From positions 4,611,501 through 4,675,500 of the forward strand of contig NZ_CP139979.1 of the NCBI RefSeq assembly GCF_034424525.1: a DNA stretch of 64,000 bases, in the 5' to 3' direction. Below the pieces are notes generated by a model. It searched no databases and had not been told where the DNA came from. It worked only from the letters and a program-made list of their open reading frames with translations. A program made the translations under genes and the position numbers. Of this stretch, positions 1 through 64,000 are shown piece by piece; the first letter of the stretch is position 1; each line of letters begins with the position of its first letter. This stretch comes from Sphingobium yanoikuyae. GTDB lineage: Bacteria; Pseudomonadota; Alphaproteobacteria; Sphingomonadales; Sphingomonadaceae.

Positions 1-162
1 GCAGCCTATTTCTTTCAATACAGGACAAGGTGCATCTCGAACGAACCGAGAGGCTGGCGGCGCCGGTTCAGGATCGGCGCGATGGCGGTCAGCGTAACTC
101 TGGCGAGTCGTCGCAGACGGATAAGCGCGTTCTGCATCGCCCGGCCAAGTGAATGCAGCCCT

Positions 163-813
163 TCAGGCAACGAGACGGGTCATGGCCTCACCCGGCTCTC
201 CAGCCGGCTGTCGATCTTCAATGGCATCGATGACAGAAAACAGGTTTGTCACATTCTCATCGGCTTCGAATTCCGATCGGGACTGGGCTAATTGGCCATC
301 GTTGATCAAAGCTTCGAGCGCCGTGCGAGCACGAGCAACGCGGCTTTTGACAGTACCGATCGCAGTGCCCATGATGGTCGCGGCTTCCTCGTAGGAAAAG
401 CCACCCGCCCCGATCAATATAAGTGCCTCACGCTGAGGAACGGGGATCTGCGCGAGAGCGCGCACGACATCGGATAGCTCGACAATCTTCAACTGTTCCG
501 CGGGCGCGGCAAGTAGTCTGTCTGCGACAAGATCGTCCCACGCCCCGACAAATTTGCTGCGCCGGCTGAGGCTGAAATAGTGATTGCGAAGGATAGTGAA
601 CGTCCATGCACGAAAATTGGTGCCGGTTATGAACCGCCCCCGCGCGCTCCAAGATTTCAGCATGGTTTCCTGGACCAGGTCGTCGGCAAGATCGCGATCA
701 CCACACAGACTGCGGGCAAAAGCTCTGAGTTGCGGCAGGACCAGCGTGAGTTCCCGCTTGAATGCTGTGTCAGTCAGCTTGTGCGGAGTCTCGGCGATTT
801 GCGTTGCCGTCAT
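163..813 (-). CDS. ECF RNA polymerase sigma factor, EcfG-like (general stress response)
   Basis: An alternative sigma factor of about 216 residues. Region 2 near residues 20-90 holds the typical DLADDLVQET and FRAWTFTILRN segments. Region 4 near residues 125-175 has REALILIGAGGFSYEEAA and GTVKSRVARAR, the helix-turn-helix that reads the -35 box. The start at 813 is chosen because the family's N-terminus begins there, with GAAGGG upstream; the frame stays open further upstream but without sigma-like sequence. EcfG sigmas drive the alphaproteobacterial general stress response and are held by the anti-sigma NepR until PhyR is phosphorylated. No nepR or phyR is adjacent, so this may be a secondary EcfG copy. 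A perfect EcfG-type promoter at 853-877 suggests autoregulation. The C-terminal tail beyond region 4 is longer than usual. Assignment as ECF sigma is firm; the EcfG subtype is inferred. Confidence 0.88.
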   Translation of the reverse strand: MTATQIAETPHKLTDTAFKRELTLVLPQLRAFARSLCGDRDLADDLVQETMLKSWSARGRFITGTNFRAWTFTILRNHYFSLSRRSKFVGAWDDLVADRLLAAPAEQLKIVELSDVVRALAQIPVPQREALILIGAGGFSYEEAATIMGTAIGTVKSRVARARTALEALINDGQLAQSRSEFEADENVTNLFSVIDAIEDRQPAGEPGEAMTRLVA

Positions 814-852
814 ACAGGCCCTTCGTGACGATGATGTAGCGCTGTGTCTGAT

Positions 853-877
853 AACGGGGTGGTTGACGATCTGTTCC
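853..877 (-). promoter_or_regulatory. EcfG-type promoter of the sigma gene
   Basis: On the minus strand the sequence reads GGAAC, 16 bases, CGTT, which matches the known EcfG consensus exactly. It lies 39 bases upstream of the sigma start codon at 813, so the sigma factor probably activates its own gene. Confidence 0.7.
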
Positions 878-1044
878 GCTGGGGTCGGCGGGGCGAAGAC
901 CTGTCCGCCTCTGCGCCAGCCGCCTGTCGGCCATGGCAAGCCGGTGCGAGGCGCATGTTTACGGGGCGATCGGATCCTGCAGGGCCTCTGGCCGTTACCC
1001 CCTCATCTAACCCAGTCAGAAAAACTATTTCCAAAGGAGTCGCC

Positions 1045-1596
1045 ATGTCGCTCAGCGACCGCACGATCGCCCTTCTCATCGCTCCGCGCGGTACGGAAGA
1101 AGTCGAATTTCTGGAGCCGATGAACGCCTTAAAGAGGGCGGGTGCGCGCGTTCAAGTGATCGGCCTTCAATCTGGCCAGGCACGCACCAATGTTCATGAT
1201 CTTGATCCCGGTGGCGAATATGCCGTCGACATGACCTTCTATGAAGCAGATCCTGCATCTTTCGATGGCCTGGTCATTCCCGGTGGCAGTGTGGGTGCTG
1301 ACAAATTGCGTGCCAGCCCCGAAGCGATATCCTTTGTCGAGGCAATCTTCGATGCGGGTAAGCCGATCGGGGCTATTTGTCATGCGCCCTGGCTTCTGAT
1401 CGAAGCCAAGATAGCCCCCGGTCATTCGCTTACCTCTTATCCTTCGATCAGGACGGACATCGAAAATGCCGGCGGTCATTGGGTGGATGAGGAAGTCGTG
1501 ATCGACGGTCAGTGTATCACCAGTCGCAGTCCTGATGATCTGCCGGCATTTTGTGCTGCGCTCGTCGACGCATTTGCAAACGCGTCATCGCGTTGA
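1045..1596 (+). CDS. PfpI/DJ-1 family protein (type 1 glutamine amidotransferase-like)
   Basis: A 183-residue single-domain protein of the DJ-1/PfpI superfamily. The nucleophile elbow GAICHAPWLL near residue 115 carries the conserved cysteine followed by histidine, and GLVIPGGSVGADKLR near residue 75 forms the usual loop with a Gly-Gly-Ser turn. Members act as stress-linked proteases, deglycases or chaperones; the exact substrate cannot be read from sequence. The start at 1045 is set by AAAGGAG eight bases upstream; the longer open frame upstream is not protein-like. It is divergent from the EcfG-like sigma gene, which suits a stress role, though no EcfG promoter was found directly before it. 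Confidence 0.88.
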   Translation: MSLSDRTIALLIAPRGTEEVEFLEPMNALKRAGARVQVIGLQSGQARTNVHDLDPGGEYAVDMTFYEADPASFDGLVIPGGSVGADKLRASPEAISFVEAIFDAGKPIGAICHAPWLLIEAKIAPGHSLTSYPSIRTDIENAGGHWVDEEVVIDGQCITSRSPDDLPAFCAALVDAFANASSR

Positions 1597-1655
1597 ACTT
1601 TTTCTGGAACGGGCGGCGAACGCCGGCCGCCAATTTTGCAACAGGGTGAGGGTCA

Positions 1656-1946
1656 ATGATTTTTCGTAAAAAGGCCATACAGGGTCGGGCATTTGGCCAG
1701 TCTCGTGATGAGGCGATGCAGGACGCGGTGAAGATCGGAATTGCGGAAACCGCAGCGCGTGCCGCTGTCACTGCGACAGTCACATTCGCGGTGGGTTGGC
1801 TCCTCAAGCGGACCTTCGAAAAAACGGTGGCGCAAAATGCGCAATCTGCCTGCAGGACAAAACCATCCATGGCGACCAATAGCCCTGCGGTGAGCTACAA
1901 ACATACGCGAAAGCGGGCTGATATGGTTAGTCCGGACGCCTCCTGA
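1656..1946 (+). CDS. hypothetical protein with one possible membrane segment
   Basis: A 96-residue frame 60 bases after the PfpI gene. Residues 1-30 are charged (MIFRKKAIQGRAFGQSRDEA). Residues 31-50 (IAETAARAAVTATVTFAVGW) could form one membrane helix, followed by a basic, low-complexity tail. A GGTGAGGG stretch lies upstream of the start. No family recognised. An overlapping minus-strand frame exists, so the coding call is moderate; the start and hydrophobic segment make the plus strand more likely. Confidence 0.45.
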   Translation: MIFRKKAIQGRAFGQSRDEAMQDAVKIGIAETAARAAVTATVTFAVGWLLKRTFEKTVAQNAQSACRTKPSMATNSPAVSYKHTRKRADMVSPDAS

Positions 1947-1970
1947 AGAAAGACGCGCTGGAGTTTTCGA

Positions 1971-2102
1971 ATGACCAAGGCTGAGCGATCTTTAGGCAAG
2001 GGTGCGACTGCCTGCGTGCAGCTTGACCAGAAAATTTCGAGTGAGCGCATTTCTTCGGATACAAAGCGGACATTGAGAAGTTATCGTTCGGTAAGTCATT
2101 GA
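1971..2102 (+). CDS. candidate small protein (43 aa) before a terminator
   Basis: A short frame starts at ATG 1971 with GGAG seven bases upstream and ends 16 bases before a strong intrinsic terminator. The product begins MTKAERSLGKGATACVQLDQ and ends in a basic, serine-rich segment. Nothing in it is recognised. Ribosome binding site, frame and terminator fit a short transcription unit, but the same arrangement could be the 3' end of a longer message or a small RNA. Confidence 0.35.
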   Translation: MTKAERSLGKGATACVQLDQKISSERISSDTKRTLRSYRSVSH

Positions 2103-2118
2103 CTTGCGGCCCCCCTAG

Positions 2119-2145
2119 CCCTGCATCGAAAGATGCAGGGTTTTT
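2119..2145 (+). terminator. intrinsic terminator
   Basis: A perfect 9-bp stem CCCTGCATC / GATGCAGGG closes a GAAA tetraloop and is followed by five T residues. It ends whatever is transcribed from the PfpI side and isolates the Crp/Fnr gene. Confidence 0.85.
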
Positions 2146-2300
2146 AGTATCTGGCTTTCGTTGCGGCTCCCGCGTGATGCACCCGTGACCTTTTGACCGT
2201 GGCGACCGCGATCCAGTTCGCTCGGATCTCGGCCGGATTATCTGTGCGAAGCGTGAGTGATCCTTTGCACTCGACCCTTGTCGGGTGATGTGCGAATGCA

Positions 2301-3050
2301 TTGATCATCCATTTTGCAATGCTGGACATGATGATGGTGTTTGCCGACTTTCTGCGAGGTCGAAGGCGTGACCTCCTGAGTGCCCAGGATCTCGAAGCGC
2401 TTGAAGCTGCGGTAGCTGACGTGCGAAACCTGCCTCCTCGCAAGACCTTCATCTCTCGCGATCAAAATATCACCATGAGCACCTATCTCATCGACGGCGT
2501 CATGTGCCGGTACATGGATGACCGGCAGGGAGAAAGACAGCTTGTTGCAGTGCATGTGGCCGGCGATTTCGTCGACCTTCATGGCTACCCGCTTGGTCAT
2601 CTTGATCATGACCTCGCGACCTTGACCGCCTGTCGGGTAGCGTTGGTGCCCCATGTTGCGCTCGATCATCTTGTTGCGACGCGCCCGGCGCTTACGAAAT
2701 TGCTCTGGTTCAGCACGCTCCTTGATGCTGCCATGCATCGCGAATGGATATTTCGCCTCGGGCGCCTCGATGCGATTGCGAGAGTCAGCCATTTCTTCTG
2801 CGAAACCGAGGCAAAATTGCGCGCGATCGGGCGAAGTGATGGATCGCATTTCATCCTTCCGATGACGCAGGCCGATCTTGGGGAGGCATGCGGAATTACA
2901 TCCGTTCATATGAACCGGATGCTGCGGGAACTCAAAGATCGCAACCTCTTGGCGATGCATCGTCATGATGTTGAAATTCGCGATCGAAAAGGCCTGGCGC
3001 GGTTGGGCGAATTTGATCCCGCTTACCTTTTCCTCGACGACCAGAATTGA
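2301..3050 (+). CDS. Crp/Fnr family transcriptional regulator
   Basis: A cyclic-nucleotide-binding-fold regulator of up to 249 residues. The N-terminal beta-roll spans about residues 45-130 (DGVMCRYMDDRQGERQLVAV, VAGDFVDLHGYPLGH). It is followed by the dimer helix and a winged helix near residues 185-235 with the recognition segment LPMTQADLGEACGITSVHMN and RMLRELKDRNLL. This is the common alphaproteobacterial Crp/Fnr subgroup; it has no Fnr-type cysteine cluster, so oxygen sensing through iron-sulfur is unlikely. The start is uncertain: TTG 2301 or ATG 2319, neither with a strong ribosome binding site. It sits between a terminator and an EcfG-type promoter, so it is probably its own transcription unit. 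The target genes are unknown. Confidence 0.85.
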   Translation: MIIHFAMLDMMMVFADFLRGRRRDLLSAQDLEALEAAVADVRNLPPRKTFISRDQNITMSTYLIDGVMCRYMDDRQGERQLVAVHVAGDFVDLHGYPLGHLDHDLATLTACRVALVPHVALDHLVATRPALTKLLWFSTLLDAAMHREWIFRLGRLDAIARVSHFFCETEAKLRAIGRSDGSHFILPMTQADLGEACGITSVHMNRMLRELKDRNLLAMHRHDVEIRDRKGLARLGEFDPAYLFLDDQN

Positions 3051-3051
3051 C

Positions 3052-3077
3052 GGAACCGCCCTTGTCAGCCTGTCGTT
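3052..3077 (+). promoter_or_regulatory. EcfG-type promoter before the gene at 3105
   Basis: GGAAC, 17 bases, CGTT is a perfect EcfG consensus starting 2 bases after the stop codon of the Crp/Fnr gene and 27 bases before the next start codon. Confidence 0.65.
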
Positions 3078-3104
3078 GTCCGGGCTTGGAGAAGGAGCGA
3101 AAAT

Positions 3105-3305
3105 ATGCCAACCCCGGGTATCCATGAAGAAGCTGGCATCGCCTCAGCCCACGCCGGATTGATCATGCTGGATGGTCCCAACGGCATCGCCATAACGCTG
3201 ACAGCCAGTGCAGCGGAGGGGACGGGTCTTTCCCTGTTGCGTGCCGCAGAACAGGCGCGTGAACAGTTGGAAAAAGGACAAACCGAAGATTTTGCGGAAG
3301 ACTGA
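3105..3305 (+). CDS. small hypothetical stress-associated protein
   Basis: A 66-residue protein with AGAAGGAG well placed upstream of ATG 3105. It has a short beta-like centre (GLIMLDGPNGIAITLTASAA) and an amphipathic helix rich in Ala, Glu and Arg, ending in acidic residues. No domain is recognised. The perfect EcfG-type promoter just upstream makes it a likely general-stress gene. Small proteins of this sort are frequent in sphingomonads and are usually unnamed. Confidence 0.6.
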   Translation: MPTPGIHEEAGIASAHAGLIMLDGPNGIAITLTASAAEGTGLSLLRAAEQAREQLEKGQTEDFAED

Positions 3306-3466
3306 AGATAAAATCGTATTGATTTAGATCAATATGTCAGATCATTTCGGGTTTGCTCATTATTTTTATTGTTTCCGCAATGCAACTTTAGCCATTCATG
3401 CGGCTTTACTTTGCGGCTCGTGCGCTGGGGGAGGAACGAGGCCTATCTCCGTTAGAGGATAGCCGC

Positions 3467-4561
3467 ATGAAGATCGCTCAAATCGCTCCCCTGGCTGAAA
3501 GTGTACCGCCCAAGCTTTACGGGGGTACCGAACGGATCGTCTCCTATCTCACCGAAGCTTTGGTGCATCAGGGGCACGAAGTGACCCTGTTCGCCAGCGG
3601 CGATTCACAGACTTCGGCCGAGCTTGTTCCGATCACGCCGGCGGCGCTGCGACTGACCCCGGGAATCGTCGACACGATCCCCTATCATATGATGATGCTT
3701 GATGCGGTGCGGCAACGGGCGGACGAGTTTGATGCGCTCCATTTCCATATCGATCTTCTGCATCTGCCGATGATCCAGGATTTCATCGGGCGCACCGTGA
3801 CGACACTACATGGTCGGCTGGACCTTCCTGATCTGCCGCCATTCTATCGCTGCTTTGGCGATCACTGCCTGGTTTCGATCTCTGATCATCAACGGCAACC
3901 CATGCCCCCGGTCAATTGGGGCGCGACCATCTACCATGGTCTCCCGGCCGATCTGCTCACCCCCAGCCTTGGTGAAAATGAAGGTTATCTCGCCTTTCTC
4001 GGGCGTATTTCGCCTGAAAAAAGACCGGACCGCGCTATCCGCATCGCAGCCCGAGCCGGCATGGAATTGCGAATTGCGGCAAAAATCGACGCGGTCGACC
4101 GCGCCTATTGGGAGGAAGAGATCGCGCCTCTCGTCAAACTATATCCCAATATTCGCTTCATCGGCGAGATCAACGAGCGAGAGAAAGCTGATTTCCTCGG
4201 TGGTGCGAGCGCCTTGCTGTTTCCGATCGACTGGCCTGAGCCTTTCGGACTGGTGATGATCGAAGCCATGGCTTGCGGAACGCCGGTGATCGCCTTCCGC
4301 TGTGGATCGGTTCCGGAGGTCATCGAGGATGGGCGCTCGGGTTTCATCGTCGACAGCGAAGACGAGGCTGTCGAAGCGGTGAAACAAATTCGTCACCTCG
4401 AGCGCAAAATGGTGCGCGGCGTATTCGACGCACGGTTCACGGCTGACAGGATGGCTGCCGATTATGCCGCATTATATCATAGACTGCCTGGTGCGCGCAC
4501 CGACGCAGCCTGGCTGCGTCGCCGGCGTGGCGAAGAATCGGAATTGCAGATCGTCGCATAG
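3467..4561 (+). CDS. glycosyltransferase family 4 protein
   Basis: A 364-residue GT-B fold glycosyltransferase. The N-terminal Rossmann half begins MKIAQIAPLAESVPPKLYGG with the family's Gly-Gly-Thr-Glu sugar-acceptor loop. The C-terminal donor half has LAFLGRISPEKRPDRAIRIA, the RISPEKR motif that contacts the nucleotide-sugar phosphates, and an E-x7-E element (EPFGLVMIEAMACGTPV). The enzyme would transfer a sugar from an NDP- or phospho-sugar donor with retention of configuration; the acceptor is unknown. The start at 3467 follows an AGAGG site; the frame is open further upstream. It ends 8 bases before the debranching enzyme gene, so the pair is one operon, probably for storage or compatible glucan metabolism. 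Confidence 0.9.
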   Translation: MKIAQIAPLAESVPPKLYGGTERIVSYLTEALVHQGHEVTLFASGDSQTSAELVPITPAALRLTPGIVDTIPYHMMMLDAVRQRADEFDALHFHIDLLHLPMIQDFIGRTVTTLHGRLDLPDLPPFYRCFGDHCLVSISDHQRQPMPPVNWGATIYHGLPADLLTPSLGENEGYLAFLGRISPEKRPDRAIRIAARAGMELRIAAKIDAVDRAYWEEEIAPLVKLYPNIRFIGEINEREKADFLGGASALLFPIDWPEPFGLVMIEAMACGTPVIAFRCGSVPEVIEDGRSGFIVDSEDEAVEAVKQIRHLERKMVRGVFDARFTADRMAADYAALYHRLPGARTDAAWLRRRRGEESELQIVA

Positions 4562-4569
4562 GAGCCGCC

Positions 4570-6789
4570 ATGTCGCAGACCCAATCGCAGCCAGGGGTGT
4601 CGGGCATTGCAGGGGGACAGGCGCTGTCGCAGGCGCAAACCCAGTTCTTCATTCCTGCGACCGCCTCGTTGCATGAACGTCGCCCACGCACACTCAAGCA
4701 TGGAGACAGCTTTGCTGTCTTTGATCACAGCGGCGACGCCATATCCGGGCCTGGTAGTCCCGAGGGTTTCTACCATCGCGATACGCGCCATCTTTCGCAC
4801 CTGTACCTCACGGTCAATGGCATGCGCCCGATCCTGCTGAGTTCGGCGCTGCGGGACGACAATGCAATGTTGACCTGTGATCTGGCCAACCCGGACTTCA
4901 TTGGAGAGGATGGGCGCGTAGAGGTGGAGCATGATCTGATCCATCTGCGTCGCAGCCGCTTTCTGTGGGACGGCGCGATCTATGAACGCATCATTGTCCG
5001 CAATTTCGACATTGCAGAGCGTCGGGTGTCGGTAGGCCTGTCCTTCGCTTCCGATTTTGCGGATCTGTTCGAGATACGTGGCATGACCAGATTGCGACGC
5101 GGCACCATGCACGAGCCGCAGGTCGGAGACGCCGATGTCCTGCTAGGCTATCGAGGACGCGATGACCTTGAACGCTCGACACATCTCCATTTTGATCCCG
5201 CACCCGCGCAACTAACGGCGGAGCAGGCGCTATTTGAAGTCACTGTTGGCCCCGGCAGTCGATCCACATTATTCGCACGTATCTCCTGCGAACATAAGAA
5301 TGAGGTCGATCAACCCCTTCCCAAGCTCTTTCTAAAATCCCTGCGCGAGGCCATGCGTGCGCTTCAGCATGCGCGACGCCGCGCTGCTTCGATGCAATCG
5401 TCCAATGACCTGTTCAATGCCGTTTCGCGGCGTTCGGTTTCCGACATCTCGATGCTCTCCACCGATACAGAATTTGGGCCTTATCCCTATGCCGGCATTC
5501 CTTGGTTCAGCACCGTTTTCGGTAGGGATGCCCTGATCACTGCCCTTCAGACGATCTGGATGGACCCGGCCATCAGCCGAGGCGTGCTTGGATATCTCGC
5601 TGCGCATCAGGCGACGGATTTCGACCCGACAGCTGATGCCGAGCCAGGTAAGATTCTGCACGAAGTACGTCACGGCGAAATGGCCGAGCTGGGAGAGGTC
5701 CCTTTCCGTCATTATTATGGCAGCATCGATTCCACGCCGCTTTTCGTCATGCTGGCCGGCGCCTATTTGGAGCGCACCGGGGACCTTGAATATCTCGCTG
5801 GCTTGTTACCCAATATCGAGGCTGGATTGCGATGGATCGACACTCATGGCGATCGCGATGGTGATGGCTTCGTTGAATATGGACGCCTGACGGATCAGGG
5901 CCTGCAGAACCAAGGCTGGAAGGACAGCCATGATTCCATCTTCCATGTCGATGGCAGTATCGCCAGAGGCCCGATCGCTCTGGCTGAAGTTCAAGCCTAT
6001 GTTTATGGCGCGTGGCAGGCGGCAAGCCTCATCTATCGTGCGATGGGCGATCTGGATCGCTCGGAAACCTATCTTGCCCGGGCTGTCGATCTCCAGCAGC
6101 GTTTCGACGCGTCTTTCTTCGACGCGGAACTGGGAACATATGTGCTCGCGCTCGATGGGCAAAAGCAGCCCTGCCGGGTTCGTTCCTCCAACGCAGGCCA
6201 TGTCCTCTACACAGGCCTGGCACGACCAGAGCGCGCGCCCATAGTGGTGGCAACCTTGATGGCGCCCGCCTCATTTTCCGGCTGGGGCGTCAGGACGATC
6301 GCGTCGACCGAAAAACGCTACAATCCCATGAGCTATCATAATGGCTCAATCTGGCCGCACGACAATGCGCTGATTGCCGCAGGCTTTTCGCGATATGGGT
6401 TTCAGCGTCAGGCGGCGCAGATATTCGAAGGACTCTTTGCCGCTGCAACCTATGTTGATCTCATGCGGCTGCCTGAACTGTTCTGCGGTTTCCCGCGACG
6501 ACGCTCCCAAGGCCCGACCTTTTATCCGGTCGCTTGCAGCCCCCAGGCATGGTCGGCGGCGGCCCCGCTATCTCTGATCCAGGCCAGTCTTGGACTGGCA
6601 TTTGATGTCTCGTCCAACGAAATCCTTTTCCGCCAACCCACCTTGCCGACATTTATCGACCGGCTTTTCATCAAGGCGTTGCCATTGGGCCTGGCTGAGG
6701 CGGATATCATGCTTGAGCGTCTGGGAGATACGGTGGTCGTCAAACCGCAGCATCGGGACAGTCAGGTGAGGATTGTCAGTATAGCGTGA
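4570..6789 (+). CDS. amylo-alpha-1,6-glucosidase (glycogen debranching enzyme family)
   Basis: A 739-residue enzyme of the bacterial/archaeal debranching type. The N-terminal beta-sandwich domain spans about residues 40-250 (FYHRDTRHLSHLYL). The (alpha/alpha)6-barrel follows from about 290 to 720 with GIPWFSTVFGRDALITALQT, GWKDSHDSI and SYHNGSIWPHDNALIAAGFS, all typical of the GH13-independent family that removes alpha-1,6 branches or trims alpha-glucans. TAGGAG lies upstream of ATG 4570. It follows the glycosyltransferase gene with an 8-base gap and probably acts on the same polymer in the cytoplasm. In several proteobacteria such genes are stress-linked; no EcfG promoter was found here. Confidence 0.9.
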   Translation: MSQTQSQPGVSGIAGGQALSQAQTQFFIPATASLHERRPRTLKHGDSFAVFDHSGDAISGPGSPEGFYHRDTRHLSHLYLTVNGMRPILLSSALRDDNAMLTCDLANPDFIGEDGRVEVEHDLIHLRRSRFLWDGAIYERIIVRNFDIAERRVSVGLSFASDFADLFEIRGMTRLRRGTMHEPQVGDADVLLGYRGRDDLERSTHLHFDPAPAQLTAEQALFEVTVGPGSRSTLFARISCEHKNEVDQPLPKLFLKSLREAMRALQHARRRAASMQSSNDLFNAVSRRSVSDISMLSTDTEFGPYPYAGIPWFSTVFGRDALITALQTIWMDPAISRGVLGYLAAHQATDFDPTADAEPGKILHEVRHGEMAELGEVPFRHYYGSIDSTPLFVMLAGAYLERTGDLEYLAGLLPNIEAGLRWIDTHGDRDGDGFVEYGRLTDQGLQNQGWKDSHDSIFHVDGSIARGPIALAEVQAYVYGAWQAASLIYRAMGDLDRSETYLARAVDLQQRFDASFFDAELGTYVLALDGQKQPCRVRSSNAGHVLYTGLARPERAPIVVATLMAPASFSGWGVRTIASTEKRYNPMSYHNGSIWPHDNALIAAGFSRYGFQRQAAQIFEGLFAAATYVDLMRLPELFCGFPRRRSQGPTFYPVACSPQAWSAAAPLSLIQASLGLAFDVSSNEILFRQPTLPTFIDRLFIKALPLGLAEADIMLERLGDTVVVKPQHRDSQVRIVSIA

Positions 6790-6904
6790 TGAGCCAGTCC
6801 AAGGAGCGCACACAGCTGAGCCGGATGGCATCAGCCGACTATTTCACCCGCGCTCAAGATGCTGGTCCCGCTCAGCATATCAGCAATGATCGATCGGAAT
6901 TTGG

Positions 6905-7969
6905 ATGATTTCGCGCGAGCGTATCGACAATGGAGGATTGATCCTCTTCATCGCCATCTCGACGCTCGGGCTGGGTCTGATTGTTTCAGGTTTCATCTCG
7001 GCATTATTGTGGGCTGCTCTGGCGGCCCTGCTCTTTCAGCCGCTTTACAGACGTATCCTGTTCGACTGTCGCGGGCGACGCAACATGGCGGCGGCGTTGA
7101 CGCTGCTCATCATTATCATAGCTGTCATCATGCCGGCCCTGATAATCGGGAGCCTCGTGATCGAGCAGGCAAGCGGCGTGTACGCAAAGATCAGAAGTGG
7201 CCAGATCGACTTTGTGACCTATTTCGGTCAGGTGCATGCTGCTTTGCCGATGCGGTTGCAGCAGTGGGTTGAGAATGCCGGTTTTGGCACGTTTGAGCGG
7301 GCACAAGCCAAGATTTCTCAGGCATTGAGCAACAGCGCGAGCATATTGACGCAGCGCGCATTGACCATAGGCGCGGACGCAGCAGCTTTCGTGCTTTCCT
7401 TTGGGGTGGGTCTCTATGTGAGTTTCTTTCTCCTGCGCGATGGGGAGGCGTTAGCATCGCAGATCATCACAAGACTGCCACTTGAACCGACCATAGCCCA
7501 TCGGATTGCAACCCGCTTCGTGATCGTCGTGCGCGCGACCATAAAGGGATCGGGAATTGTCGCCCTGGCGCAAGGCATGCTAGGCGCAGCAACTTTCTGG
7601 ATAGTAGGCATGCCTGCCGCCCTTCTATGGGGGGTGCTGATGGCGATTGCCGCCCTGCTACCAGCGATCGGACCTGCGATAATATGGCTGCCGGTAGCGA
7701 CCTATCTGCTTGCTACGGGCGATTTTTGGCAGGCCGTCATCGTGGTTGCTTCCGGCGTCTTTGTGATCGGTCTTGTCGACAATCTCCTACGGCCCATGCT
7801 CGTAGGTCGAGATACCGGTCTGCCGGATTGGCTCATATTGGTGACGACCCTCGGCGGTATCGAGACGCTTGGCCTCAGCGGCATCGTGGTTGGGCCGATT
7901 GCTGCGGCCTTCTTCCTGACGGGATGGGATATATTGGCAGAGCAGAAAGCCGCTTCCACGCGAGACTGA
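6905..7969 (+). CDS. AI-2E family transporter (UPF0118)
   Basis: A 354-residue inner-membrane protein. Two helices lie near residues 10-50, a third near 70-90, a soluble helical stretch at about 95-150, and a C-terminal group of helices at about 150-345, with the conserved run GMLGAATFWIVGMPAALLWG and the GLVDNLLRPMLVG element. The family includes TqsA and sodium/proton antiporters, so AI-2 export is only one possible function. GGAATTTGG precedes the ATG. It follows the debranching gene by about 115 bases and may be co-transcribed. Confidence 0.88.
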   Translation: MISRERIDNGGLILFIAISTLGLGLIVSGFISALLWAALAALLFQPLYRRILFDCRGRRNMAAALTLLIIIIAVIMPALIIGSLVIEQASGVYAKIRSGQIDFVTYFGQVHAALPMRLQQWVENAGFGTFERAQAKISQALSNSASILTQRALTIGADAAAFVLSFGVGLYVSFFLLRDGEALASQIITRLPLEPTIAHRIATRFVIVVRATIKGSGIVALAQGMLGAATFWIVGMPAALLWGVLMAIAALLPAIGPAIIWLPVATYLLATGDFWQAVIVVASGVFVIGLVDNLLRPMLVGRDTGLPDWLILVTTLGGIETLGLSGIVVGPIAAAFFLTGWDILAEQKAASTRD

Positions 7970-8000
7970 ACAGGGAATTGTTGGATTCCGCATAGCCCCC

Positions 8001-8273
8001 ATGAACGCAAGATCGACCCGGGGGGAACGAAACGGCGATTGCCGCATTGTCGGCGAACCAATGGCGCGCCTTGCAGGATCTTCGATGATGTTCAAATATG
8101 TTGCGATCAGGCAGGAAAAGGGCCGCTGGCATATCAGCGCCGAGAGCGGCCGACCGGGCGATCCAGTCCTCAGTCTCGACAACAGAGGTTATGCCTCGCG
8201 CATGGACGCCCTGCAGGCTGCGATGATCTACGCGCAGGACAATCGCCTGGATATTGTTGAGATGGCCCTTTGA
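8001..8273 (+). CDS. hypothetical protein
   Basis: A frame of 90 residues; the protein-like part starts at Met 8085 or 8088 (MMFKYVAIRQEKGRWHISAE). It resembles small proteins that pair a beta-hairpin with a helix carrying an Arg-Met-Asp-Ala-Leu stretch (DUF2188-like in appearance, not certain). Upstream residues up to 8001 look like leader sequence, so the true start may be 8085. It follows the AI-2E permease closely. Function unknown. Confidence 0.5.
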   Translation: MNARSTRGERNGDCRIVGEPMARLAGSSMMFKYVAIRQEKGRWHISAESGRPGDPVLSLDNRGYASRMDALQAAMIYAQDNRLDIVEMAL

Positions 8274-8537
8274 GGCGACCGGAAGCCTGCCACGATCTCT
8301 CTCCCCCATGCTCCGGTCGTTCGCGATGCTGTCCTTGCAGACGCGAATCGCGGAAAAAACTTGAACCGAAATCTGCGGCCCTATCGATCACCCACGAGAT
8401 GAAAATTACGGCTTGCGAAGCCATCGGATGCAGGCCCCTCGCAGCGCGACTATGCAATCCGTCGCCGCAGCTTGGGACGGGGCTGCGATATGAGCCAGTG
8501 TCGGTCGAACTCGTCATTGAAACATCAAGGAAAAGGC

Positions 8538-9023
8538 ATGATCTTTAAGTCGATCCTTTTCTCGCGTGATGGTTGGGTGCCCAATAATTCTGCCATCCCG
8601 GTCGGGCTGTACCTCGGAGTCGAGCCAAGCGAGAGGACGGATCTGGCCAAGGCCTTCGAGGCGCGATTTGCGAGCCATGGCTGGCTACCTGAGTGGCGTG
8701 ACAAGATCTATGATTATGATCATTATCACTCGACTGCGCATGAAGTGCTTGGAATGGCCTCGGGTCATGCCACTCTCGCACTTGGAGGATCGGCCGGATT
8801 TGAAATTGCGGTGGCGGCCGGCGATGCGCTGATGCTGCCGGCCGGAACCGGCCACCGCGCAGTCAAGCAGAGTCGGGATTTCCTCGCGGTAGGCGCTTAT
8901 CCTGTCGGGCAGATCTGGGATATTTGTTGCGTCTCGCCAAGTCAGAGCATGCTGGATCGAATCAGCAGCCTGCCGCCGCCCGAATATGATCCGGTCACCG
9001 GCAGCAGAATATATTCACCGTAA
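8538..9023 (+). CDS. cupin-domain protein (YjlB-like)
   Basis: A 161-residue single cupin. The metal-binding motif region runs from YDYDHYHSTAHEVLG near residue 60, with histidines and a glutamate, to GDALMLPAGTGHRAV near residue 105. The overall layout matches the YjlB family, whose enzymatic role is not settled. AAGGA sits well upstream of ATG 8538; the longer frame before it is not protein-like. It is the last gene before the IS66 insertion, 121 bases from its end. The 264 bases between this gene and the one at 8001 hold nothing recognised. Confidence 0.85.
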   Translation: MIFKSILFSRDGWVPNNSAIPVGLYLGVEPSERTDLAKAFEARFASHGWLPEWRDKIYDYDHYHSTAHEVLGMASGHATLALGGSAGFEIAVAAGDALMLPAGTGHRAVKQSRDFLAVGAYPVGQIWDICCVSPSQSMLDRISSLPPPEYDPVTGSRIYSP

Positions 9024-9136
9024 AAGGCGGCTCCTCACCGCAACGTGCAATGCCAAGAGACCAGAGCAAATCGGCACATCATCTGTCTGTAGCCTGACAT
9101 CCTTCACCGTTACGAAGTTTGCTAACGGATTGGACC

Positions 9137-9144
9137 ATTTCAGA
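9137..9144 (+). repeat. IS66 target site duplication, left copy
   Basis: ATTTCAGA immediately left of the IS66 end; the same 8 bases lie immediately right of the other end. Eight bases is the usual duplication size for IS66. Confidence 0.9.
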
Positions 9145-9157
9145 GTAAGCGGTGTTT

Positions 9158-10681
9158 TCAGCCCACGGTGGTCCAAGGCATGAGTTCGGCGACGCCGTTC
9201 GCAGGATGACCGTTGGCCAGGCTGTTCAGCGTATCGGTCAGCCAGATGTGCGGGTTGATGCCGGAGAGCTTGCAGTTTTCGATGAGCGTGGCGATCACCG
9301 CCCAGTTGTCGCCGCCTTCGTCGGAACCGGCGAACAGGGCATTCTTGCGGTTCAGCGCGAGGGGCCGGATAGAGCGTTCGACGGTGTTGCTGTCGAGGTC
9401 GATGCGGCCATCCTCGAGGAAGCGTGACAGCCCATCCCAGCGGGTGAGCGCGTAGCGGATCGCTTCGCCGAGCTTGCTCTTGGCGCTGACCTGGCGGATG
9501 CGGGCCTCGAGATACTGGCGAAGATCATCGACGATGATGCGGCTGCGGTCATGGCGAACAGCCCGGCGTTGCTCCGCCGATAATCCTCGCGCCTCATCTT
9601 CGATGGCATAGAGCAAGGCGACGCGACGCAGCACTTCCGTTGCCACCGGCGAGTTGTCGGCCAGCTCGTAGAACTTGCGCCGGACGTGTGCCCAGCAAAA
9701 AGCGAGGCTGATCTGCTGGCGGCGCCTGGCGAGCGCGGCATAGCCGCCATAGCCATCGACCTGCAGGATACCTGCAAAATCACCGAGATGCGCTTCTGCC
9801 CGTTCGCCCTTGCGATCGGCTGCATAGACATAGGCGACCATCGGCGGATCATCGCCGCCCCAAGGTCGGTCATCGCGGGCATAGGCCCATAGCTGGCCGG
9901 TCTTGGTTCGCCCACGCCCCGGATCGAGCACCGGCGCCGTAGTTTCGTCCGCAAATAGTCGTTCTGATCGTCGCAATCGCTCAAGGATGTGATCGCGCAA
10001 GGGGCGCAGATACCAAGCTGCCCGTCCGACCCAGTCTGCCAGGGTGGATCGATCAAGCTGGATGCCTTGCCGGGCGTAGATCTGCGCCTGGCGGTACAGC
10101 GGTAGATGATCGGCGTACTTGGCGACCAGCACCTGGGCGATCAGCGCTTCGGTGGGAATGCCGCCCTCGACGATCCGCGCCGGTGCCGGGGCCTGCACAA
10201 TGGCGCTCTCGCACGAGCGGCAACCGTAGCGCGGGCGGCGGGTGACGAGGACACGGAAGGTCGTGGGCACGACGTCGAGGCGTTCGGCTACATCCTCGCC
10301 GATCTGGTGGAGCGCGCCGCCGCAGCACGGACAGGCCTTGTCCTCGACATCGACGACCTGCTCGATCCGTTCGAGATGGGCAGGGAGCGAACCGCGGTTG
10401 CTCTTGCGGGGGCGCTCGGCGGGAGTCCGGCTTGCCTTGTCCCTGGCATGCTCGGCTTCAGCCAACGCCGTCTCGACTTCTTCCAGCGCAAGCTCGAACT
10501 GATCAGGATCGAACTGCTCTGACCGGCGTCCAAAACGGTGGCGCTGCAGAGCCTCGATGATCGCCTTCAGGCGTTCCACATCAGCCTGGAAAACCTTGAG
10601 CGTGTCGAGCTCGCGGGCCTGTTCGAGGACGAGCGCACGCAGCGCTTCAACGTCGTCGGGGAGGTCCGCTTCCATGAGCAT
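9158..10681 (-). CDS. tnpC: IS66 family transposase (TnpC)
   Basis: A 507-residue DDE transposase. The N-terminal part has a leucine-rich coiled coil (EALRALVLEQARELDTLKVF), the basic HRFGRRSEQF segment and a zinc-finger pair (CPCCGG, CRSCE). The catalytic core follows: LFADETTAPVLDPG (first Asp), LQVDGYGGY (second Asp) and the C-terminal SNTVERSIRPLALNRKNALF containing the catalytic Glu. The start is 10681 (or 10675, two Met in frame). The gene ends inside the left terminal repeat region. It needs TnpA and TnpB for efficient movement. Confidence 0.93.
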   Translation of the reverse strand: MLMEADLPDDVEALRALVLEQARELDTLKVFQADVERLKAIIEALQRHRFGRRSEQFDPDQFELALEEVETALAEAEHARDKASRTPAERPRKSNRGSLPAHLERIEQVVDVEDKACPCCGGALHQIGEDVAERLDVVPTTFRVLVTRRPRYGCRSCESAIVQAPAPARIVEGGIPTEALIAQVLVAKYADHLPLYRQAQIYARQGIQLDRSTLADWVGRAAWYLRPLRDHILERLRRSERLFADETTAPVLDPGRGRTKTGQLWAYARDDRPWGGDDPPMVAYVYAADRKGERAEAHLGDFAGILQVDGYGGYAALARRRQQISLAFCWAHVRRKFYELADNSPVATEVLRRVALLYAIEDEARGLSAEQRRAVRHDRSRIIVDDLRQYLEARIRQVSAKSKLGEAIRYALTRWDGLSRFLEDGRIDLDSNTVERSIRPLALNRKNALFAGSDEGGDNWAVIATLIENCKLSGINPHIWLTDTLNSLANGHPANGVAELMPWTTVG

Positions 10682-10713
10682 GGCAGGCAGTGAATCAGTA
10701 GGCGAAGGCCCCG

Positions 10714-11070
10714 TCAACCGGCAATCTGCGGGACAATGGGACGGCGTCCACCGTGCACTCTGCGCCAGTCCAGACCCTCCAGAAGGGCACCGAGTTGCGC
10801 CGAGGTCAGGCGCATCACGCCGTCCTGGATGCCCGGCCACTTGAAGCCACCGGTCTCGAGCTTCTTGGCCATCAGACACAGGCCCGTGCCGTCCCACCAG
10901 ACCAGCTTGATCCGGTCCGAACGCTTCGCCCGGAACACGTAGATCACGCCCGAATAGGGATCGCCGCCGTACTCGGCTCCGACCAGCGCGGCCAGGGCGT
11001 CAGGTCCCTTGCGGAAATCCACCGGGCGCGTCGCGACCATCACGCGCGCGCCAGCCCCAGGTCCTATCAT
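10714..11070 (-). CDS. tnpB: IS66 accessory protein TnpB
   Basis: A 118-residue protein of the IS66 Orf2 family, with the signature VDFRKGPDALAALV near residue 17, YVFRAKRSDRIKLVWWDGTG near residue 45, and a C-terminal FKWPGIQDG stretch. Its ATG overlaps the tnpA stop by 4 bases (ATGA), which indicates translational coupling. A biochemical role in transposition is known genetically; the mechanism is not well defined. Confidence 0.92.
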   Translation of the reverse strand: MIGPGAGARVMVATRPVDFRKGPDALAALVGAEYGGDPYSGVIYVFRAKRSDRIKLVWWDGTGLCLMAKKLETGGFKWPGIQDGVMRLTSAQLGALLEGLDWRRVHGGRRPIVPQIAG

Positions 11071-11519
11071 CGCGTCGCCTTGAGCGCTTCGATCACCGCG
11101 GCAATCACACCGACGTCGGCACTGCGGCCGATCTTCACTGCCACACCGTCGATCTCCAGCTCGACAGCTGCAGCTGCTGCGCAACGTCGACGGCGGGGAC
11201 GCCGCGTGGGAGCAGGACCGGACACCGCGCTGGGCTCGATTACGGCAGGCACGAACGCGACCGCTTCCGGCTCTTCCGAAGGCAGGATCCCCCCCTTGGC
11301 CTCGAGCTGCTTGCGCAAATCCCGCCGCCACGCGTAAACCTGAGAGGGATCGAGCCCATGCCGGCGAGCCACGGCACTGACCCCGTCCCGGCCCGAATAG
11401 CACTCTGCAACAATCGAGGCCTTCACTTCGGGCGGCCACTCTCGCCGCTTGCCCGCGCCCGTAAACACCTCGAACCGCTGCGCGCCCTTGCTCACAGGAT
11501 CATCACCCGAGATTATCAT
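11067..11519 (-). CDS. tnpA: IS66 accessory protein TnpA (helix-turn-helix)
   Basis: A 150-residue protein. Residues 25-70 form an IS3/IS911-like helix-turn-helix (REWPPEVKASIVAECYSG, VSAVARRHGLDPSQVYAWRR). A long Ala/Pro/Arg linker follows, then a short C-terminal IS66-specific domain (VELEIDGVAVKIG). It probably binds the element ends and is the first gene of the tnpA-tnpB-tnpC operon. Confidence 0.9.
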   Translation of the reverse strand: MIISGDDPVSKGAQRFEVFTGAGKRREWPPEVKASIVAECYSGRDGVSAVARRHGLDPSQVYAWRRDLRKQLEAKGGILPSEEPEAVAFVPAVIEPSAVSGPAPTRRPRRRRCAAAAAVELEIDGVAVKIGRSADVGVIAAVIEALKATR

Positions 11520-11605
11520 AGTAGCAGCGCACTCCAGCCCAATCAGGGCGCGGAAACTCGGCGCTACGCTTCAAACGCGCAAGGTGGGGGCAGAACAGCG
11601 CTTAC

Positions 11606-11613
11606 ATTTCAGA
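11606..11613 (+). repeat. IS66 target site duplication, right copy
   Basis: ATTTCAGA directly after the right end of the IS66 element, identical to the left copy. Confidence 0.9.
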
Positions 11614-11649
11614 TCTTTGAGCGTTCATTGTGTCGAGGAGACCGGCCTG

Positions 11650-11844
11650 ATGCAATTTTCCCCCTTAATGCACTTCGTTGAGGCGCCACCCTCTCCATTG
11701 CCGCACCTGGCCATTTTGGCGGACGCCGAAGAACTGCAGCGGTCGGACGACAATATTTCGTCCCGATCTTCAACCGGCCAACATGTCGCCATGGGTGGCG
11801 CCATTCTGCTAACGGCTCTCCTGTTCGCGCGTGGGCTGAGATGA
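11650..11844 (+). CDS. hypothetical small membrane protein
   Basis: A 64-residue frame from ATG 11650. The first 45 residues are polar, with HLAILADAEELQRSDDN. The C-terminal 18 residues (VAMGGAILLTALLFARGLR) could form a single membrane helix. GAGGAG lies upstream, slightly farther than usual. It sits 36 bases past the IS66 target duplication and 44 bases before the next small membrane protein gene. No family recognised. Confidence 0.4.
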   Translation: MQFSPLMHFVEAPPSPLPHLAILADAEELQRSDDNISSRSSTGQHVAMGGAILLTALLFARGLR

Positions 11845-11888
11845 TTTATATTTGGACAGTTTCTACTCGATGAAAAAGGAACGCCTCT

Positions 11889-12035
11889 ATGTTGTGGACA
11901 ATTCTCCTAGTCCTTCTCGTTCTCTGGGTTCTGGGCGCGTTCGTCATTCCGGTCGGCGGTGGCCTGATCCATCTACTCCTGGTTCTGGCCGTAATCGTTC
12001 TGGTCTATCAGTTCGTGACCGGAAGACGGGCCTGA
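11889..12035 (+). CDS. lmo0937-family small membrane protein
   Basis: A 48-residue protein starting MLWTILLVLLVLWVLGAFV. Two hydrophobic helices are separated by a Pro-Gly-Gly-Gly turn, and the protein ends in a short basic tail (TGRRA). The pattern and length fit the lmo0937 family of tiny stress-linked membrane proteins. AAGGA lies upstream of the ATG. Too short for many gene finders, but the family match is good. Confidence 0.75.
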   Translation: MLWTILLVLLVLWVLGAFVIPVGGGLIHLLLVLAVIVLVYQFVTGRRA

Positions 12036-12341
12036 TAGGAAAAACCGGGCGCCCAAAATTAGCGATGTGAACCAGCGGAATGTTGGGGGGCTAGGCGCGA
12101 GTAACCCATGCCCTTCAATGTTCATCAAAGGCGGGATTTCTGATCACTAACATTCTCTGGTCGATCGGAAAGTTTAAGCCACGGTGACGCCGAGCTACCA
12201 TTTCTCTGCATCGTCGTTTCTAAAGAAATGTCTACCACCTCGAGAGATAGTAGCTATCCCGTCAGCGTGCTGCCGGCATTTCGATGGCCGGATCATGCCG
12301 CATCATGTCTGCGTGCGGAACCTGGACAGGCCGCTCTGTTG
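12036..12341. other. 306 bp without a supported gene
   Basis: No frame with protein-like sequence, no RNA gene and no repeat was seen here. Confidence 0.5.
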
Positions 12342-12500
12342 CTAATTCGTCGCGAACGGGAGTGTCAGAATTCGGCGCGAGGGCTTCGAGGTAGCGCATG
12401 ATTTCTCAGCTGCACGGTCAAGGTCTTGCGCAGGATCGGATTTCGCAATATTCGCCAATCCGTTATCAGCTTTCCTCACTTGAAAATCCTTGTGTGGCAT
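12342..12500 (-). CDS. candidate small protein (52 aa)
   Basis: The frame from ATG 12500 has AAGAAGG at good distance upstream. The product begins MPHKDFQVRKADNGLANIAK and continues polar with an Asp-Leu-Asp-Arg stretch and a basic C-terminus. No family recognised; coding support is the ribosome binding site and the plausible residue composition only. Confidence 0.3.
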   Translation of the reverse strand: MPHKDFQVRKADNGLANIAKSDPAQDLDRAAEKSCATSKPSRRILTLPFATN

Positions 12501-13010
12501 GCCTACCTTCTTTTTCCAGATATTTTCTTCATAACAATCCAGTGTCCATGCGGTTGCAAGACAAAGAATATACTCCAATTTTCAATGGCTCCCTCCGCAG
12601 CCATGAGTCGATTACTCAGTTTGAAAAAGATGGCGATCGATAGGCTGCTGGGTCGTCTTCTGCGCTCTCTAAACCGACATTTGTGCGCTGACGTATTGCT
12701 CAGTCTACCCAGCTTGTGGAAAGCCCTCCCGGTTGAATAGGCTGGCTTTTGCCAGACTTCGCTTCTTTCTCGGCGTTCGCGGATATCTTTAATCCGTCGG
12801 CGATCAGCGCGAGACACCGGAAATAGTGGCTCGTGCAGCCGCGGGCGAATGCTTTCGGGTGAGCGCAATCCAAGGTCAGACCGAGCCGGGCTTGCCTACC
12901 ATCGATCAGGCTATTTGCCTCTTGAACGAGGTTGCATCAGCCTGTGCCCACCAGCGCGCAAGACGCGGATCGCGAGCGCCTTCGAGCAGTTCCCCAGGCT
13001 CAACGAATGG
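12501..13010. other. 510 bp without a supported gene
   Basis: Several open frames overlap on both strands, none with recognisable protein sequence. Local AT content is higher than the surroundings in 12500-12640. Could be decayed sequence between the IS66 region and the glutamate-synthase-like gene. Confidence 0.4.
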
Positions 13011-14546
13011 TTAGAGTTCATCGAAGGAACGCATCTCAACGGCGCTGATCCGCTGGCGCAATCCGTCCGGCGTAAACTCGTCAGGGGAATTGAGGCCGCA
13101 TGCGACGACGATGTCATGCAGGGCCGACAGGGTGGATTGCTGGAACCGGGCGACACGTTCTGCCTTCTCGGGAATCACCAGGCCTCTCTGACGGGCCGGT
13201 GACTGCGTCGCCACGCCGGTCGGACAGGTGTCGGTATGGCAGCGCATGGACTGAACGCAGCCGAGCGAAAACATGAAGGCTCGCGCCGCATTGCACCAGT
13301 CTGCGCCCAGAGCCGCATTCATCGCGATCCCCGCACCCGAACTGACCTTGCCCGACGCCGCCAGTCTGATCTTCCCCTTGAGATTTGTGCCGACAAGTGC
13401 GTTGCGCGCAAGCATCAGCCCCTCCCGCAGCGGCATGCCGACCCGGTCAGACAATTCGGTGGGAGCAGCTCCGGTACCGCCCTCGGCGCCGTCAATCACG
13501 ATGAAGTCGATCAGGATGCCGGTCTCGATCATCGCCTTCACGACGGCGAAAAGTTCATGGGGGTAGCCCACGCACAGTTTGATCCCGACCGGTTTGCCGC
13601 CCGAAAGTTCGCGCATCCTTCCAGCAAATTCGACAAGCTGGATCGGCGTGGAAAAGGCGCTGTGCCCAGCGGGCGACAGGCAGTCCTCGCCCATGGGCAC
13701 GTCGCGGGTTTCGGCGATTTCGCGCGTTACCTTGGCCGCTGGCAATAGTCCGCCATGACCGGGCTTGGCGCCCTGGCTCAGCTTGATCTCCGTCATCTTC
13801 ACCGCGTCATGGGCGGCCCGATCAGCAAAATGGCTTGGATCAAACTGGCCTTGTCGGTCTCGGCAGCCAAAATAGCCCGACCCTATTTCCCAGACGATGT
13901 CACCGCCATGTTTGAGATGATAGGGCGACAGGCCGCCTTCTCCGGTGTCGTGATAGAAAGCACCGATCTTTGCGCCAAGATTGAGCGCCTCGATAGCATT
14001 GCTGCCGAGTGCGCCGAAGCTCATGGCCGAAATATTGAGGCGCGCCGCCTGATAAGGCCGACTGCATTGATCCGTGCCGACATGGACCCGTGTTTCCCTC
14101 GGGGCGTTGCGGGAGGGGGCGATCGAATGGGCAAGCCACTCATATTCGTCGGAATAGACGTCGAGTTCGGTGCCGAATGGATGGGCATCCGCCTCGCCCT
14201 TGGCGCGGGCGTAGACGAGCGCCCGTTCATCATGGCTATAAGGTCGCCCATCCAGATCACTTTCGACGAAATAGGCCCTGGCAAAGGGACGCAACCATTC
14301 GAAGAACCAGCGGAAGCGGGCGGAGGCGGGATAGTTTCGACGCAGGCTATGATGCGACTGGAACAGATCGGTCAACGCCAGGACCAGAATCGGCGCGAGC
14401 ACAAGCAACAGCCACAGCGCATGGCGATGATGCCGGCCAATGGCCAGCGTTCCAATCGTGCCGACGAGCCCGATCAGCAGCAGCAGGTTTCGGGACAGCG
14501 GACGGTCGCGCGTCAATGCCGCGACCAGATTGGGTCTCTCGCTCAC
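13011..14546 (-). CDS. FMN-binding glutamate synthase family protein
   Basis: A 511-residue protein. Two membrane helices lie near residues 18-62. A TIM-barrel domain like the central FMN/iron-sulfur region of glutamate synthase follows at about 150-480 (GEGGLSPYHLKHGGDIVWEI, IDGAEGGTGAAP, and the cysteine cluster CVQSMRCHTDTCPTGVATQ for a 3Fe-4S centre). It lacks the glutaminase domain of true GltB, so it is not a complete glutamate synthase; related archaeal-type proteins have uncertain substrates. It overlaps the upstream pyruvate oxidase gene by 4 bases, so the two are translated together. Possibly both feed electrons to the respiratory chain. Confidence 0.87.
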   Translation of the reverse strand: MSERPNLVAALTRDRPLSRNLLLLIGLVGTIGTLAIGRHHRHALWLLLVLAPILVLALTDLFQSHHSLRRNYPASARFRWFFEWLRPFARAYFVESDLDGRPYSHDERALVYARAKGEADAHPFGTELDVYSDEYEWLAHSIAPSRNAPRETRVHVGTDQCSRPYQAARLNISAMSFGALGSNAIEALNLGAKIGAFYHDTGEGGLSPYHLKHGGDIVWEIGSGYFGCRDRQGQFDPSHFADRAAHDAVKMTEIKLSQGAKPGHGGLLPAAKVTREIAETRDVPMGEDCLSPAGHSAFSTPIQLVEFAGRMRELSGGKPVGIKLCVGYPHELFAVVKAMIETGILIDFIVIDGAEGGTGAAPTELSDRVGMPLREGLMLARNALVGTNLKGKIRLAASGKVSSGAGIAMNAALGADWCNAARAFMFSLGCVQSMRCHTDTCPTGVATQSPARQRGLVIPEKAERVARFQQSTLSALHDIVVACGLNSPDEFTPDGLRQRISAVEMRSFDEL

Positions 14547-16252
14547 GAGAGAAGATTTCGGATCAGCCCGACCACATCGCGACCGCGTCCGTTGAGCACC
14601 GCCTTGGCCGAATAGAGCGCCATGCCCGCGACTTGCCCCACTTCGACCTTGGGCGGCATGACGAGTTCGAACCGATCCGTGACCACATCAAGCAGAGCCG
14701 GTCCGGGCGCGGCGAGCCAGTCCGTTACGGCCCCTTCAAGCTGGTCGGCTTGTTCAACGCGCCGGCCCCATAGCCCCATTGCCTCGGCCACGCGCGCGAA
14801 ATCAGGATTGACGAGGTCGGTATAGGCCTCCAGCAGCCCTTCAACCTTCTGCTCGATTTCGACGAAATCGAGTGCGCCATTGTTGAACACCGCGACCTTG
14901 ATCGGCAGCTTCTCCTGCACTGCGGTCAGCAAGTCGCCCAACAGCATGGCGATGCCGCCATCGCCCGACAAGGATATCACGGTTCGGTCGGGGAACGCCG
15001 CCTTGGCTCCCAAGGCCTGAGGCATGGCATTGGCCATGGTGCCATGGCTCAGGCTGATAACGGTGCGATTGCGCCCGGTGGCCGCGACATGGCGCAGGCA
15101 CCATACCATCGGCGATCCACCATCGGCGGTGTAGATGCTATCGGCGGGCGCATGCCGTGAAATCATCTCGGTGAGATATTGGGGATGAATTGCCCCACCT
15201 TTGCCGATGGTCGCATGCTTGGCCTGATCCTCAACCGTTCGGGCACGATGCGCAAGGCATTCGTCGAGAAACGCGCGTTCGCTGCGCGATGCTATGCGTG
15301 GCAGCAGCGCTTCGATCGTCGCAGCAACATCGCCCACGACGCCAAGGTCGACAGGATGGCGTCGTCCCAGATGGCTACCATCTATGTCGACCTGGATGAT
15401 GGTTGCCTTTTCGGGATAAAATTGCCGCCAGGCAAAATCGCAGCCCAGCAGCAGCAGCGTGTCGCAGGCCATCAGCGCATGATAGCCCGCCTCACCGCCG
15501 AATATGCCGGTCATCCCGACATTGAAAGCATTGTCATGCTCCAGGAAATCCTTGGCGCGCGAGGTATGGGCGACCGGTGCCTGGAGCGCGTGCGCCAAGG
15601 CAATGATCTGATCATGGGCGCCCTCGCAACCCGATCCACCGTAGATGGCGATCTTCTTGCCCTTGGCGATCTCAGCGGCGATGCGGTCGATATCCGCATC
15701 GGTCGGGCGTATGAGCGGACGGGCGGGATGAACCGCAAAGGGTGGCTCGTCGGGGGCCTTGGCGCTCGAGACATCCGCAGGTACGATCAGTACCGCCACC
15801 CCTTTCTTCGCCAGAGCGGCCTGGGCTGCCATCGCGGTCTTGCGCCGCGCCTGTGCGGGCGTCCTGATTTCTTCGCAGAATACGCTGCAGCTCTGGTAGA
15901 TGGACCGGAAGTCGACCTCCTGTGGGAAGTCGAAGCCCAGCTCATCGCGAACGATCTGGCTGGCAATCAGGACCACGGGCGCGCGATTGCGGTGGGATTC
16001 GAACAGGCCATTGATGAAGTGGAGACTGCCGGGGCCGCAGGAGCCCGCGCACAGCGCCAATTCGCCGGTCAGCATCGAGTCTGCCCCCGCTGCAAATCCG
16101 CCCGCCTCCTCGTGGCGCACATGGACCCAGCGAATATCGCTTTCGCGGATGGCGTCAGTCACATGGTTGAGGGTGTCGCCCGGGACGCCGTAGCAGCGCC
16201 TAGCCCCGGCTGCCGCGAGCGTTTCCACGATTACCTGCGCCACTGTGGTCAT
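14543..16252 (-). CDS. thiamine pyrophosphate enzyme, pyruvate oxidase/dehydrogenase (quinone) type
   Basis: A 569-residue ThDP enzyme with three domains. The N-terminal pyrimidine-binding domain has the catalytic Glu in VRHEEAGGFAAGA, near residue 48. The central domain covers about residues 190-320. The C-terminal pyrophosphate domain has GDGGIAMLLGDLLTAVQEKL ending in the NNG metal motif. The C-terminal extension resembles PoxB-like enzymes that oxidise pyruvate to acetate and reduce quinone; acetolactate synthase is less likely given no small subunit. The gene overlaps the glutamate-synthase-like gene by 4 bases. No clear ribosome binding site change or regulator nearby. Confidence 0.85.
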   Translation of the reverse strand: MTTVAQVIVETLAAAGARRCYGVPGDTLNHVTDAIRESDIRWVHVRHEEAGGFAAGADSMLTGELALCAGSCGPGSLHFINGLFESHRNRAPVVLIASQIVRDELGFDFPQEVDFRSIYQSCSVFCEEIRTPAQARRKTAMAAQAALAKKGVAVLIVPADVSSAKAPDEPPFAVHPARPLIRPTDADIDRIAAEIAKGKKIAIYGGSGCEGAHDQIIALAHALQAPVAHTSRAKDFLEHDNAFNVGMTGIFGGEAGYHALMACDTLLLLGCDFAWRQFYPEKATIIQVDIDGSHLGRRHPVDLGVVGDVAATIEALLPRIASRSERAFLDECLAHRARTVEDQAKHATIGKGGAIHPQYLTEMISRHAPADSIYTADGGSPMVWCLRHVAATGRNRTVISLSHGTMANAMPQALGAKAAFPDRTVISLSGDGGIAMLLGDLLTAVQEKLPIKVAVFNNGALDFVEIEQKVEGLLEAYTDLVNPDFARVAEAMGLWGRRVEQADQLEGAVTDWLAAPGPALLDVVTDRFELVMPPKVEVGQVAGMALYSAKAVLNGRGRDVVGLIRNLLS

Positions 16253-16429
16253 GAACTGTTCCCCGATAGCATCTTGAGATGCAGGGGTAAGCGGCGAGCG
16301 GCACCCATGTTCCGTTACAAATGAGTTATGTTGAACGGCGCGCGGCCGTCTGGTGGCCGCCTGGCACCTCTTGCCGTTACAACGGGCTGCCCCTCATCAG
16401 CTGCGAGCCGATAGAAGCGCCGCACGTCA

Positions 16430-17608
16430 TCAGGCAAGCGCGACGCTCAACGGGCCGTCCGTGGGCATCTCATCGATAGCGCCGCACTTGGGGGCAGTAG
16501 CCAGGGCATTGGCACTGGAGAATTTTGGCAGCGCCAGCAGGCTTAGCGCATAGCCGATGATGGCGCTGCCGCCATAACCCACAACCGGCGTCGGATAATT
16601 GCCCAGGGCAGCCGCCAGGATCGCGGCGAACCAGACGGCGCCGAAAGCGACATAGATTGCGCGGCTCTCGGCAGCCCGGCGCCAACCAATGACGGAAGGG
16701 ACGACGAGCAGCATCAAGCCGCCCAATACCGCCAGTCCCGCAACGGCATGAAGGTCGAACGATGAATAGAGAATCTGATCGACATAGGGTATTGCGGGCA
16801 GTCTGTCGGCACGGATCAGCGTTGCCGCAAAGCTCGCGGCGCTGGCAGCAAGTGCGGTGCACACATGTCGATCGGGGCGCATGACTGCAAGCGCGGTTAG
16901 GCAGATCACGAGCATCGCCGCCATCGCGCGATCGGGCTGAAGCGCCATTGCGACCGCAGCCGCGACGATGCTGACAGTCGCGGGGACGTTTCGAAAACGC
17001 GAAAATGCGACGAGCATTGTCGGCAAGAGGATCAGACTTGGCTGCATCGCCAATCCGCCCCAATAAACCCAGCGCGCTATTCCATCGGCTTGGGAGCCGA
17101 AAAGAGCTGTTGCCAACAATGCGCCTGCCATCATGAGGTTTGCCCCGTCCGTCCAACCTTGCCCCGATCGGGCCGCGCGTTCCAGCAGCAGCAGCAGAGT
17201 CAAGCCGATGATCAAGGCGCCCAGGTTCACCCCAAGATAGCGCATCGGCGCGCCGGCGATCGCCATATAGGCAGTGCCGAGCAGGACAGCGCTGGTCAGA
17301 CAGACGATGCCCAGCGCATGGGGACGACGTGTAGCGGCGTTGACGATATGCATGATGGTCGATCCTTCCGGACGGGAAACATGGTCACCAACAGGCGAGG
17401 CGAAGATGGTCAGCAGGCGGGATGCGACCGCACGCGGCATGAGCCCACATAGGCTGCCGAGCGTGAATAAGAGAGCCTTGCTGTCATCCGGGATGGCAGC
17501 GGCTTCGCAACGGATCGCCCATCCCCATCGCTGCAAAGGCGTGGGCAGCGTAGCTTGCAGCGCACGACAGGCCAGATCGATCAAGCGGCGACGAAGCCTT
17601 ATGCTCAT
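16430..17608 (-). CDS. multi-pass membrane protein controlled by PadR
   Basis: A 392-residue protein. Residues 1-75 form a soluble or amphipathic N-terminal region (RWGWAIRCEAAAIPDD), like the prefix domain found in membrane proteins paired with PadR regulators. From about residue 95 onward there are roughly eight to nine hydrophobic helices (GIVCLTSAVLLGTAYMAIAG, YLGVNLGALIIGLTLLLLLE and others), and the tail is polar. No transport signature was recognised. Its start overlaps the padR stop by 4 bases, so the regulator and this protein form one operon, a typical arrangement for PadR-linked envelope stress modules. Confidence 0.7.
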   Translation of the reverse strand: MSIRLRRRLIDLACRALQATLPTPLQRWGWAIRCEAAAIPDDSKALLFTLGSLCGLMPRAVASRLLTIFASPVGDHVSRPEGSTIMHIVNAATRRPHALGIVCLTSAVLLGTAYMAIAGAPMRYLGVNLGALIIGLTLLLLLERAARSGQGWTDGANLMMAGALLATALFGSQADGIARWVYWGGLAMQPSLILLPTMLVAFSRFRNVPATVSIVAAAVAMALQPDRAMAAMLVICLTALAVMRPDRHVCTALAASAASFAATLIRADRLPAIPYVDQILYSSFDLHAVAGLAVLGGLMLLVVPSVIGWRRAAESRAIYVAFGAVWFAAILAAALGNYPTPVVGYGGSAIIGYALSLLALPKFSSANALATAPKCGAIDEMPTDGPLSVALA

Positions 17609-17916
17609 ATGGTTGCCTGCCGGCTGCGCACGGCAGTTGTGACCGGATGACCGGGAGGATTGGCGCGGGCAAGCTGCACACCGCTCGCCGTCAACCGATA
17701 AGCGTGCCGTGGCGGGCGGCCAGCTTCAACTGGCTGCTGCCATTCTGCTTCCAGATGTCCCTGAGCTTCCAGGCGGATGAGGAGCGGATAGAGTGTGCCG
17801 GATTTCACATCAGCGCGGCGCGCCAATTCATATCCGTGCGACCATTGGCCATCGGCATCGAGCAGGATGGCAAGCACCATCCGGGCGCGAGAGGACAAGG
17901 AACGTGTTCGAGGCAT
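17605..17916 (-). CDS. PadR family transcriptional regulator
   Basis: A 103-residue winged-helix repressor. The helix-turn-helix spans about residues 10-55 (ARMVLAILLDADGQWSHGYE, SGTLYPLLIRLEAQGHLEAE) with the family wing RPPRHAYRLTASG near residue 70. The usual C-terminal dimer helix is short here, as in the small PadR-s2 group. It is followed by a 4-base overlap with a membrane protein gene and preceded by a palindromic operator at 17918-17941, consistent with autorepression. Confidence 0.9.
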   Translation of the reverse strand: MPRTRSLSSRARMVLAILLDADGQWSHGYELARRADVKSGTLYPLLIRLEAQGHLEAEWQQPVEAGRPPRHAYRLTASGVQLARANPPGHPVTTAVRSRQATI

Positions 17917-17917
17917 G

Positions 17918-17941
17918 ATCGATAGATCTACCTATATCGAT
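17918..17941 (-). promoter_or_regulatory. probable PadR operator
   Basis: A 7-bp inverted repeat ATCGATA / TATCGAT separated by 10 bases lies directly upstream of the padR start codon, in an AT-rich patch of otherwise GC-rich DNA. Operators of this ATCGAT type are typical for PadR proteins. Confidence 0.65.
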
Positions 17942-18080
17942 TTATTGTCAAGCTTCAGTCGGAATGAGCATGGAAGCGCGCCAAAATGTTGCTCGAGATT
18001 GACCGATTGCCGATCGTCCCACTAAGTTCCGCACACGGAATTGATGACAGGCTTTTCGCACAACCTGAGCAGGAAAAGGC

Positions 18081-18335
18081 ATGACGGAAGAAGAAGCTTA
18101 CGCGCTCAGACTGCAATCCGTCGCCACCACCAAGCTGGCGCAGACCACGCTTGAATTCGCTATCAACATGGCACGACTGCAGGGATTGTCCCTCGATCTG
18201 GAAGGCGCTGCCCAAGCGCACCTCAATTGTGAACTGGATCACAGCCTCGACCCGAAAAGCCTGGCAATAGAAGGTGACGCGCGCATGATTGTCGCAGAGA
18301 CGCTCCTCGCCTTCGCGCGCAAGTCGGGCTGCTGA
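18081..18335 (+). CDS. hypothetical protein
   Basis: An 84-residue, mainly helical protein beginning MTEEEAYALRLQSVATTKLA, with AGGAAAAGG upstream. It contains two cysteines and no membrane segment. No domain recognised. It lies divergently from padR, about 165 bases away. Confidence 0.6.
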   Translation: MTEEEAYALRLQSVATTKLAQTTLEFAINMARLQGLSLDLEGAAQAHLNCELDHSLDPKSLAIEGDARMIVAETLLAFARKSGC

Positions 18336-18480
18336 TCACAGGCCTCGCAAAAGATCTGCCGCTGCTGCTGACCACGCTTTCGGAGAGCGTGGCCAAAGCT
18401 CCATCCGATCCATCATTTTGTGCAGCACGGCATGTTACAGCCTTGCATGCCGCAGCCCCTAGGCCAGTTACTGGCCCAGC

Positions 18481-19737
18481 TTGAAAAGCCCATGGCGAAA
18501 GCTAACGGAACGGCACAAATTGTTGCTCGTTCATGTCTCCATGAAGCCATTCGCGCCTGCAGAACGTGTTCCCTATCTCCATGCCCGTCGCGACCTCAAA
18601 ATGGCACGGTCGGCCCATGCTTATGTGTGGGGCAACACGGCACGTTTCTACGAATGGCTGGAAGATAGCAGGCTTGCCCGGATCGTCCCGGAAGGGCCCG
18701 CGATCTGGATCTGCGGGGACTGCCATCTTGGCAATCTTGGTCCGTTAGCGGATAGCGACGGCAATGTCGCAATCCAGATACGCGATCTTGATCAGGCGGT
18801 CATTGGCAATCCCGCACACGATCTTATCCGCCTTGGCCTGTCACTTGCGACTGCGGCGCGCGGTTCCGATCTTCCAGGCGTCATCACCGCTCGCATGCTG
18901 GAAGAGATGATTGCGGGCTACGCCGAAGCCTTTTCCCACCCGGACCAGGACGAGCGGGAGGCCCAGCAGGAACCTGATGCGGTGCGCACGGTTCGCCGCC
19001 GTGCTCTCAACCGCAAATGGCGTCATCTGGCCAAAGAGCGGCTGGAGGCGATTGAACCCTGTATTCCTCTTGGCAAGCGATTTTGGCCGCTCGATGAAAA
19101 GGAATATGCGGCCCTGCGCGATGTCGTGATCCATCCGCCTGTCAGCGCGATGATCCTGTCTCTCGATCATCGCGGGAAAGAACGCGCACCTGTCATGGCG
19201 GACGCTGCCTATTGGATGAAGGGTTGCAGTTCGCTTGGCCTTCTGCGGTTTGCCGCGGTCGTCACCTTGGAAGGAAAAAAGCGCACCGATCATGCGCTGG
19301 TCGATCTCAAGGAAGCTGTTCAACCTGTCGCGCCGATCGCGTCCGGAGCCTGCATGCCGGATGATCCTGCTGAACGCGTGCTGGCAGCAGCACGCGCCTT
19401 GTCTCCGCATCTGGGCGAGCGCATGGCCACAGCAAGGATGCTTGGACATTCGATCTTCGTTCGCGAACTGATGCCGCAAGACCTCAAGATCGAGGCAGAA
19501 CAATTTTCTCGGGGCGAGGCCCTAAAAGCCGCGCGATATCTCGCCTTCGTTGTGGGAAAAGCCCATGCACGACAAATGGACAAAGCGACACGCCGCGCAT
19601 GGCTCACGACTTTGCGCAACGGCCGATCGAACGGCATGGACGCCCCATCCTGGTTGTGGCGGGCCGTAGTTGCCTTGGCGGCGCGACATGAAGCAGGCTA
19701 TCTCGACCATTGTCGCATTTATGCACTGGCGCGCTGA
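18481..19737 (+). CDS. DUF2252 family protein
   Basis: A protein of up to 418 residues with the kinase-like fold of DUF2252. Core motifs are WICGDCHLGNLGPLAD near residue 80, resembling the HxDxxxxN loop of aminoglycoside phosphotransferases, and QIRDLDQAVIGNPAHDLIRL near residue 100. The C-terminal half contains FVRELMPQDLKIEA and a helical domain. The substrate is unknown. Start choice is open: TTG 18481 gives an N-terminus that still fits the family (TERHKLLL), while ATG 18541 lies ten bases after an EcfG-like promoter. It is followed by a CsbD-like gene on the same strand. Confidence 0.85.
   Translation: MKSPWRKLTERHKLLLVHVSMKPFAPAERVPYLHARRDLKMARSAHAYVWGNTARFYEWLEDSRLARIVPEGPAIWICGDCHLGNLGPLADSDGNVAIQIRDLDQAVIGNPAHDLIRLGLSLATAARGSDLPGVITARMLEEMIAGYAEAFSHPDQDEREAQQEPDAVRTVRRRALNRKWRHLAKERLEAIEPCIPLGKRFWPLDEKEYAALRDVVIHPPVSAMILSLDHRGKERAPVMADAAYWMKGCSSLGLLRFAAVVTLEGKKRTDHALVDLKEAVQPVAPIASGACMPDDPAERVLAAARALSPHLGERMATARMLGHSIFVRELMPQDLKIEAEQFSRGEALKAARYLAFVVGKAHARQMDKATRRAWLTTLRNGRSNGMDAPSWLWRAVVALAARHEAGYLDHCRIYALAR
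18507..18531 (+). promoter_or_regulatory. possible EcfG-type promoter inside the DUF2252 frame
   Basis: GGAAC, 16 bases, CGTT matches the consensus, but lies inside the long frame. A message from here would start only a few bases before ATG 18541. One such match is expected by chance in a window this size, so this one is doubtful. Confidence 0.3.
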
Positions 19738-19906
19738 GACATCTTTCGTCTGGGAAGGATGCTCAGCCGTGCGGACGTGCCGACTGCGCTCGGTAAAATC
19801 ACACTGATTGAGATTAAAGCGACAGCTGCGACCGGGAACGCCCCTCTTGGCTAGGGATTGTCCTTCTGGCGGGACAATATTTGTCTCGAGCAGATTGGAG
19901 AGTATC

Positions 19907-20083
19907 ATGAGCATTGAAGGCAAGGCCAAGGAAGCCGCCGGTTACATTAAGGAAGAAGCTTTCGAGCATGGCAAATCGCCTGAAAGTCAGAAGAAGGCCC
20001 AGGAAGGCCGCGACCTTCGCAACGAAGGCCGGGTGGAAGATGGCAAGCTACCCAAGACCGACAAGCCCGGCACCGGCGACTGA
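19907..20083 (+). CDS. CsbD-like small stress protein
   Basis: A 58-residue, highly charged, probably disordered protein: it starts MSIEGKAKEAAGYIKEE and ends with a Lys/Pro/Gly-rich tail. The GKAKEAAG opening and composition resemble CsbD family stress proteins, though the match is loose. TTGGAG lies before ATG 19907 and a terminator follows the stop codon. Confidence 0.6.
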   Translation: MSIEGKAKEAAGYIKEEAFEHGKSPESQKKAQEGRDLRNEGRVEDGKLPKTDKPGTGD

Positions 20084-20096
20084 CGGTCCTCCAAGC

Positions 20097-20132
20097 AAAA
20101 ATCGCCGCTCCGGTCCGGGGCGGCGATTTTCA
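20097..20132 (+). terminator. intrinsic terminator after the CsbD-like gene
   Basis: A long stem AAAATCGCCGC / GCGGCGATTTT flanks a short GC-rich loop, with A residues before and T residues after. It can act in both directions and also lies just beyond the stop of the convergent DUF1543 gene. Confidence 0.8.
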
Positions 20133-20143
20133 TTGGAGTGCCT

Positions 20144-20644
20144 CTATTTTAGCGGTTTGTAGCTGCATTTGAATTTCAACGGGCGGGCTGGCAGGCTCGG
20201 TGTCAAATGGATGTGGAACTGCTCTCCGACCATCGTGTCGAGCGCGAAAGCCTGCTCCGCCTCATACATGTCGTCACGATGGGCGTCCTTCCATCCAGCC
20301 ACGGCCTCGATCGCCTTTGCCTTCGCCCGCGACAGGCTGGTTGCCACGACGAACATGTTGCGATGCTGCTCCGCGAAGTCCGTCGGGTCATACCCTCCCA
20401 GATTGACATAATATAGCCTCTCGGCGCCCGTCCATCGCTCTGGGCGTAAAGTGACATTGTAGCCATCGGCATGATCGATCTCGGCCCAGCAGTCTATGTG
20501 CAGCGTGCCTGGCGTCCCCCACCATTGCTCCCGCAATGCTGCATGGGTGTCCGTGATCGTATCAGCTACAACAAACCGCATATCGTGGATTTCGATATGG
20601 GCCCTGGGATGTTCGCCGCCCACATATATCGCAAAAAGCTTCAT
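20144..20644 (-). CDS. DUF1543 domain-containing protein
   Basis: A 166-residue protein beginning MKLFAIYVGGEHPRAHIEIH, the signature of DUF1543. The family is cytoplasmic, with a repeated alpha/beta layout and unknown function. The start at 20644 overlaps the stop of the FAD protein gene (ATGA), so both are translated from one message. Confidence 0.85.
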   Translation of the reverse strand: MKLFAIYVGGEHPRAHIEIHDMRFVVADTITDTHAALREQWWGTPGTLHIDCWAEIDHADGYNVTLRPERWTGAERLYYVNLGGYDPTDFAEQHRNMFVVATSLSRAKAKAIEAVAGWKDAHRDDMYEAEQAFALDTMVGEQFHIHLTPSLPARPLKFKCSYKPLK

Positions 20645-22332
20645 ATCGGTGCTCCGGGCTGGTGCTCGGACCGTACAGGCGATCGCGATGGGCGTATCGC
20701 GATCGCACAAGCCAGTTCAGCGCCGACTACCAGGCCCATTTCATGGGAGCTGGTGATGCCCTGGACAAAGGGATGGCGACCAAGAATGAAAGGTAGGCTT
20801 AGACAGAATATGCGTCGCGCCGCCGGGTCGTCAGAGACAGGATGATAGAGCTCGTCGATTGCGACACCTTTGACGCTGCAGCCTTGCGTGTCTGCGGCAT
20901 TTTGGACGATTTCTTGTTCGATCAAGGTTGGGAAGGGGAATGCGTCAACATTGAGTGGACGCTGTCCGGTTGCTTCGATGAACACAGGATAATGGTGATC
21001 TTCGCCATCAATCAACACATGCACACCGGAATCGGCTTGATGACTATCGATTCTGTAATTTTCTCCCAATGCCTTCACATCCAATTTTTTTGCCCGATGT
21101 AGTGCTATCAGGCGTTCGATGGAAAGGTGTGGCACTGTTGCATAGTCGTCGATGAATATCGGCTTTAGAAAGCGATCAAACCGCTCGAGTTCATCTTCAT
21201 CAAGATGCGGAACGATCAGTGCCATCACCTCATGCATCCGCAAGATGGCATAGCGCCATGGAACGGTGACTTCCTTGGCGAAGTTGCGCTTGGCTTCTGC
21301 CAGGTTGGTCGCTGCCCACTCAAATGGATCGACGTTGGCGCGCTCTCCAAAATAGCGATCCGAAAACTGTTCGGGCGCGAGGTCTGCAAGCATGATGCGT
21401 TTCGCATAATCCGGGTCAGCCTCCTGCAGCTCCTGCCGGAAAAGCGCGTAGGCTCGACGGAGAATATCGCCTTCTCCATCCTCGATCAGGCTTGTGATCG
21501 CTGCTTCCGTGCAGATCGAAAGCGGTATGTAGGGGATAGTATGGTAGAAATCAGCTTCCGGAAGCAGGCCCTTGCGCGACATCATCGTTATCTGAAGCTT
21601 TTCATGGCCGGGCTTTGACCGATATGTCAGAGCTCCGCCGTTCCGGCATTCGAACTGACCGTGGGCGACAGCCAGAGCCACCGCGGCATCAATGGCCGTC
21701 AGTGAGCTTCCGCGCAGCCCAACCTTTGTAGCGGAAATCCGCTGAAGTGCGCTTGCCGGCCATGGGCTCAGATAATAGCCGGGTCGCACTTCGGGCTCTT
21801 CGGGCCACTGATGCCCGGTCGCCAGGACGACATAATCAAACCACTCGATTGACTGGGGCAAGCGGGCTGGGGCGATCATCAGCTTCAGGCTGTCTCCTTC
21901 AACTTCAATGTCGACTACCTTGGTTCGCGCGCGGACATGAACGTCGATCCCCTTCAACCGGGCGCGCTCGACCAGTTGGGTGAACTGGTCGAGAAAGAAC
22001 CGGCCGAGCGCTACCCGCGGGTAAAAAGCCCGTTCGTCGATGCCTGATCGATCAATGCCGAGTGCGCGAAGCCGATCTTCATCCTGGCGGCCGAGCCAAT
22101 CGATCAACGTTTCTGCCAGAGGCGGAATTTCGACGCTCGCAATGTTGGACAGCATGGCGGGATCATTCCAGCCTGGCCGATATGGGGTGCCCAGACCTGG
22201 CTGGGATTGCAGTTCAAATATGGTGATATTGGCGTCAGGCCGGCCTGGTAAATTGCCTAGGGCTTCAATCAGCGCGTTCAACGTATAGATGGTGGTCGGA
22301 CCTGCGCCGACGAAAGCGATTGCGGTAGCCAT
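20641..22332 (-). CDS. FAD/NAD(P)-binding protein (NAD_binding_9 type)
   Basis: A 563-residue protein whose N-terminus IAFVGAGPTTIYTLNALIEA is a dinucleotide-binding loop of the FAD-NAD(P)-binding (NAD_binding_9) family. Later segments DYVVLATGHQWPEEPEV and GLRGSSLTAIDAAVALA are typical of the second nucleotide site. No partner or substrate is evident; related proteins are often called hydroxyacylglutathione hydrolase-like or simply uncharacterised. It overlaps the DUF1543 gene by 4 bases and is preceded by a short frame ending one base before its start. Confidence 0.85.
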   Translation of the reverse strand: MATAIAFVGAGPTTIYTLNALIEALGNLPGRPDANITIFELQSQPGLGTPYRPGWNDPAMLSNIASVEIPPLAETLIDWLGRQDEDRLRALGIDRSGIDERAFYPRVALGRFFLDQFTQLVERARLKGIDVHVRARTKVVDIEVEGDSLKLMIAPARLPQSIEWFDYVVLATGHQWPEEPEVRPGYYLSPWPASALQRISATKVGLRGSSLTAIDAAVALAVAHGQFECRNGGALTYRSKPGHEKLQITMMSRKGLLPEADFYHTIPYIPLSICTEAAITSLIEDGEGDILRRAYALFRQELQEADPDYAKRIMLADLAPEQFSDRYFGERANVDPFEWAATNLAEAKRNFAKEVTVPWRYAILRMHEVMALIVPHLDEDELERFDRFLKPIFIDDYATVPHLSIERLIALHRAKKLDVKALGENYRIDSHQADSGVHVLIDGEDHHYPVFIEATGQRPLNVDAFPFPTLIEQEIVQNAADTQGCSVKGVAIDELYHPVSDDPAARRIFCLSLPFILGRHPFVQGITSSHEMGLVVGAELACAIAIRPSRSPVRSEHQPGAPI

Positions 22333-22333
22333 G

Positions 22334-22567
22334 TCAGTGCAATTCCCGTGGCGCCATTGAGTGCCATGGCAACTGCCATAGTTGATGCGAATTAAGCTCT
22401 TTTCCTGTTAGCGCCACGCGGTATCGGTACCGTATGAGCTCGCAGAACAGGACCTCAAAGCCCGGCCTCCCGCCCTCCGCCACGACAGATCGCCTCAGCT
22501 GAACGCCGTTTTCACCACGGATGATGCGTCTAGCATGCGCGTCTTGCGCCGATATGAACTCTACCAT
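22334..22567 (-). CDS. hypothetical protein upstream of the FAD protein
   Basis: A 77-residue frame starting [20 protein letters not shown] and ending one base before the FAD gene start, so it could be translationally coupled. It contains a conserved-looking [15 protein letters not shown] stretch. There is no strong ribosome binding site and no known family. Confidence 0.4.
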
Positions 22568-22634
22568 CGTTTAAGGGCGCGCGCCGCCGCCATCGCAATT
22601 GCTCCCGCCGATCGGTCTACGCAGCTCATTCACT

Positions 22635-22660
22635 GGAACCAGATGCCCTTGCGGCTCGTA
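22635..22660 (+). promoter_or_regulatory. EcfG-like promoter before the SDR gene
   Basis: GGAAC, 17 bases, CGTA: one mismatch from the consensus at the last base of the -10 box. It lies 66 bases upstream of the SDR start codon, a good position. Confidence 0.5.
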
Positions 22661-22726
22661 AATTGCCCTGTCGCCTCAGGAGGCAACCCGGACAATGTCC
22701 ATCATTCCACTCAGCAAGGAGCGAAC

Positions 22727-23620
22727 ATGGCAGAGCGTCTCACCATGCAGGACCCGCGCGCGCAATATCCCAAGCCGCCATTTCCAGAGCAGCCGCAACC
22801 GGTTCCCGGCATCGCAGCAAACATGGATCCAAAGCCTGATCATGGCGAGGACAGCTATGTCGGTTCAGGAAAGCTCAAGGGCCGCAAGGCGCTCGTTACC
22901 GGTGGCGATAGCGGCATCGGCCGGGCTGCAGCCATTGCCTTTGCGCGAGAAGGCGCTGATGTCGCCATCTCCTATCTTCCAAGTGAAGAAGCTGACGCAA
23001 AGGCAGTGGTCGCCCTCATCGAGGCTGAAGGGCGCACGGCCTTGGCGCTACCGGGCGACATCACCGATGAGAGCTGGTGCCGCAAACTTGTCGATGAAAC
23101 GCTCTCTGGCCTAGGCGGCCTCGACATCCTCGTCATCAATGCTGGTCATCAACAATATCGCGATGATGTGACAGCCGTGAGCTCGGAAGATTTCGACCGT
23201 ACGCTCAAGACCAATCTCTATGCCATGCATTGGATCACGCAGGCGGCGGTTCCTCATCTACCTGCTGGCGCATCCGTGATCACCACCGCCTCGGTGCAAG
23301 CCTATGAGCCGTCGGCCATTCTCCTGGACTATGCCACGACCAAAGCCGGCATCGTCGCCTATACCAAGGCGCTGGCAAAGCAGCTGATCGAGAAGGGCAT
23401 CCGCGCCAATGTGGTGGCGCCCGGTCCATTCTGGACCGTGCTGCAGCCCAGCGGGGGGCAGCCGCAGGAAAAGGTCAGACAGTTCGGCGGGCAGAGCCAG
23501 TTCGGTCGTCCTGGTCAGCCAGTCGAGATTGCGCCCGTTTATGTGCTGCTTGCCTCGCAGGAGGGCAGTTATATCACGGGCGAAGTCTATGGTGTGACGG
23601 GAGGCGCCGGTATCGCGTGA
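22727..23620 (+). CDS. SDR family oxidoreductase (general stress protein 39-like)
   Basis: A 297-residue short-chain dehydrogenase with a 45-residue N-terminal extension ([18 protein letters not shown]) typical of the YdaD/YhxC/GSP39 group. NAD(P) loop: [20 protein letters not shown] near residue 51. Catalytic Ser in [11 protein letters not shown], then [17 protein letters not shown] with the YxxxK pair. AAGGAG precedes ATG 22727. Substrate unknown; members are general-stress proteins in other bacteria, which fits the EcfG-like promoter. A hairpin follows the stop codon. Confidence 0.92.
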
Positions 23621-23625
23621 TGCAA

Positions 23626-23657
23626 ATAACGGCCCCGCATCACTGTGGGGCCGTTAT
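23626..23657 (+). terminator. hairpin, probable terminator after the SDR gene
   Basis: A perfect 11-bp stem ATAACGGCCCC / GGGGCCGTTAT with a 10-base loop lies 6 bases after the SDR stop. No T run follows, so it may be Rho-assisted or simply protect the message end. Confidence 0.5.
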
Positions 23658-23803
23658 GGCAGTGAATATCCGGGAACGTGCCTTCATGGAATGTATTGCC
23701 CTGGGCGTTGCCGGAAACCAGCTGGAAGGGAAGCGACCATTTGCGTCGTTCATGCTACGGTTTCTAAATCTGCAATCCGCCATCGCCCCTGAGACGCTGC
23801 TTT

Positions 23804-24487
23804 TCACCCTTCCCAGCGCTCGGAGCGCGCCAGCCGCCGGCCCGTGGTCAAGGTCTGAATGACGAAAAGAAGAATAAGAATAAAGCCTGCTGCCCCGACA
23901 AACAGGTCGAAGCCCGACAGGCGCCCAAAATATCCTGGACCAGAACCCAAAACCATCATCATCAGCGTGAGCGCGATAAGCATCAATCTCAATTCGGTCG
24001 GGCCCGCTGCGAGATATGACAGCTTGAACTCTCCCAGCACGCGCGCAGCAAGATAGGCGTGGATCGAGAGCAGCAAATATCCAGCAAGCGCCACCATCGC
24101 GATGTCCATGGTGACGAACGGACTGAGGCCGATGCCGGCAAGGATGAGTAGGGTCGCAAGCCCATCGCAACTATGATCGATGAAATAGCCATAGGAAGGA
24201 CGCTCAATGCGGCGAAAGCGAGCGATGCTCCCGTCCATTGAATCCCCAAACCATTGGACGACATAACCAACAATGGCGAGCGACAGCCACGATGTGTGTA
24301 GATTGCTTGCCACATAGCCTATGAAAATCAAACATGCACCGAACATGCCCAAGGCCGTCAGGAGATCGGGGGTGACGCACTGCGGCATTTGAGCGCATAA
24401 CCAGTTCAGCAATTTCCGCTCTTTCGCGGCAAGCCAATTCTCTTGGATGCGGGAAAGGGCGGCTAAATTCTTTAGGGGAATTGTCAT
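23804..24487 (-). CDS. CDP-alcohol phosphatidyltransferase family protein
   Basis: A 227-residue membrane enzyme with about six helices. The family motif D-x2-DG-x2-AR-x8-9-G-x3-D-x3-D is present: GDSMDGSIARFRRIERPS followed by GYFIDHSCD, with all catalytic Asp residues kept. It would join a CDP-activated lipid to an alcohol in the inner membrane. The alcohol (glycerol phosphate, inositol, choline or other) cannot be told from sequence. Convergent with the SDR gene. Confidence 0.87.
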   Translation of the reverse strand: MTIPLKNLAALSRIQENWLAAKERKLLNWLCAQMPQCVTPDLLTALGMFGACLIFIGYVASNLHTSWLSLAIVGYVVQWFGDSMDGSIARFRRIERPSYGYFIDHSCDGLATLLILAGIGLSPFVTMDIAMVALAGYLLLSIHAYLAARVLGEFKLSYLAAGPTELRLMLIALTLMMMVLGSGPGYFGRLSGFDLFVGAAGFILILLFVIQTLTTGRRLARSERWEG

Positions 24488-24672
24488 AGTCCCTTATGAA
24501 GCCATGAGCCTCACTGGGCAATGTGAGAATGGCGATACCTCCCGTCACTTCCAAGGCATATGCCTGATGGCAGCTTGCGACCGATTCCGTTGTTCCCAGC
24601 GCCTCTTCAAGTTTGCTTAGGGAGAATTGGAAACAGTCCGCTATCTACCCGTCACTGCAATCACGCTCGGGT

Positions 24673-24942
24673 TTAGCTTCGAGACCCTTTGGGCAAATTA
24701 TCTGGGAATCTTCCTGCTGTCGCGGCACCGCTCGGACCTCTATCTGGACGATCACTAGTCGGAGCCGGGGCGTCGGGCTCGTCGATGTCTGTGGTACGTA
24801 TGGCAGGGCTTCCGAGCCCTTCCCCAGCGATTGTTGCGCTACTATCTCCCGGCGAGACCTTCTGGGCGGCCTTCCGGTTGGTGCGCTCGCCAGCGCCGGT
24901 GTCCTCTGGACCGTCGGTAGTTTTAGGTGTCGTGGGCATCAT
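24673..24942 (-). CDS. disordered hypothetical protein
   Basis: An 89-residue protein from ATG 24942 with AAAGGAT upstream. It is rich in Pro, Thr, Asp, Gly and Ser (PTTPKTTDGPEDTGAGERTN) and has no hydrophobic core, so it is probably unstructured. The frame is open further upstream without protein-like sequence. It lies between the phosphatidyltransferase gene and the relaxase gene and may mark the edge of the transfer module. Confidence 0.45.
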   Translation of the reverse strand: MMPTTPKTTDGPEDTGAGERTNRKAAQKVSPGDSSATIAGEGLGSPAIRTTDIDEPDAPAPTSDRPDRGPSGAATAGRFPDNLPKGSRS

Positions 24943-25182
24943 TGATATCCTTTTTCGACTCATCGTCGAAACAAACAAAGCGCGCGCGCAATTGGTTTCA
25001 CGATCGAGGCGACACTGATCTCCGACCGTCCGCTCCCGACCGTCGATCGCTGTTTGCCGGGGCGCCCGGCGCCGGCCCCCTACAGCGGTTGGTCCACTTC
25101 TAGGCGGGAACGTTGCCCGGCGCGAACCAATCGAATTGTTTGATGCCGCCACTTTTTACCCTGCCAGGATGAAGGCCCAGCC

Positions 25183-27948
25183 TCATCCCAGACCAGCGTC
25201 TTTCCTAGCGCCAGCTGCAAGTGCCGGGGCCTTGGCCTGAAATATGGCCGTCTGAACTTGGCCGGTCCGCTCACCGATCGCAGCCACGAGCCTGTCGCGA
25301 TCATTAGTGTATATGGTGGCGGACAGCTTTGCTCGGGAGATCCCTACATAGAAGGACTTCTGATCGACCAGGTTGGTCGCTCTGCTGTCGGCATGGATGA
25401 TGACGTGGTCGGCGGTCCTGCCCTGCGCCGCAAAGGCGGTATCGACATAGGCATGGGCAATATGCCGGTCGCGGGCGGAATCGAGATGGAGCGTTTCGAT
25501 CTTCCCTCGTCCAGTCTGGACCGTGGCGGTGCGCGCCTCTTGATCAACCGCAAGGACTTGCGCACGGGCGCCATTCACCCGCCCCGTCTCGCGGTCATTG
25601 CGGGTGAACCGGATCGTATCGCCGGCCTTGAGGTCGATCGGCTGGGCCAAGAAAGCCTGAGCATGACCTGCCCCCCATTGCCGCAGGCGCCAGTCCACTG
25701 CGCGCCCATCCTCGGCCCTGAGTGTGATAGCAGCCTTGAGCGGATCGATGCTTTCGACGCGATAGGCTTCTCCACGCGCCACCCCCTTATCGGCATAGTC
25801 ACGAGTGAAGCTGACGACGTCGCCCTTGTCGTAACTCAGCGGAGCGCGTGCATCGACTCGGGTGAGCCCCTTGTTGGCGAGGCTTTCCACGGCAACGGCG
25901 GGACCGGTCAATATCTCCGATCGAGCGAGGGCGGCGCGAATGTCTGCGGTCAGCGCATCGCGCCCTTCGCGCGACGGCTCGATGATGAGGGTGCGGGCAC
26001 GTCCTGTCTTGTCGAGCGCGGCATATCGCTGGGCGATGGCAGCAAAGCGCTCATTCCGATCCGCGTTTTCTATGACCTGCCCGCCACCTCGATCCAGCGC
26101 TGCCATGGCTTTTCTGGCATCCCCATCGATCGACGCCAGCACCGCTTCCTTGGTGGCACCATTGGTCTGTCGCACAATCTCGGCCAGCCTGGCGGTCTCC
26201 ATGCCAGCGTCCTGCAATTGGGCAAAGGCCGCGCCCGCCTCGACTGAACCCAACTGCTTTACATCCCCGACAAGCAGGATGCGGGCATCATGCTTGGCTG
26301 CAAGCTCGAACAGTCGCGCCATATCGTGAGCCGACAACAGGGATGCCTCGTCAACGATCCACGCGGCAGGTCGGCCAATATCGCCACGCTGCGGTGATAA
26401 CAGGTGTCGGGCCACGGTATCGCCATTTGTGCCCAGCGCCTGCCCAAGCACCATCGCCGCTGATGCGGTAGGCGCAAGTGCGGTGATCGACACGCCTCGC
26501 GCCGCAGCCTCACAGGCAAAGGTCGCCAGTACAGTCGTGGTCTTGGCCGTGCCGGCATAGCCCTGCAGAGCCGTGATCCGGTTGCAACTGTTCAGGAGCT
26601 GCTGGGTGGCAGAGCGCTGATCGGGGTTCCAGCCGAAACCCGCGCGCTCGGCCTGCGCTGCAGCGTTGGCAACCGCCTTTGCGGCCGCAAGTGGGGATGC
26701 GATCGGGGCAAGTCCCCCACGCCCGTCCGCCTCGATCCGCAGCATCCTGGCTTCGGTCTCGACATTCTGGCGGGTGGTGAACCCGGAAAATTCGGCGCCG
26801 CGCCGGTCGATATAGACACGTTCCAGCAAATCCCCCTTCTTCGTGGCCAAATCGATTGCGGCCCCGATCTGCTCGTAGCCGATCCGGCCCAGCCCGATCC
26901 GTCCAGCCTCCTGTCTCAAGGTGGCCTCGGAAAATAGCGACTGCCGCTCTCCCAGACTGGCGGCGGCATGGGCGACAGCGCGGGCTGCGCCATTCTCGCC
27001 CTCAAACGCCATCCTGGCGCGATGAGAAGGATCGGCCATTCTGGCCTGAGCCTCTCTTACCATCATCGACCTCACTTCTGCCCCAAAGCCGGTCTTGGCG
27101 GCCCTCTCCCGCCATTGCGCAACAAGTCCCGTCTGGTCGGCGAGGACTTTGGCCTCGCGCGTGTCGAGCGCGGCAATCTGCTTCTCCAGAGCGCTGGCGG
27201 CATCACGAGATGTTCCCCTTTCGACAAGCGCTGCCTCGATCTCGGCACTTCGGGTGCTGAACGCGTCAATGACACCGGCTGGCACATCCGTGATCTCGAA
27301 CATGGACTCCTTGCCGGCATCGATCTCATAGCCGAGCTCTCGCACCTTCAAGGCCAGTTCCTGTCGATAGATGGCTCCAATCTGCTTTTGCAGCTGGTAG
27401 AGCGCGCGCGGTTCTAGGCTGCGCCAGCCACCATCTTCACCCTGCGTGGCATTCATGATGACATTGTGGGTATGAAGCTGCGGGTCCTGGGCACGGCTGG
27501 TGCCATGCTGGAAGCTGGCAATGACCAGATTGCCGGTCGCCTCGCGCGCAACGGTGCCGCCATCGCGTACACGGGTCGCGGCCATATGCCGTTCGACATG
27601 CGCCATCGCGATTTTCACGGCATGGCCATGGGCGTCAATCAAGCGCCGGTCGCCTGCCACCTGGGCCATGATCGACACCGACTTGGGGGCGCTCAAGGTC
27701 ACGTCCCAGCCGGGACGGTGGTGAAGCGCGCCATCCCGAAAGGCGCCGAGCTGCAGATCGCCGATCCTGCCGTCCAGCAAGGCACGGAACTGGTCGCGGT
27801 CCACCTCCCCGCACAGACCCAGCGCTTCGGCGCCCTGGCCCTGCCAATGGGAGGGCGACAAACCGCCCTCGGCATAATAGTCATCGGCCTCATAATAGCT
27901 GCTCGCCTGCGCCGAGCTGGTCAATGCCGATACCGATGCCACCATCAT
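25183..27948 (-). CDS. traI: MobF family conjugative relaxase (TrwC/TraI-like)
   Basis: A 921-residue relaxase-helicase. The N-terminal relaxase domain (about residues 15-290) has the tyrosine-rich start ASSYYEADDYYAEGG, needed to nick the transfer origin, and the metal-binding HUH triad in LHTHNVIMNA. The helicase half (about 430-880) has a Walker A loop GYAGTAKTTTV, in which Ala replaces the usual Gly before Lys, the Walker B VDEASLL, and the final FYVGISRAK motif. It nicks and unwinds the plasmid or ICE strand during conjugation. Its start overlaps the coupling protein gene by 4 bases. Slightly shorter than TrwC (966 residues). Confidence 0.92.
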   Translation of the reverse strand: MMVASVSALTSSAQASSYYEADDYYAEGGLSPSHWQGQGAEALGLCGEVDRDQFRALLDGRIGDLQLGAFRDGALHHRPGWDVTLSAPKSVSIMAQVAGDRRLIDAHGHAVKIAMAHVERHMAATRVRDGGTVAREATGNLVIASFQHGTSRAQDPQLHTHNVIMNATQGEDGGWRSLEPRALYQLQKQIGAIYRQELALKVRELGYEIDAGKESMFEITDVPAGVIDAFSTRSAEIEAALVERGTSRDAASALEKQIAALDTREAKVLADQTGLVAQWRERAAKTGFGAEVRSMMVREAQARMADPSHRARMAFEGENGAARAVAHAAASLGERQSLFSEATLRQEAGRIGLGRIGYEQIGAAIDLATKKGDLLERVYIDRRGAEFSGFTTRQNVETEARMLRIEADGRGGLAPIASPLAAAKAVANAAAQAERAGFGWNPDQRSATQQLLNSCNRITALQGYAGTAKTTTVLATFACEAAARGVSITALAPTASAAMVLGQALGTNGDTVARHLLSPQRGDIGRPAAWIVDEASLLSAHDMARLFELAAKHDARILLVGDVKQLGSVEAGAAFAQLQDAGMETARLAEIVRQTNGATKEAVLASIDGDARKAMAALDRGGGQVIENADRNERFAAIAQRYAALDKTGRARTLIIEPSREGRDALTADIRAALARSEILTGPAVAVESLANKGLTRVDARAPLSYDKGDVVSFTRDYADKGVARGEAYRVESIDPLKAAITLRAEDGRAVDWRLRQWGAGHAQAFLAQPIDLKAGDTIRFTRNDRETGRVNGARAQVLAVDQEARTATVQTGRGKIETLHLDSARDRHIAHAYVDTAFAAQGRTADHVIIHADSRATNLVDQKSFYVGISRAKLSATIYTNDRDRLVAAIGERTGQVQTAIFQAKAPALAAGARKDAGLG

Positions 27949-29807
27949 ACTGGCCCTTGGCTCTCGGGCTGGGTGGAAAGCGGTGACGACGCTGCTGGAG
28001 ATGGCGGTGCCGGAGATATCGGGGACGCTGGCGCAGCTTTGCCCCAGAGCATGGTCGCCGGATCGGCTTCAATAAGCCGCGGCTGGCGTGGGGGGCCGCG
28101 CCGCGCGACATGATCGGCGGTCAGCCGGATTTTGGCTACTGGCAATCCGTCGGGCAGCAGCAAATAGCCATCATGCCGCGCAAGGCGCAGTTCGCTCTCG
28201 AAGACGGCCGGGCGGACTTCTCGCCGCTTGCCCAAGCTGATTTGGTGGCCCTCATCACCGTCTACCAGAATGTCGGCCTTGGTCCGCATTTCCATCTCGC
28301 ACTCGCCGATGGTCTGGCTGGCCCATTTCCTCGTTTCGCTGTCGATGCTTTGCAGGAACAGCTTGCTGTTACAGCAGCCCAGCATGGCCTCGGCGATCTG
28401 CGGCCCGTAGCGGTGCTGCATCTGCCCCAGCGCCTGGAAGGTCAATATCACCGCCGCACCAAATTTGCGGCCCTCGGGCAGCAGCCGCGCCAGATTGTCG
28501 ACGCGGGGCAGGTCGGCCAGTTCATCCAGCACGAACCAGATGCGCCGTGTATCGGAAGGGGGCAGGCCCAGCACGGCGCTTGCCGCACATTCCAGCCAAC
28601 AGGCGAGCAAGGGTTTGGACGCTTCGAAATAGTCCTCCTTTCTTGGCACGAATATCCAGGGCCGCGCGCCGGAATGCCGATCGAGCCCGTTGAAGAAGGT
28701 GCGAAAGGCAAAGGGGCTCTCCTTGGCGCCCTCGGCGCGCAGGAACTGGATAAGGTCCGCCGCCTTGGCGAGCATGAAAAGGACGCTGCCCGTTGCCCGG
28801 TCGGCATCGTCGGCAAAGGTGCGTGCCGATGAACTGGTGGCGAGCCATTGCTTGAGATCATCCCTGGTCCGGTTTTTCAGGGCATGAAGCAGGTTTGGCA
28901 GAGTGCCATTCTTCTCTCGCCACAAAGCCCTGATCATGTTGGCGACAAGGATGCGGCTGGTATCGAGCCACACGTCGCTATCATGTTTCCCGGTTTCGGT
29001 GATCAACTGGTGGGCGATGCGGTCGGCATCGGCGGGATGGGCGATCTCGGCGAACGGCGACCAGAAGGCGCAGCGCGCATCGAACGGATTGAGGATGATA
29101 TCGCCGCGCGCCGGATCGTAATAATGTGCGATGAACTCGCCGCTTGTGTCATAGACCAAAGCAGCTTCGCCACGCGCCTCGATACCGTCGAGCAATTGCC
29201 GCAAGGCTGTGGTCTTGCCGCTCCCGGTTGTGCCGATCATGGCCATGTGACGGGTTTCGAGGCGGGTGGGAATTGGTACCTTTCCAATCGAGAGGGTGCG
29301 GGCATCGGCCTGCCTGCCGGTCAGCCTGGCGAGTTTCTTCTCGTCCGCCACCTGCGTTCCGCCGATCCAGCGATCGGCCAGCAGGCGCTCACGTCGCCGG
29401 GCCATCGCATGACGCATGGCGATCAGCGCAACGAGCCAGCCAGCAAAGCCCAGCATGCTGCCGCCTTTGATGCAGGCCCAGAGAAGATCCACTTGGTGGT
29501 GGAAATAGGGATGGGCGATGATCTGGCGGGCCGATCGTCCTTCCTCGATATGGTCGGGATAGTGGACATCGATTCCCGTGTCCGCCTTCCAGGCCGATAC
29601 GGCCAAGAGTTTGGTCCTGGCCCAATAATAGGTGCCGGTGGCCAGCATGCTGTCCTTGTTCAGCAAGATGGTCGGCAAGGACAGTCCGCCGATGGCGATA
29701 GAGGCCAGCATCACCAAGGCCTGCCGCTTGAGGCGCGCGCCCTCGATACCGAGATGATGCTTGCGCAGGGCGTCTGCATGGTCGCGGCGATCGTCTCGCC
29801 GGGTCAT
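27945..29807 (-). CDS. traD: type IV coupling protein (TraD/TrwB-like ATPase)
   Basis: A 620-residue inner-membrane DNA pump. Two N-terminal helices lie near residues 28-50 and 115-135. The RecA-like core has GTTGSGKTTALRQLLDGIEA as Walker A near residue 190 and the Walker B region RIWFVLDELADLPRV near residue 425. The C-terminus is Pro/Ser-rich. It links the relaxase-DNA complex to a type IV secretion channel. Four-base overlaps with the genes on both sides show an operon. The channel genes (virB/tra) are not in this window. Confidence 0.9.
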   Translation of the reverse strand: MTRRDDRRDHADALRKHHLGIEGARLKRQALVMLASIAIGGLSLPTILLNKDSMLATGTYYWARTKLLAVSAWKADTGIDVHYPDHIEEGRSARQIIAHPYFHHQVDLLWACIKGGSMLGFAGWLVALIAMRHAMARRRERLLADRWIGGTQVADEKKLARLTGRQADARTLSIGKVPIPTRLETRHMAMIGTTGSGKTTALRQLLDGIEARGEAALVYDTSGEFIAHYYDPARGDIILNPFDARCAFWSPFAEIAHPADADRIAHQLITETGKHDSDVWLDTSRILVANMIRALWREKNGTLPNLLHALKNRTRDDLKQWLATSSSARTFADDADRATGSVLFMLAKAADLIQFLRAEGAKESPFAFRTFFNGLDRHSGARPWIFVPRKEDYFEASKPLLACWLECAASAVLGLPPSDTRRIWFVLDELADLPRVDNLARLLPEGRKFGAAVILTFQALGQMQHRYGPQIAEAMLGCCNSKLFLQSIDSETRKWASQTIGECEMEMRTKADILVDGDEGHQISLGKRREVRPAVFESELRLARHDGYLLLPDGLPVAKIRLTADHVARRGPPRQPRLIEADPATMLWGKAAPASPISPAPPSPAASSPLSTQPESQGPV

Positions 29808-30175
29808 GATCGATGTTCCTGCGCGAGCCGCCGCTGCCGATCATAGGCGGCATGGATCTCCTGGGTGAGGACTTCGTCGCTCTTGCCTGCGCCGCTCGCC
29901 GCGCTGCGGGCGTAGCAATAGGCTGCGCAGGCGGTGAACAGCGTGCGGTCGAGCATATGCTCGAGGTCGATGACATGCGTGCCGACCGCTGCAAGTTCGG
30001 TCACGATCTCGCGGGTGTCGATCGCGCTGCCTGTTCCCTGGACGAGGGCGATCAGCCCCTGGTCCACGACCCGAGCGAGCATGGCATATTCGCTCAAGCC
30101 GCGCTGCCGGGCGAATTCGGCAAGGATGCGATGCTGGGCTGGAGAGAGCCGCACGGTTTGGGCCCGAGCGCTCAT
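29804..30175 (-). CDS. conjugal transfer accessory protein (probable DNA-binding relaxosome protein)
   Basis: A 123-residue protein. The N-terminal part (VRLSPAQHRILAEFARQRGL, SEYAMLARVV) looks like a small ribbon-helix-helix or helical DNA-binding domain, followed by a helical C-terminal half. Its place directly upstream of traD and traI matches TrwA/TraJ-type accessory proteins that bind oriT and help the relaxase; this is inferred from position. It reads away from a palindrome-rich intergenic region. Confidence 0.6.
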   Translation of the reverse strand: MSARAQTVRLSPAQHRILAEFARQRGLSEYAMLARVVDQGLIALVQGTGSAIDTREIVTELAAVGTHVIDLEHMLDRTLFTACAAYCYARSAASGAGKSDEVLTQEIHAAYDRQRRLAQEHRS

Positions 30176-30461
30176 CGCACTACCTGTGACGAGATGCTAT
30201 TTGCCATCGCTAGAAATGGCGCAATTGCGCCATGTCCGCGCCGTTGCGATTGGCGAGATGCTATCGGCATCCCGTCAACCCCGCAGAAATGCGCGATGCA
30301 CCCGTGCGTGAGGTGTGTATCAAAATTGCTGGCTCGATGCGGAGCATCGCAGCCCTGGAACCTTGCCCAATGGGCGCCCCAATCAACGCTCGCCAGCATG
30401 ACCGGCTTCGACCATGCGGCGCTCCGACCGGCAACTGCGACATGGGCGGTAGGACGATGGT
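30176..30461. other. candidate oriT and operator region
   Basis: This 286-bp stretch lies upstream of the accessory-traD-traI operon, where MobF systems usually keep oriT. It holds an 18-bp perfect palindrome at 30216-30233 (ATGGCGCAATTGCGCCAT), a 6-bp inverted repeat CGATGC-gga-GCATCG at 30335-30349, and two copies of GAGATGCTAT at 30191 and 30255. The nick site is not identifiable by eye. Confidence 0.5.
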
Positions 30462-31145
30462 TCATCGCGCCGAGCCAGTAGAGTGCCGTACGAAGATCGT
30501 CGGCAGCACATCCACAAAGCCATCCTCACCATGCAAATGAGCGGTGAGCGCGGAACGAGCAGCAGCGCCATCGCCCGGCGGCTTCATCGCGGCGATCCCG
30601 CCAGAGAAGAGGCGCGACGCGCGCCAGTCGGTCGGCATGGGGACAAACATATTGCGGGCATCAGCCTCGCGCCTTTCGGTGACACGAGCGACATAGGTGA
30701 TGGTCTCGGCGGGCAGGGCACGGGCATATTTGCGGTAGGCGTCGACGCGCCCCGGCCCGGCATTATAGGCCGCCAGAGCAAGGCGTAGATCCCCATAGCG
30801 GTCGATCATTTCGCGCAGATAAGCAGCCCCTGCCAATATGTTGGCCCTGGGCTCATAGGGAGAGCTACCCAGATGGTGGCGTCTGCTCAGATAAGACCAG
30901 GTTGCAGGCATGATCTGCATCAGTCCCATGGCGCCAGCACGCGATGCGGCGCGCAGATCGCCTGCACTCTCTGCCGCCATGACGCTGCGGATCAGGTCCT
31001 CGGGAAGCGCGAAGCGATACGCGGCTTCGGCGATGATCAGGCCATGCTCTTGGGCGCGTGACGGCGCTGCGATGGCACAGCCTAGGAGGCCGGCCAGCAG
31101 AAAACAGGGCAGGCGACGGCGCATGATTGCGGATCTGGCAGTCAT
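30462..31145 (-). CDS. lytic transglycosylase (conjugation-associated)
   Basis: A 227-residue exported protein: signal peptide at about residues 8-31 (LPCFLLAGLLGCAIAAPSRA) and a goose-type SLT domain at about 35-150. The catalytic Glu is in SVMAAESAGDLRAASR and the GLMQIMPATW and ALAAYNAGPGRVDAYRKY motifs are intact. It cuts peptidoglycan to make room for the transfer channel (VirB1-like role). Its ATG overlaps the DUF736 stop by 4 bases. Confidence 0.9.
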   Translation of the reverse strand: MTARSAIMRRRLPCFLLAGLLGCAIAAPSRAQEHGLIIAEAAYRFALPEDLIRSVMAAESAGDLRAASRAGAMGLMQIMPATWSYLSRRHHLGSSPYEPRANILAGAAYLREMIDRYGDLRLALAAYNAGPGRVDAYRKYARALPAETITYVARVTERREADARNMFVPMPTDWRASRLFSGGIAAMKPPGDGAAARSALTAHLHGEDGFVDVLPTIFVRHSTGSAR

Positions 31146-31483
31146 GGCTGCGCCTCCCTAGGGCGCGGCAGACTGCGCGACCAGAGCAAGGCATGGTCAG
31201 CGGGATTGCGATCGGAGCGCATGAGGTTTGCCCGGAGTGGACGAGAGAAAGACGGGCAATCGAGCAGAAGGGCGATAAAGGGGCCGGCCTTGTCGCTGGT
31301 GCGCGTCCAGCCGCAGCCAACGTCGATGCGCGCGTCGCCGCGTGCAAGGACGACATGCCAGTCCGGCGCTGTCGCGCTTGCCTTTCGCCCGGCGGGCAGG
31401 ACTCGGATGTCGAGATCGAGGCTCAATGTCTGGAGCCGGCCGGCATAGCCGCCGATCACCTTGCGGAATTTACCGATATGCAT
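31142..31483 (-). CDS. DUF736 domain-containing protein (copy 1)
   Basis: A 113-residue protein starting MHIGKFRKVIGGYAGRLQTL, the DUF736 pattern (Ile-Gly-x-Phe then Gly-x-Leu-x-Thr-Leu). DUF736 proteins occur almost only in proteobacterial plasmids and ICEs and have no proven function. This copy is divergent from the other two in the module. Its 5' end overlaps the S26 peptidase gene by 28 bases. Confidence 0.85.
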   Translation of the reverse strand: MHIGKFRKVIGGYAGRLQTLSLDLDIRVLPAGRKASATAPDWHVVLARGDARIDVGCGWTRTSDKAGPFIALLLDCPSFSRPLRANLMRSDRNPADHALLWSRSLPRPREAQP

Positions 31484-32061
31484 CGATTATTCTCCTTGTC
31501 GGTCTGGGCTGTCGCATCGCGGCGCCACCGCCAGGGCGCATCGGGCGCGGCGCGCGTGAGGATTGGCGTCGCGATCCCGATCACCGTCCGGCTGGAAAGC
31601 GGACCGAAATAGCGACTGTCGAAACTGTCGGCCGGCGCATTGAGGAGAAAGAGTTCGCCCCTCTCGAGCGTGCGGCACCCAACCCAGCCTGGAAGTGCAC
31701 GGCCTTCCCGATCCCGCGCGTGGGCGATCGAGCGGGCGATCCCATTTATGCTGATAATGCCTTGGGCGTTGCAGACACGGGCACCGGCCGTCGCTGCGAC
31801 CCGCTTTAGTAGCGGCACATTTTCGCCTAGATAGCGACGCCGCACCATGAAGGCGGCAAGCCGTGGCGGCGGCATGACGGCGACGAAGGCACCGCGCCGC
31901 GCCCGTGCGCCGACATGGACGAGATAGAGCCCGACGGGCGCACTCGCGCTGCTGTTCCAGAGCAGGCGTGGCGCGGGTCCGCTGACTGCAATCATGGCAA
32001 AGGCGATGGCAAAGCCCGGCGCTGCGAGCAGCGTTGCGAGACGATAGAAAGCCCGGCTCAT
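31456..32061 (-). CDS. traF: S26 family signal peptidase (TraF-like)
   Basis: A 201-residue membrane-bound peptidase. An N-terminal helix covers residues 5-28. The catalytic Ser is in SASAPVGLYLVH near residue 38 and the catalytic Lys in LLKRVAATAGARVC near residue 90. The protein ends close to a GPLSSRTVIGIATPI box. TraF-type peptidases mature or cyclise pilin in conjugation. The start at 32061 overlaps the DUF2840 stop by 4 bases; the frame is open for 175 more codons upstream without protein-like sequence. Confidence 0.87.
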   Translation of the reverse strand: MSRAFYRLATLLAAPGFAIAFAMIAVSGPAPRLLWNSSASAPVGLYLVHVGARARRGAFVAVMPPPRLAAFMVRRRYLGENVPLLKRVAATAGARVCNAQGIISINGIARSIAHARDREGRALPGWVGCRTLERGELFLLNAPADSFDSRYFGPLSSRTVIGIATPILTRAAPDAPWRWRRDATAQTDKENNRCISVNSAR

Positions 32062-32570
32062 CGTCCGAGCGCCTTGCGTTTGCGCCACGCCACATGGCGC
32101 TCGGCAGTGTAGGCGCGTGGCTGCTCGCCCGCTGCAATCCGGTCGGCGACATGGCTCCAATGTTCGGGCACGACAGCGCAGGGATCGATGCCGGCCGCTT
32201 CGATGGCATCGATTGTCTCGAGCACCAGCTGGACCTTGGGCCCGCCCTCGATGCTGAGCCAGATTTGCGCGCCCGGGCGGACGAATGGCAGCGTCGAACA
32301 GGCCTCGCCCGGTATCACCGTGCACATGATGTCGATGCGCGATCGGATCGTGCCATAGTCGCTCGCCGACCACCGAACCAATGCGACAGGACTGTTGGGA
32401 GGGAAGCGCAATATGCGTGTGCAGCGCGAGTGGATCGTCTCGTCCACTGCGTTGCCGAAGCGGATCCAATGTTCGATGCGCTTTTCGATCCAGACAAGTT
32501 CGATGTCGGTGTGAAGCTTCTTGTCCGCCACGGCTGTGCCGGGGCCAGCGCGGTCCCGTGCTGGCGTCAT
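32058..32570 (-). CDS. DUF2840 domain-containing protein
   Basis: A 170-residue protein with the DUF2840 core (HTDIELVWIEKRIEHWIRFG, YGTIRSRIDIMCTVIPGE). The family sits next to S26 peptidase and ParA genes in sphingomonad and rhizobial mobile elements; no function is proven. The usual ParA gene between this one and RepA is missing here. Confidence 0.85.
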   Translation of the reverse strand: MTPARDRAGPGTAVADKKLHTDIELVWIEKRIEHWIRFGNAVDETIHSRCTRILRFPPNSPVALVRWSASDYGTIRSRIDIMCTVIPGEACSTLPFVRPGAQIWLSIEGGPKVQLVLETIDAIEAAGIDPCAVVPEHWSHVADRIAAGEQPRAYTAERHVAWRKRKALGR

Positions 32571-32628
32571 CTTGCGTCTCGCTCACGGCATGGGGATGCG
32601 ATCACCAGGCGCGCGGCGCACCGCGTTA

Positions 32629-32651
32629 GAAGGAATCTGGAAGATTCCTTC
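32629..32651. repeat. 10-bp perfect inverted repeat near RepA
   Basis: GAAGGAATCT-gga-AGATTCCTTC is a perfect palindrome with a 3-base centre. No T run follows on either side, so an operator or origin element is more likely than a terminator. Confidence 0.7.
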
Positions 32652-32714
32652 CTATTAGCATGGTTAGAGGGGGCGGGATTCCGGAAGCGATGCCAGCGGC
32701 TTATCGCTGGTCTC

Positions 32715-32779
32715 GGTTCCCGATAGGACGAGGATCGGGTTCCTGATAGGACGAGCCCACCGGTTCCCGATAGGACGAG
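32715..32779. repeat. three iteron-like direct repeats downstream of repA
   Basis: An 18-bp unit GGTTCC[C/T]GATAGGACGAG occurs at 32715-32732, 32738-32755 and 32762-32779. The start-to-start spacing is 23 and 24 bases, about two helical turns each. Copies 1 and 3 are identical and copy 2 has one change. Such phased repeats beside a rep gene are typical binding sites for the initiator, so this is a candidate replication origin. Confidence 0.75.
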
Positions 32780-32790
32780 GCGAAGTCGGC

Positions 32791-33675
32791 TCATCGCTGC
32801 TGGCTCGCACGGGTTCGGCGCAGGGCGCGCTCAAAGCCGCTGAGCGCGATCGGTGCGAAACTCAGCCGCTCGCGTCCACTGTCCCGGTCAATGAGGAGGT
32901 GATAGCCGGGCAGCGGCTGACGGCGGACAATGTCCCGCAGTTCGAAGGCAAAACGTTTGTAGGGTGACAGTACGCCAGACTTTGCGTGCAGATGGGAAAG
33001 GTCGAAACTCCAGCCACCAACTTGTCGGCCGCCATGCTTGCGCACGATTCGATAGAGCCAGCGCTCGAGACCTCCTGTAAGGCGAAAATAGGCGGGATCG
33101 ATGGTCAGGATGAGCGCACGATCCAGCACAGCTGCATAGAACCAGTCTGGCAGGATCAGCTCGATGCCGAGGGGGCGGCCCTTGCCGTCGAGCCGCTCCT
33201 GCCATTCATTTATCCAGGAAAAGCGGTGCCGGCGGCGCTCATGCTGTTGTCGGATCGAGGTCGCGACACTGGTCGCCTGCAGCCGATCGAGCGCCGCCTT
33301 CAATCGGTCATAATTGTCGCGGCTGGTCCCGCGTCCGATATAGGTGAGTATCTCGAAGGGCGTGGTCGCCATGAGCCGGGAGGTCGGCCGGCCGGCGTCG
33401 CGGGCCTCCACCAGCTGGCTCGCTGCCCAGATCAGGATGTCGGCATCCCAGATCGTCGCCATGCCATGCTGATGCACGGCCTCGACCGATATCCAGGTCT
33501 GGCCCATTTCAAAGGCAATCGGCACGGTCCGAGGCGACTTGGCGAGGCTGAAGAAGGGCCATGCCATCAGATCCTGGGCATCGCGGGGCGGGATATTGCC
33601 GGGAATGGAACGGAACAGCTCGAGCTGCGCGCGGTCCGGCTCGTCCCGGACGGTGAGAGCGCTATGATGTGCCAT
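32791..33675 (-). CDS. replication initiator protein A (RepA/RPA family)
   Basis: A 294-residue plasmid-type initiator: MAWPFFSLAKSPRTVPIAFE near residue 37, then a winged-helix-like region with TPFEILTYIGRGTSRDNYDR, RFSWINEWQERLDGKGRPLG and a C-terminal YHLLIDRDSGRERLSF. The start at 33675 fits known homologues; longer starts upstream are less protein-like. The gene lies 12 bases before the iteron-like repeats, which it probably binds. It could allow the element to replicate on its own. Confidence 0.87.
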   Translation of the reverse strand: MAHHSALTVRDEPDRAQLELFRSIPGNIPPRDAQDLMAWPFFSLAKSPRTVPIAFEMGQTWISVEAVHQHGMATIWDADILIWAASQLVEARDAGRPTSRLMATTPFEILTYIGRGTSRDNYDRLKAALDRLQATSVATSIRQQHERRRHRFSWINEWQERLDGKGRPLGIELILPDWFYAAVLDRALILTIDPAYFRLTGGLERWLYRIVRKHGGRQVGGWSFDLSHLHAKSGVLSPYKRFAFELRDIVRRQPLPGYHLLIDRDSGRERLSFAPIALSGFERALRRTRASQQR

Positions 33676-33679
33676 CGGT

Positions 33680-33943
33680 TCAGCGCCGTACCGGGCCATC
33701 GAACCGGCGGGCGGGCAGGCAGACACCTGAACCCGGATCGGAGGTCGAGCGCCGCAAGCCGAGCGCTGCCCAGCTGTCGAGCGCGTCGATCGTATAGACG
33801 ACGCGCCCACCAAGTTTGTGAAAAGCCGGGCCGGTGCCATAGCAGCGGTGCTTTTCGAGCGTACGCGGGCTGAGGCCGAGATGCAGGGCGGCGTCGGGTG
33901 TCCTGAGATATTGCGGCGAGGACAGGGCGCGATTGGCGCTCAT
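33680..33943 (-). CDS. helix-turn-helix protein (AlpA/MerR-type, excisionase-like)
   Basis: An 87-residue protein with a winged helix at residues 10-60 (YLRTPDAALHLGLSPRTLEK, GPAFHKLGGRVVYTIDALD). ATG 33943 is chosen because GGAG lies seven bases before it; ATG 33949 is too close. Such proteins sit before repA in many ICEs and probably control replication or excision genes. Four bases separate it from repA. Confidence 0.8.
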   Translation of the reverse strand: MSANRALSSPQYLRTPDAALHLGLSPRTLEKHRCYGTGPAFHKLGGRVVYTIDALDSWAALGLRRSTSDPGSGVCLPARRFDGPVRR

Positions 33944-34072
33944 GATCATTCTCCATCGAAGGTGGGCCGGGGATCGAAGATCAGCGGACCGTCCGGCGGA
34001 GGATGGCGAAGCGCGTCCGGCATGGTGGAGCGGCTATCTGGATCGCCGGGTTTTTGTCGCACCGCGTAGCGC

Positions 34073-34651
34073 TCAGGGGCGTAGGAGCCTGCGATAGCCG
34101 CCCTCCATCAATGCCCGGGCCTCATCGATGAGGCGCTGGGTGCGGCGGCGCTGGGACGAGGATTTCCATTCGCTGCCCTGCCCCACCTGCATGTGGGCAT
34201 AGACATGGCTGCGCGCGATTTCGTGTGTCGTCAGCCGGGCTTCGTCCCGCGCGCCGGCAGCATCGAGTATGTCGAGCAGCATGGATAGGCGCTGGCGCTG
34301 AAATGACGTGGGGCAAATGCCGGGCGGCAATCGGTCGGCGCGGCCGCCCGCCGTGCGCCGCTCGAAGCGGCGCACCATGGCCTGACGAAGCGCGATCGCG
34401 TCGTCTCTGATGACCATATAGGCAAGTGATCTGTCGGCCGGCCCGGGGCGCAGCCACAGGCGGTGCAGACCGCCGCCGTCTGCCAGGACGATGTGACGCC
34501 CGTTTTCGAGCAGTTGATCGACCAGAATGTCAGGCCGCCCCTCGAAATCGGAGAGAGCAGGAGCCGCGCCCTCAAACGGCGCGGTGTCCAGGATGAGGAC
34601 CGCCGGCGCCGCCTGCGGATGCCAGAGCGCGGGCTGCGCTGCGGCAAACAT
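34073..34651 (-). pseudogene. DUF2285 protein, 3' part of a frameshifted gene
   Basis: This 192-codon stretch encodes the DUF2285 half (SLAYMVIRDDAIALRQAMVR, LSMLLDILDAAGARDEARLT, ending in a basic RRRTQRLIDEARALMEGGY segment). The family is a mobile-element DNA-binding regulator. The N-terminal DUF6499 half lies in another frame at 34664-34895; one extra C in the four-C run 34664-34667 separates them. Removing one C would join them as ...GLSFPCAPDMFAAAQ.... Met 34651 is therefore an internal codon, not a proven start. Confidence 0.7.
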
Positions 34652-34663
34652 GTCGGGGGCACA

Positions 34664-34895
34664 GGGGAAAGCTCAGGCCCCAGCGCCGGGCCATCACCTC
34701 CCGCGCCGATGGCGCTTGTCCAGCTGGCAGGATGGCAAGCGCATGATATTCGGCGCGGTAGCGTGGGTTGCGGCGGAGAAATTCCTGCGCAAAGCCAGGC
34801 AGATCGAGCTGCTGGCGCCCTGCCGCTTCATTGCCACCCACGCCTGTTTGCTCTGCCATGGCGGGAAGTTGGCGTGGCGGCAAAAGCTCAGCCAT
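34664..34895 (-). pseudogene. DUF6499-like N-terminal fragment of the same gene
   Basis: About 77 codons with the typical FAQEFLRRNPRYRAEYHAL motif and ARRWGLSFP at the break. Past the break the frame runs on into unrelated sequence to 34572. Together with 34073-34651 it formed one regulator gene. A single-base sequencing error or a real mutation would give the same picture. Confidence 0.6.
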
Positions 34896-34968
34896 TCCAT
34901 CATCAGGGGGTCGCTATCCCCGCAAATGGGGACGGTTCGCCCCCTTGGGGGAGCGAACCTTTCCATAG

Positions 34969-35286
34969 TCAGTCCGCGCCACGGCGGGGCTGGCGGTTCC
35001 AGACCAGATCATGTTCGCCATTCTCGCCCTCGAAAAGTTGCGCGAAGATCGGAGCAGTGAAGCTGGGATCATCGAGTTTGATGGAGAGAAAGGGGCGATC
35101 TTCGTTGCGGGTCTTGACCCAGCCGGCACCGACTTCGGCTTCGCCGGCATAGATGCGGTGGGTGGGCGCATGTTCGCTGGTCGTGACCTGTTCGACGATG
35201 CGGACCGACTTGGCCAGCAGTGTGAGAGTGATGATCTGGCCCCGATATTCGCCCGAGACCTTCTTGAAGCTGCCGATCTTCGACAT
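34969..35286 (-). CDS. DUF736 domain-containing protein (copy 2)
   Basis: A 105-residue protein starting MSKIGSFKKVSGEYRGQIIT, a close match to the DUF736 pattern, with VGAGWVKTRNEDRPFLSIKL in the second half. AAAAGGA lies upstream. Highly typical of rhizobial and sphingomonad mobile elements; function unknown. Confidence 0.9.
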   Translation of the reverse strand: MSKIGSFKKVSGEYRGQIITLTLLAKSVRIVEQVTTSEHAPTHRIYAGEAEVGAGWVKTRNEDRPFLSIKLDDPSFTAPIFAQLFEGENGEHDLVWNRQPRRGAD

Positions 35287-36019
35287 GATCCAGTCCTTTT
35301 CTGTTGCTCGAGCCGCGCCATTGCGGCCTCGATGCGCATGAGGGGCAGCAACAGGAAGGCGCCGCAGCTGTCAGGCCCGCAGCGCAAGCGAAGGACGGGG
35401 CCACAGCCGTTTCTTGGCTCGCGAGGAGCGACGCGAAGCGCCGCGGGGAAGAAACTGCGAGCGGCGCCATTGCGGCAAGCCTTCCAGCCGCAGGCGATGT
35501 TGGTGCAGATGCGCAGGGAAAGAGGCCCATGGCGCGGCACGAACGGGCAACGGACATGTTTGACGATCGGCAATGTGGGATGGGTCGGGGATCGGCGCGC
35601 ACGGCTGAAGCCATGACTGACAAGCGCTCATCCTCGATCAGGCGGACATCAATCCTTGCGCCCAGCTGTCGCCGATGCCGGCAACGAGGATCTCGGCAGA
35701 CCGGATCGGCAGCTCTGTCCCGTCCCCAAATCATTCTGCAGGCTTGCGCTGCCTGCTGGATTGCGCTCACCGCTGGCAGGGCAAGGATGATAGCGCAACA
35801 AGCAGGCGACCGGTATGGAGACGTGCAGCGATCGCGACCATGCGCAGCAAAATGGTCAGGGGCCACCCCTTATCCAATGAGGGAAGGTGCTCTCTCCCAC
35901 CGCAGCGCACATCTGCCCGACGACCAGAGCGTGGCGGCAGGGCGCCGCGAACCACAATCCATTGCCGGGCTGTCAGTCGGCACGCCCCGGTCCACCAATG
36001 GCGGACCGGGACGCATCGA
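35287..36019. other. 733 bp without a supported gene, probably decayed
   Basis: Several long frames on both strands are rich in Arg, Ala, Cys and Pro and look like shadows. A short minus-strand stretch around 35638-35715 (TELPIRSAEILVAGIGDSWA in one frame) looks more protein-like but is closed by a stop just upstream. The region may hold a broken mobile-element gene. Confidence 0.4.
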
Positions 36020-36340
36020 TCAGGCCGGTGCATTCCAGATGATGACCTTGCGCATCGGGTCATTCCCCGGCGCATTGGCGATGTTGCCGTAGATGGTCCC
36101 GAATTCCGGGGCCGAGAGAACGACCGAGACATATTCGGCACCGGTCGACTGGGCGAATTTCCTCCAGCCAGCACCGAGCTCGAAACCATTGCTGCGGCTG
36201 ATGATCCGGTAATCGGGCTCCGCCTCCTTCGATTTGCGGGCGTTGGGCACAACGGTGATGGGGGCACTGATGGTCAGGGTGGCGAGCGTGCCTTCAAGGC
36301 TATCGCCCTTGACGATGAGGTTCGCGACGATGGTAGCCAT
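36020..36340 (-). CDS. DUF736 domain-containing protein (copy 3)
   Basis: A 106-residue protein starting MATIVANLIVKGDSLEGTLA with GFELGAGWRKFAQSTGAEYV in the middle. AAGGAG lies upstream of ATG 36340. This is the third DUF736 copy within 5.2 kb; the three differ clearly from each other, so they are old duplicates or separate acquisitions. Confidence 0.85.
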   Translation of the reverse strand: MATIVANLIVKGDSLEGTLATLTISAPITVVPNARKSKEAEPDYRIISRSNGFELGAGWRKFAQSTGAEYVSVVLSAPEFGTIYGNIANAPGNDPMRKVIIWNAPA

Positions 36341-36694
36341 GATGTGATCTCCTTGTCTGCTCGGGACCATTCCCGATGTCCAAGCCCAGGGGGCAGCTGA
36401 TTACCGACGTCACGGATGGCTATGGCATCCGGGAACCTCCTCGCGGGGTTGACGGCATGAGGTAATCACGCTGCTCCAAGGCCAGGATGAGGGAGAATGG
36501 GGCTGGGCAGACAGATGGCGTCAGGTCTGCCTTCACCATGCTCCGAGCCAAGATCCACAGCCTGTGGCACTCTCACAGCAGTCCTGAGAACCCGCGAGTG
36601 GACCTGGTTCGACTGTTGGGACAGGAGGGCGGCATGCTGGCACCAATGCAGGGATGATGCGTTTCTGGGCTATCTGATGTTGAGAGATGAGGAT
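36341..36694. other. 354 bp without a supported gene
   Basis: The divergent promoter region between DUF736 copy 3 and the DUF3008 gene. No repeats or consensus EcfG promoter were found. Confidence 0.4.
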
Positions 36695-36877
36695 ATGCCT
36701 GCAACCTCCAAGGCGCAGCAAAAGGCGGCCGGTGCCGCTCTTGCCGCCAAGCGCGGCGATCAACCCAAATCGAAGTTGCGCGGCGCTTCAAAGCAAATGG
36801 AAGAGTCGATGACCGAGAAGCAGCTCGAGGAATTTGCGAGCATAGCTCGCAAGAAGCTGCCCGCCAAGAAAGGCTGA
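36695..36877 (+). CDS. DUF3008 family small protein
   Basis: A 60-residue, very basic protein beginning MPATSKAQQKAAGAALAAKR, with GASKQM and MTEKQLEEFAS motifs, the pattern of DUF3008. Probably nucleic-acid-associated or stress-related; unproven. The stop is 2 bases before the trxC start, so the two are co-translated. Confidence 0.85.
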   Translation: MPATSKAQQKAAGAALAAKRGDQPKSKLRGASKQMEESMTEKQLEEFASIARKKLPAKKG

Positions 36878-36879
36878 CA

Positions 36880-37335
36880 TTGGCCGGTAACGACAACCAG
36901 GCGCTGATCATTGCCTGCCCGATGTGCGCGGTGCTCAATCGCGTGCCATCGTCAAAATTGGGTGTCGGCGGGAAATGCGGCAAATGCGGTGGCGATCTCT
37001 TCGCGGCGGCGCCGGTCGCACTAAGCACCAGTAATTTCGATGCGCACGCCTTGCGATCCGATATCCCGTTGCTGGTGGATTTCTGGGCAGACTGGTGCGG
37101 ACCTTGCCGGCAGATGGCGCCAGCCTTTGCTGCGGCCGCTCCGCAACTGGAGCCCTGGTTGCGGCTCGGCAAACTCGATACGCAGGCCGACCAGGCAATT
37201 GCGGCGCGCTATGCTATCCGGACGATCCCGACAATGCTGATTTTGAAAAAGGGCAAGGAGATTGCCCGAGAATCAGGCGCAATGCCGGTACAGGCAATTG
37301 TCCAATGGGCACGGCAAGCTTTGCGTCCGGGCTGA
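36880..37335 (+). CDS. trxC: thioredoxin 2 (TrxC)
   Basis: A 151-residue thioredoxin with an N-terminal zinc domain (IIACPMCAVLNRVPSSKL, GGKCGKCGG) and a classic active site WADWCGPCRQMAP near residue 70, followed by the cis-proline IRTIPTMLI. It reduces disulfides in the cytoplasm under oxidative stress. The start is TTG 36880, as the zinc cysteines lie upstream of any ATG and only two bases separate it from the DUF3008 stop. Confidence 0.92.
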   Translation: MAGNDNQALIIACPMCAVLNRVPSSKLGVGGKCGKCGGDLFAAAPVALSTSNFDAHALRSDIPLLVDFWADWCGPCRQMAPAFAAAAPQLEPWLRLGKLDTQADQAIAARYAIRTIPTMLILKKGKEIARESGAMPVQAIVQWARQALRPG

Positions 37336-37510
37336 CGGCGCGATCCACTTGTGCCTCGGTTATCATAAAGACCGTGCGGGCGAAGATATTGATGGCGGGT
37401 AAAGTCGACAAAACTGCGGCTCGGTCAGAGCCTGGACGCAAAGCCGGCAGCGCCCGATTTCTTCCGTGTAGATGTCTGCTACCGAGGGCCTGTCCTGCGC
37501 CCCGTCAATA

Positions 37511-37539
37511 GGCCCCCGCCAGACATGCTGGCAGGGGCC
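37511..37539. other. strong hairpin of unknown role
   Basis: GGCCCCCGCCAG-acatg-CTGGCAGGGGCC forms a 12-bp stem with one mismatch. No T run on either strand. It lies between the convergent trxC and DUF4142 genes and may be a Rho-independent-like or stabilising structure. Confidence 0.4.
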
Positions 37540-37625
37540 ATGAGGCCCAGGCCATGGAGAGATGTCGCTACGGCGTCTCTTCATTGTCCGAAAAGATATG
37601 CACGGCGTGCGAAGGCGGCATCACG

Positions 37626-38234
37626 TCAGTCCTTGTCGAGCGCCTTGGCACTCGAGAGATGCTTTTCGACCACAGGCGCTATTTCCCCAGCTGCCTGCTT
37701 GAGCGAGGCGATCGTGCCGTCCGCAGCATATTTGCGCATCAGCTCAAGAGCGTCTTCATGGGCATCGACTTGGCCATCAATATATTCCTTGTCGAACTCA
37801 GTGCCCTTGAGTGCCTTCAACTCCGCGAGATCCTCCGACTGATCTTTGGTCAGCGTGGCATTGGGCGTTATCGCGGGACTGGCCGTCTTGGCTGCGGCCT
37901 TGATCTTGGCGGTCGAATCCGAGTGGGCGGCGACCATCATCCTGGCAAATTCCTTCACCTCAGGAGATTGGGCATTTGTTGCCGCCAGCTTTGCGGCTTC
38001 GATCTCGAAGGCGTCGCTCTTGGCGGCCGCGTCCGCAAATTCCTGGCCCGTCGGCGTCGTCATGAGAGCCTGCTGGGCATTGTCGATTGCGTTGCCGGTG
38101 GAATTGACGGCCCCTGAAACGGCGGCGCCGGTATCGTTCAATGCGTTGTCGGCCTTTTCTTCCACTTTCGGGCTGCAAGCACCAAGCGCGAGGGCCGCTA
38201 TCGGTGCGACGCTCATCCACAGATGATTTTTCAT
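37626..38234 (-). CDS. DUF4142 domain-containing lipoprotein
   Basis: A 202-residue protein with a lipoprotein signal (APIAALALGACSPK, lipobox LGAC near residue 18), an Ala/Asn-rich spacer, and a DUF4142 four-helix bundle (EFADAAAKSDAFEIEAAKLA, VKEFARMMVAAHSDSTAKI, GTEFDKEYIDGQVDAHEDAL). Members are ferritin-like periplasmic proteins of unknown function. GAGGAGG precedes ATG 38234. A perfect EcfG promoter lies 27 bases upstream of the start codon, so it is a likely general-stress gene. Confidence 0.9.
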   Translation of the reverse strand: MKNHLWMSVAPIAALALGACSPKVEEKADNALNDTGAAVSGAVNSTGNAIDNAQQALMTTPTGQEFADAAAKSDAFEIEAAKLAATNAQSPEVKEFARMMVAAHSDSTAKIKAAAKTASPAITPNATLTKDQSEDLAELKALKGTEFDKEYIDGQVDAHEDALELMRKYAADGTIASLKQAAGEIAPVVEKHLSSAKALDKD

Positions 38235-38261
38235 GACATCCTCCTCTTTGGATGTCGCTCG

Positions 38262-38287
38262 AACGTCCGATAGCCGACCGCCGTTCC
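38262..38287 (-). promoter_or_regulatory. EcfG-type promoter of the DUF4142 gene
   Basis: On the minus strand: GGAAC, 17 bases, CGTT, a perfect consensus 27 bases from the start codon. Confidence 0.7.
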
Positions 38288-38386
38288 GCTGACGGGGGCG
38301 ATTCAAAGCATGTTTTGAAAATCCCGGAAAATCGATCTGCTCACTGCGAGGCGCAGCAGAGATCACGCCATGTTCAATGGCGCGAC

Positions 38387-38422
38387 AAAATAAAAGCCCG
38401 CCCGGTTTGCGCCGGGCGGGCA
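38387..38422 (-). terminator. intrinsic terminator on the minus strand
   Basis: GCCCGCCCGG / CCGGGCGGGC forms a 10-bp stem followed on the minus strand by CTTTTATTTT. It must end a short minus-strand transcript that starts between about 38440 and 38640. Confidence 0.75.
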
Positions 38423-38448
38423 GTAGCAGGCTAAAAGCCTCGGGTCGC

Positions 38449-38538
38449 TCATGAGCAGATACAAGCTTGCAAGCGAGTCGCCTTGTAAGAATCCGACAAG
38501 TCTTGGATACTTTCCGTTAGGGAATGCTTGTCTTTCAT
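38449..38538 (-). CDS. candidate 29-residue peptide before the terminator
   Basis: The frame MKDKHSLTESIQDLSDSYKA... (29 aa) has an AAGGCGGG-like site upstream and ends about 26 bases before the terminator stem. The unit could equally be a non-coding small RNA. Confidence 0.25.
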   Translation of the reverse strand: MKDKHSLTESIQDLSDSYKATRLQACICS

Positions 38539-38648
38539 GCGTCAGCCCGCCTTGCCGGAAAACGGCGCTCCCAGCGATGCGCCAGGAACTTGCCGGTCCC
38601 AAGATCAATTGATGCGCTCAATAGTGGCAAGGCTGAGGCTTCCCAACC

Positions 38649-39083
38649 ATGAAGATTTTCACCATCGGCTATGAGGGGGTGACCCAGGAGCAACTGATCG
38701 ACGCGCTGAGAGCGGCTGGCGTTGAAGTCCTGGCAGATGTACGGGCCCTACCCCTGTCGCGCCGCCCGGGATTTTCGAAGAATATCCTAGCGGCCGGTCT
38801 GCGAGAGGCTGGCATCGACTATGTTGGTTTCAAGGCACTTGGGACCCCTGCGGCAGGTCGCGAAGCGGCGCGCAAGAGGCAGCACGCGCGGCTGGCGGAA
38901 ATCTATTCAGGTCAGCTCGAACTGCCCGAGGCAATTGTCCAGGCAGCGCAACTGGTCGAACTGGCAAAGGGGCGTCCTACCGCCTTGCTTTGCTTCGAGC
39001 GCGATCCGGCAGGCTGCCATCGGACCTTGCTGCTCGATGCCGTCCTACCACAGGCTGATCGTGTCGACCTCTATCCGGGCTGA
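38649..39083 (+). CDS. DUF488 domain-containing protein
   Basis: A 144-residue protein with the DUF488 opening MKIFTIGYEGVTQEQLIDAL, the DVRALPLSRRPGFSK motif near residue 32 and CFERDPAGCHRTLL near residue 115. The two cysteines and a histidine in the last motif are typical and may bind a metal or nucleotide. Function unknown. Single gene, start well supported by homology. Confidence 0.9.
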   Translation: MKIFTIGYEGVTQEQLIDALRAAGVEVLADVRALPLSRRPGFSKNILAAGLREAGIDYVGFKALGTPAAGREAARKRQHARLAEIYSGQLELPEAIVQAAQLVELAKGRPTALLCFERDPAGCHRTLLLDAVLPQADRVDLYPG

Positions 39084-39215
39084 TGGCCGGATCTGCTGTG
39101 AGAACCCCGCCGGCGCGATGTGGCGTAAGCTACGGCGGCCCGGTGCGGCGCCGAATTTTCGAGATTATCCTATTCGATTTCGGGAACCCCAGCGGACGGG
39201 CGACCTTATAGCGGC

Positions 39216-39509
39216 ATGCGCACCGCATCATCCCTGTCCCTGACATTTGATTGCTGGAGCCTTGGGCTTGAGGCTTGGTCCGTCATTGGCATGCGGCTTC
39301 CCCGCCTGATGTCCGGAAACGCTTTAGCCATGGCCGAAGCGCAGTTGATGGTCAGAGAGAAGATGGAGGCAGCAGCGCTGCTCCAGTGGAAGTTCATGAC
39401 CGGTAGCCTTGGCGCCTCGGCCCCTGCGATAATGAGCGCATCAGTTACCCATTATCGCAAGGCGGTTCGCAAGAATCGGCGGCGATTGGCGCGGCCGGCC
39501 AGAAAATGA
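39216..39509 (+). CDS. hypothetical helical protein
   Basis: A 97-residue protein with LEAWSVIGMRLPRLMSGNAL, an amphipathic helix AMAEAQLMVREKMEAAALL and a basic tail YRKAVRKNRRRLARPARK. It resembles short phasin-like helical proteins common in sphingomonads, without a firm match. Weak ribosome binding site. Confidence 0.5.
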   Translation: MRTASSLSLTFDCWSLGLEAWSVIGMRLPRLMSGNALAMAEAQLMVREKMEAAALLQWKFMTGSLGASAPAIMSASVTHYRKAVRKNRRRLARPARK

Positions 39510-39605
39510 GAGTGCGGCGGTATTTTTTGCAATCAGTATGAAGTGCGCTCGACCACCGCTGGCATGTTTGGCAAAACGCTCCCTCCCCCAGCGAAAGAGG
39601 ATGCC

Positions 39606-39881
39606 ATGACTGGAAATGAACTGATCGAAGCCGTTGCTGTCCAGCAGGGCGTCACCAAATCGGACGTGAAGAAGATTATCGACGCAGCCTTGGCCATTAT
39701 TGCGGACGAAGCAGCCGAGGGCGAAGATGTCTCGATTGCAGGCTTCGGCAAGTTCAAGGTGAAGCAGAGCGCGGCCCGAGAGGGCAAGAATCCCCGGACG
39801 GGCGAACCGATGACGATCCCGGCATCGCGCAAGGTCGGTTTCCAACCGGCCAAGGCGCTCAAGGACAAGGTCAATAGCTGA
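39606..39881 (+). CDS. HU family DNA-binding protein
   Basis: A 91-residue histone-like protein. The body has LIEAVAVQQGVTKSDVKKII and VSIAGFGKFKVKQSAAREGK, and the DNA-binding arm NPRTGEPMTIPASRKVGFQP contains the conserved Pro that intercalates. AAAGAGG precedes ATG 39606. It bends DNA and organises the nucleoid, and as a mobile-element copy may help recombination. Confidence 0.95.
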   Translation: MTGNELIEAVAVQQGVTKSDVKKIIDAALAIIADEAAEGEDVSIAGFGKFKVKQSAAREGKNPRTGEPMTIPASRKVGFQPAKALKDKVNS

Positions 39882-39898
39882 TAGCAGGCGCCCCGGCA

Positions 39899-40423
39899 TT
39901 ATGAAGCGGCGCGACAGTTTTCGTCCGTAATCAACGACCGCGGTGCGCCCTGTATCGGCACGTACTGATAGGACTTCCGGCGAAAGGCTGGCAATGCTGG
40001 TTCCAGCGCGCGCTGGATGATGTTGGACCTCGCAACGGGCGGGGCAAGGACAGTTCCGGCTGGAGCGGGATAAGGTCTTGCCCCGCCAGCCTTGAGGCGG
40101 GTCGCTTCGCTCTGAAAGGCAGGCGGGGCATCCAGCAGATTGGCGCAGTCCTTGCCGCCCCGTTGGATAGATTTGACTGTTAACAGCGAAATCTGAATGA
40201 AATCTGCAATGGCCTGAGGCCATCGAGTCAACCTCAGCCGGCCACCCACTGCAGGCAGGCTGAGGTCAACCGAGAGGGTCGAAAAACCCTGCACCGGTTG
40301 ATGCAGGGCCAGTCGGGTCGCGCAAGCCGCGGAGACTTGCAGGGGGATAACTGCTTGGTCGATCATTGTTTCCACGAAATAATGACGCAATCGAAATTTA
40401 TCCGCGATGTGCTTTGCCACCAT
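39899..40423 (-). CDS. hypothetical protein, weakly supported
   Basis: A 174-codon frame with balanced codon use and an ending LPAFRRKSYQYVPIQGAPRS that looks protein-like. No domain recognised and no clear ribosome binding site. It is convergent with the HU gene. Could be a decayed mobile-element protein. Confidence 0.3.
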   Translation of the reverse strand: MVAKHIADKFRLRHYFVETMIDQAVIPLQVSAACATRLALHQPVQGFSTLSVDLSLPAVGGRLRLTRWPQAIADFIQISLLTVKSIQRGGKDCANLLDAPPAFQSEATRLKAGGARPYPAPAGTVLAPPVARSNIIQRALEPALPAFRRKSYQYVPIQGAPRSLITDENCRAAS

Positions 40424-40489
40424 AGCTGGCCCGAGTCGGGAAAGGCGAAATATGCGGGATCAGGTCGGGAACAGAATGGCTTGAGGGAA

Positions 40490-40520
40490 GGCCGCCGCGC
40501 GCGGCGGCCGCGATTTTTTT
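40490..40520 (+). terminator. intrinsic terminator
   Basis: The 20-bp perfect palindrome GGCCGCCGCGCGCGGCGGCC at 40490-40509 is followed by GCGATTTTTTT. The plus-strand transcript it ends has no convincing gene (only an 10-codon frame at 40452-40484), so a small RNA is possible. Confidence 0.7.
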
Positions 40521-41215
40521 CTGGGCGCGTCAAGCCATGGGCAGCGTTTTTGCTGCCCATGGCCATTTGATCAGGCTGTGCTGGCCGTCGATCTTGGACG
40601 AGCGGCAGGCGACTCGACCTTGCAGGCGCCGTGACGCGCCGTGCTGATCCCGCCCAAACCACCGGCAGGGCGGGAATTAGGGGGGGCGGCAGGGTGCGAG
40701 CGGAAAGGCGCGCTCGAGCGGGCGTCGGCACCGTCAGGGCGCAATGGCAATGGAGCAGCTGCGCAGCAGGTTGCCACCGGTCGCGACGCGCCTAGCAGGG
40801 AGCGCCGGCCACTCCCGATTTTGAGAGGAAGCGGCCAGACCTACGCCGCCGCGCAGGCGCGGCGTCCGCAGCCCCCTTTCCTTGCCACCGGGATCGTGAC
40901 CGCGAGGCATGAGATCATGAGGGTCTGGCTCGAGATCGGGAAAGCGAAATGAAGCTTGGCCGGCGATGGCCAAGCCGCCATCGATCGCCTGTCACATCAT
41001 TGTCACAAAGCATCTTGAAACCGGCGGTCATTCGGGCAGAGTTGCGCCACGGACCAGGAGAGTCCTCCCGCTTCGGGAACAGAGGTTGCAGCCAAAGGCA
41101 GACAGAAACGCTCGCGGCGCGGCGTGAGGGACGTCGCCAACGGCCCGAGCCAGGAAAAGGGCGCCTTCATGACGTAACGGGTTGGGCCCGTCGGCATGGG
41201 CGCAGATCCCAAGTC
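40521..41215. other. 695 bp without a supported gene
   Basis: GC-rich sequence before luxR. A motif TCGGGAAAGGCGAAATATG near 40436 recurs as TCGGGAAAGCGAAATGAAG near 40935, hinting at a partial duplication. The luxR frame stays open from 40949, but its first 89 codons are not protein-like. Confidence 0.4.
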
Positions 41216-41968
41216 ATGAATCAGGAACAGATAGAGTCGCTCAGCAAGACCATTCTTCGTGCCCTGTCCGCAGACGCCCTTCATGAGGCGATGGACAGGA
41301 TCGCCATAGCGCTAGGGTTTGACCGCTTTGCCCTCAGCGTCGACGTCGGCCTTGGCGGACATTCGGGCACATCAATGCTTGTGCACAGCTACCCGGCCAG
41401 CTGGGCGGATATCTGTATCGGCTTCAACCTCGCCCAGACCGATCCGGTCCGAAGAGCCGGCGAAAGCAGTTTGTCGGGCTTTCGATGGCGCGAAATCGAA
41501 CATCTCATACCGATTACGCCGATCGAGCGGGTCACCTTCGAGACCGGGCGCAAACATGGCATGGTCGACGGCTTCACCGTCCCGCGTCACCTGCCCGGTA
41601 CGGTCACAGGCAGTTGCACCTTCGTCACCGCCACAGAACGCCCGCTCCCTGAGAGGATGCTCATCATCGCTGACATATTGGGCGCCATTGCCATCGCCCA
41701 GGCGAGCCGGTTGTCGGGGTGGCGGCGCCCCATCAAGAAACCGCGCCTCACCGACCGGCAACGCGACTGCGTGCTCTGGGCGGCGCGGGGCAAGACCAAC
41801 TGGGAGATCGGTCGGATATTGGGCATCAGCAAGGAGACGGTGATCCAGCATCTTAAGGAAGCGCGCGACCGCTATGATACGAGCAACCGCGCCTCGCTCA
41901 TCCTTTATGCCCTGTTCGACGGGCTGATCAGCTTTTCCGACATATTCCGCTGGCGCGAGCGGGTCTGA
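41216..41968 (+). CDS. LuxR family quorum-sensing regulator
   Basis: A 250-residue regulator. The autoinducer-binding domain at about residues 15-165 has YPASWADICIGFNLAQTDPV, with the Trp/Asp/Pro pattern of acyl-homoserine-lactone receptors. The GerE-type helix-turn-helix at about 180-240 has LTDRQRDCVLWAARGKTNWE and IGRILGISKETVIQHLKEAR. It would bind an AHL signal and activate target genes, probably the luxI-phyH operon 114 bases downstream. No lux box was found by eye. Confidence 0.9.
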   Translation: MNQEQIESLSKTILRALSADALHEAMDRIAIALGFDRFALSVDVGLGGHSGTSMLVHSYPASWADICIGFNLAQTDPVRRAGESSLSGFRWREIEHLIPITPIERVTFETGRKHGMVDGFTVPRHLPGTVTGSCTFVTATERPLPERMLIIADILGAIAIAQASRLSGWRRPIKKPRLTDRQRDCVLWAARGKTNWEIGRILGISKETVIQHLKEARDRYDTSNRASLILYALFDGLISFSDIFRWRERV

Positions 41969-41974
41969 TCGACC

Positions 41975-42003
41975 GCACCGCCGCGCGATGCGCGCGGCGG
42001 TGC
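41975..42003 (+). terminator. hairpin, possible terminator between luxR and luxI
   Basis: A 12-bp perfect stem GCACCGCCGCGC / GCGCGGCGGTGC with a 5-base loop lies 6 bases after the luxR stop. No T run follows. Confidence 0.5.
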
Positions 42004-42082
42004 CATCCCCCTTTCTGGGTATAGGCGGGGTCGGGCTGCGATGATGTCATGCGTGCATGTTCAATCATGACAGGAACAGCAC

Positions 42083-42709
42083 ATGGCTTCCCCGATCATC
42101 CGGGACCCGCATATCGACGAGGATATGGTGCTCCGCGCCATGTTCGAAGCGCGCAAGCGGGTCTTCATCGACCTGCTCAAATGGGATCTTCCGGTGCTGG
42201 CCGACCGCTATGAGGTTGACCATTTCGACACGCCAGACGCGCAATATCTGGTGCTGACCGATACGGAATTGCATCATCGCGCCTCAACACGGCTGCTGTA
42301 GACAAACCGGCCCCATATCCTCGCGGACATCTTCCCGCATCTGTGCGCTGGTCCGGTCCCGACCGGCGACCATGTCCGGGAGATCACCCGTTTCTGCCTT
42401 GATCGCGACCTCAGGGCCGCTGAGCGGCTTGACGCGCGCAACCAGCTCGTGATCGCGCTTGTCGATCATGCCCTGGCCAATGGCATCGGCTCCTACACCG
42501 GCGTCGCCGAGCGCTCGTGGTTCGCGCAGGTCGCGACATTCGGCTGGCGATGCGAAGCGCTGGGCCAGCCGGTTCGGCATAGAGATCAGTTCCTCATCGC
42601 CCTGCACATCCATATCGATGCAAGCACGCCGTCCATGCTTGAACGGGCGGGGATCCATGCCTCGCTTCAATATCAGCTGAGCGCCCCACGCCATGGGAGG
42701 CGCGCATGA
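42083..42709 (+). pseudogene. acyl-homoserine-lactone synthase (LuxI) with in-frame amber codon
   Basis: The frame encodes a full LuxI-type enzyme of 208 codons: FEARKRVFIDLLKWDLPVLA near residue 24, DHFDTPDAQYLVL near residue 50, then HRASTRLL-stop-TNRPHIL..., EITRFCLDRDLRAAERLDAR, YTGVAERSWFAQVATFGWRC and an intact C-terminus. Codon 73 (42299-42301) is TAG, where related enzymes have Pro or Gln. Reading frame and conserved residues on both sides are otherwise perfect, so the stop is recent or is read through. Its stop overlaps the phyH start (ATGA). Without readthrough no AHL would be made from this gene. Confidence 0.85.
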
Positions 42710-43578
42710 TGCGCCTACAGGCTTGGGACATCAGCATGCGGGAGACGCTGCTGCGAGACGGCTACTGCGTCATCGAGGATGCGCTGCCGCCAGACGTCAT
42801 CCATGCGCTCAATGCAGATCTTGAACCCAGTTTCGCCGCCACCCCGCTCTGCCAGGGACGCTTCTATGGCGAGAGGACCAGGCGCTTTGGCGGCCTGCTC
42901 AAGCGCTCGCGCGACGCGCAGGCGCTCGTCCTCAACCCGGTCATCATGGACCTGGTCGAGGCCGTGCTGAAGCCCGCCTGCGACCGGATCCAGCTCAATG
43001 TCATGCAGGCGATCGAGATACTGCCCGGCCCAGCCCAGCAATTGCCGCATCGCGATCATAGCATGTGGCAGGGTGCCAAGGGGGCGCATGAATATCTTGT
43101 CAATGTGATCTGGCCGCTCGATGCCTTCTCCCGCGAAAATGTTGCGACACTTGTCTACCCCGGCAGCCATGGCGAAGCCGGCATGGCCAGGGCTGGACAG
43201 GAGGAACCCATCGTCGCCCAATGCCCGGCGGGCAGCGCGATCTGCTTTCTTGGCTCGACGGCCCATGGTGCAGGCGCCAATATCAGCCAGAGCGCCAGGC
43301 GTGCCATCGTGGTCGGATACTGCCTTGGTTGGCTCAAGCCCTATGAGAATCATTGGCTCGCCTATCCGCCTGCAGTGGCCAGACATTTCAGTCCCGAACT
43401 TGCGGCGCTGGTCGGCTATGCCCAGCATCGCCCCAATCTGGGCAATTATGAAGGTCAGTGCCCGTCGATCCTGCTCGGTGACAATCTGCCCGACCATGTC
43501 GGTGCGATCGATGCGCTGCGGCCCGATCAGGAGGCGCTGCTGGCCGCGTATTTGGAAAGCGCTGGAGAAAAGGCATGA
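42706..43578 (+). CDS. phytanoyl-CoA dioxygenase family protein
   Basis: A 290-residue Fe(II)/2-oxoglutarate oxygenase. The iron site is formed by HRDHSMWQGAKG near residue 125 (His-x-Asp) and a distal His, probably in GSTAHGAGANIS near residue 190, followed by the Arg of the 2-oxoglutarate site. Sphingomonad luxI genes are often followed by such a phyH gene, so it may modify the signal or its acyl chain; this is inference. It overlaps luxI and gntR by 4 bases each, making an operon. Confidence 0.88.
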   Translation: MMRLQAWDISMRETLLRDGYCVIEDALPPDVIHALNADLEPSFAATPLCQGRFYGERTRRFGGLLKRSRDAQALVLNPVIMDLVEAVLKPACDRIQLNVMQAIEILPGPAQQLPHRDHSMWQGAKGAHEYLVNVIWPLDAFSRENVATLVYPGSHGEAGMARAGQEEPIVAQCPAGSAICFLGSTAHGAGANISQSARRAIVVGYCLGWLKPYENHWLAYPPAVARHFSPELAALVGYAQHRPNLGNYEGQCPSILLGDNLPDHVGAIDALRPDQEALLAAYLESAGEKA

Positions 43579-44174
43579 GCCCGGCCCATGTGCTCGAGCC
43601 CACCTATGATGCGCTGCGCCGGCGGCTGATTGCCGGTGCCTGGCCGTCGGGCTTTCGCCTCGAGGCGACCAAGCTGGCGATGGAGCTGGGCGTCAGCATC
43701 ACCCCTGTGCGCGACAGTCTCAGTCGCCTTTCGGGCGAGCGGCTGGTCCAGGCCACGGCAGGGATCGGCTTCCATGTGCCCCGTCTCGATGCCGCCGATA
43801 TCAGCCAGTTGCTCGACTGGCACCAGATGCTGCTCGGCATCGCGGTGCAGCGGCTCGAAACCAACCAGGCCGCGCTGACCATTCCCCATGGCCATAATGG
43901 CATCGCGGATCATAGCGCGATCCTGTTCGGTTCGATCGGCATGGCGGCCGGCAATGGCGAACTGGACCGGGCGGTCGCCAATGCGGCGGCGCGGCTTGGC
44001 CCCTATCGCCGTATGGAAACCGAATTGCTGGCCGACGCCCCAGCCGAAATCGAGCGGATCGACCAATTTGCGCACGCCGGGAGATGGCAGGCGCTCAAGG
44101 CGCTCCTGGAGCATTATCATGAACGCCGGCGCGCGATCGCGTCGCAATTGGCCCAGGCGGTTCGCGACAGCTGA
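43575..44174 (+). CDS. GntR family transcriptional regulator
   Basis: A 199-residue protein with an N-terminal winged helix (LEPTYDALRRRLIAGAWPSG, LAMELGVSITPVRDSLSRLS) and an FCD-like helical effector domain. Its overlap with phyH (ATGA) shows joint translation with the quorum-sensing operon. The ligand is unknown; a fatty or hydroxy acid would fit the phyH neighbour. Confidence 0.88.
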   Translation: MSPAHVLEPTYDALRRRLIAGAWPSGFRLEATKLAMELGVSITPVRDSLSRLSGERLVQATAGIGFHVPRLDAADISQLLDWHQMLLGIAVQRLETNQAALTIPHGHNGIADHSAILFGSIGMAAGNGELDRAVANAAARLGPYRRMETELLADAPAEIERIDQFAHAGRWQALKALLEHYHERRRAIASQLAQAVRDS

Positions 44175-44335
44175 TTGCGCGCAATCGACGGGGCCAAGGT
44201 CAAGGCCGGCACGATCATCCTCGCGTTTCCAATCCCGGCCCCGATCATCGCTGAAAAAGCGTTTGGAATTGCAACGCAATATCGCCTGAGGGAAGATGCC
44301 CCCACCCCGAAGGCCGAGAGGTTCCAGACGCACGC

Positions 44336-44905
44336 ATGACCGAGACGCAATTTGATCGGCTGACGCCTCGCGAGTGCCAATGCCTGCTGATGGTGCGCGA
44401 TCTCAAAAGTTCGGAGGATATTGCCCGCGCCCTCAATATCAGGCCCGGCACCGTCAACACCTATATCCGCGACGCGGTCGTCAAGCTGGGCGCGCGCGAC
44501 CGCCGGCATGCGGCCCTGCTCTATGCCGAGCATCTGGCCCGGATCGTGCCGCCATCTACCACTAGCGCCCCCGAGAAAATAGGGGGCGATTTGATAGGTC
44601 TAGCCGATCAGGCCGATCCTGCAGCAGCTGTGCCACACGCCCAGAACGCCATCGATCGGTCCAGGCCGGAGGATGGTCTTGAGGGCGAGAGGCGGTCCGT
44701 CACCCCGCCTCGCGGGCAGGTCAATCTCGGCCTGCTCGTGCGGGAAATTCTCGATGGAACGAGACCGGACGGGATGACGCTGGTTACGCGGTCGCTTCTC
44801 ACTCTGGCGGTCGCGATCGCGATCGGCTTCTGCTTCTTCGCGATCAGCGCTGGCCTAGGCATGCTATTCAGCATTGCCGATTTTCTCCGCCGCCTCTCCC
44901 ACTGA
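44336..44905 (+). CDS. LuxR-type helix-turn-helix protein with C-terminal membrane helix
   Basis: A 189-residue protein: GerE-like helix-turn-helix at residues 8-60 (LTPRECQCLLMVRDLKSSED, IRPGTVNTYIRDAVVKLGAR), a disordered middle, and a C-terminal hydrophobic helix (LLTLAVAIAIGFCFFAISAG). A membrane-anchored regulator without a sensor domain is unusual; such genes are found on sphingomonad mobile elements. No partner is known. Confidence 0.75.
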   Translation: MTETQFDRLTPRECQCLLMVRDLKSSEDIARALNIRPGTVNTYIRDAVVKLGARDRRHAALLYAEHLARIVPPSTTSAPEKIGGDLIGLADQADPAAAVPHAQNAIDRSRPEDGLEGERRSVTPPRGQVNLGLLVREILDGTRPDGMTLVTRSLLTLAVAIAIGFCFFAISAGLGMLFSIADFLRRLSH

Positions 44906-44965
44906 GCCTTCCCCACACCGGCATCACAGCAGGTGCGCCACGATACTGGCGCGAGGAGAATGCGC

Positions 44966-45328
44966 ATGTCCAAGCCGACCGACCATCCGCTCCATAGCGG
45001 CATCATGACCGTCGCTGCGGCAATCCAGCTGGCCGAGAAGTCTGCCGACAGCGGCATCGTCTCGACGGCCGAGCTCATCATCGCAACGATCAGGGTCCAG
45101 GAAGATCAGGGTCTTCCGCCCGGTATTGCCGAACCGGCGCTCGCCAAGCTGCGGCGCGCGATCGATGCCCATATGGAAAGCCGAACAGCGATCGTGGAAG
45201 CCCATGCCGAATATGGCCGGATCGCCAAGCGCTTCGGGGCCACGCCAGAAAGCTTCGGTCCGACCTGGCCCTGCCAGCAGGCCAAAGCGCCCTCTGCGCC
45301 TGTCGCCACGCTTGCAGCCGCCGCCTGA
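44966..45328 (+). CDS. hypothetical protein
   Basis: A 120-residue, mostly helical protein starting MSKPTDHPLHSGIMTVAAAI. GAGGAG precedes ATG 44966. It has no membrane helix and no known domain. It lies between the membrane-anchored regulator and a small membrane protein. Confidence 0.6.
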   Translation: MSKPTDHPLHSGIMTVAAAIQLAEKSADSGIVSTAELIIATIRVQEDQGLPPGIAEPALAKLRRAIDAHMESRTAIVEAHAEYGRIAKRFGATPESFGPTWPCQQAKAPSAPVATLAAAA

Positions 45329-45377
45329 GCCCGATTTGCAAATGAGGGAAGGCCAGCCTTAATGTGGACAAGCGACC

Positions 45378-45839
45378 ATGATCCTGCTGGCCTTCCTCAT
45401 CCTTTCGGCAATCTGCTGCAGCTATGCCCTGGTGCGGGGCGGCAGCCCCGAGCGGCTGACCGCAGGAGTTTTTCTTGCAGGCACCTTCGCCTCGATCATG
45501 ATTTCCATCCATGCGCCTCCCCCGCCAGAGGGCTTCCAATCGGCGATCTTCCTGGTCGATCTCGCCATGCTGATCGCGCTGGGGGCGATCATGCTGTTCG
45601 CGCGCCGCTACTGGCCGATGGCGATCACGGCCTGTCAGCTGCTGGCGGTGATGGGCCATGTCATCCGGTTGCTCGATCCGCAGATCGTTCCTGTCCTCTA
45701 CTGGATCAGCACCGCCTTCTGGGCCGTGCCGCAGATGCTTTTCCTGGCGGCTGCCACCGCGCGGCATCGCAGTCGGCTCCGCCGCCATGGCGTCGACCCG
45801 GCCTGGTCGCGCCGGCCTGCCGCCGACCACGCCGGGTAA
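45378..45839 (+). CDS. hypothetical membrane protein
   Basis: A 153-residue protein with four hydrophobic segments (ILLAFLILSAICCSYALV, LTAGVFLAGTFASIMISI, FLVDLAMLIALGAIMLFA, and ISTAFWAVPQMLFLAAATA) and a basic tail. No transport or enzyme motif. Common in sphingomonad mobile regions in appearance. Confidence 0.65.
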   Translation: MILLAFLILSAICCSYALVRGGSPERLTAGVFLAGTFASIMISIHAPPPPEGFQSAIFLVDLAMLIALGAIMLFARRYWPMAITACQLLAVMGHVIRLLDPQIVPVLYWISTAFWAVPQMLFLAAATARHRSRLRRHGVDPAWSRRPAADHAG

Positions 45840-45927
45840 AAGGCACAAGCCCAGCGCAGCGGCATGTCGGGCCAAGAGCCGGACTTATCCACAGGTCAGA
45901 CCTGCGTCATGCCGGAAACAAGGCGAG

Positions 45928-46416
45928 ATGACCGATCAACCGCGCAAGGCGCTCCGACCTGGCAACATGGCGGCGCCAGGAAAGCCTGCCAGGATGCTAG
46001 CCGGCACCAAACGGCGGCGCGTGCCCCGAGCCCCTACTCCTTTGGAGGACGAGATGGGTGCAAGATTCATCCGATCGATCGGCGAGATGCGCCGTCGCCG
46101 CGCTGATCATGCCGCGCTTGTCCAATCGGCTGAACCGGCATGGGATATCATGCTCGACATCTATGCCTGCGCCCTTGAACGGATCGACCTCTCTGTCACG
46201 GCGGTAGGAATTGCCGCAGGGATTGCGCCGGCAACCGCGCAGAGATGGATCAAGAAGCTGGCAGCGCTCGGCGTCATTGAAAGGCTTGCCGATCCCCGTG
46301 ATCGCCGCCGCAAGCTGGTGAGACTATCCCCGGCAGCGCTGGCGGCCATGCACCATTGGCAAACTGAAGCGCGCGCGATCTTGGAACAGATCGTACGTCG
46401 TGAAGAGCCATCGTGA
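45928..46416 (+). CDS. MarR-like winged helix protein
   Basis: A 162-residue protein. The C-terminal part (about residues 75-150) is a winged helix: VGIAAGIAPATAQRWIKKLA, LGVIERLADPRDRRRKLVRL, with the MarR-type DPRDRR wing. The N-terminal 60 residues are basic and disordered. AAGGCGAG precedes ATG 45928. Probably a DNA-binding regulator carried by the mobile region. Confidence 0.75.
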   Translation: MTDQPRKALRPGNMAAPGKPARMLAGTKRRRVPRAPTPLEDEMGARFIRSIGEMRRRRADHAALVQSAEPAWDIMLDIYACALERIDLSVTAVGIAAGIAPATAQRWIKKLAALGVIERLADPRDRRRKLVRLSPAALAAMHHWQTEARAILEQIVRREEPS

Positions 46417-46467
46417 CGAACGGCCGGCCCCTCATTGCAGCCGCCCTGCGGACTAAGCTAGGATAGG

Positions 46468-47415
46468 ATGATGCGGACCGATCTGGATCATTTGCCCGGC
46501 GACAAACAGCGCGAGCTCGAACGGGTCGTGCGGATCATCTTCGAGGAATTCGAGGATGCGCTGGCGCTCGCCAACCATGGCTGGAAGAAGCGCGGCCGGA
46601 TCGAGAAGATCATTCTCTATGGCAGCTATGCCAGGGGCGGATGGGTCGACGAACCGCACACCGCCAAGGGCTATCAGTCCGACTATGACATTCTCATCAT
46701 CGTCAATGACAAGCGGCTGACCGAGCGGGTCGACTATTGGCTCAAGCTCGAGGACCGCTTCAATCGCGAACTGGCGATCACCCACGCGATCCGTACCCCG
46801 GTCAATTTCATTGTCCATACGCTGCAGGAGGTGAATGACGGTCTGGCCCATGGCCGCTATTTCTTCATGGACGTGCGCGAAGACGGCATCGCGCTCTATC
46901 AGGTCGAAGACAGCGAGCTCCATGTTCCCAAGCCAAAGACGCCCGACCAGGCGCTTGCCATGGCACAGGAATATTTCGAGGAGTGGTTTCCTACGGCAAA
47001 CCATTTCCACGCGTCCGCTTTGCATTCCGCGTCGCAAGGTTGGCTAAAAAAAGCGGCATTTGACATGCATCAGGCCACTGAACGGCTCTATCACTGCGTG
47101 CTGCTCGTCACGACCTTCTACACGCCCCATGTCCATAATATCGGATTCCTGCGCACACAGGCGGAGCGGCTGGATCGCCGGCTGGTCGATGTCTGGCCGC
47201 GCGAGCGGCGCATCGATCAGGCACGCTGGGAAAAGCTCAAAGAGGCTTATGTGAAGGCCCGCTATTCCAAGCATTACAAGATCAGCGAAGCGGAACTCAG
47301 CTGGCTTGGCAGACAGGTCGAGGATCTGGGCTGTGTGGTGCATGAAGTCTGCGCCGAACGGATAGCCGAGTTGAAGCGGACTGCCGGCGTTCTCGCCCGA
47401 ACATCCAGGACCTGA
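46468..47415 (+). CDS. nucleotidyltransferase-HEPN fusion protein
   Basis: A 315-residue two-domain protein. The N-terminal minimal nucleotidyltransferase has GSYARGGW near residue 50 and SDYDILIIV near residue 72, the metal-binding Asp-x-Asp. The C-terminal HEPN domain (about 170-310) has ASQGWLKKAAFDMHQATERL and YSKHYKISEAELSWL. In separate-gene form such pairs (MNT/HEPN) are toxin-antitoxin systems where AMP addition blocks the HEPN RNase; here they are one chain. A canonical Rx4-6H RNase motif is not clear, so the nuclease may be inactive. Confidence 0.82.
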   Translation: MMRTDLDHLPGDKQRELERVVRIIFEEFEDALALANHGWKKRGRIEKIILYGSYARGGWVDEPHTAKGYQSDYDILIIVNDKRLTERVDYWLKLEDRFNRELAITHAIRTPVNFIVHTLQEVNDGLAHGRYFFMDVREDGIALYQVEDSELHVPKPKTPDQALAMAQEYFEEWFPTANHFHASALHSASQGWLKKAAFDMHQATERLYHCVLLVTTFYTPHVHNIGFLRTQAERLDRRLVDVWPRERRIDQARWEKLKEAYVKARYSKHYKISEAELSWLGRQVEDLGCVVHEVCAERIAELKRTAGVLARTSRT

Positions 47416-47583
47416 TCATTCGGGCAGTTCGCCCTGCTTGCGGATGGCGTCGGCAATGATCATGGCGAGCGACTCCTCCGCACGGACACGGGCGCCTAAA
47501 TCCTTCGATGTCAGATCCTGCCGGATCCAGATCGGGGCGCGTTTGATCACGGCGAGAATGGCGGCCTGTACGAATTCACTCAT
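47416..47583 (-). CDS. small protein, DUF6771-like
   Basis: A 55-residue protein beginning MSEFVQAAILAVIKRAPIWI, with an ESLAMIIADAI helix at the end. The layout (short helix, Pro-Trp turn, Arg-Ala-Glu-Glu-Ser helix) resembles the DUF6771 family of sphingomonads. Its stop abuts the convergent MNT-HEPN gene stop. Confidence 0.65.
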   Translation of the reverse strand: MSEFVQAAILAVIKRAPIWIRQDLTSKDLGARVRAEESLAMIIADAIRKQGELPE

Positions 47584-47938
47584 ATGCGCGCCTATGCCGG
47601 GCCTTGGCTATCGAGGCAACGCATCGGTCTCACACATCCGTGGGGCGCGGCGATGCGGGTGCAAAAAACATGATCCACTATAGTGAGTGGGCCGCCGCCG
47701 GACACGGATACCGCGCTTCTTGCCTTTGCTATCCCCGATGTCTCGACGTCATGTCCCTGCAGCGGAAAGAAGATTGCACTCAATATGCGCCGATTGGCTG
47801 TCCTTTGCGCTAGCCAATTGGCGACTGAGAGAAAGCGCAGGCCGATAGGTACTGGCTCTCAAACCCTCAGCTGCACATCATCGACGGTTTGGCCAACTGG
47901 CTTCGACCGCGGATCTCAAGAGCTTCGCTCCCTGCACA
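47584..47938. other. 355 bp without a supported gene
   Basis: Overlapping short frames on both strands, none protein-like. A short palindrome CACTATAGTG lies near 47679. Nothing else noted. Confidence 0.4.
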
Positions 47939-48340
47939 TTAGTTGCCCCGGTAAGTCGAGTATCCATAAGGGCTGACTACCACCGGGACATGATAATGGC
48001 CCTCTTTGTCGGCAACGCGGAAGGTCAGGACAATTTCAGGAAAGAAGGGATTTGCAGACGCATCGGGATATTTCGACATATCGAATTCAAGGCGGTAGAC
48101 GCCCGTGTCGAACAGGCCGCCATCGTCGAAGCTACGAACACGACCATTGGCATCCGTCGTTGATTTGGCCACTTGCTGCCAGACGCCATCCGCCGAGCGC
48201 TTGGACAGTGCAACAGGCACGCCCTTGCCGCCGGTGCCACGTGCAAGGTCGAGCACATGCGTGGAAATTTCAGCGGCGGTGGCCGGGAAGACGCTGCACC
48301 CATAGATTGAGGCGAATACGGCCAAGGTAGCTAGTTTCAT
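47939..48340 (-). CDS. exported hydroxyisourate hydrolase-like (transthyretin-related) protein
   Basis: A 133-residue protein with a signal peptide at residues 1-24 (KLATLAVFASIYGCSVFPAT). The mature part has the transthyretin-like fold: STHVLDLARGTGGKGVPV, then GHYHVPVVVSPYGYSTYRGN. Hydroxyisourate hydrolases end in YRGS or YRGT; here it is YRGN. Catalytic His and Arg positions appear kept. Export is seen in several bacterial TRPs. GGGGAGG precedes ATG 48340. It is the last gene of the folE-side run, 126 bases after the lipocalin gene. Confidence 0.85.
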   Translation of the reverse strand: MKLATLAVFASIYGCSVFPATAAEISTHVLDLARGTGGKGVPVALSKRSADGVWQQVAKSTTDANGRVRSFDDGGLFDTGVYRLEFDMSKYPDASANPFFPEIVLTFRVADKEGHYHVPVVVSPYGYSTYRGN

Positions 48341-48466
48341 GGTGACCTCCCCGAAAAGCGATGCTCTTTTCCAAAATACGTCCATTTGGCTCACGTCCTC
48401 CCGCCCGATGCTCAAAGCGGGCTGAGTGCGTCCAGTTCCCGCTATGAGAAATGTCGAAACGCGCCA

Positions 48467-49006
48467 TCATTGGCGGGTGATGCGTACCAGATTCCAGTCA
48501 TATCCCAACCGTTTGACGCGCTCGGCAAGCTCGGTTTTCATCTGGTCCGAAGGATGTTGGTCACGGGTCAGTACCCACAGATAGCGGCCGCTGGGTTCTC
48601 CGACGATAGACCAGCTATAGTCATCGCCATGATCCAGCACCCAATAGTTGCCATAGAATGGGCCGAAGAATGATACCTTGAGCTTGGCGTTGCCGCTACC
48701 CTCGACCAGCTTGGCCTTGCCGACCGATTCCTTCCATTTCGATCCCCGGCGTCCACGGTTGACGACCCGGACGGTGCCGTCCGGATTCATCACATAGTTG
48801 GCTGTGACGCCGTCCATGTCCTTCTGAAAAGGTGCCTCATATCTGAATTGCTCGAACCAGAGCCCCATATACTGTGCGAGGTCGACGGCTTTGGCGGGGG
48901 CGGGTACATTAACGTTACCAACTGGTCCGGGCCGCTGGATGAGCGCGCATGCGCCTAGTAGAGTCGTGGCAGCCAGCAGGCTGCCGATAACCAATTTTCT
49001 ATGCAT
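48467..49006 (-). CDS. blc: bacterial lipocalin (Blc-like lipoprotein)
   Basis: A 179-residue lipoprotein: lipobox LLGAC near residue 21, the lipocalin GxW motif in YMGLWFEQFRYE near residue 50, and YWVLDHGDDYSWSIVGEPSG with LWVLTRDQ in the second half, as in Blc. It sits in the outer membrane and binds lipids; Blc-like genes recur in light- or stress-response clusters with folE and photolyase. Start at 49006 because the signal peptide begins there. Confidence 0.9.
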   Translation of the reverse strand: MHRKLVIGSLLAATTLLGACALIQRPGPVGNVNVPAPAKAVDLAQYMGLWFEQFRYEAPFQKDMDGVTANYVMNPDGTVRVVNRGRRGSKWKESVGKAKLVEGSGNAKLKVSFFGPFYGNYWVLDHGDDYSWSIVGEPSGRYLWVLTRDQHPSDQMKTELAERVKRLGYDWNLVRITRQ

Positions 49007-49097
49007 CTTGCTTTCACGATATGTTGGAATTTGCCTGCTATACGCACCGAATGTTGGATGTTTCCGTGAAGGAGGGAGACGCGCCGCTCGTACCACT

Positions 49098-49856
49098 TTA
49101 GTCTGGCAGCCGGACTCCGTTCCACGCGAACAGCCCGCCACTGTCTTGCGGTGTAAGCCCATCGAGCACATCGAGCAGCCGCTCCGCAGCATATTCCGGC
49201 GTGAAGATTTTTCCGGTCGAAATGCGGGCGGTGAAGGGAGCGGAAAGGGCGCTCCTTACGGTGCCGGGATGGAGGGCAGCGGCGATGGCCTGGGGATGTG
49301 TCCGCCCCATCTCGATCGCGAAATTTCGGATCATCATGTTCAGTGCTGCCTTGCTTGCCCGATAGGCATGCCAACCGCCAAGCCGGTTATCGCCGATCGA
49401 CCCGACCTTTGCTGAGAGCACAGCGAAGATGGCGCGTCGATCTTTCGCAAGCCGTGGCAGGACATGTTTGGCGATGAGAGCGGGGCCGATAGCATTTATC
49501 AAATAGCTTCGTGCGAGTGCTTTGGCGTCCAGGGCACGCATCGTCTTTTCCGGAGCGATTGCCGCCACCTGATCGTGCAACATGCCGGTGCAGACAAATA
49601 TCAGGTCGAGCGAGCTTGGCAGAGTTGCTGCTGCCGCGGCAATCGACGCCTCATTCTCCAGGTCGAAGCTGAAGGGCACGCAGTCCGGGGCCGGGACAGA
49701 TCGACCTTTTCGCGAGCCGGTGTGGACCGAACTGAACCGTCCACCTTGCGCGAGACGGAGCGCAATGGCCTGGCCGATCGCGCCACTCGCGCCGAATATC
49801 GCCGCCGTTGCGGGTCGGGCCAGATATTTGCCTGTCTCATTTTGCAAAGCAGTCAT
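49098..49856 (-). CDS. SDR family oxidoreductase
   Basis: A 252-residue short-chain dehydrogenase with AAIFGASGAIGQAIALRLAQ as the nucleotide loop and AVLSAKVGSIGDNRLGGWHA followed by YRASKAALNMMIRNFA as the Ser and YxxxK catalytic site. The relative ending (GGLFAWNGVRLPD) is typical of the CsgA/YbjS-like group found next to FAD oxidoreductases and photolyases. Four-base overlap with the FAD oxidoreductase gene upstream. Confidence 0.88.
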   Translation of the reverse strand: MTALQNETGKYLARPATAAIFGASGAIGQAIALRLAQGGRFSSVHTGSRKGRSVPAPDCVPFSFDLENEASIAAAAATLPSSLDLIFVCTGMLHDQVAAIAPEKTMRALDAKALARSYLINAIGPALIAKHVLPRLAKDRRAIFAVLSAKVGSIGDNRLGGWHAYRASKAALNMMIRNFAIEMGRTHPQAIAAALHPGTVRSALSAPFTARISTGKIFTPEYAAERLLDVLDGLTPQDSGGLFAWNGVRLPD

Positions 49857-50812
49857 CGTGCGACGGCTCCATTGACGCTAGCGTCGATCGGTTGCGACAG
49901 CATTGTGTCAGCAAGCAGGACGCCCGAAAGCCATGCGCCCTCGACCGTCGGTGAATGACACCAGTCTCCGCAGGCACCCAAGCCTATGCCAGGATTCCAG
50001 ATGATCCTGCTCGACTGCGCATAGGGCTGCGAGAACCGCCAGCGATGGGCCTTCAAAAATGTGGGGGCAGGGAGCCTGATCTGGAAAAGTCGCGCAAAGG
50101 CGTCGAGAAGATACGCGGCAGCCTCAGGCGGCGACCATTCCAGATGATCCTGGGACCAGTGGCTGTTGGCGTGCAATATCCAACATTCACCATCACCCCT
50201 TTCAGGTTTGGACCTGTTGCATGCAACCATCGAGAAAATATCGACGTTGGTAGCGAACGGCGTTGGTACATCCAGTTGATGCGGAAATTCGACCATAACC
50301 GCCCAGCAAGGTGAGGACCTGACAGACGCGGCCTCGCGCGCAGCTTCGAGATCGTGAAGAGACAGCAGTGGTGCCGCCTGCTCAGCCGGAACGGCGATCA
50401 CCACCGTGTCGAATGGACCTACGCAATCTCCCTCTGCCTGGATCATCCAACTTGAATCTTCCCTGACAAGAGATTGAACCCGGAACTCAAAATGGACGTC
50501 AAAACGCCGGCTTTGCTCGCGAACCAAGGTGGCCATTGCGGGCACCCCTACCATCGCATTCCCTGGGCCGTCGCTCCAACGCGCAACCCAGCCAGCCTTT
50601 CGCCAACGCCCGACTTCAGTTCGGAATCTGGGATCCCTTGCCGTGAACCAAGGCGCTCCCAAATCCCATGATGATGATCCAATTGCGACCGTTGTGAGCC
50701 TGCCACCGGGACGATGCCCCTTGTCGACGAGCATGATTTCACCGCAATGACGCAGCCGTCCTGCGCAGGCCAATCCTGCAATGCCAGCCCCGATGATGCC
50801 AATGCGAGGCAT
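49853..50812 (-). CDS. FAD-dependent oxidoreductase (renalase-like)
   Basis: A 319-residue flavoprotein: IGIIGAGIAGLACAGRLRHC binds FAD, RPGGRLTT follows, and FAD contact near the C-terminus in GLGACGDWCHSPTVEGAWLS. Renalase-like bacterial enzymes oxidise reduced-nicotinamide isomers; the true substrate here is unknown. It lies one base downstream of folE and overlaps the SDR gene, in the light-responsive gene order known from several proteobacteria. Confidence 0.88.
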   Translation of the reverse strand: MPRIGIIGAGIAGLACAGRLRHCGEIMLVDKGHRPGGRLTTVAIGSSSWDLGAPWFTARDPRFRTEVGRWRKAGWVARWSDGPGNAMVGVPAMATLVREQSRRFDVHFEFRVQSLVREDSSWMIQAEGDCVGPFDTVVIAVPAEQAAPLLSLHDLEAAREAASVRSSPCWAVMVEFPHQLDVPTPFATNVDIFSMVACNRSKPERGDGECWILHANSHWSQDHLEWSPPEAAAYLLDAFARLFQIRLPAPTFLKAHRWRFSQPYAQSSRIIWNPGIGLGACGDWCHSPTVEGAWLSGVLLADTMLSQPIDASVNGAVAR

Positions 50813-50813
50813 T

Positions 50814-51446
50814 TTATTGAGACTGCATGAGTGTCATGATCTCCCTACGGCTTGTGGGATCATCGCGGAAGCAGCCGAGCATCTTGCTGGTCATCATCGT
50901 TACGCCATGGGTACGTACACCGCGGCCGGTCATGCAACCATGACTTGCCTTGATGATGACAGCGACCCCATGGGGCTTGAGATTGTTCCAGATACAGTCC
51001 GCAATTTGAGCGGTAAGGCGCTCCTGGACCTGGAGGCGCCGGGCATATCCGTTCAGAACACGGGCCAACTTGGATATGCCCACGACCCTGTCCTTGGGAA
51101 GGTAGGCTATCGAGGCGGTTCCCGTGATTGGCGCAAGATGATGCTCACAGTGGGACTGGAAAGGGATGTCACGCAAGAGGACTATTTCATCATATCCTCC
51201 TACCTCATCGAACGTGCGAGAAAGATAGGTGGCTGGATCGATCTCATATCCGTTGCAATATTCTTTCCATGCACGCGTCACGCGCGCAGGCGTATCTCGA
51301 AGGCCTTCACGATCAGGATCGTCGCCCGTCCATCGCAGAAGCGTTCGGATAGCATGGTGAACTTCTTGGGGAGCTGAGAGAGGCTCTGGACCGCTTTTCG
51401 AGCTATCCTCATCGATAGGGACGAACCCGGCAGTAACGAAATTCAT
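50814..51446 (-). CDS. folE: GTP cyclohydrolase I
   Basis: A 210-residue enzyme that converts GTP to dihydroneopterin triphosphate, the first step of folate and pterin synthesis. Zinc ligands are in SHCEHHLAPITG near residue 100 and SHGCMTGRGVRTHG near residue 170, with QVQERLTAQIAD between. In light-response clusters a second folE supplies the pterin antenna for photolyases. It is divergent from the LOV-HTH gene with 107 bases between them, so they probably share a control region. Confidence 0.95.
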   Translation of the reverse strand: MNFVTAGFVPIDEDSSKSGPEPLSAPQEVHHAIRTLLRWTGDDPDREGLRDTPARVTRAWKEYCNGYEIDPATYLSRTFDEVGGYDEIVLLRDIPFQSHCEHHLAPITGTASIAYLPKDRVVGISKLARVLNGYARRLQVQERLTAQIADCIWNNLKPHGVAVIIKASHGCMTGRGVRTHGVTMMTSKMLGCFRDDPTSRREIMTLMQSQ

Positions 51447-51553
51447 GACAGCTCTCGAATATCTGGCCGCCTGCCCCTTGCAAGCGATGCGAAGAGGGCA
51501 TGCTAGTCAACTGAACAGGGCTCTGCGATATGACCAAATGGGAAGGAGTTGCA
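51447..51553. promoter_or_regulatory. divergent control region between folE and the LOV-HTH gene
   Basis: This 107-bp gap must hold both promoters. No perfect palindrome was seen. By analogy with EL222, which binds DNA when lit, this is the first place to look for its operator. Confidence 0.4.
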
Positions 51554-52144
51554 GTGACCAGAATATCGGATCCCAATTCTCTGATTTGCAACAGCCAGGT
51601 AGCGGCCGTGGTCAGCGATCCTCGGCGCGCCGACAATCCTATCGTGGCCTGCAATCCTGCCTTTGTTGAGTTGACGGGCTACTCCCAAGAAGAGGTCATA
51701 GGCCGAAACTGCCGGTTCCTGCGCGGTGCCGGAACCGAGGCCGAGCAGACGGAGATGTTGCGCGACGCTGTAGCCCAGGTGCGACCTGTCATGGTCGAGC
51801 TGATTAATTACCGTAAAAACGGCACCCCTTTTCGCAACGCTGTAATGGTTGCGCCGCTTTTCGATGACGAAGGCGAACTGGAATTCTTTCTGGGTTCTCA
51901 GATGGCCATCGACGATCGGCCGGTCAGCCGCCATCAGCAGGCACGCATGCGAATTGAAAATCTTAGTGGCCGTCAGCGTCAAATAATCGAGGCGCTTGCC
52001 CAAGGGCGCCTAAACAAACAAATCGCGTTCGAGCTGGGGGTTACCGAGCGGACGGTGAAGATGCACCGCGCTGCCGTTCTTCGAACTTTGGAAGTGCGGT
52101 CGGTGGCAGAGGCAATCCGGATTGCGATAGAAGCTGGCCTCTAG
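51554..52144 (+). CDS. LOV-domain blue-light photoreceptor with LuxR-type HTH (EL222-like)
   Basis: A 196-residue protein. The N-terminal LOV domain (about residues 15-125) has the flavin-binding GRNCRFLRG with the reactive Cys, NPAFVELTGYSQEEVI before it, and the flipping Gln in FFLGSQMAID. The C-terminal GerE-type helix-turn-helix has LSGRQRQIIEALAQGRLNKQ and IAFELGVTERTVKMHRAAVL. In EL222 light forms a Cys-flavin bond, freeing the HTH to bind DNA. The start is GTG 51554, since GGAAGGAG lies five bases before it; ATG 51530 has no such site. It ends tail to tail with the crtE part. Confidence 0.93.
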   Translation: MTRISDPNSLICNSQVAAVVSDPRRADNPIVACNPAFVELTGYSQEEVIGRNCRFLRGAGTEAEQTEMLRDAVAQVRPVMVELINYRKNGTPFRNAVMVAPLFDDEGELEFFLGSQMAIDDRPVSRHQQARMRIENLSGRQRQIIEALAQGRLNKQIAFELGVTERTVKMHRAAVLRTLEVRSVAEAIRIAIEAGL

Positions 52145-53494
52145 AGGTCGCGCCGCGCAGCGAACCGGGCCAAAGTCCTCAATCGGGCAGCGCTTATGCC
52201 AAACGGCTCCAGAGCGCTATCGCATGCGCGCAGGAGCGCTTCCACTTCAAGAGCTGTAGTTTCTGCTCCCAGGACCGTGACGCCGGTCTCCCGGCTTTTA
52301 TCTTTGTCCTTGTTTACGGCCTTTCCGACAATGGCTGCATCGCCCTCAGAATCGAGGAGGTCGTCCCTGAGCTGGAAAAGAAGGCCGAGGTCGGTAGCAT
52401 AGGACTTTAACGCGCTGCGCGTTTGCGCATTGCTTCGGCCCAGCAACATGCCTGCTTCCACTGCGAACCGCACAAGTGCGCCAGTTTTCCGATTGAGGCA
52501 ATCGATGAGCCCTTCTCGTGAAAGGTCTGCTTCGGGATACAGATCCATCATCTGACCGCCGGCAAGTCCATCCTGACCGATGCATTTCGCAAGGCCCAGA
52601 ACAAGTTCGCTGCGCACGGCCGCATCGGCATGGGTGCGCGGATCAGAGAGAATTTCAAAGGCCAGTGCCAGCAGAGCATCGCCCGCCAGGACCGCTGTGG
52701 CCTCGTCGAACCGACGATGAACGGTAGGTCGTCCTCGCCGAAGATCGTCATCGTCCATGCAGGGCAAATCGTCGTGGACGAGGGACTGAGCATGTACGCA
52801 CTCAATTGCCGCAGCGACACGCAGTGCCGAACCCCGGTCACCCCCCAACATTTCAGCCACAGCCAGGGCAAGAGCGGCTCTAAAACGCTTTCCTCCTGCC
52901 GTAGCAGCGTAGCGCATCGCGTCGGCGAGACGAATATTGCGTGTGGGGCAGTCACCGATCGCATCCATCAGCACCGTGTCGACTGCTGCACGATCATCAG
53001 CCAGAATCTTGGGCAGATGCGGAGGGGCTTGCTCGGTCGTTACCACTGAAATGGGTCGAAATCGGATTGATTCTTCCGGTCCAGCCATTTCCTCGCGCAA
53101 GAAGCCAAGGCCATCAAGCCAGGAACATATTTCTTCAATCGCCTCGTCCGGGGCGGATGCGGCTGCGCTCAACCCTATTGTAGAGGCTTTCGCCAGTGGA
53201 ATATGAGCCAAATCTTCAGCATCTTCGATCAGAAACGCCTGCGGACAATCAGCCGCCAGCGCCGCTTCGACCAGTCGGCGCGCATTCGAAGATGTGGGAT
53301 CTCCAACAATCAACATGATATCGCAACGCGGCGCTATTTGCGTCACAGCAGATTGCCGGTTTGTGGTTGCATAGCAGATGTCGCTTGAACGCGGACCGAC
53401 GCAATTGGAGAATCGAGCCTCTATCGCCTCGATCAATCGAGCTGAATCGGCGACTGAAAAGGTCGTCTGGACGGCGTAAGCTACTGGCGTTTCA
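52141..53494 (-). pseudogene. C-terminal IspH part fused to CrtE (geranylgeranyl diphosphate synthase), 3' part of an IS-split gene
   Basis: The frame first encodes the C-terminal IspH lobe (ETPVAYAVQTTFSVADSARL, SDICYATTNRQSAVTQIAP with the third iron-sulfur Cys, GDPTSSNARRLVEAA). Without any stop it then runs into a polyprenyl synthase of about 280 residues with GGKRFRAALALAVAEML, VHDDLPCMDDDDLRRGRP (first Asp motif) and LFQLRDDLLDSEGD (second). The IspH half is cut off from its N-terminus by the IS256 element. An internal Met at 52968 could still start an active CrtE-type enzyme if transcribed. Ends overlapping the LOV gene stop. Confidence 0.88.
53486..53494 (+). repeat. IS256 target site duplication, left copy
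   Basis: GGCGTTTCA directly left of the element; identical 9 bases follow the right end. Confidence 0.9.
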
Positions 53495-54853
53495 GGTCGT
53501 GTCCCACGGGGTGGTGTAGGAAGGTTTCTCTGAGAGGGTGGCCACCGTCGATCTTCTGGTAGGGTTCGGATGCGAACTCGAACCTGGAGAAGAAGACGAT
53601 GACCGACGACAGAATGGCCCTTGTTGAGCTGATTGAGCAAGGGGCAGACAGCGATTTGGTGCGCGATATGCTGGCATTTGCCGCCGAGCGCATGATGGAT
53701 CTGGAGATTGAGGCCAGAACGGGTGCGGCTGCGGGCAGTCGCAGCCCGGCGCGGCTCAACCACCGCAACGGCTATCGCGAACGGGGCTGGGACACTCGGG
53801 CCGGCCGGATCGAGCTGGCGATCCCCAAGCTCAGGAAGGGCAGTTACTTCCCGAGCTTCCTTGAGCCACGCCGCACGGCTGAGAAGGCGTTGGCGGCGGT
53901 GATCCAGGAAGCCTACGTCCACGGTGTCTCGACTCGCTCGGTCGACGATCTGGTCAAGGCGATGGGCGCCAGCGGCGTCTCGAAGAGCCAGGTGAGCCGT
54001 CTGGTGGCCGAGATCGACGAACGGGTGAACGCCTTCCTGCAGCGGCCGATCGAGGGCGAGTGGCCCTACCTGTGGATCGACGCCACCTACCTCAAGGTCC
54101 GCGAGGGCGGGCGGATCGTCTCGACGGCGGCGATAATCGCCGTCGGCGTCAACACCGATGGTCGGCGCGAGGTTCTGGGCGTTGCCACCGGCCCTTCAGA
54201 AGCGGAACCCTTCTGGAAAGCCTTCCTGCGCTCGCTCGCCGACCGGGGACTTCGCGGGGTAAAGCTGGTCATCGCGGACGACCACAAGGGGTTGCGCGCC
54301 GCCGCCAGCAAGGTGTTCGCCGCGAGCCAGCAACGCTGCCGGGTCCACTGGATGCGCAATGCGCTGGCACATGCCGCGCCCAAGCAGCGACCGGCAGTCA
54401 TCGCCATGATCAAGACGATCTTTGCGCAGGAAACGGCTGAAGCGGCTCACCAGCAATGGGAACAGGTCGCCGATGCCCTGCGCGAGAAGTTCCCGAAGCT
54501 GGCCGACATGATGGCCGGATCGCGCGAGGACGTGCTTGCCTACATGACCTTCCCGAAGGAGCACTGGGCGCAGATCGCGTCGACCAACCCGCTGGAAAGG
54601 GTGAACAAGGAGATCAAGCGAAGGGCCGATGTCATCGGCATCTTTCCGAATGACGCCGCCGTCGTCCGCCTCGTCGGAGCACTCATGCTGGAACAGAATG
54701 ATGAGTGGGCGGTGTCACGCCGTTACATGACGCTGGAAACCCTCGGCTCGGTAAGCCATAACCCCATTGTCAGCCTGCCAGCTCTGGCTGCCTGACCCGA
54801 ACCTGATCCTACTGCGGATCGACGGTTCCTACACCACCCCGTGGGACACGACC
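53495..54853 (+). mobile_element. complete IS256-family insertion sequence in ispH-crtE
   Basis: 1359 bp with perfect 28-bp terminal inverted repeats (GGTCGTGTCCCACGGGGTGG... at the left end, its reverse at the right). One transposase gene reads opposite to the target gene. Nine-base target duplications flank it. Removing 1368 bp (the element plus one duplication copy) restores the ispH-crtE frame exactly. Confidence 0.95.
53599..54795 (+). CDS. IS256 family transposase
   Basis: A 398-residue DDE transposase of the mutator (IS256) type: NHRNGYRERGWDTRAGRIEL near residue 53, the first Asp in WPYLWIDATYLKVREGG, the signature VIADDHKGLRAAASKVFAA with the second Asp, and the region STNPLERVNKEIKRRADVIG with the catalytic Glu. 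The frame is full length and intact. GAGAAGAAG lies before the ATG. Confidence 0.95.
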   Translation: MTDDRMALVELIEQGADSDLVRDMLAFAAERMMDLEIEARTGAAAGSRSPARLNHRNGYRERGWDTRAGRIELAIPKLRKGSYFPSFLEPRRTAEKALAAVIQEAYVHGVSTRSVDDLVKAMGASGVSKSQVSRLVAEIDERVNAFLQRPIEGEWPYLWIDATYLKVREGGRIVSTAAIIAVGVNTDGRREVLGVATGPSEAEPFWKAFLRSLADRGLRGVKLVIADDHKGLRAAASKVFAASQQRCRVHWMRNALAHAAPKQRPAVIAMIKTIFAQETAEAAHQQWEQVADALREKFPKLADMMAGSREDVLAYMTFPKEHWAQIASTNPLERVNKEIKRRADVIGIFPNDAAVVRLVGALMLEQNDEWAVSRRYMTLETLGSVSHNPIVSLPALAA

Positions 54854-55377
54854 GGCGTTTCATCTGGCAGGGGGAGGGCGCTGACACTGGCCAGATCCGC
54901 TACTATCGAAATGGCGTCAGGGGGCAATTGTCCAGTGGTTCCGATTATCTCGGGATGGTCCGCATGGCCGACGAGCAAGACGTGGCGGCCTTGCGAATTC
55001 CATTGAGCGACCTCGGAATGAATTTTTGCGACCAAAGGGCAAATGGCATCCACGACGCGCAAACCACGTTTATCCGCCTGCGCTTTCACGGCGGCTGCAC
55101 TTCCATGCGCGGACAATATCGTGACTGCGCCTTGAGGGATTTCGCTCACATCCTCAACAAAAACGGCGCCTAATTCCTCAAGCTGCTTTAGCACCCTTCG
55201 GTTGTGCACGATCGCATGGCGCACATAGACAGGAGCACCATGGACATGCAGCGCGTCCTCAACGGCTGCAATCGCACGTCGTACGCCAGCGCAAAAGCCA
55301 CGCGGATTGGCCAACAGCACCCGTCTGGGCTCAGGAGAAAAAGCCTGATCTTCTCTATCGTCTGGTGCGCTGATCAT
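54854..55377 (-). pseudogene. ispH: N-terminal part of IspH, cut by IS256
   Basis: About 175 codons of 4-hydroxy-3-methylbut-2-enyl diphosphate reductase, the last step of the MEP isoprenoid pathway. It has the iron-sulfur Cys in LANPRGFCAGVRRA, SAHGSAAAVKAQ, the second Cys in DAICPLVAKIHSE and the VGHADHPEIIGTTGQ loop with catalytic His-Pro-Glu. It stops within IS DNA after PLPDETPVV. The intact gene would have been a 622-residue IspH-CrtE fusion. A separate housekeeping ispH must exist if the cell depends on the MEP pathway. Divergent from crtI. Confidence 0.92.
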
Positions 55378-55510
55378 CGCCTCATCCTATCTATCTGACA
55401 TATTTTCAGTTTTTGGCTTTGAATACCATACTCCCCTTTGGACAGGTTGTGGCACTCCACCAATTCCATAGCGATGCCTTGAACCAGCATTCCTCAAACC
55501 AAGGCGATAC

Positions 55511-57001
55511 ATGATGTCATCAAAGCCTTCTGCAATCGTCATCGGATCAGGCTTTGGGGGACTTGCGCTTGCAATCCGCTTGCAAAGTGCCGGTATCGGC
55601 ACGACGCTCATCGAGGCACGCGATCGCCCAGGCGGGCGAGCCTATCGCTGGGAAAGAGAAGGTTACATATTCGACGCCGGTCCGACCGTGATTACCGATC
55701 CGGCCTGCCTGGAAGAATTATGGATGCTTTCAGGCAATCGAATGGATGAGGATGTGACCCTCAAGCCGGTGAGCCCCTTTTATAGGCTTGTCTGGAACGA
55801 TGGCACACAGTTCGATTATTCCAATGATGACGCGCTGTTGGAAAAAGAGATTGCCAAGCTCGATGCGAAAGACATCGAAGGCTACCACCGGTTTCTGGAC
55901 TATGCGCGGTCAGTTTACCAGGAGGGCTACGTAAAGCTGGGTGCAGTCCCATTTCTTGATTTCAAGAGCATGTTGAAAGCGGCACCCGCCCTTGCCCGGC
56001 ACAAAGCATGGCGGTCTGTCTATGCAATCTTATCGAGCTTCGTGGGGAACGAAAAGCTACGCCAGGCCCTGTCATTCCACACTTTGCTGGTCGGGGGCAA
56101 TCCGATGAGCACGAGTGGCATCTACGCCCTTATCCACCACTTGGAGCGGGAGGGAGGAATATGGTGGACGACTGGCGGCACAAACGCACTCGTCGATGGG
56201 ATGGTGGCGCTTTTTGAGCGATTGGGCGGAGCGCTCATGCTGAATGAACCGGTACGGGAAATTTTACATGAAGGGCGTCGCGTAACTGGCGTGGTCACGC
56301 AGGATGGACGTCGCATTCATGCAGATCAGATCGCCTCCAACGCGGATGTTGTCAGCACCTATAAAATGATCGTCGGGTCTTCTCACGCATTGAGGAAAAG
56401 GCATTCACTCGAAGCTAAGCGATTTTCTCCCAGTCTTTTTGTTTTACATATGGGAATTAAAGGAAATTTTCCGAAAATCGCGCACCACTCGATTCTATTT
56501 TCCGATCGCTACGGTCCCTTATTGGACGACATTTACAAGGGGGGGCGCTTGCCGAAGGACCCGTCAATCTATTTGCATAATCCCGGAGCCAGTGACGCAA
56601 GCGTGGCTCCTGCCGGCAAATCGGTCTTGTACGCGCTCGCCCCTGTGCCGCATTTGGGCGCTGCGGCAGTCAATTGGGCGGAGGAGGGCGACCGCTATCG
56701 CCAAATCATCATAGGCCGCATTCGCGACCTGTTGATCCCCGATATCGAGGATCGGATCGAAATCTGCTTTCACTATACGCCGGAAGATTTCCAAAGGGAT
56801 TTGGACGCTCATCTCGGTAGCGCTTTCAGTCTAGAACCGGTGCTGACGCAGAGCGCCTGGTTTCGAGCACATAATCGTGATGACCGATTTGAAAATCTTT
56901 TCCTGGTAGGAGCAGGTACCCATCCCGGCGCGGGCATCCCGGGCGTTGTCGGAAGTGCCAAAGCGACTGCAGGGCTCATGATGCAAACCGGGAGGCCCTG
57001 A
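55511..57001 (+). CDS. crtI: phytoene desaturase
   Basis: A 496-residue FAD enzyme that converts phytoene to lycopene in carotenoid synthesis. FAD loop: AIVIGSGFGGLALAIRLQSA near residue 8, GRAYRWEREGYIFDAGPTVI follows, and the C-terminal CrtI box LFLVGAGTHPGAGIPGVVGS with AKATAGLMM. CAAGGCG precedes the ATG 55511 (55514 also possible). It is divergent from the ispH-crtE gene across 133 bases. No crtB, crtY or other carotenoid genes follow. Confidence 0.95.
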   Translation: MMSSKPSAIVIGSGFGGLALAIRLQSAGIGTTLIEARDRPGGRAYRWEREGYIFDAGPTVITDPACLEELWMLSGNRMDEDVTLKPVSPFYRLVWNDGTQFDYSNDDALLEKEIAKLDAKDIEGYHRFLDYARSVYQEGYVKLGAVPFLDFKSMLKAAPALARHKAWRSVYAILSSFVGNEKLRQALSFHTLLVGGNPMSTSGIYALIHHLEREGGIWWTTGGTNALVDGMVALFERLGGALMLNEPVREILHEGRRVTGVVTQDGRRIHADQIASNADVVSTYKMIVGSSHALRKRHSLEAKRFSPSLFVLHMGIKGNFPKIAHHSILFSDRYGPLLDDIYKGGRLPKDPSIYLHNPGASDASVAPAGKSVLYALAPVPHLGAAAVNWAEEGDRYRQIIIGRIRDLLIPDIEDRIEICFHYTPEDFQRDLDAHLGSAFSLEPVLTQSAWFRAHNRDDRFENLFLVGAGTHPGAGIPGVVGSAKATAGLMMQTGRP

Positions 57002-57069
57002 GGCCCGTGTGAACATTGCTGTTCTATAGGCCTACAGAGCTCTATCGCTCACGCTCTATGGATGATCCG

Positions 57070-58710
57070 TTATCTTTCCAGCGCCAAGATCTGCTGCTCG
57101 GACAATAATTGCTGTTTCAGCATCCCGTAATCGACATCCTGCACGCTCCTGCCCTCCCGGATCGCGATGGATGCCGCAGCAGCGGCCGATTGGCCAAGGA
57201 TCATGAAGACGGGCTCCATTCGGATCGAGCCATAGGCAATGTGCGATGCCGACAAGGCGACCGGGACCAGTAGGTTGGTCGCTTCCTGGCGCTTCGGGAT
57301 GATCGCATCATAGCTGATCGGATAGGCGCGTTCAGGGCTGACCTCGATATTCCCTTCGTTGCGCGCAAAGCCTCTTGCATCGACGATCCGCCGGACATTG
57401 TGCGAGTCCATATTATATGATCCCATGCCGACCGGCCTGGGCGTCGCCTTCGTGCCGCGCAAATGCGGTTCGGCCATGACAAAGTCCGAAACCATGCGCC
57501 GCGCTTCGCGCACATAAACTTCCCGCGGCCAGTTACCATTGCCGGTGAATTCATCCTTGCACAGGCCCCAGCGCGACATTTCGGTGCGCGTCTCGGCCGG
57601 TACGCCAGGATCGTTTGCCATGAACCACAGCAGCCCCTGCTGATAGTCCACATGCTCCTGAATGATGGCAGCCCGTTCGGTGTCGGTTCCCTCGGGATAG
57701 CGGTAATTCATGCCGATATCATCGAAGGAGAAGGCACCGAAATTGTTGGTGTCGGTCTTGCCGTTGGGGATGCGATCGAATTTGCGGAAAAAGTCGCGAT
57801 AGCCCGCATCCATATAGCGTTTGAGCAACGCATATTGGCGCGGATCATAATGGCGCGGCCTGGGAAAAGGCGTGCGGTTGGCTGGCACGTCGGTCAGGCA
57901 CATGCGGAATGTATAGGCCTGTATGCGATGGTCGCCCGTGCCGTCCGGCGCGATCGGATCTGCCGTTACCCGCGGCAACAGGCCGCTGCCGGGCTTACCC
58001 GGGACGACATAGGGATCGACGTCCAGTGTGAATTGATGATTGGTCGTGTTGGCCATCTGGACGCCGTTCAACGTCTCGCCGTAGGTGGCATTTGCTTCGC
58101 GCCCGACCGCAAAGCCCACCCCTGCCCCCGCCATCAGATCGCCTTCATAGCTGGCATCAATGAAGACATGTCCGGCAAAACGACGACCAGTCCCGGAACG
58201 GAAGGCGACAACCCGACCGGCTTTCACCTCCACGGCCCCGTCCCGCCGATCGATCGGCTGGGATCGAACGACGGTAACACCGGCCTCCTTCAGCCAGGCC
58301 TCGTAAATCCCCTCAGCCACCTTGGGCTCGAACTGCCACATCGCATCGTCATTGACGAAATTCTCGGCGTTCTCCGGACGCCTGGCAAAGGTCCAGGCAG
58401 CCGGATCATCATAATGACGCTTCACCCGCCGATAAAATTCGAGCGAGAGGCCACCAATGGCGCGATGATTGCCGGTGTCGGACCAGCCCAGGCCATTGGT
58501 CGTCATGCCGCCGACATAGGCGTCGCGACAGACGAGCAGCACCGACCGGCCCAGCCGCCGTGCCTCGACCGCCGCAATGACGCCGGCCGAGGTGCAGCCA
58601 TATATCACGATATCCGCCGGTGTTTGTGCAACCGTGCTGGCGTCGGCCGCGCCGGCCAGCAGAAGGGCCGCGGCGAGCATGGGGCGAAGCGCCTTGATCC
58701 TGCCAGCCAT
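57070..58710 (-). CDS. exported FAD-dependent oxidoreductase
   Basis: A 546-residue protein with a signal peptide (residues 1-24, PMLAAALLLAGAADA), an FAD loop DIVIYGCTSAGVIAAVEARR near residue 33, and family motifs YVGGMTTNGLGWSDTGNHRA, FIDASYEGDLMAGAGVGFAVGR near residue 185, and a C-terminal VPVALSASHIAYGSIRMEPV and MILGQSAAAAASIAI. The group (FAD-dependent oxidoreductase, pfam12831-like) is common beside TonB receptors for plant polymers. The start codon overlaps the TonB receptor stop, so the genes are co-translated. Substrate unknown. Confidence 0.85.
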   Translation of the reverse strand: MAGRIKALRPMLAAALLLAGAADASTVAQTPADIVIYGCTSAGVIAAVEARRLGRSVLLVCRDAYVGGMTTNGLGWSDTGNHRAIGGLSLEFYRRVKRHYDDPAAWTFARRPENAENFVNDDAMWQFEPKVAEGIYEAWLKEAGVTVVRSQPIDRRDGAVEVKAGRVVAFRSGTGRRFAGHVFIDASYEGDLMAGAGVGFAVGREANATYGETLNGVQMANTTNHQFTLDVDPYVVPGKPGSGLLPRVTADPIAPDGTGDHRIQAYTFRMCLTDVPANRTPFPRPRHYDPRQYALLKRYMDAGYRDFFRKFDRIPNGKTDTNNFGAFSFDDIGMNYRYPEGTDTERAAIIQEHVDYQQGLLWFMANDPGVPAETRTEMSRWGLCKDEFTGNGNWPREVYVREARRMVSDFVMAEPHLRGTKATPRPVGMGSYNMDSHNVRRIVDARGFARNEGNIEVSPERAYPISYDAIIPKRQEATNLLVPVALSASHIAYGSIRMEPVFMILGQSAAAAASIAIREGRSVQDVDYGMLKQQLLSEQQILALER

Positions 58711-61673
58711 CAGAAAGTCGCCGCCACGCCGAAGAAGAAACGGCGGTCCTCTCGCAGCGAACTGAGCAGGCGCGCCGGATCCTGGAGATATTGCCGTTCG
58801 ACGGACCGGGTGAGATTGATGGCCTCTGCCGTCAGGCGGACGGTCTTGGTGAGGTTGATCTGGGCCGAAGCGTCGAGTTGCCCCCTGGCCTGCATATAGG
58901 AGCTGCCGCCCGATGCGGCGCTGCCCTGCCCCTGCAGATATTTGCTGCGGTGGATATAGGCGACCCGGAAGGACAGCAATTCGTCCTCATAATAGCCGAT
59001 GAGATTATAGCTATGCTTCGACAGGCCCGGCAATGGCAGGCCGCGTTGGGTCGCCTCGTCTACCAGCGGCGTCTTGCTGTCGACGAAGGTATAATTGGCC
59101 TGAATGCCGAGATTGTCGAAGGGCGCCGGCAGGAAACGCAGCGCGTGCTGATAGGCCAATTCGAATCCCTTGATGGTACCCGACTTGCCATTGACCGGCT
59201 GGGTAATCTGGAACAGGTCGTCCGGCCCCGTCGACAGGCCGGGCACGAATTCGGGCCGGGTCGTGTTGATGGTGAAGGAACTGACGTCCTTGTAGAAGCC
59301 GGCAAGCGTCAGCGCACTGGACGGTGCAAAATACCATTCGAGTGTCGCATCATATTGCGTTGCCTGGAACGGCCGCAGGGCGGGATTGCCACGCGATCCC
59401 GTGCGGGCGACGATGAATGGAATGAAGCTCACCCCGACATCGTTAAGACTGGGACGCGCGACCACCTTGGCAGCGGCAGCGCGGAACATGAGGCTGGGCG
59501 ACAGCTCGAGCGAGAGGTTGGCGCTCGGCAACCAATAGTCGAAGCGCGATTTCGACGCGGTTGCCTGTGTGTCCGACAGATAGCCCGAGGATATGCGCTC
59601 GATACTGATATAGCGCACCCCCGCATTGCCGGTGATCGGTATCGATCCGACCTCGCTCTTGAAATTGGCCCGGACATAGAAGGCGAGCGTGTCCTGATCC
59701 ACGTCGCGGATCGACACGCGGCCAAGCGGGATCGTATCGGCGCGAGGGATCGGCAGGCCAAATGCATCGCGTGCAACATCCTTGTCCACGGTCCCGGTCA
59801 GCAAGTCGCGTGGGAAATCGCCCGAGGCTCCAGGAAAGAAGCTGCTCATGCTATTGTCATAATTGAGCCCCGGCATCTCATCGACGGTGATGATGCCATC
59901 GCCATTCTTGTCACCAACGGCCAGCAGGCTTGCCGCGGAGGGGACGCTTTGTGGCGATTCCGAATAAAATTTGATCTTCTCGTAGCGCGAGCCAACCTGG
60001 ATCGAGCTGAGCAAGCCCCAGTCGGTGCGGATGTCGAAATCGACACGGCCGTCATAGCCGCTGTTGTTGGTGATATTGTCGCCATCGAAGATCGATGCCA
60101 GCTGATATTGCGCCGGATCGTTACGGTCGAAATTGGTGTCGAGCGAAAGGTTGGGCACCGGGCCGCCCCCCGAGAAATCATAGCTCGCATTGGTGACATT
60201 GCCGGCACGCGGGACCACCACATAGGTGAAGGATGCGCCAGGGCCACCATCCGTGCCCTTGCCCTTGCTGTAGGAAGCGTCCGCCGACATCTTCACGACA
60301 TCACCGTCATATTTGGTCGAGAAACCAAGATTGGTGGATCGGAACTCGGTCGGCTCGTCATAGATGAGCGGCCGCAGCGTCACGCCGGTGAAGGTGCCGC
60401 TGACGACGGTGCCATGTTCGTCAGCAACAGCATCGACGTCATTATTATTGAAGAGAATCTGGTAATTGGCGCTGTTGCGTTCCCGTTTCAGCCGCGAATA
60501 GGTGCCGTCGAGAATGATCTCCCAATTGTCGGCAGGACGAAACTGCAGCGAACTGTTGAGCGTCAGGCGCTGCTCCCGCCGATCATAGATGCGCGCCATG
60601 AAACGATTCGGCCGGAACAGGCCGGGGTCGTCGACGCCGTCACCATCGCCGTCGATGGCATCAGTACGGGTCCAGCCGCCGGAATCGAATGACTGTCCCT
60701 GGGTATGGGTGTTGGAATAGGCGATGCTGGCAAGGACGCCGAAGCGATCGTCGAAATTCTTCGAGATGAGGGCTGAGCCTCGGTAGCCAAGATGATCGGC
60801 CTGGTCGGTATAGGCACCCTGAAGCCGCCCGCTGATGACAAGGTCGTCAAGGTCGAGCGGACGCTTGGTCTTGAGGTTCACGGTGGCGCCAAGCGCCCCT
60901 TCGGGCATGTCGGCGGTGGGAGACTTCGAGACGACGATGCTGCCGATGATTTCCGGACTGATCGATTCTAGCGACGCACTGCCACCTGCACCCGGCCCCA
61001 GGAAGGTGCGGCCGTTGATTTCCAGGCGGTTCTGGGAAATGCCGCGGACGGTGAAGTTCGAGCCATCGCCTTCGCGCCGCGTGATCTGGACGCCGGTGAT
61101 GCGGCTCATGGATTCAGCGACATTCTGGTCAGGCAGCTTGCCGATATCCTGCGCCGTGATGACATCGACGATGTTGCTGGCGCGGCGCTTCACATTGATC
61201 GACTGCTGCAACGAGCCGCGAATGCCGGTGACAATGATGTCCTGCGCCGCCTGATTGTCGGAAGAGACTATGTCATCTGGTGCAGCGCCCGCCGCTTCAC
61301 TCCCCTGTGGATTGGGCTCACCGGCCGGCATCATGGTGAAAGCGGCTGCCGGGGTCGGACCGACCTTGCCTCGCTTGAGCACGATGGCGCTGCCGACCCT
61401 GACCATGACGAGATCCGTGCCTGCAAGCAGGCGCTGAAGCGCCTGCGACACATCCATTGCCCCTTTGATGCCGGAAATGGTGACACCCTCAGCTGTGGGG
61501 GCCGACACCAATATTTCGATACCCGCCTGTCTGGCAAAGAGCGGGATGCCGGTGCGCGCCGGTTGCGCGGGGATATCGAATCGCCGGACCTGGGCCGCCG
61601 CCTCTGCAGGCGAAGCCATGCTCCAGGCCAGGCTGGCTGAAGCCAACATAAAATAGGCGCGCGAAGCTCTCAT
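58710..61673 (-). CDS. TonB-dependent receptor with STN signalling domain
   Basis: A 987-residue outer-membrane receptor. Signal peptide residues 1-28, STN domain 33-85 (FDIPAQPARTGIPLFARQAG, ILVSAPTAEGVTISGIKG), plug domain about 135-260 (ASNIVDVITAQDIGKLPDQN, VAESMSRITGVQITRREGDG) and a beta-barrel to the C-terminal Phe (RRFFFGVAATF). The STN domain signals to FecR/sigma when substrate is bound. This large IgnoreTonB-type receptor class usually carries sugars or glycans in sphingomonads. GGGGAGG precedes ATG 61673. Confidence 0.9.
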   Translation of the reverse strand: MRASRAYFMLASASLAWSMASPAEAAAQVRRFDIPAQPARTGIPLFARQAGIEILVSAPTAEGVTISGIKGAMDVSQALQRLLAGTDLVMVRVGSAIVLKRGKVGPTPAAAFTMMPAGEPNPQGSEAAGAAPDDIVSSDNQAAQDIIVTGIRGSLQQSINVKRRASNIVDVITAQDIGKLPDQNVAESMSRITGVQITRREGDGSNFTVRGISQNRLEINGRTFLGPGAGGSASLESISPEIIGSIVVSKSPTADMPEGALGATVNLKTKRPLDLDDLVISGRLQGAYTDQADHLGYRGSALISKNFDDRFGVLASIAYSNTHTQGQSFDSGGWTRTDAIDGDGDGVDDPGLFRPNRFMARIYDRREQRLTLNSSLQFRPADNWEIILDGTYSRLKRERNSANYQILFNNNDVDAVADEHGTVVSGTFTGVTLRPLIYDEPTEFRSTNLGFSTKYDGDVVKMSADASYSKGKGTDGGPGASFTYVVVPRAGNVTNASYDFSGGGPVPNLSLDTNFDRNDPAQYQLASIFDGDNITNNSGYDGRVDFDIRTDWGLLSSIQVGSRYEKIKFYSESPQSVPSAASLLAVGDKNGDGIITVDEMPGLNYDNSMSSFFPGASGDFPRDLLTGTVDKDVARDAFGLPIPRADTIPLGRVSIRDVDQDTLAFYVRANFKSEVGSIPITGNAGVRYISIERISSGYLSDTQATASKSRFDYWLPSANLSLELSPSLMFRAAAAKVVARPSLNDVGVSFIPFIVARTGSRGNPALRPFQATQYDATLEWYFAPSSALTLAGFYKDVSSFTINTTRPEFVPGLSTGPDDLFQITQPVNGKSGTIKGFELAYQHALRFLPAPFDNLGIQANYTFVDSKTPLVDEATQRGLPLPGLSKHSYNLIGYYEDELLSFRVAYIHRSKYLQGQGSAASGGSSYMQARGQLDASAQINLTKTVRLTAEAINLTRSVERQYLQDPARLLSSLREDRRFFFGVAATF

Positions 61674-61747
61674 ACATCCTCCCCTGTCTGGCGCCCTGTT
61701 TTCTGGTGCGCTCTCGACCATCAAGAGACGGGCGGGTCGGTTTTCCG

Positions 61748-62692
61748 TCAGCTGCCTGCGATCTTTTTTCGCGAAAGGCGAATTTCCTCGGCTGTCATAC
61801 TTACCGAAATATCGAGGGAAATGGCCAGGGTCCGCGCAAAACCTGCCGGATTATCGATCCGGAACAGGCCGACCAGCTTCTCATTGGCAAGGCTTGGGTC
61901 GGACAGCACCAATTGCTGCTTGTTGTAGCGATTGAACCGGGCAATGGCGTCAGACAATGTGTCCCCTTCGAGCGCGATTTCACCCGCTCGCCAGGCGAGC
62001 GACCTCTCTATCGCCTGCGGTGAATTGCCAGTGGCGGGAACCAGCGCGCCCCGCTCGAAGGTCGCAAAATCCCCGGCCCTGAGGATGGTCATGGCCCCTG
62101 CCCCGTTACGGGCCCAGGTTGCCACGATCCCCTCGGTCACGGCAATCTGCACGCCATTTTCGGTCCGACTGACGGAAAAGGCCGTGCCGATCGCCCTTGC
62201 CTGCGCAATGCCGGCATCGACGATGAAGGGACGCCGTCGGTCCTTTGCAACCTGAAACCAGGCCTGACCTCTTGCCAGCGTGACGCGTCGGCTTTCCTCG
62301 TCGAGGGCAACCCGCAGGTCGCTACCACTGTCGATCGTTGCGACCGAACCATCTTCGAGCGGAAGACGCCGAATTTCACCGCGCTCGGTCGCGATATGCT
62401 CCCCCGTCCAGCGCGAAAACCCGACCATGCCCGCGATCGCCGCCGCCATGGCACCACCGACCCCGGCCGCCATCCATCGACGCCGCGTCCAATGGGAGCC
62501 GTGCTCCGGCCCGGCGTCGGCAACAAGCGCTTCCTCCGCCAGGGCCAGGGCAGCCTGCGCACGCAGCAGCGCCCCGGCATGGAGCCGGTCCTGTGCGAGC
62601 CATGCGTCAAGAGCGGCCTGTTGATGCGCATCCAAGGGATGGCGCATGGCCCAGTTGGCAGCTGCCTCGTCAATGCTTTCGCGCACGGACAC
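61748..62692 (-). CDS. FecR family anti-sigma/transmembrane regulator
   Basis: A 314-residue protein: N-terminal cytoplasmic domain (EAAANWAMRHPLDAHQQAAL, the DUF4880 part), one membrane helix near residue 75-95 (WMAAGVGGAMAAAIAGMVGF), and a periplasmic FecR domain (GEIRRLPLEDGSVATIDSGS, YRIGTAFSV-like RAIGTAFSVSRTENGVQIAV) with a C-terminal STN-interacting tail. It passes the receptor's signal to the ECF sigma encoded just upstream, which overlaps it by 23 bases. Confidence 0.9.
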   Translation of the reverse strand: MSVRESIDEAAANWAMRHPLDAHQQAALDAWLAQDRLHAGALLRAQAALALAEEALVADAGPEHGSHWTRRRWMAAGVGGAMAAAIAGMVGFSRWTGEHIATERGEIRRLPLEDGSVATIDSGSDLRVALDEESRRVTLARGQAWFQVAKDRRRPFIVDAGIAQARAIGTAFSVSRTENGVQIAVTEGIVATWARNGAGAMTILRAGDFATFERGALVPATGNSPQAIERSLAWRAGEIALEGDTLSDAIARFNRYNKQQLVLSDPSLANEKLVGLFRIDNPAGFARTLAISLDISVSMTAEEIRLSRKKIAGS

Positions 62693-63230
62693 CTCCGCTG
62701 CTCGAAGGCTGTTCCTGTTCGGGCTCGGTCAATGTGCGAAGAATGGTTCTCAAGCCGCGGCTCGCCTCATTCTCGACAATGGTTTCGCTGATGCCCAGCG
62801 TCTGGGCAATCATCTTCTGGCTCAAGCCCTCGACCCTGCGCATGATGAAGATCCGGCGGGCACGGTCGGACAGCTGTGCCAGCGCCGCCTGTACCCTGGC
62901 CAATTCCTGGCGTCCCTGCGCGAAGCGCTCGGGCGTCAGAGGATCACCTTCCTCTTCCCAACCATCAATGCCGGACGCAGTCTCGATGCGAACCACCCGC
63001 GCCCGCTCCACCTGTCGTTGCAATATGTGTCGCGCCATCGTGAAAAGATAGGCGCGCGGCACGGCAACATGCGCGACATCGGGCAGCTGGGCCAGACGGC
63101 AATAGCATTCCTGCACGATATCCTCCACATCGGCCGCCGCAAGCACACGCCGCCGCAACCAGCTCCGCAGGTCACGTTCATGGGGCAGAATTTCCCGTGC
63201 TACCCATCTGGCAAGCGCGTCGCGTTCCGT
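62670..63230 (-). CDS. FecI-like ECF sigma factor, probable ACG start
   Basis: An ECF sigma with region 2 (VEDIVQECYCRLAQLPDVAH, RAYLFTMARHILQRQVER) and region 4 (LARVQAALAQLSDRARRIFI, GLSQKMIAQTLGISETIVEN). Conserved family sequence (TERDALARWVAREILPHERD) begins at the ACG codon 63230, and no ATG, GTG or TTG lies in frame between it and the upstream stop. An AGGAG site sits seven bases before the ACG, the ideal distance. So the start is ACG, or a former ATG changed by one base. A TTG at 63158 would delete half of region 2. Activity is uncertain. Confidence 0.8.
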   Translation of the reverse strand, partial: TERDALARWVAREILPHERDLRSWLRRRVLAAADVEDIVQECYCRLAQLPDVAHVAVPRAYLFTMARHILQRQVERARVVRIETASGIDGWEEEGDPLTPERFAQGRQELARVQAALAQLSDRARRIFIMRRVEGLSQKMIAQTLGISETIVENEASRGLRTILRTLTEPEQEQPSSSGGVRARKH

Positions 63231-63580
63231 AGTTTCTCTCCTCTCTCGTTGCCAAGAGCCATGGAAGAGGCATTTCCGTCACGGTTAAAGCAATTTTGTG
63301 GCGGAGAAACAGATACGCGCCGATAGGTGCACATACTCGAACAATCTCCGCAAAAACTGACTGACTATCCCGATCCTTCGCTGCCACCCGATGGGATTTT
63401 TTCGCTTCTTTCAGCGGATTGTAGGTTCCAAGCGCTCATGTGAGATCAATGAATTGCAAAGGGAGATGATAATCCGATAAATTGCGGTAACTATCGGACA
63501 TATCCCAATTGCCGTACTCTGGAAGCATGATCCATTAGGGCCGTGTCGAAGATGATTATTCCCGGTGACATGATGCAGAC
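63231..63580. other. 350 bp without a supported gene
   Basis: Upstream region of the FecI-like gene, holding its promoter. Higher AT content than average from 63400 to 63560. No repeats of note. Confidence 0.4.
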
Positions 63581-63644
63581 TGACCTGCCCCCCGAAAGAT
63601 CCCTCATTCTGATGTAGAGTCTGTCCACGAGAAGGAGCAGACGC

Positions 63645-63908
63645 ATGAGGAAGCGCCGTTTTACTGAGGCGCAGATCATCGGGATGATCAAGGAGCAGGA
63701 GTCCGGGCTACCGACGGTCGAGATTTGTCGGAAGCATGGGCTGAGCACGGCGACGTTTTACAAGCTGAAGGGCAAGTACGGCGGGATGGAAGTGTCCGAT
63801 GCCCGCCGGCTCCGCCAGCTTGAGGAGGAGAACGGCAAGCTCAAGCGATTGCTGGCCGACAGCATGCTCGACAATGTGATCCTGAAGGATCTGTTGGGAA
63901 AAGTCTGA
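63645..63908 (+). CDS. IS3 family transposase OrfA
   Basis: An 87-residue helix-turn-helix protein: MRKRRFTEAQIIGMIKEQES, VEICRKHGLSTATFYKLKGK, and a leucine-zipper-like LRQLEEENGKLKRLLADSML. GAGAAGGAG precedes the ATG. It overlaps orfB in the -1 frame with a GGGAAAAG slippery stretch at its end, where frameshifting makes the OrfAB transposase. Confidence 0.93.
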   Translation: MRKRRFTEAQIIGMIKEQESGLPTVEICRKHGLSTATFYKLKGKYGGMEVSDARRLRQLEEENGKLKRLLADSMLDNVILKDLLGKV

Positions 63909-64000
63909 CGACACCAGGTTTGCGGCGAGACGCGGTGCTCAAGGTGCTGGGGCTCTATCCGATTTCCCAGCGCCGGGCCTGCGTCCTGATCGGTGTCGAT
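63905..64000 (+). CDS. IS3 family transposase OrfB, partial
   Basis: The first 32 codons of OrfB in the -1 frame (TTPGLRRDAVLKVLGLYPIS, then a QRRACVLIGV stretch) run off the window end. The DDE core lies beyond. Confidence 0.85.
   Translation, partial: MTTPGLRRDAVLKVLGLYPISQRRACVLIGVD

Follow-up and report, generated by a model that had tools for sequence, protein, structure and literature searches.

A conserved IspH–prenyl diphosphate synthase fusion linked to carotenoid genes, split by an IS256-family element in Sphingobium yanoikuyae

Results and Discussion

In a stretch of 64,000 nucleotides from the genome of Sphingobium yanoikuyae (the window) we identified a gene that joins IspH and a trans-prenyl diphosphate synthase on one chain and that is split by an insertion element. 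Our preferred reading, to which we give a probability of about two thirds, is that the intact fusion is a bifunctional, GGPP-making supplier of isoprenoids for carotenoids, that it is probably raised by light, and that it was knocked out in this strain by a recent IS256 insertion. In this proposal the N-terminal IspH would reduce HMBPP to IPP and DMAPP, the C-terminal synthase would condense these two products, most likely to GGPP, and GGPP would enter the carotenoid pathway, whose desaturase gene crtI lies divergently beside the fusion. The fusion would serve as an accessory supply line alongside the housekeeping ispH and ispA.

The split gene and its intact relatives

Both pieces of the gene lie on the reverse strand. 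The 5' piece (54854..55377) encodes the N-terminal portion of IspH, which includes two cluster cysteines; the third cysteine lies in the remainder of IspH, which the 3' piece (52141..53494) encodes together with the prenyl diphosphate synthase that follows. The Pfam model LytB scores 150 and 112 bits on the two pieces, and polyprenyl_synt (PF00348) scores 171 bits on the 3' piece. The intervening element (53495..54853, 1359 bp) has perfect inverted ends of 28 bp and is flanked by identical 9-bp repeats (53486..53494 and 54854..54862). Its transposase gene (53599..54795, forward strand; PF00872) scores 358 bits with the NCBIfam model NF033543 (cut-off 150); this match, the inverted ends and the short target duplication place the element in the IS256 family. 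Removal of the element and one repeat (1368 bp) restores a single frame of 622 codons, first IspH and then the synthase, in which the only stop is terminal; the remaining two frames of this strand contain 24 and 26 stops. The earlier note had described exactly this, an IS256 element splitting one in-frame gene of 622 residues, and the element, repeats, frame and model matches bear it out. Since the genome contains seven identical copies of the element, including the one in the split gene (two more are 88–89% identical), we conclude that it has moved recently.

A fusion reconstructed from two pieces could be an artefact of sequencing or of frame joining, and the earlier note had named a sequencing error as one possible source of the read-through. 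We regard this explanation as practically negligible. An uninterrupted database protein is identical to the joined frame at 621 of 622 residues, and 112 of the 120 homologues among the matches listed are at least 595 residues long; two near-identical entries cover only part of the length (391 and 291 aa). Besides these 112 listed proteins, unbroken fusions occur in six other genomes and on plasmid pKN1 of Sphingobium yanoikuyae; Sphingobium sp. DEHP117 is one source of the intact fusion. The database search proposed in the earlier note therefore yielded full-length intact homologues, and these confirm, together with the Pfam matches and the sequence motifs described below, that IspH runs without a stop into a prenyl diphosphate synthase with both Asp-rich motifs. 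The fusion is natural and conserved among relatives.

The insertion site falls in the IspH part, at about codons 172–175. Because the IS256 element cuts the IspH half, the fused enzyme is presumably not made in this strain, which keeps the housekeeping enzymes. It is conceivable that the insertion has little effect, if expression from within the element still yields a free prenyl synthase from the 3' piece. An open frame of 593 aa does start at a GTG within the element and extend to the stop of the gene, and the 291-aa database entry consists of the synthase half alone; however, this frame runs antisense to the transposase gene, and even then the strain lacks the IspH half, so we consider this scenario quite unlikely.

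Distribution and descent

The fusion is rare. It occurs in 4 of 397 genomes of the family and in 4 of 94 genomes of the genus; since these two samples share 11 listed genomes, the total is 7 carriers among 480 distinct genomes. None was found in about 380 genomes of other Alphaproteobacteria. In phylogenetic trees the IspH halves and the synthase halves of the fusions each form one clade with a support of 100/100, which fits one fusion event. The 16 fusions stand apart from all 29 unfused rows. The synthase tree was capped at 75 rows, and weaker unfused rows, matches shorter than 220 residues and duplicates were left out. The ends of the rows other than the listed database homologues were set by a comparison in which the query halves were shifted by about 20 residues. 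Fused and separate IspH of the same host share 46% identity, and the fused form is 45–54% identical to the IspH proteins of the other Alphaproteobacteria compared. With these identities and the separate clade, we can reject a recent copy of the host ispH as the origin of the N-terminal half. At three loci of other Alphaproteobacteria (L028, L029 and L030) ispH and a separate gene for a prenyl synthase are arranged head to head, roughly 240–370 bases apart. We do not take these pairs as the unfused forerunner, because Tyr occupies the chain-length position of their synthases and because loss of a stop could not fuse head-to-head genes.

The IspH half

An intact homologue (P0001) passes the IspH equivalog model TIGR00216 with 275 bits (cut-off 187.85); the PRK01045 models score it below their cut-offs. 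It contains the three cluster cysteines (C29, C113 and C212), H141 and E143 of the HPE motif, S240, S241 and N242 of the SSN motif, and S285, residues with catalytic roles at the cluster or in the pocket. Every IspH motif tested occurs in 110–112 of the 112 listed homologues of at least 595 residues. In the two halves dN is well below dS for all pairs with a computable dS (17 and 19, respectively, of 21).

A second ispH elsewhere in the genome, for which the earlier note suggested a check, was found: the strain with the split fusion keeps a separate copy, and each of the four carrier genomes tested has one. This redundancy would suit an IspH half that acts as a redox or oxygen sensor or as a scaffold rather than as a working reductase, and the accessible text of PMC4746011 proposes that IspH–RPS1 acts as a sensor. 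The retained active-site motifs and the low dN of the IspH half speak against this idea, which we find very unlikely.

The synthase half and its product

Together with the PF00348 match, the two Asp-rich motifs, both present in all 112 listed homologues of at least 595 residues, identify the C-terminal half as a trans-prenyl diphosphate synthase. The earlier note had called it CrtE. The synthase assignment stands, but the more specific label does not: the protein misses the CrtE GGPP synthase model NF045685 by a wide margin (210.5 bits, cut-off 460) and comes closest to the FPP synthase model NF045485 (270.4 bits, cut-off 275), although it lacks the Tyr or Phe that FPP synthases have before the first Asp-rich motif. 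At this chain-length position, five residues before the motif, all 120 homologues among the matches listed have Gln. Among 96 comparison loci the same position is occupied by Tyr in 94 cases, Phe in one and Gln in one, and this lone Gln belongs to a fusion. In FPP synthases such a change at the Tyr/Phe position lengthens the product.

A GGPP product appears most likely. Alternatively, the synthase half may make FPP and, as a second FPP synthase, increase isoprenoid flux in general, while GGPP comes from elsewhere. The higher score with the FPP synthase model and the fact that fusion-free members of the family have carotenoid genes anyway agree with this possibility, yet it leaves unexplained the invariant replacement of Tyr/Phe by Gln and the linkage to the C40 carotenoid genes crtI, crtB and crtY. 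We judge FPP to be an unlikely product.

Linkage to carotenoid genes

The link between the fusion and carotenoid genes is strong. A crtI-family phytoene desaturase gene (55511..57001, forward strand; 629 bits, cut-off 238) is divergent from the fusion in the window, and crtI lies on the strand opposite the fusion at all eight loci; five of the eight also contain crtB and crtY. On the other side, a gene for an EL222-like LOV-HTH blue-light regulator (51530..52144, forward strand) converges with the fusion and overlaps its end by 4 bp. Such a gene, or its HTH remnant, follows the fusion at five of eight loci. The genes further downstream, all on the reverse strand, code for GTP cyclohydrolase I (folE, 50814..51446), an FAD-dependent oxidoreductase (49853..50812) and a short-chain dehydrogenase (49098..49856). 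The latter two have counterparts on pKN1 (66% and 70% identical), and none of the three was found at the six other genome loci; they are not general among the fusion loci examined.

The same genome contains two other prenyl synthases besides the fusion and, about 100 kb away, a set of crtY, crtI and crtB. In one family sample CrtY was detected (E <1e-30) in 133 of 149 genomes and the fusion in 4; among the 145 fusion-free genomes, 129 have CrtY. For the family at large we can eliminate the possibility that the fusion is needed for carotenoids. Since it is an accessory gene, the lower carotenoid supply that the earlier note expected from the insertion is unproven.

A common promoter element and a putative blue-light regulator

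The divergent promoter between fusion and crtI contains a 16-bp element (55434..55449, forward strand) that recurs at six of eight loci, with constant spacing from an invariant TA. Five carrier genomes, this one included, have no other exact match to it. The element was spotted by eye in the spacers and then tested; because the pattern derives from these same sites, only its absence elsewhere and the fixed distance to TA are independent observations. Once a single mismatch is allowed, the pattern becomes common, as comparison with a reversed-pattern control illustrates (pattern:control, G000 15:6, G791 3:1, G845 7:5, G829 3:1, G085 2:6, G061 7:5, G008 10:7, G076 4:4 and G144 3:6).

The LOV-HTH protein matches EL222 (PDB 8a5r, 3p7n) with 210 bits and shares its architecture, a LOV domain with the Cys motif (GRNCRFL) and a C-terminal LuxR-type HTH. 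Since the cassette often includes such a regulator, expression of the fusion probably rises in light or under photo-oxidative stress. The operator consensus given for EL222, RGNCYWWRGNCY (accessible text of PMC10521638), did not turn up at the promoter of the fusion: allowing one mismatch, it is absent from the fusion–crtI spacers except for a single one-mismatch match in G085. The window contains four exact matches, one of them at 52167 within the 3' end of the fusion gene, which is about the number expected by chance in 64 kb. Element and regulator do not always occur together. One carrier (G791) has the element and no LOV-HTH relative at E <1e-20 in its genome, another (G061) has neither, and in a third (G008) the only LOV-domain match is unlinked to the fusion. 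A more specific version of our reading, in which an HMBPP reductase–GGPP synthase hands IPP and DMAPP over directly and fusion and crtI form an EL222-type blue-light regulon through an operator other than the published one, is one that we consider rather improbable.

Comparison with known systems

IspH fusions are already known, but our literature searches found no published IspH–prenyl diphosphate synthase architecture. The IspH–UbiA fusions of sulfate reducers (Rao et al. 2015, PMC4746011, accessible text) likewise combine an N-terminal IspH and a C-terminal prenyl-using enzyme on one chain. Their partner is a membrane UbiA-like transferase, whereas here it is a trans-prenyl diphosphate synthase, found in Sphingomonadaceae and linked to carotenoid genes. 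In the IspH–RPS1 fusions described in the same text the fused IspH is catalytically active, and the partner is a ribosomal protein, unlike the synthase here; the present partner differs from all IspH partners named there. The same source reports that IspH cut to residues 1–171 is inactive, a length close to that of the IspH remnant of the split gene. By its architecture and its crt linkage the fusion qualifies as a "Rosetta stone" protein, in which IspH and its fusion partner belong to one pathway.

The Sphingomonadales "crtE" is also a trans-prenyl synthase thought to feed carotenoids, with about 300 aa in most strains. According to the accessible text of PMC5989583 it never occurred together with another crt gene in comparisons of 41 strains; in contrast, the fusion sits with crtI. 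Light-inducible Pseudomonas clusters have, like the window, genes for a short-chain dehydrogenase and an FAD-dependent oxidoreductase, in one region, and folE, in another; they are controlled by LitR, and the accessible text of PMC9758184 does not name crtI and describes no IspH fusion.

Conclusions

In the fusion a single chain connects the last step of the MEP pathway with carotenoid supply. Because both halves are conserved, substrate hand-over could be tested here in a natural system. The strain with the split gene looks like a natural knock-out that can be compared with intact relatives, and the intact fusion is a possible part for terpene engineering. The fusion also suggests a natural target for EL222-like proteins; if the regulon proposal were true, the fusion and crtI would be a native target for this class of photoreceptors. 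Finally, the fusion bears on the role of the prenyl synthase in Sphingomonadales, a question that the accessible text of PMC5989583 leaves open for colourless strains.

Results and Discussion

The fusion gene of the window lies on the minus strand in two pieces, a 5′ piece with a LytB domain according to Pfam (54854–55377) and a 3′ piece containing LytB and polyprenyl_synt domains (52141–53494). They are separated by a 1359-bp element of the IS256 family (53495–54853), which ends in perfect 28-bp inverted repeats and is flanked on both sides by a 9-bp target duplication. Removal of this element together with one duplication affords a joined frame of 622 codons with a single terminal stop, as the earlier note had described; the two other frames of this strand contain 24 and 26 stops. 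The fusion is broken in the strain from which the window derives. The same genome contains seven identical copies of the element and two more with 88–89% identity, which fits a recent insertion by what is probably an active element.

Unbroken versions of the fusion were looked for across databases and found. With the downstream piece as query, 7992 of 8000 candidates matched, of which we used the best 120. Both Pfam domains occur in 119 of the best 120, and 112 are at least 595 residues long. The best match (P0001: 622 residues, 57 member sequences) runs uninterrupted across the insertion site and differs from the joined frame by one residue. Two more near-identical entries are incomplete, at 391 and 291 residues. 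The fusion of carrier genome G845, which belongs to the same genus as the window, is identical in the aligned parts to P0046, a cluster named Sphingobium sp. DEHP117. A tblastn search of PLSDB plasmids yielded a single record covering 80% or more of the fusion: plasmid pKN1 of Sphingobium yanoikuyae, in which the gene is annotated as ispH only. The fusion of IspH with a prenyl synthase is natural.

Judging from sequence, both halves look functional. The TIGR00216 model is passed with 275 bits (cut-off: 187.85). In the set of 112 homologues with 595 or more residues, every IspH motif tested is present in 110–112 and both Asp-rich motifs are present in all 112. Pairwise dN values among seven loci with an intact fusion lie well under dS for both halves, a crude measure given that dS exceeds 1 wherever it was computed and was not computable in 4 and 2 of the 21 pairs for the two halves.

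As to the product, the earlier name "IspH-CrtE" holds for IspH and for a prenyl synthase with Asp-rich motifs, but the synthase half falls short of the CrtE model (210.5 bits vs a cut-off of 460). It also narrowly misses the FPP synthase model (270.4 bits vs a cut-off of 275). All of the best 120 homologues have Gln five residues ahead of the first Asp-rich motif. Among 96 comparison loci (L011–L106) this position is occupied by Tyr in 94, by Phe in one and by Gln in one, and the single Gln bearer is itself a fusion. In FPP synthases, loss of the bulky aromatic residue at this position leads to a longer product. This loss, together with the neighboring crtI, crtB and crtY genes, makes GGPP the likely product.

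In maximum-likelihood trees 16 fusions form one clade for each half (support 100/100), and the unfused rows, 29 in one tree and 59 in the other, all fall outside it; the synthase tree comprises 75 rows after weaker unfused rows, matches shorter than 220 residues and duplicates were dropped. This topology fits a single fusion that later spread by descent and transfer. At a threshold of E < 1e-100, the fusion was detected in 4 of 397 family-sample genomes and 4 of 94 genus-sample genomes, which merge to 7 carriers in a set of 480 distinct genomes. Of 385 genomes sampled across the class, scored by the best E-value per genome and including three without a match, the window's own genome reached 727 bits and the runner-up 413 bits, the latter by the IspH part alone. 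Based on these counts the fusion is rare and limited to Sphingomonadaceae as far as sampled. Novosphingobium, Sphingobium, Sphingosinicella and Erythrobacter are among the names that appear for the best 120 homologues; a metagenome bin is also labelled Pseudomonas, by bin name alone.

The fusion is extra and not essential. Each of four carriers (G000, the window's own genome, and G008, G061 and G085) has a stand-alone ispH and, in addition to the fusion, two prenyl synthases, so that the second ispH raised as a check in the earlier note does exist; two genomes of the same genus without the fusion contain one ispH and two prenyl synthases. The window's own genome also contains a second set of crtY, crtI and crtB about 100 kb from the fusion (L157, contig C1 4764001–4783000), the CrtI of which is 64% identical to that of the window. 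CrtY was detected at E < 1e-30 in 133 of 149 family genomes, four of these 149 being fusion carriers. Given these additional genes, the disruption may or may not reduce carotenoid supply in the way that the earlier note proposed. In G061 and G008, however, the sole strong CrtY among the matches listed is the one in the locus of the fusion.

We compared eight loci: the window, six from other genomes (L127, L128, L129, L165, L166, L167) and pKN1 (L168). In seven of them crtI adjoins the fusion on the opposite strand; in L129 it shares the locus, with crtZ and crtY in between. Both crtB and crtY lie within five of the eight loci. A full LOV-HTH gene is convergent with the fusion in four (window, L166, L167, L168), and in L128 (9146–9484, genome G085) the HTH part alone was found beside the fusion, where the LOV part seems to have been lost. 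The LOV-HTH protein of the window resembles the blue-light regulator EL222 (PDB 8a5r and 3p7n, 210 bits) and shares the GRNCRFL motif with its pKN1 relative. The 647-kb plasmid pKN1 repeats the gene order of the window (crtI, fusion, LOV-HTH, FAD oxidoreductase, SDR) with identities of 81% for LOV-HTH, 66% for the FAD oxidoreductase and 70% for SDR; thus, the cassette occurs on different replicons. No counterparts of folE, the FAD oxidoreductase or SDR were found at the other six loci.

Next to crtI the window contains a series of genes for an FAD-dependent oxidoreductase (PF12831), a TonB receptor and FecR (57070–62692), perhaps an uptake locus. Elsewhere it codes for a LuxR-type regulator with an autoinducer-binding domain, a PhyH dioxygenase and a further LuxR-HTH protein (40949–44905), and for nucleotidyltransferase and HEPN domains on one chain (46468–47415). 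The two functions of the fusion are linked without being fused in a Hyphomicrobiales bin, a Rhizomicrobium bin and Caulobacter sp. S45 (L028, L029, L030), where ispH and a prenyl synthase gene are separate and arranged head to head.

The divergent promoter spacer between the fusion and crtI contains a conserved 16-bp element, MCCYWDGGRCAGGTKG, in six of the eight loci (window 55434–55449, L128, L165, L166, L167, L168). Apart from it, these spacers resemble each other little (49% mean column identity). The distance between the element and an invariant TA, which may be the −10 element of crtI, is constant. Of nine genomes scanned in full, G000, G085, G791, G829 and G845 contain one exact copy each, always in this spacer, G008 has one outside it, and none was found in G061, G076 and G144; since the pattern was built from its own sites, recovering it at those sites is circular, which does not apply to its absence elsewhere. 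Tolerating a single mismatch removes this specificity. The element is missing at two loci that lack LOV-HTH, those of G061 and G008, yet G791 contains it with no LOV-HTH relative found genome-wide (E < 1e-20), and so it may serve a regulator other than LOV-HTH. The element is distinct from the published EL222 site.

Full-text searches and titles and abstracts, covering little of the subscription literature, returned no publication on a fusion of IspH with a prenyl diphosphate synthase. Rao et al. 2015 (PMC4746011) describe, in the portion available, IspH fusions with partners that differ from the one found here. In the accessible text of PMC5989583 crtE never occurs together with another crt gene in the comparisons made, its role in colorless strains is left open, and neither ispH nor a fusion is mentioned. 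The available parts of PMC2889829, the supplement of which tabulates carotenoid fusion proteins, and of PMC3380023 do not mention ispH. Two ispH copies in one Sphingomonas appear in the accessible part of PMC9950776, and one of them might be a fusion.

The finding is real and extends further than the earlier note stated: the fusion is a rare, conserved protein encoded in a carotenoid cassette, which frequently has a linked blue-light regulator gene and thus putative control by light.
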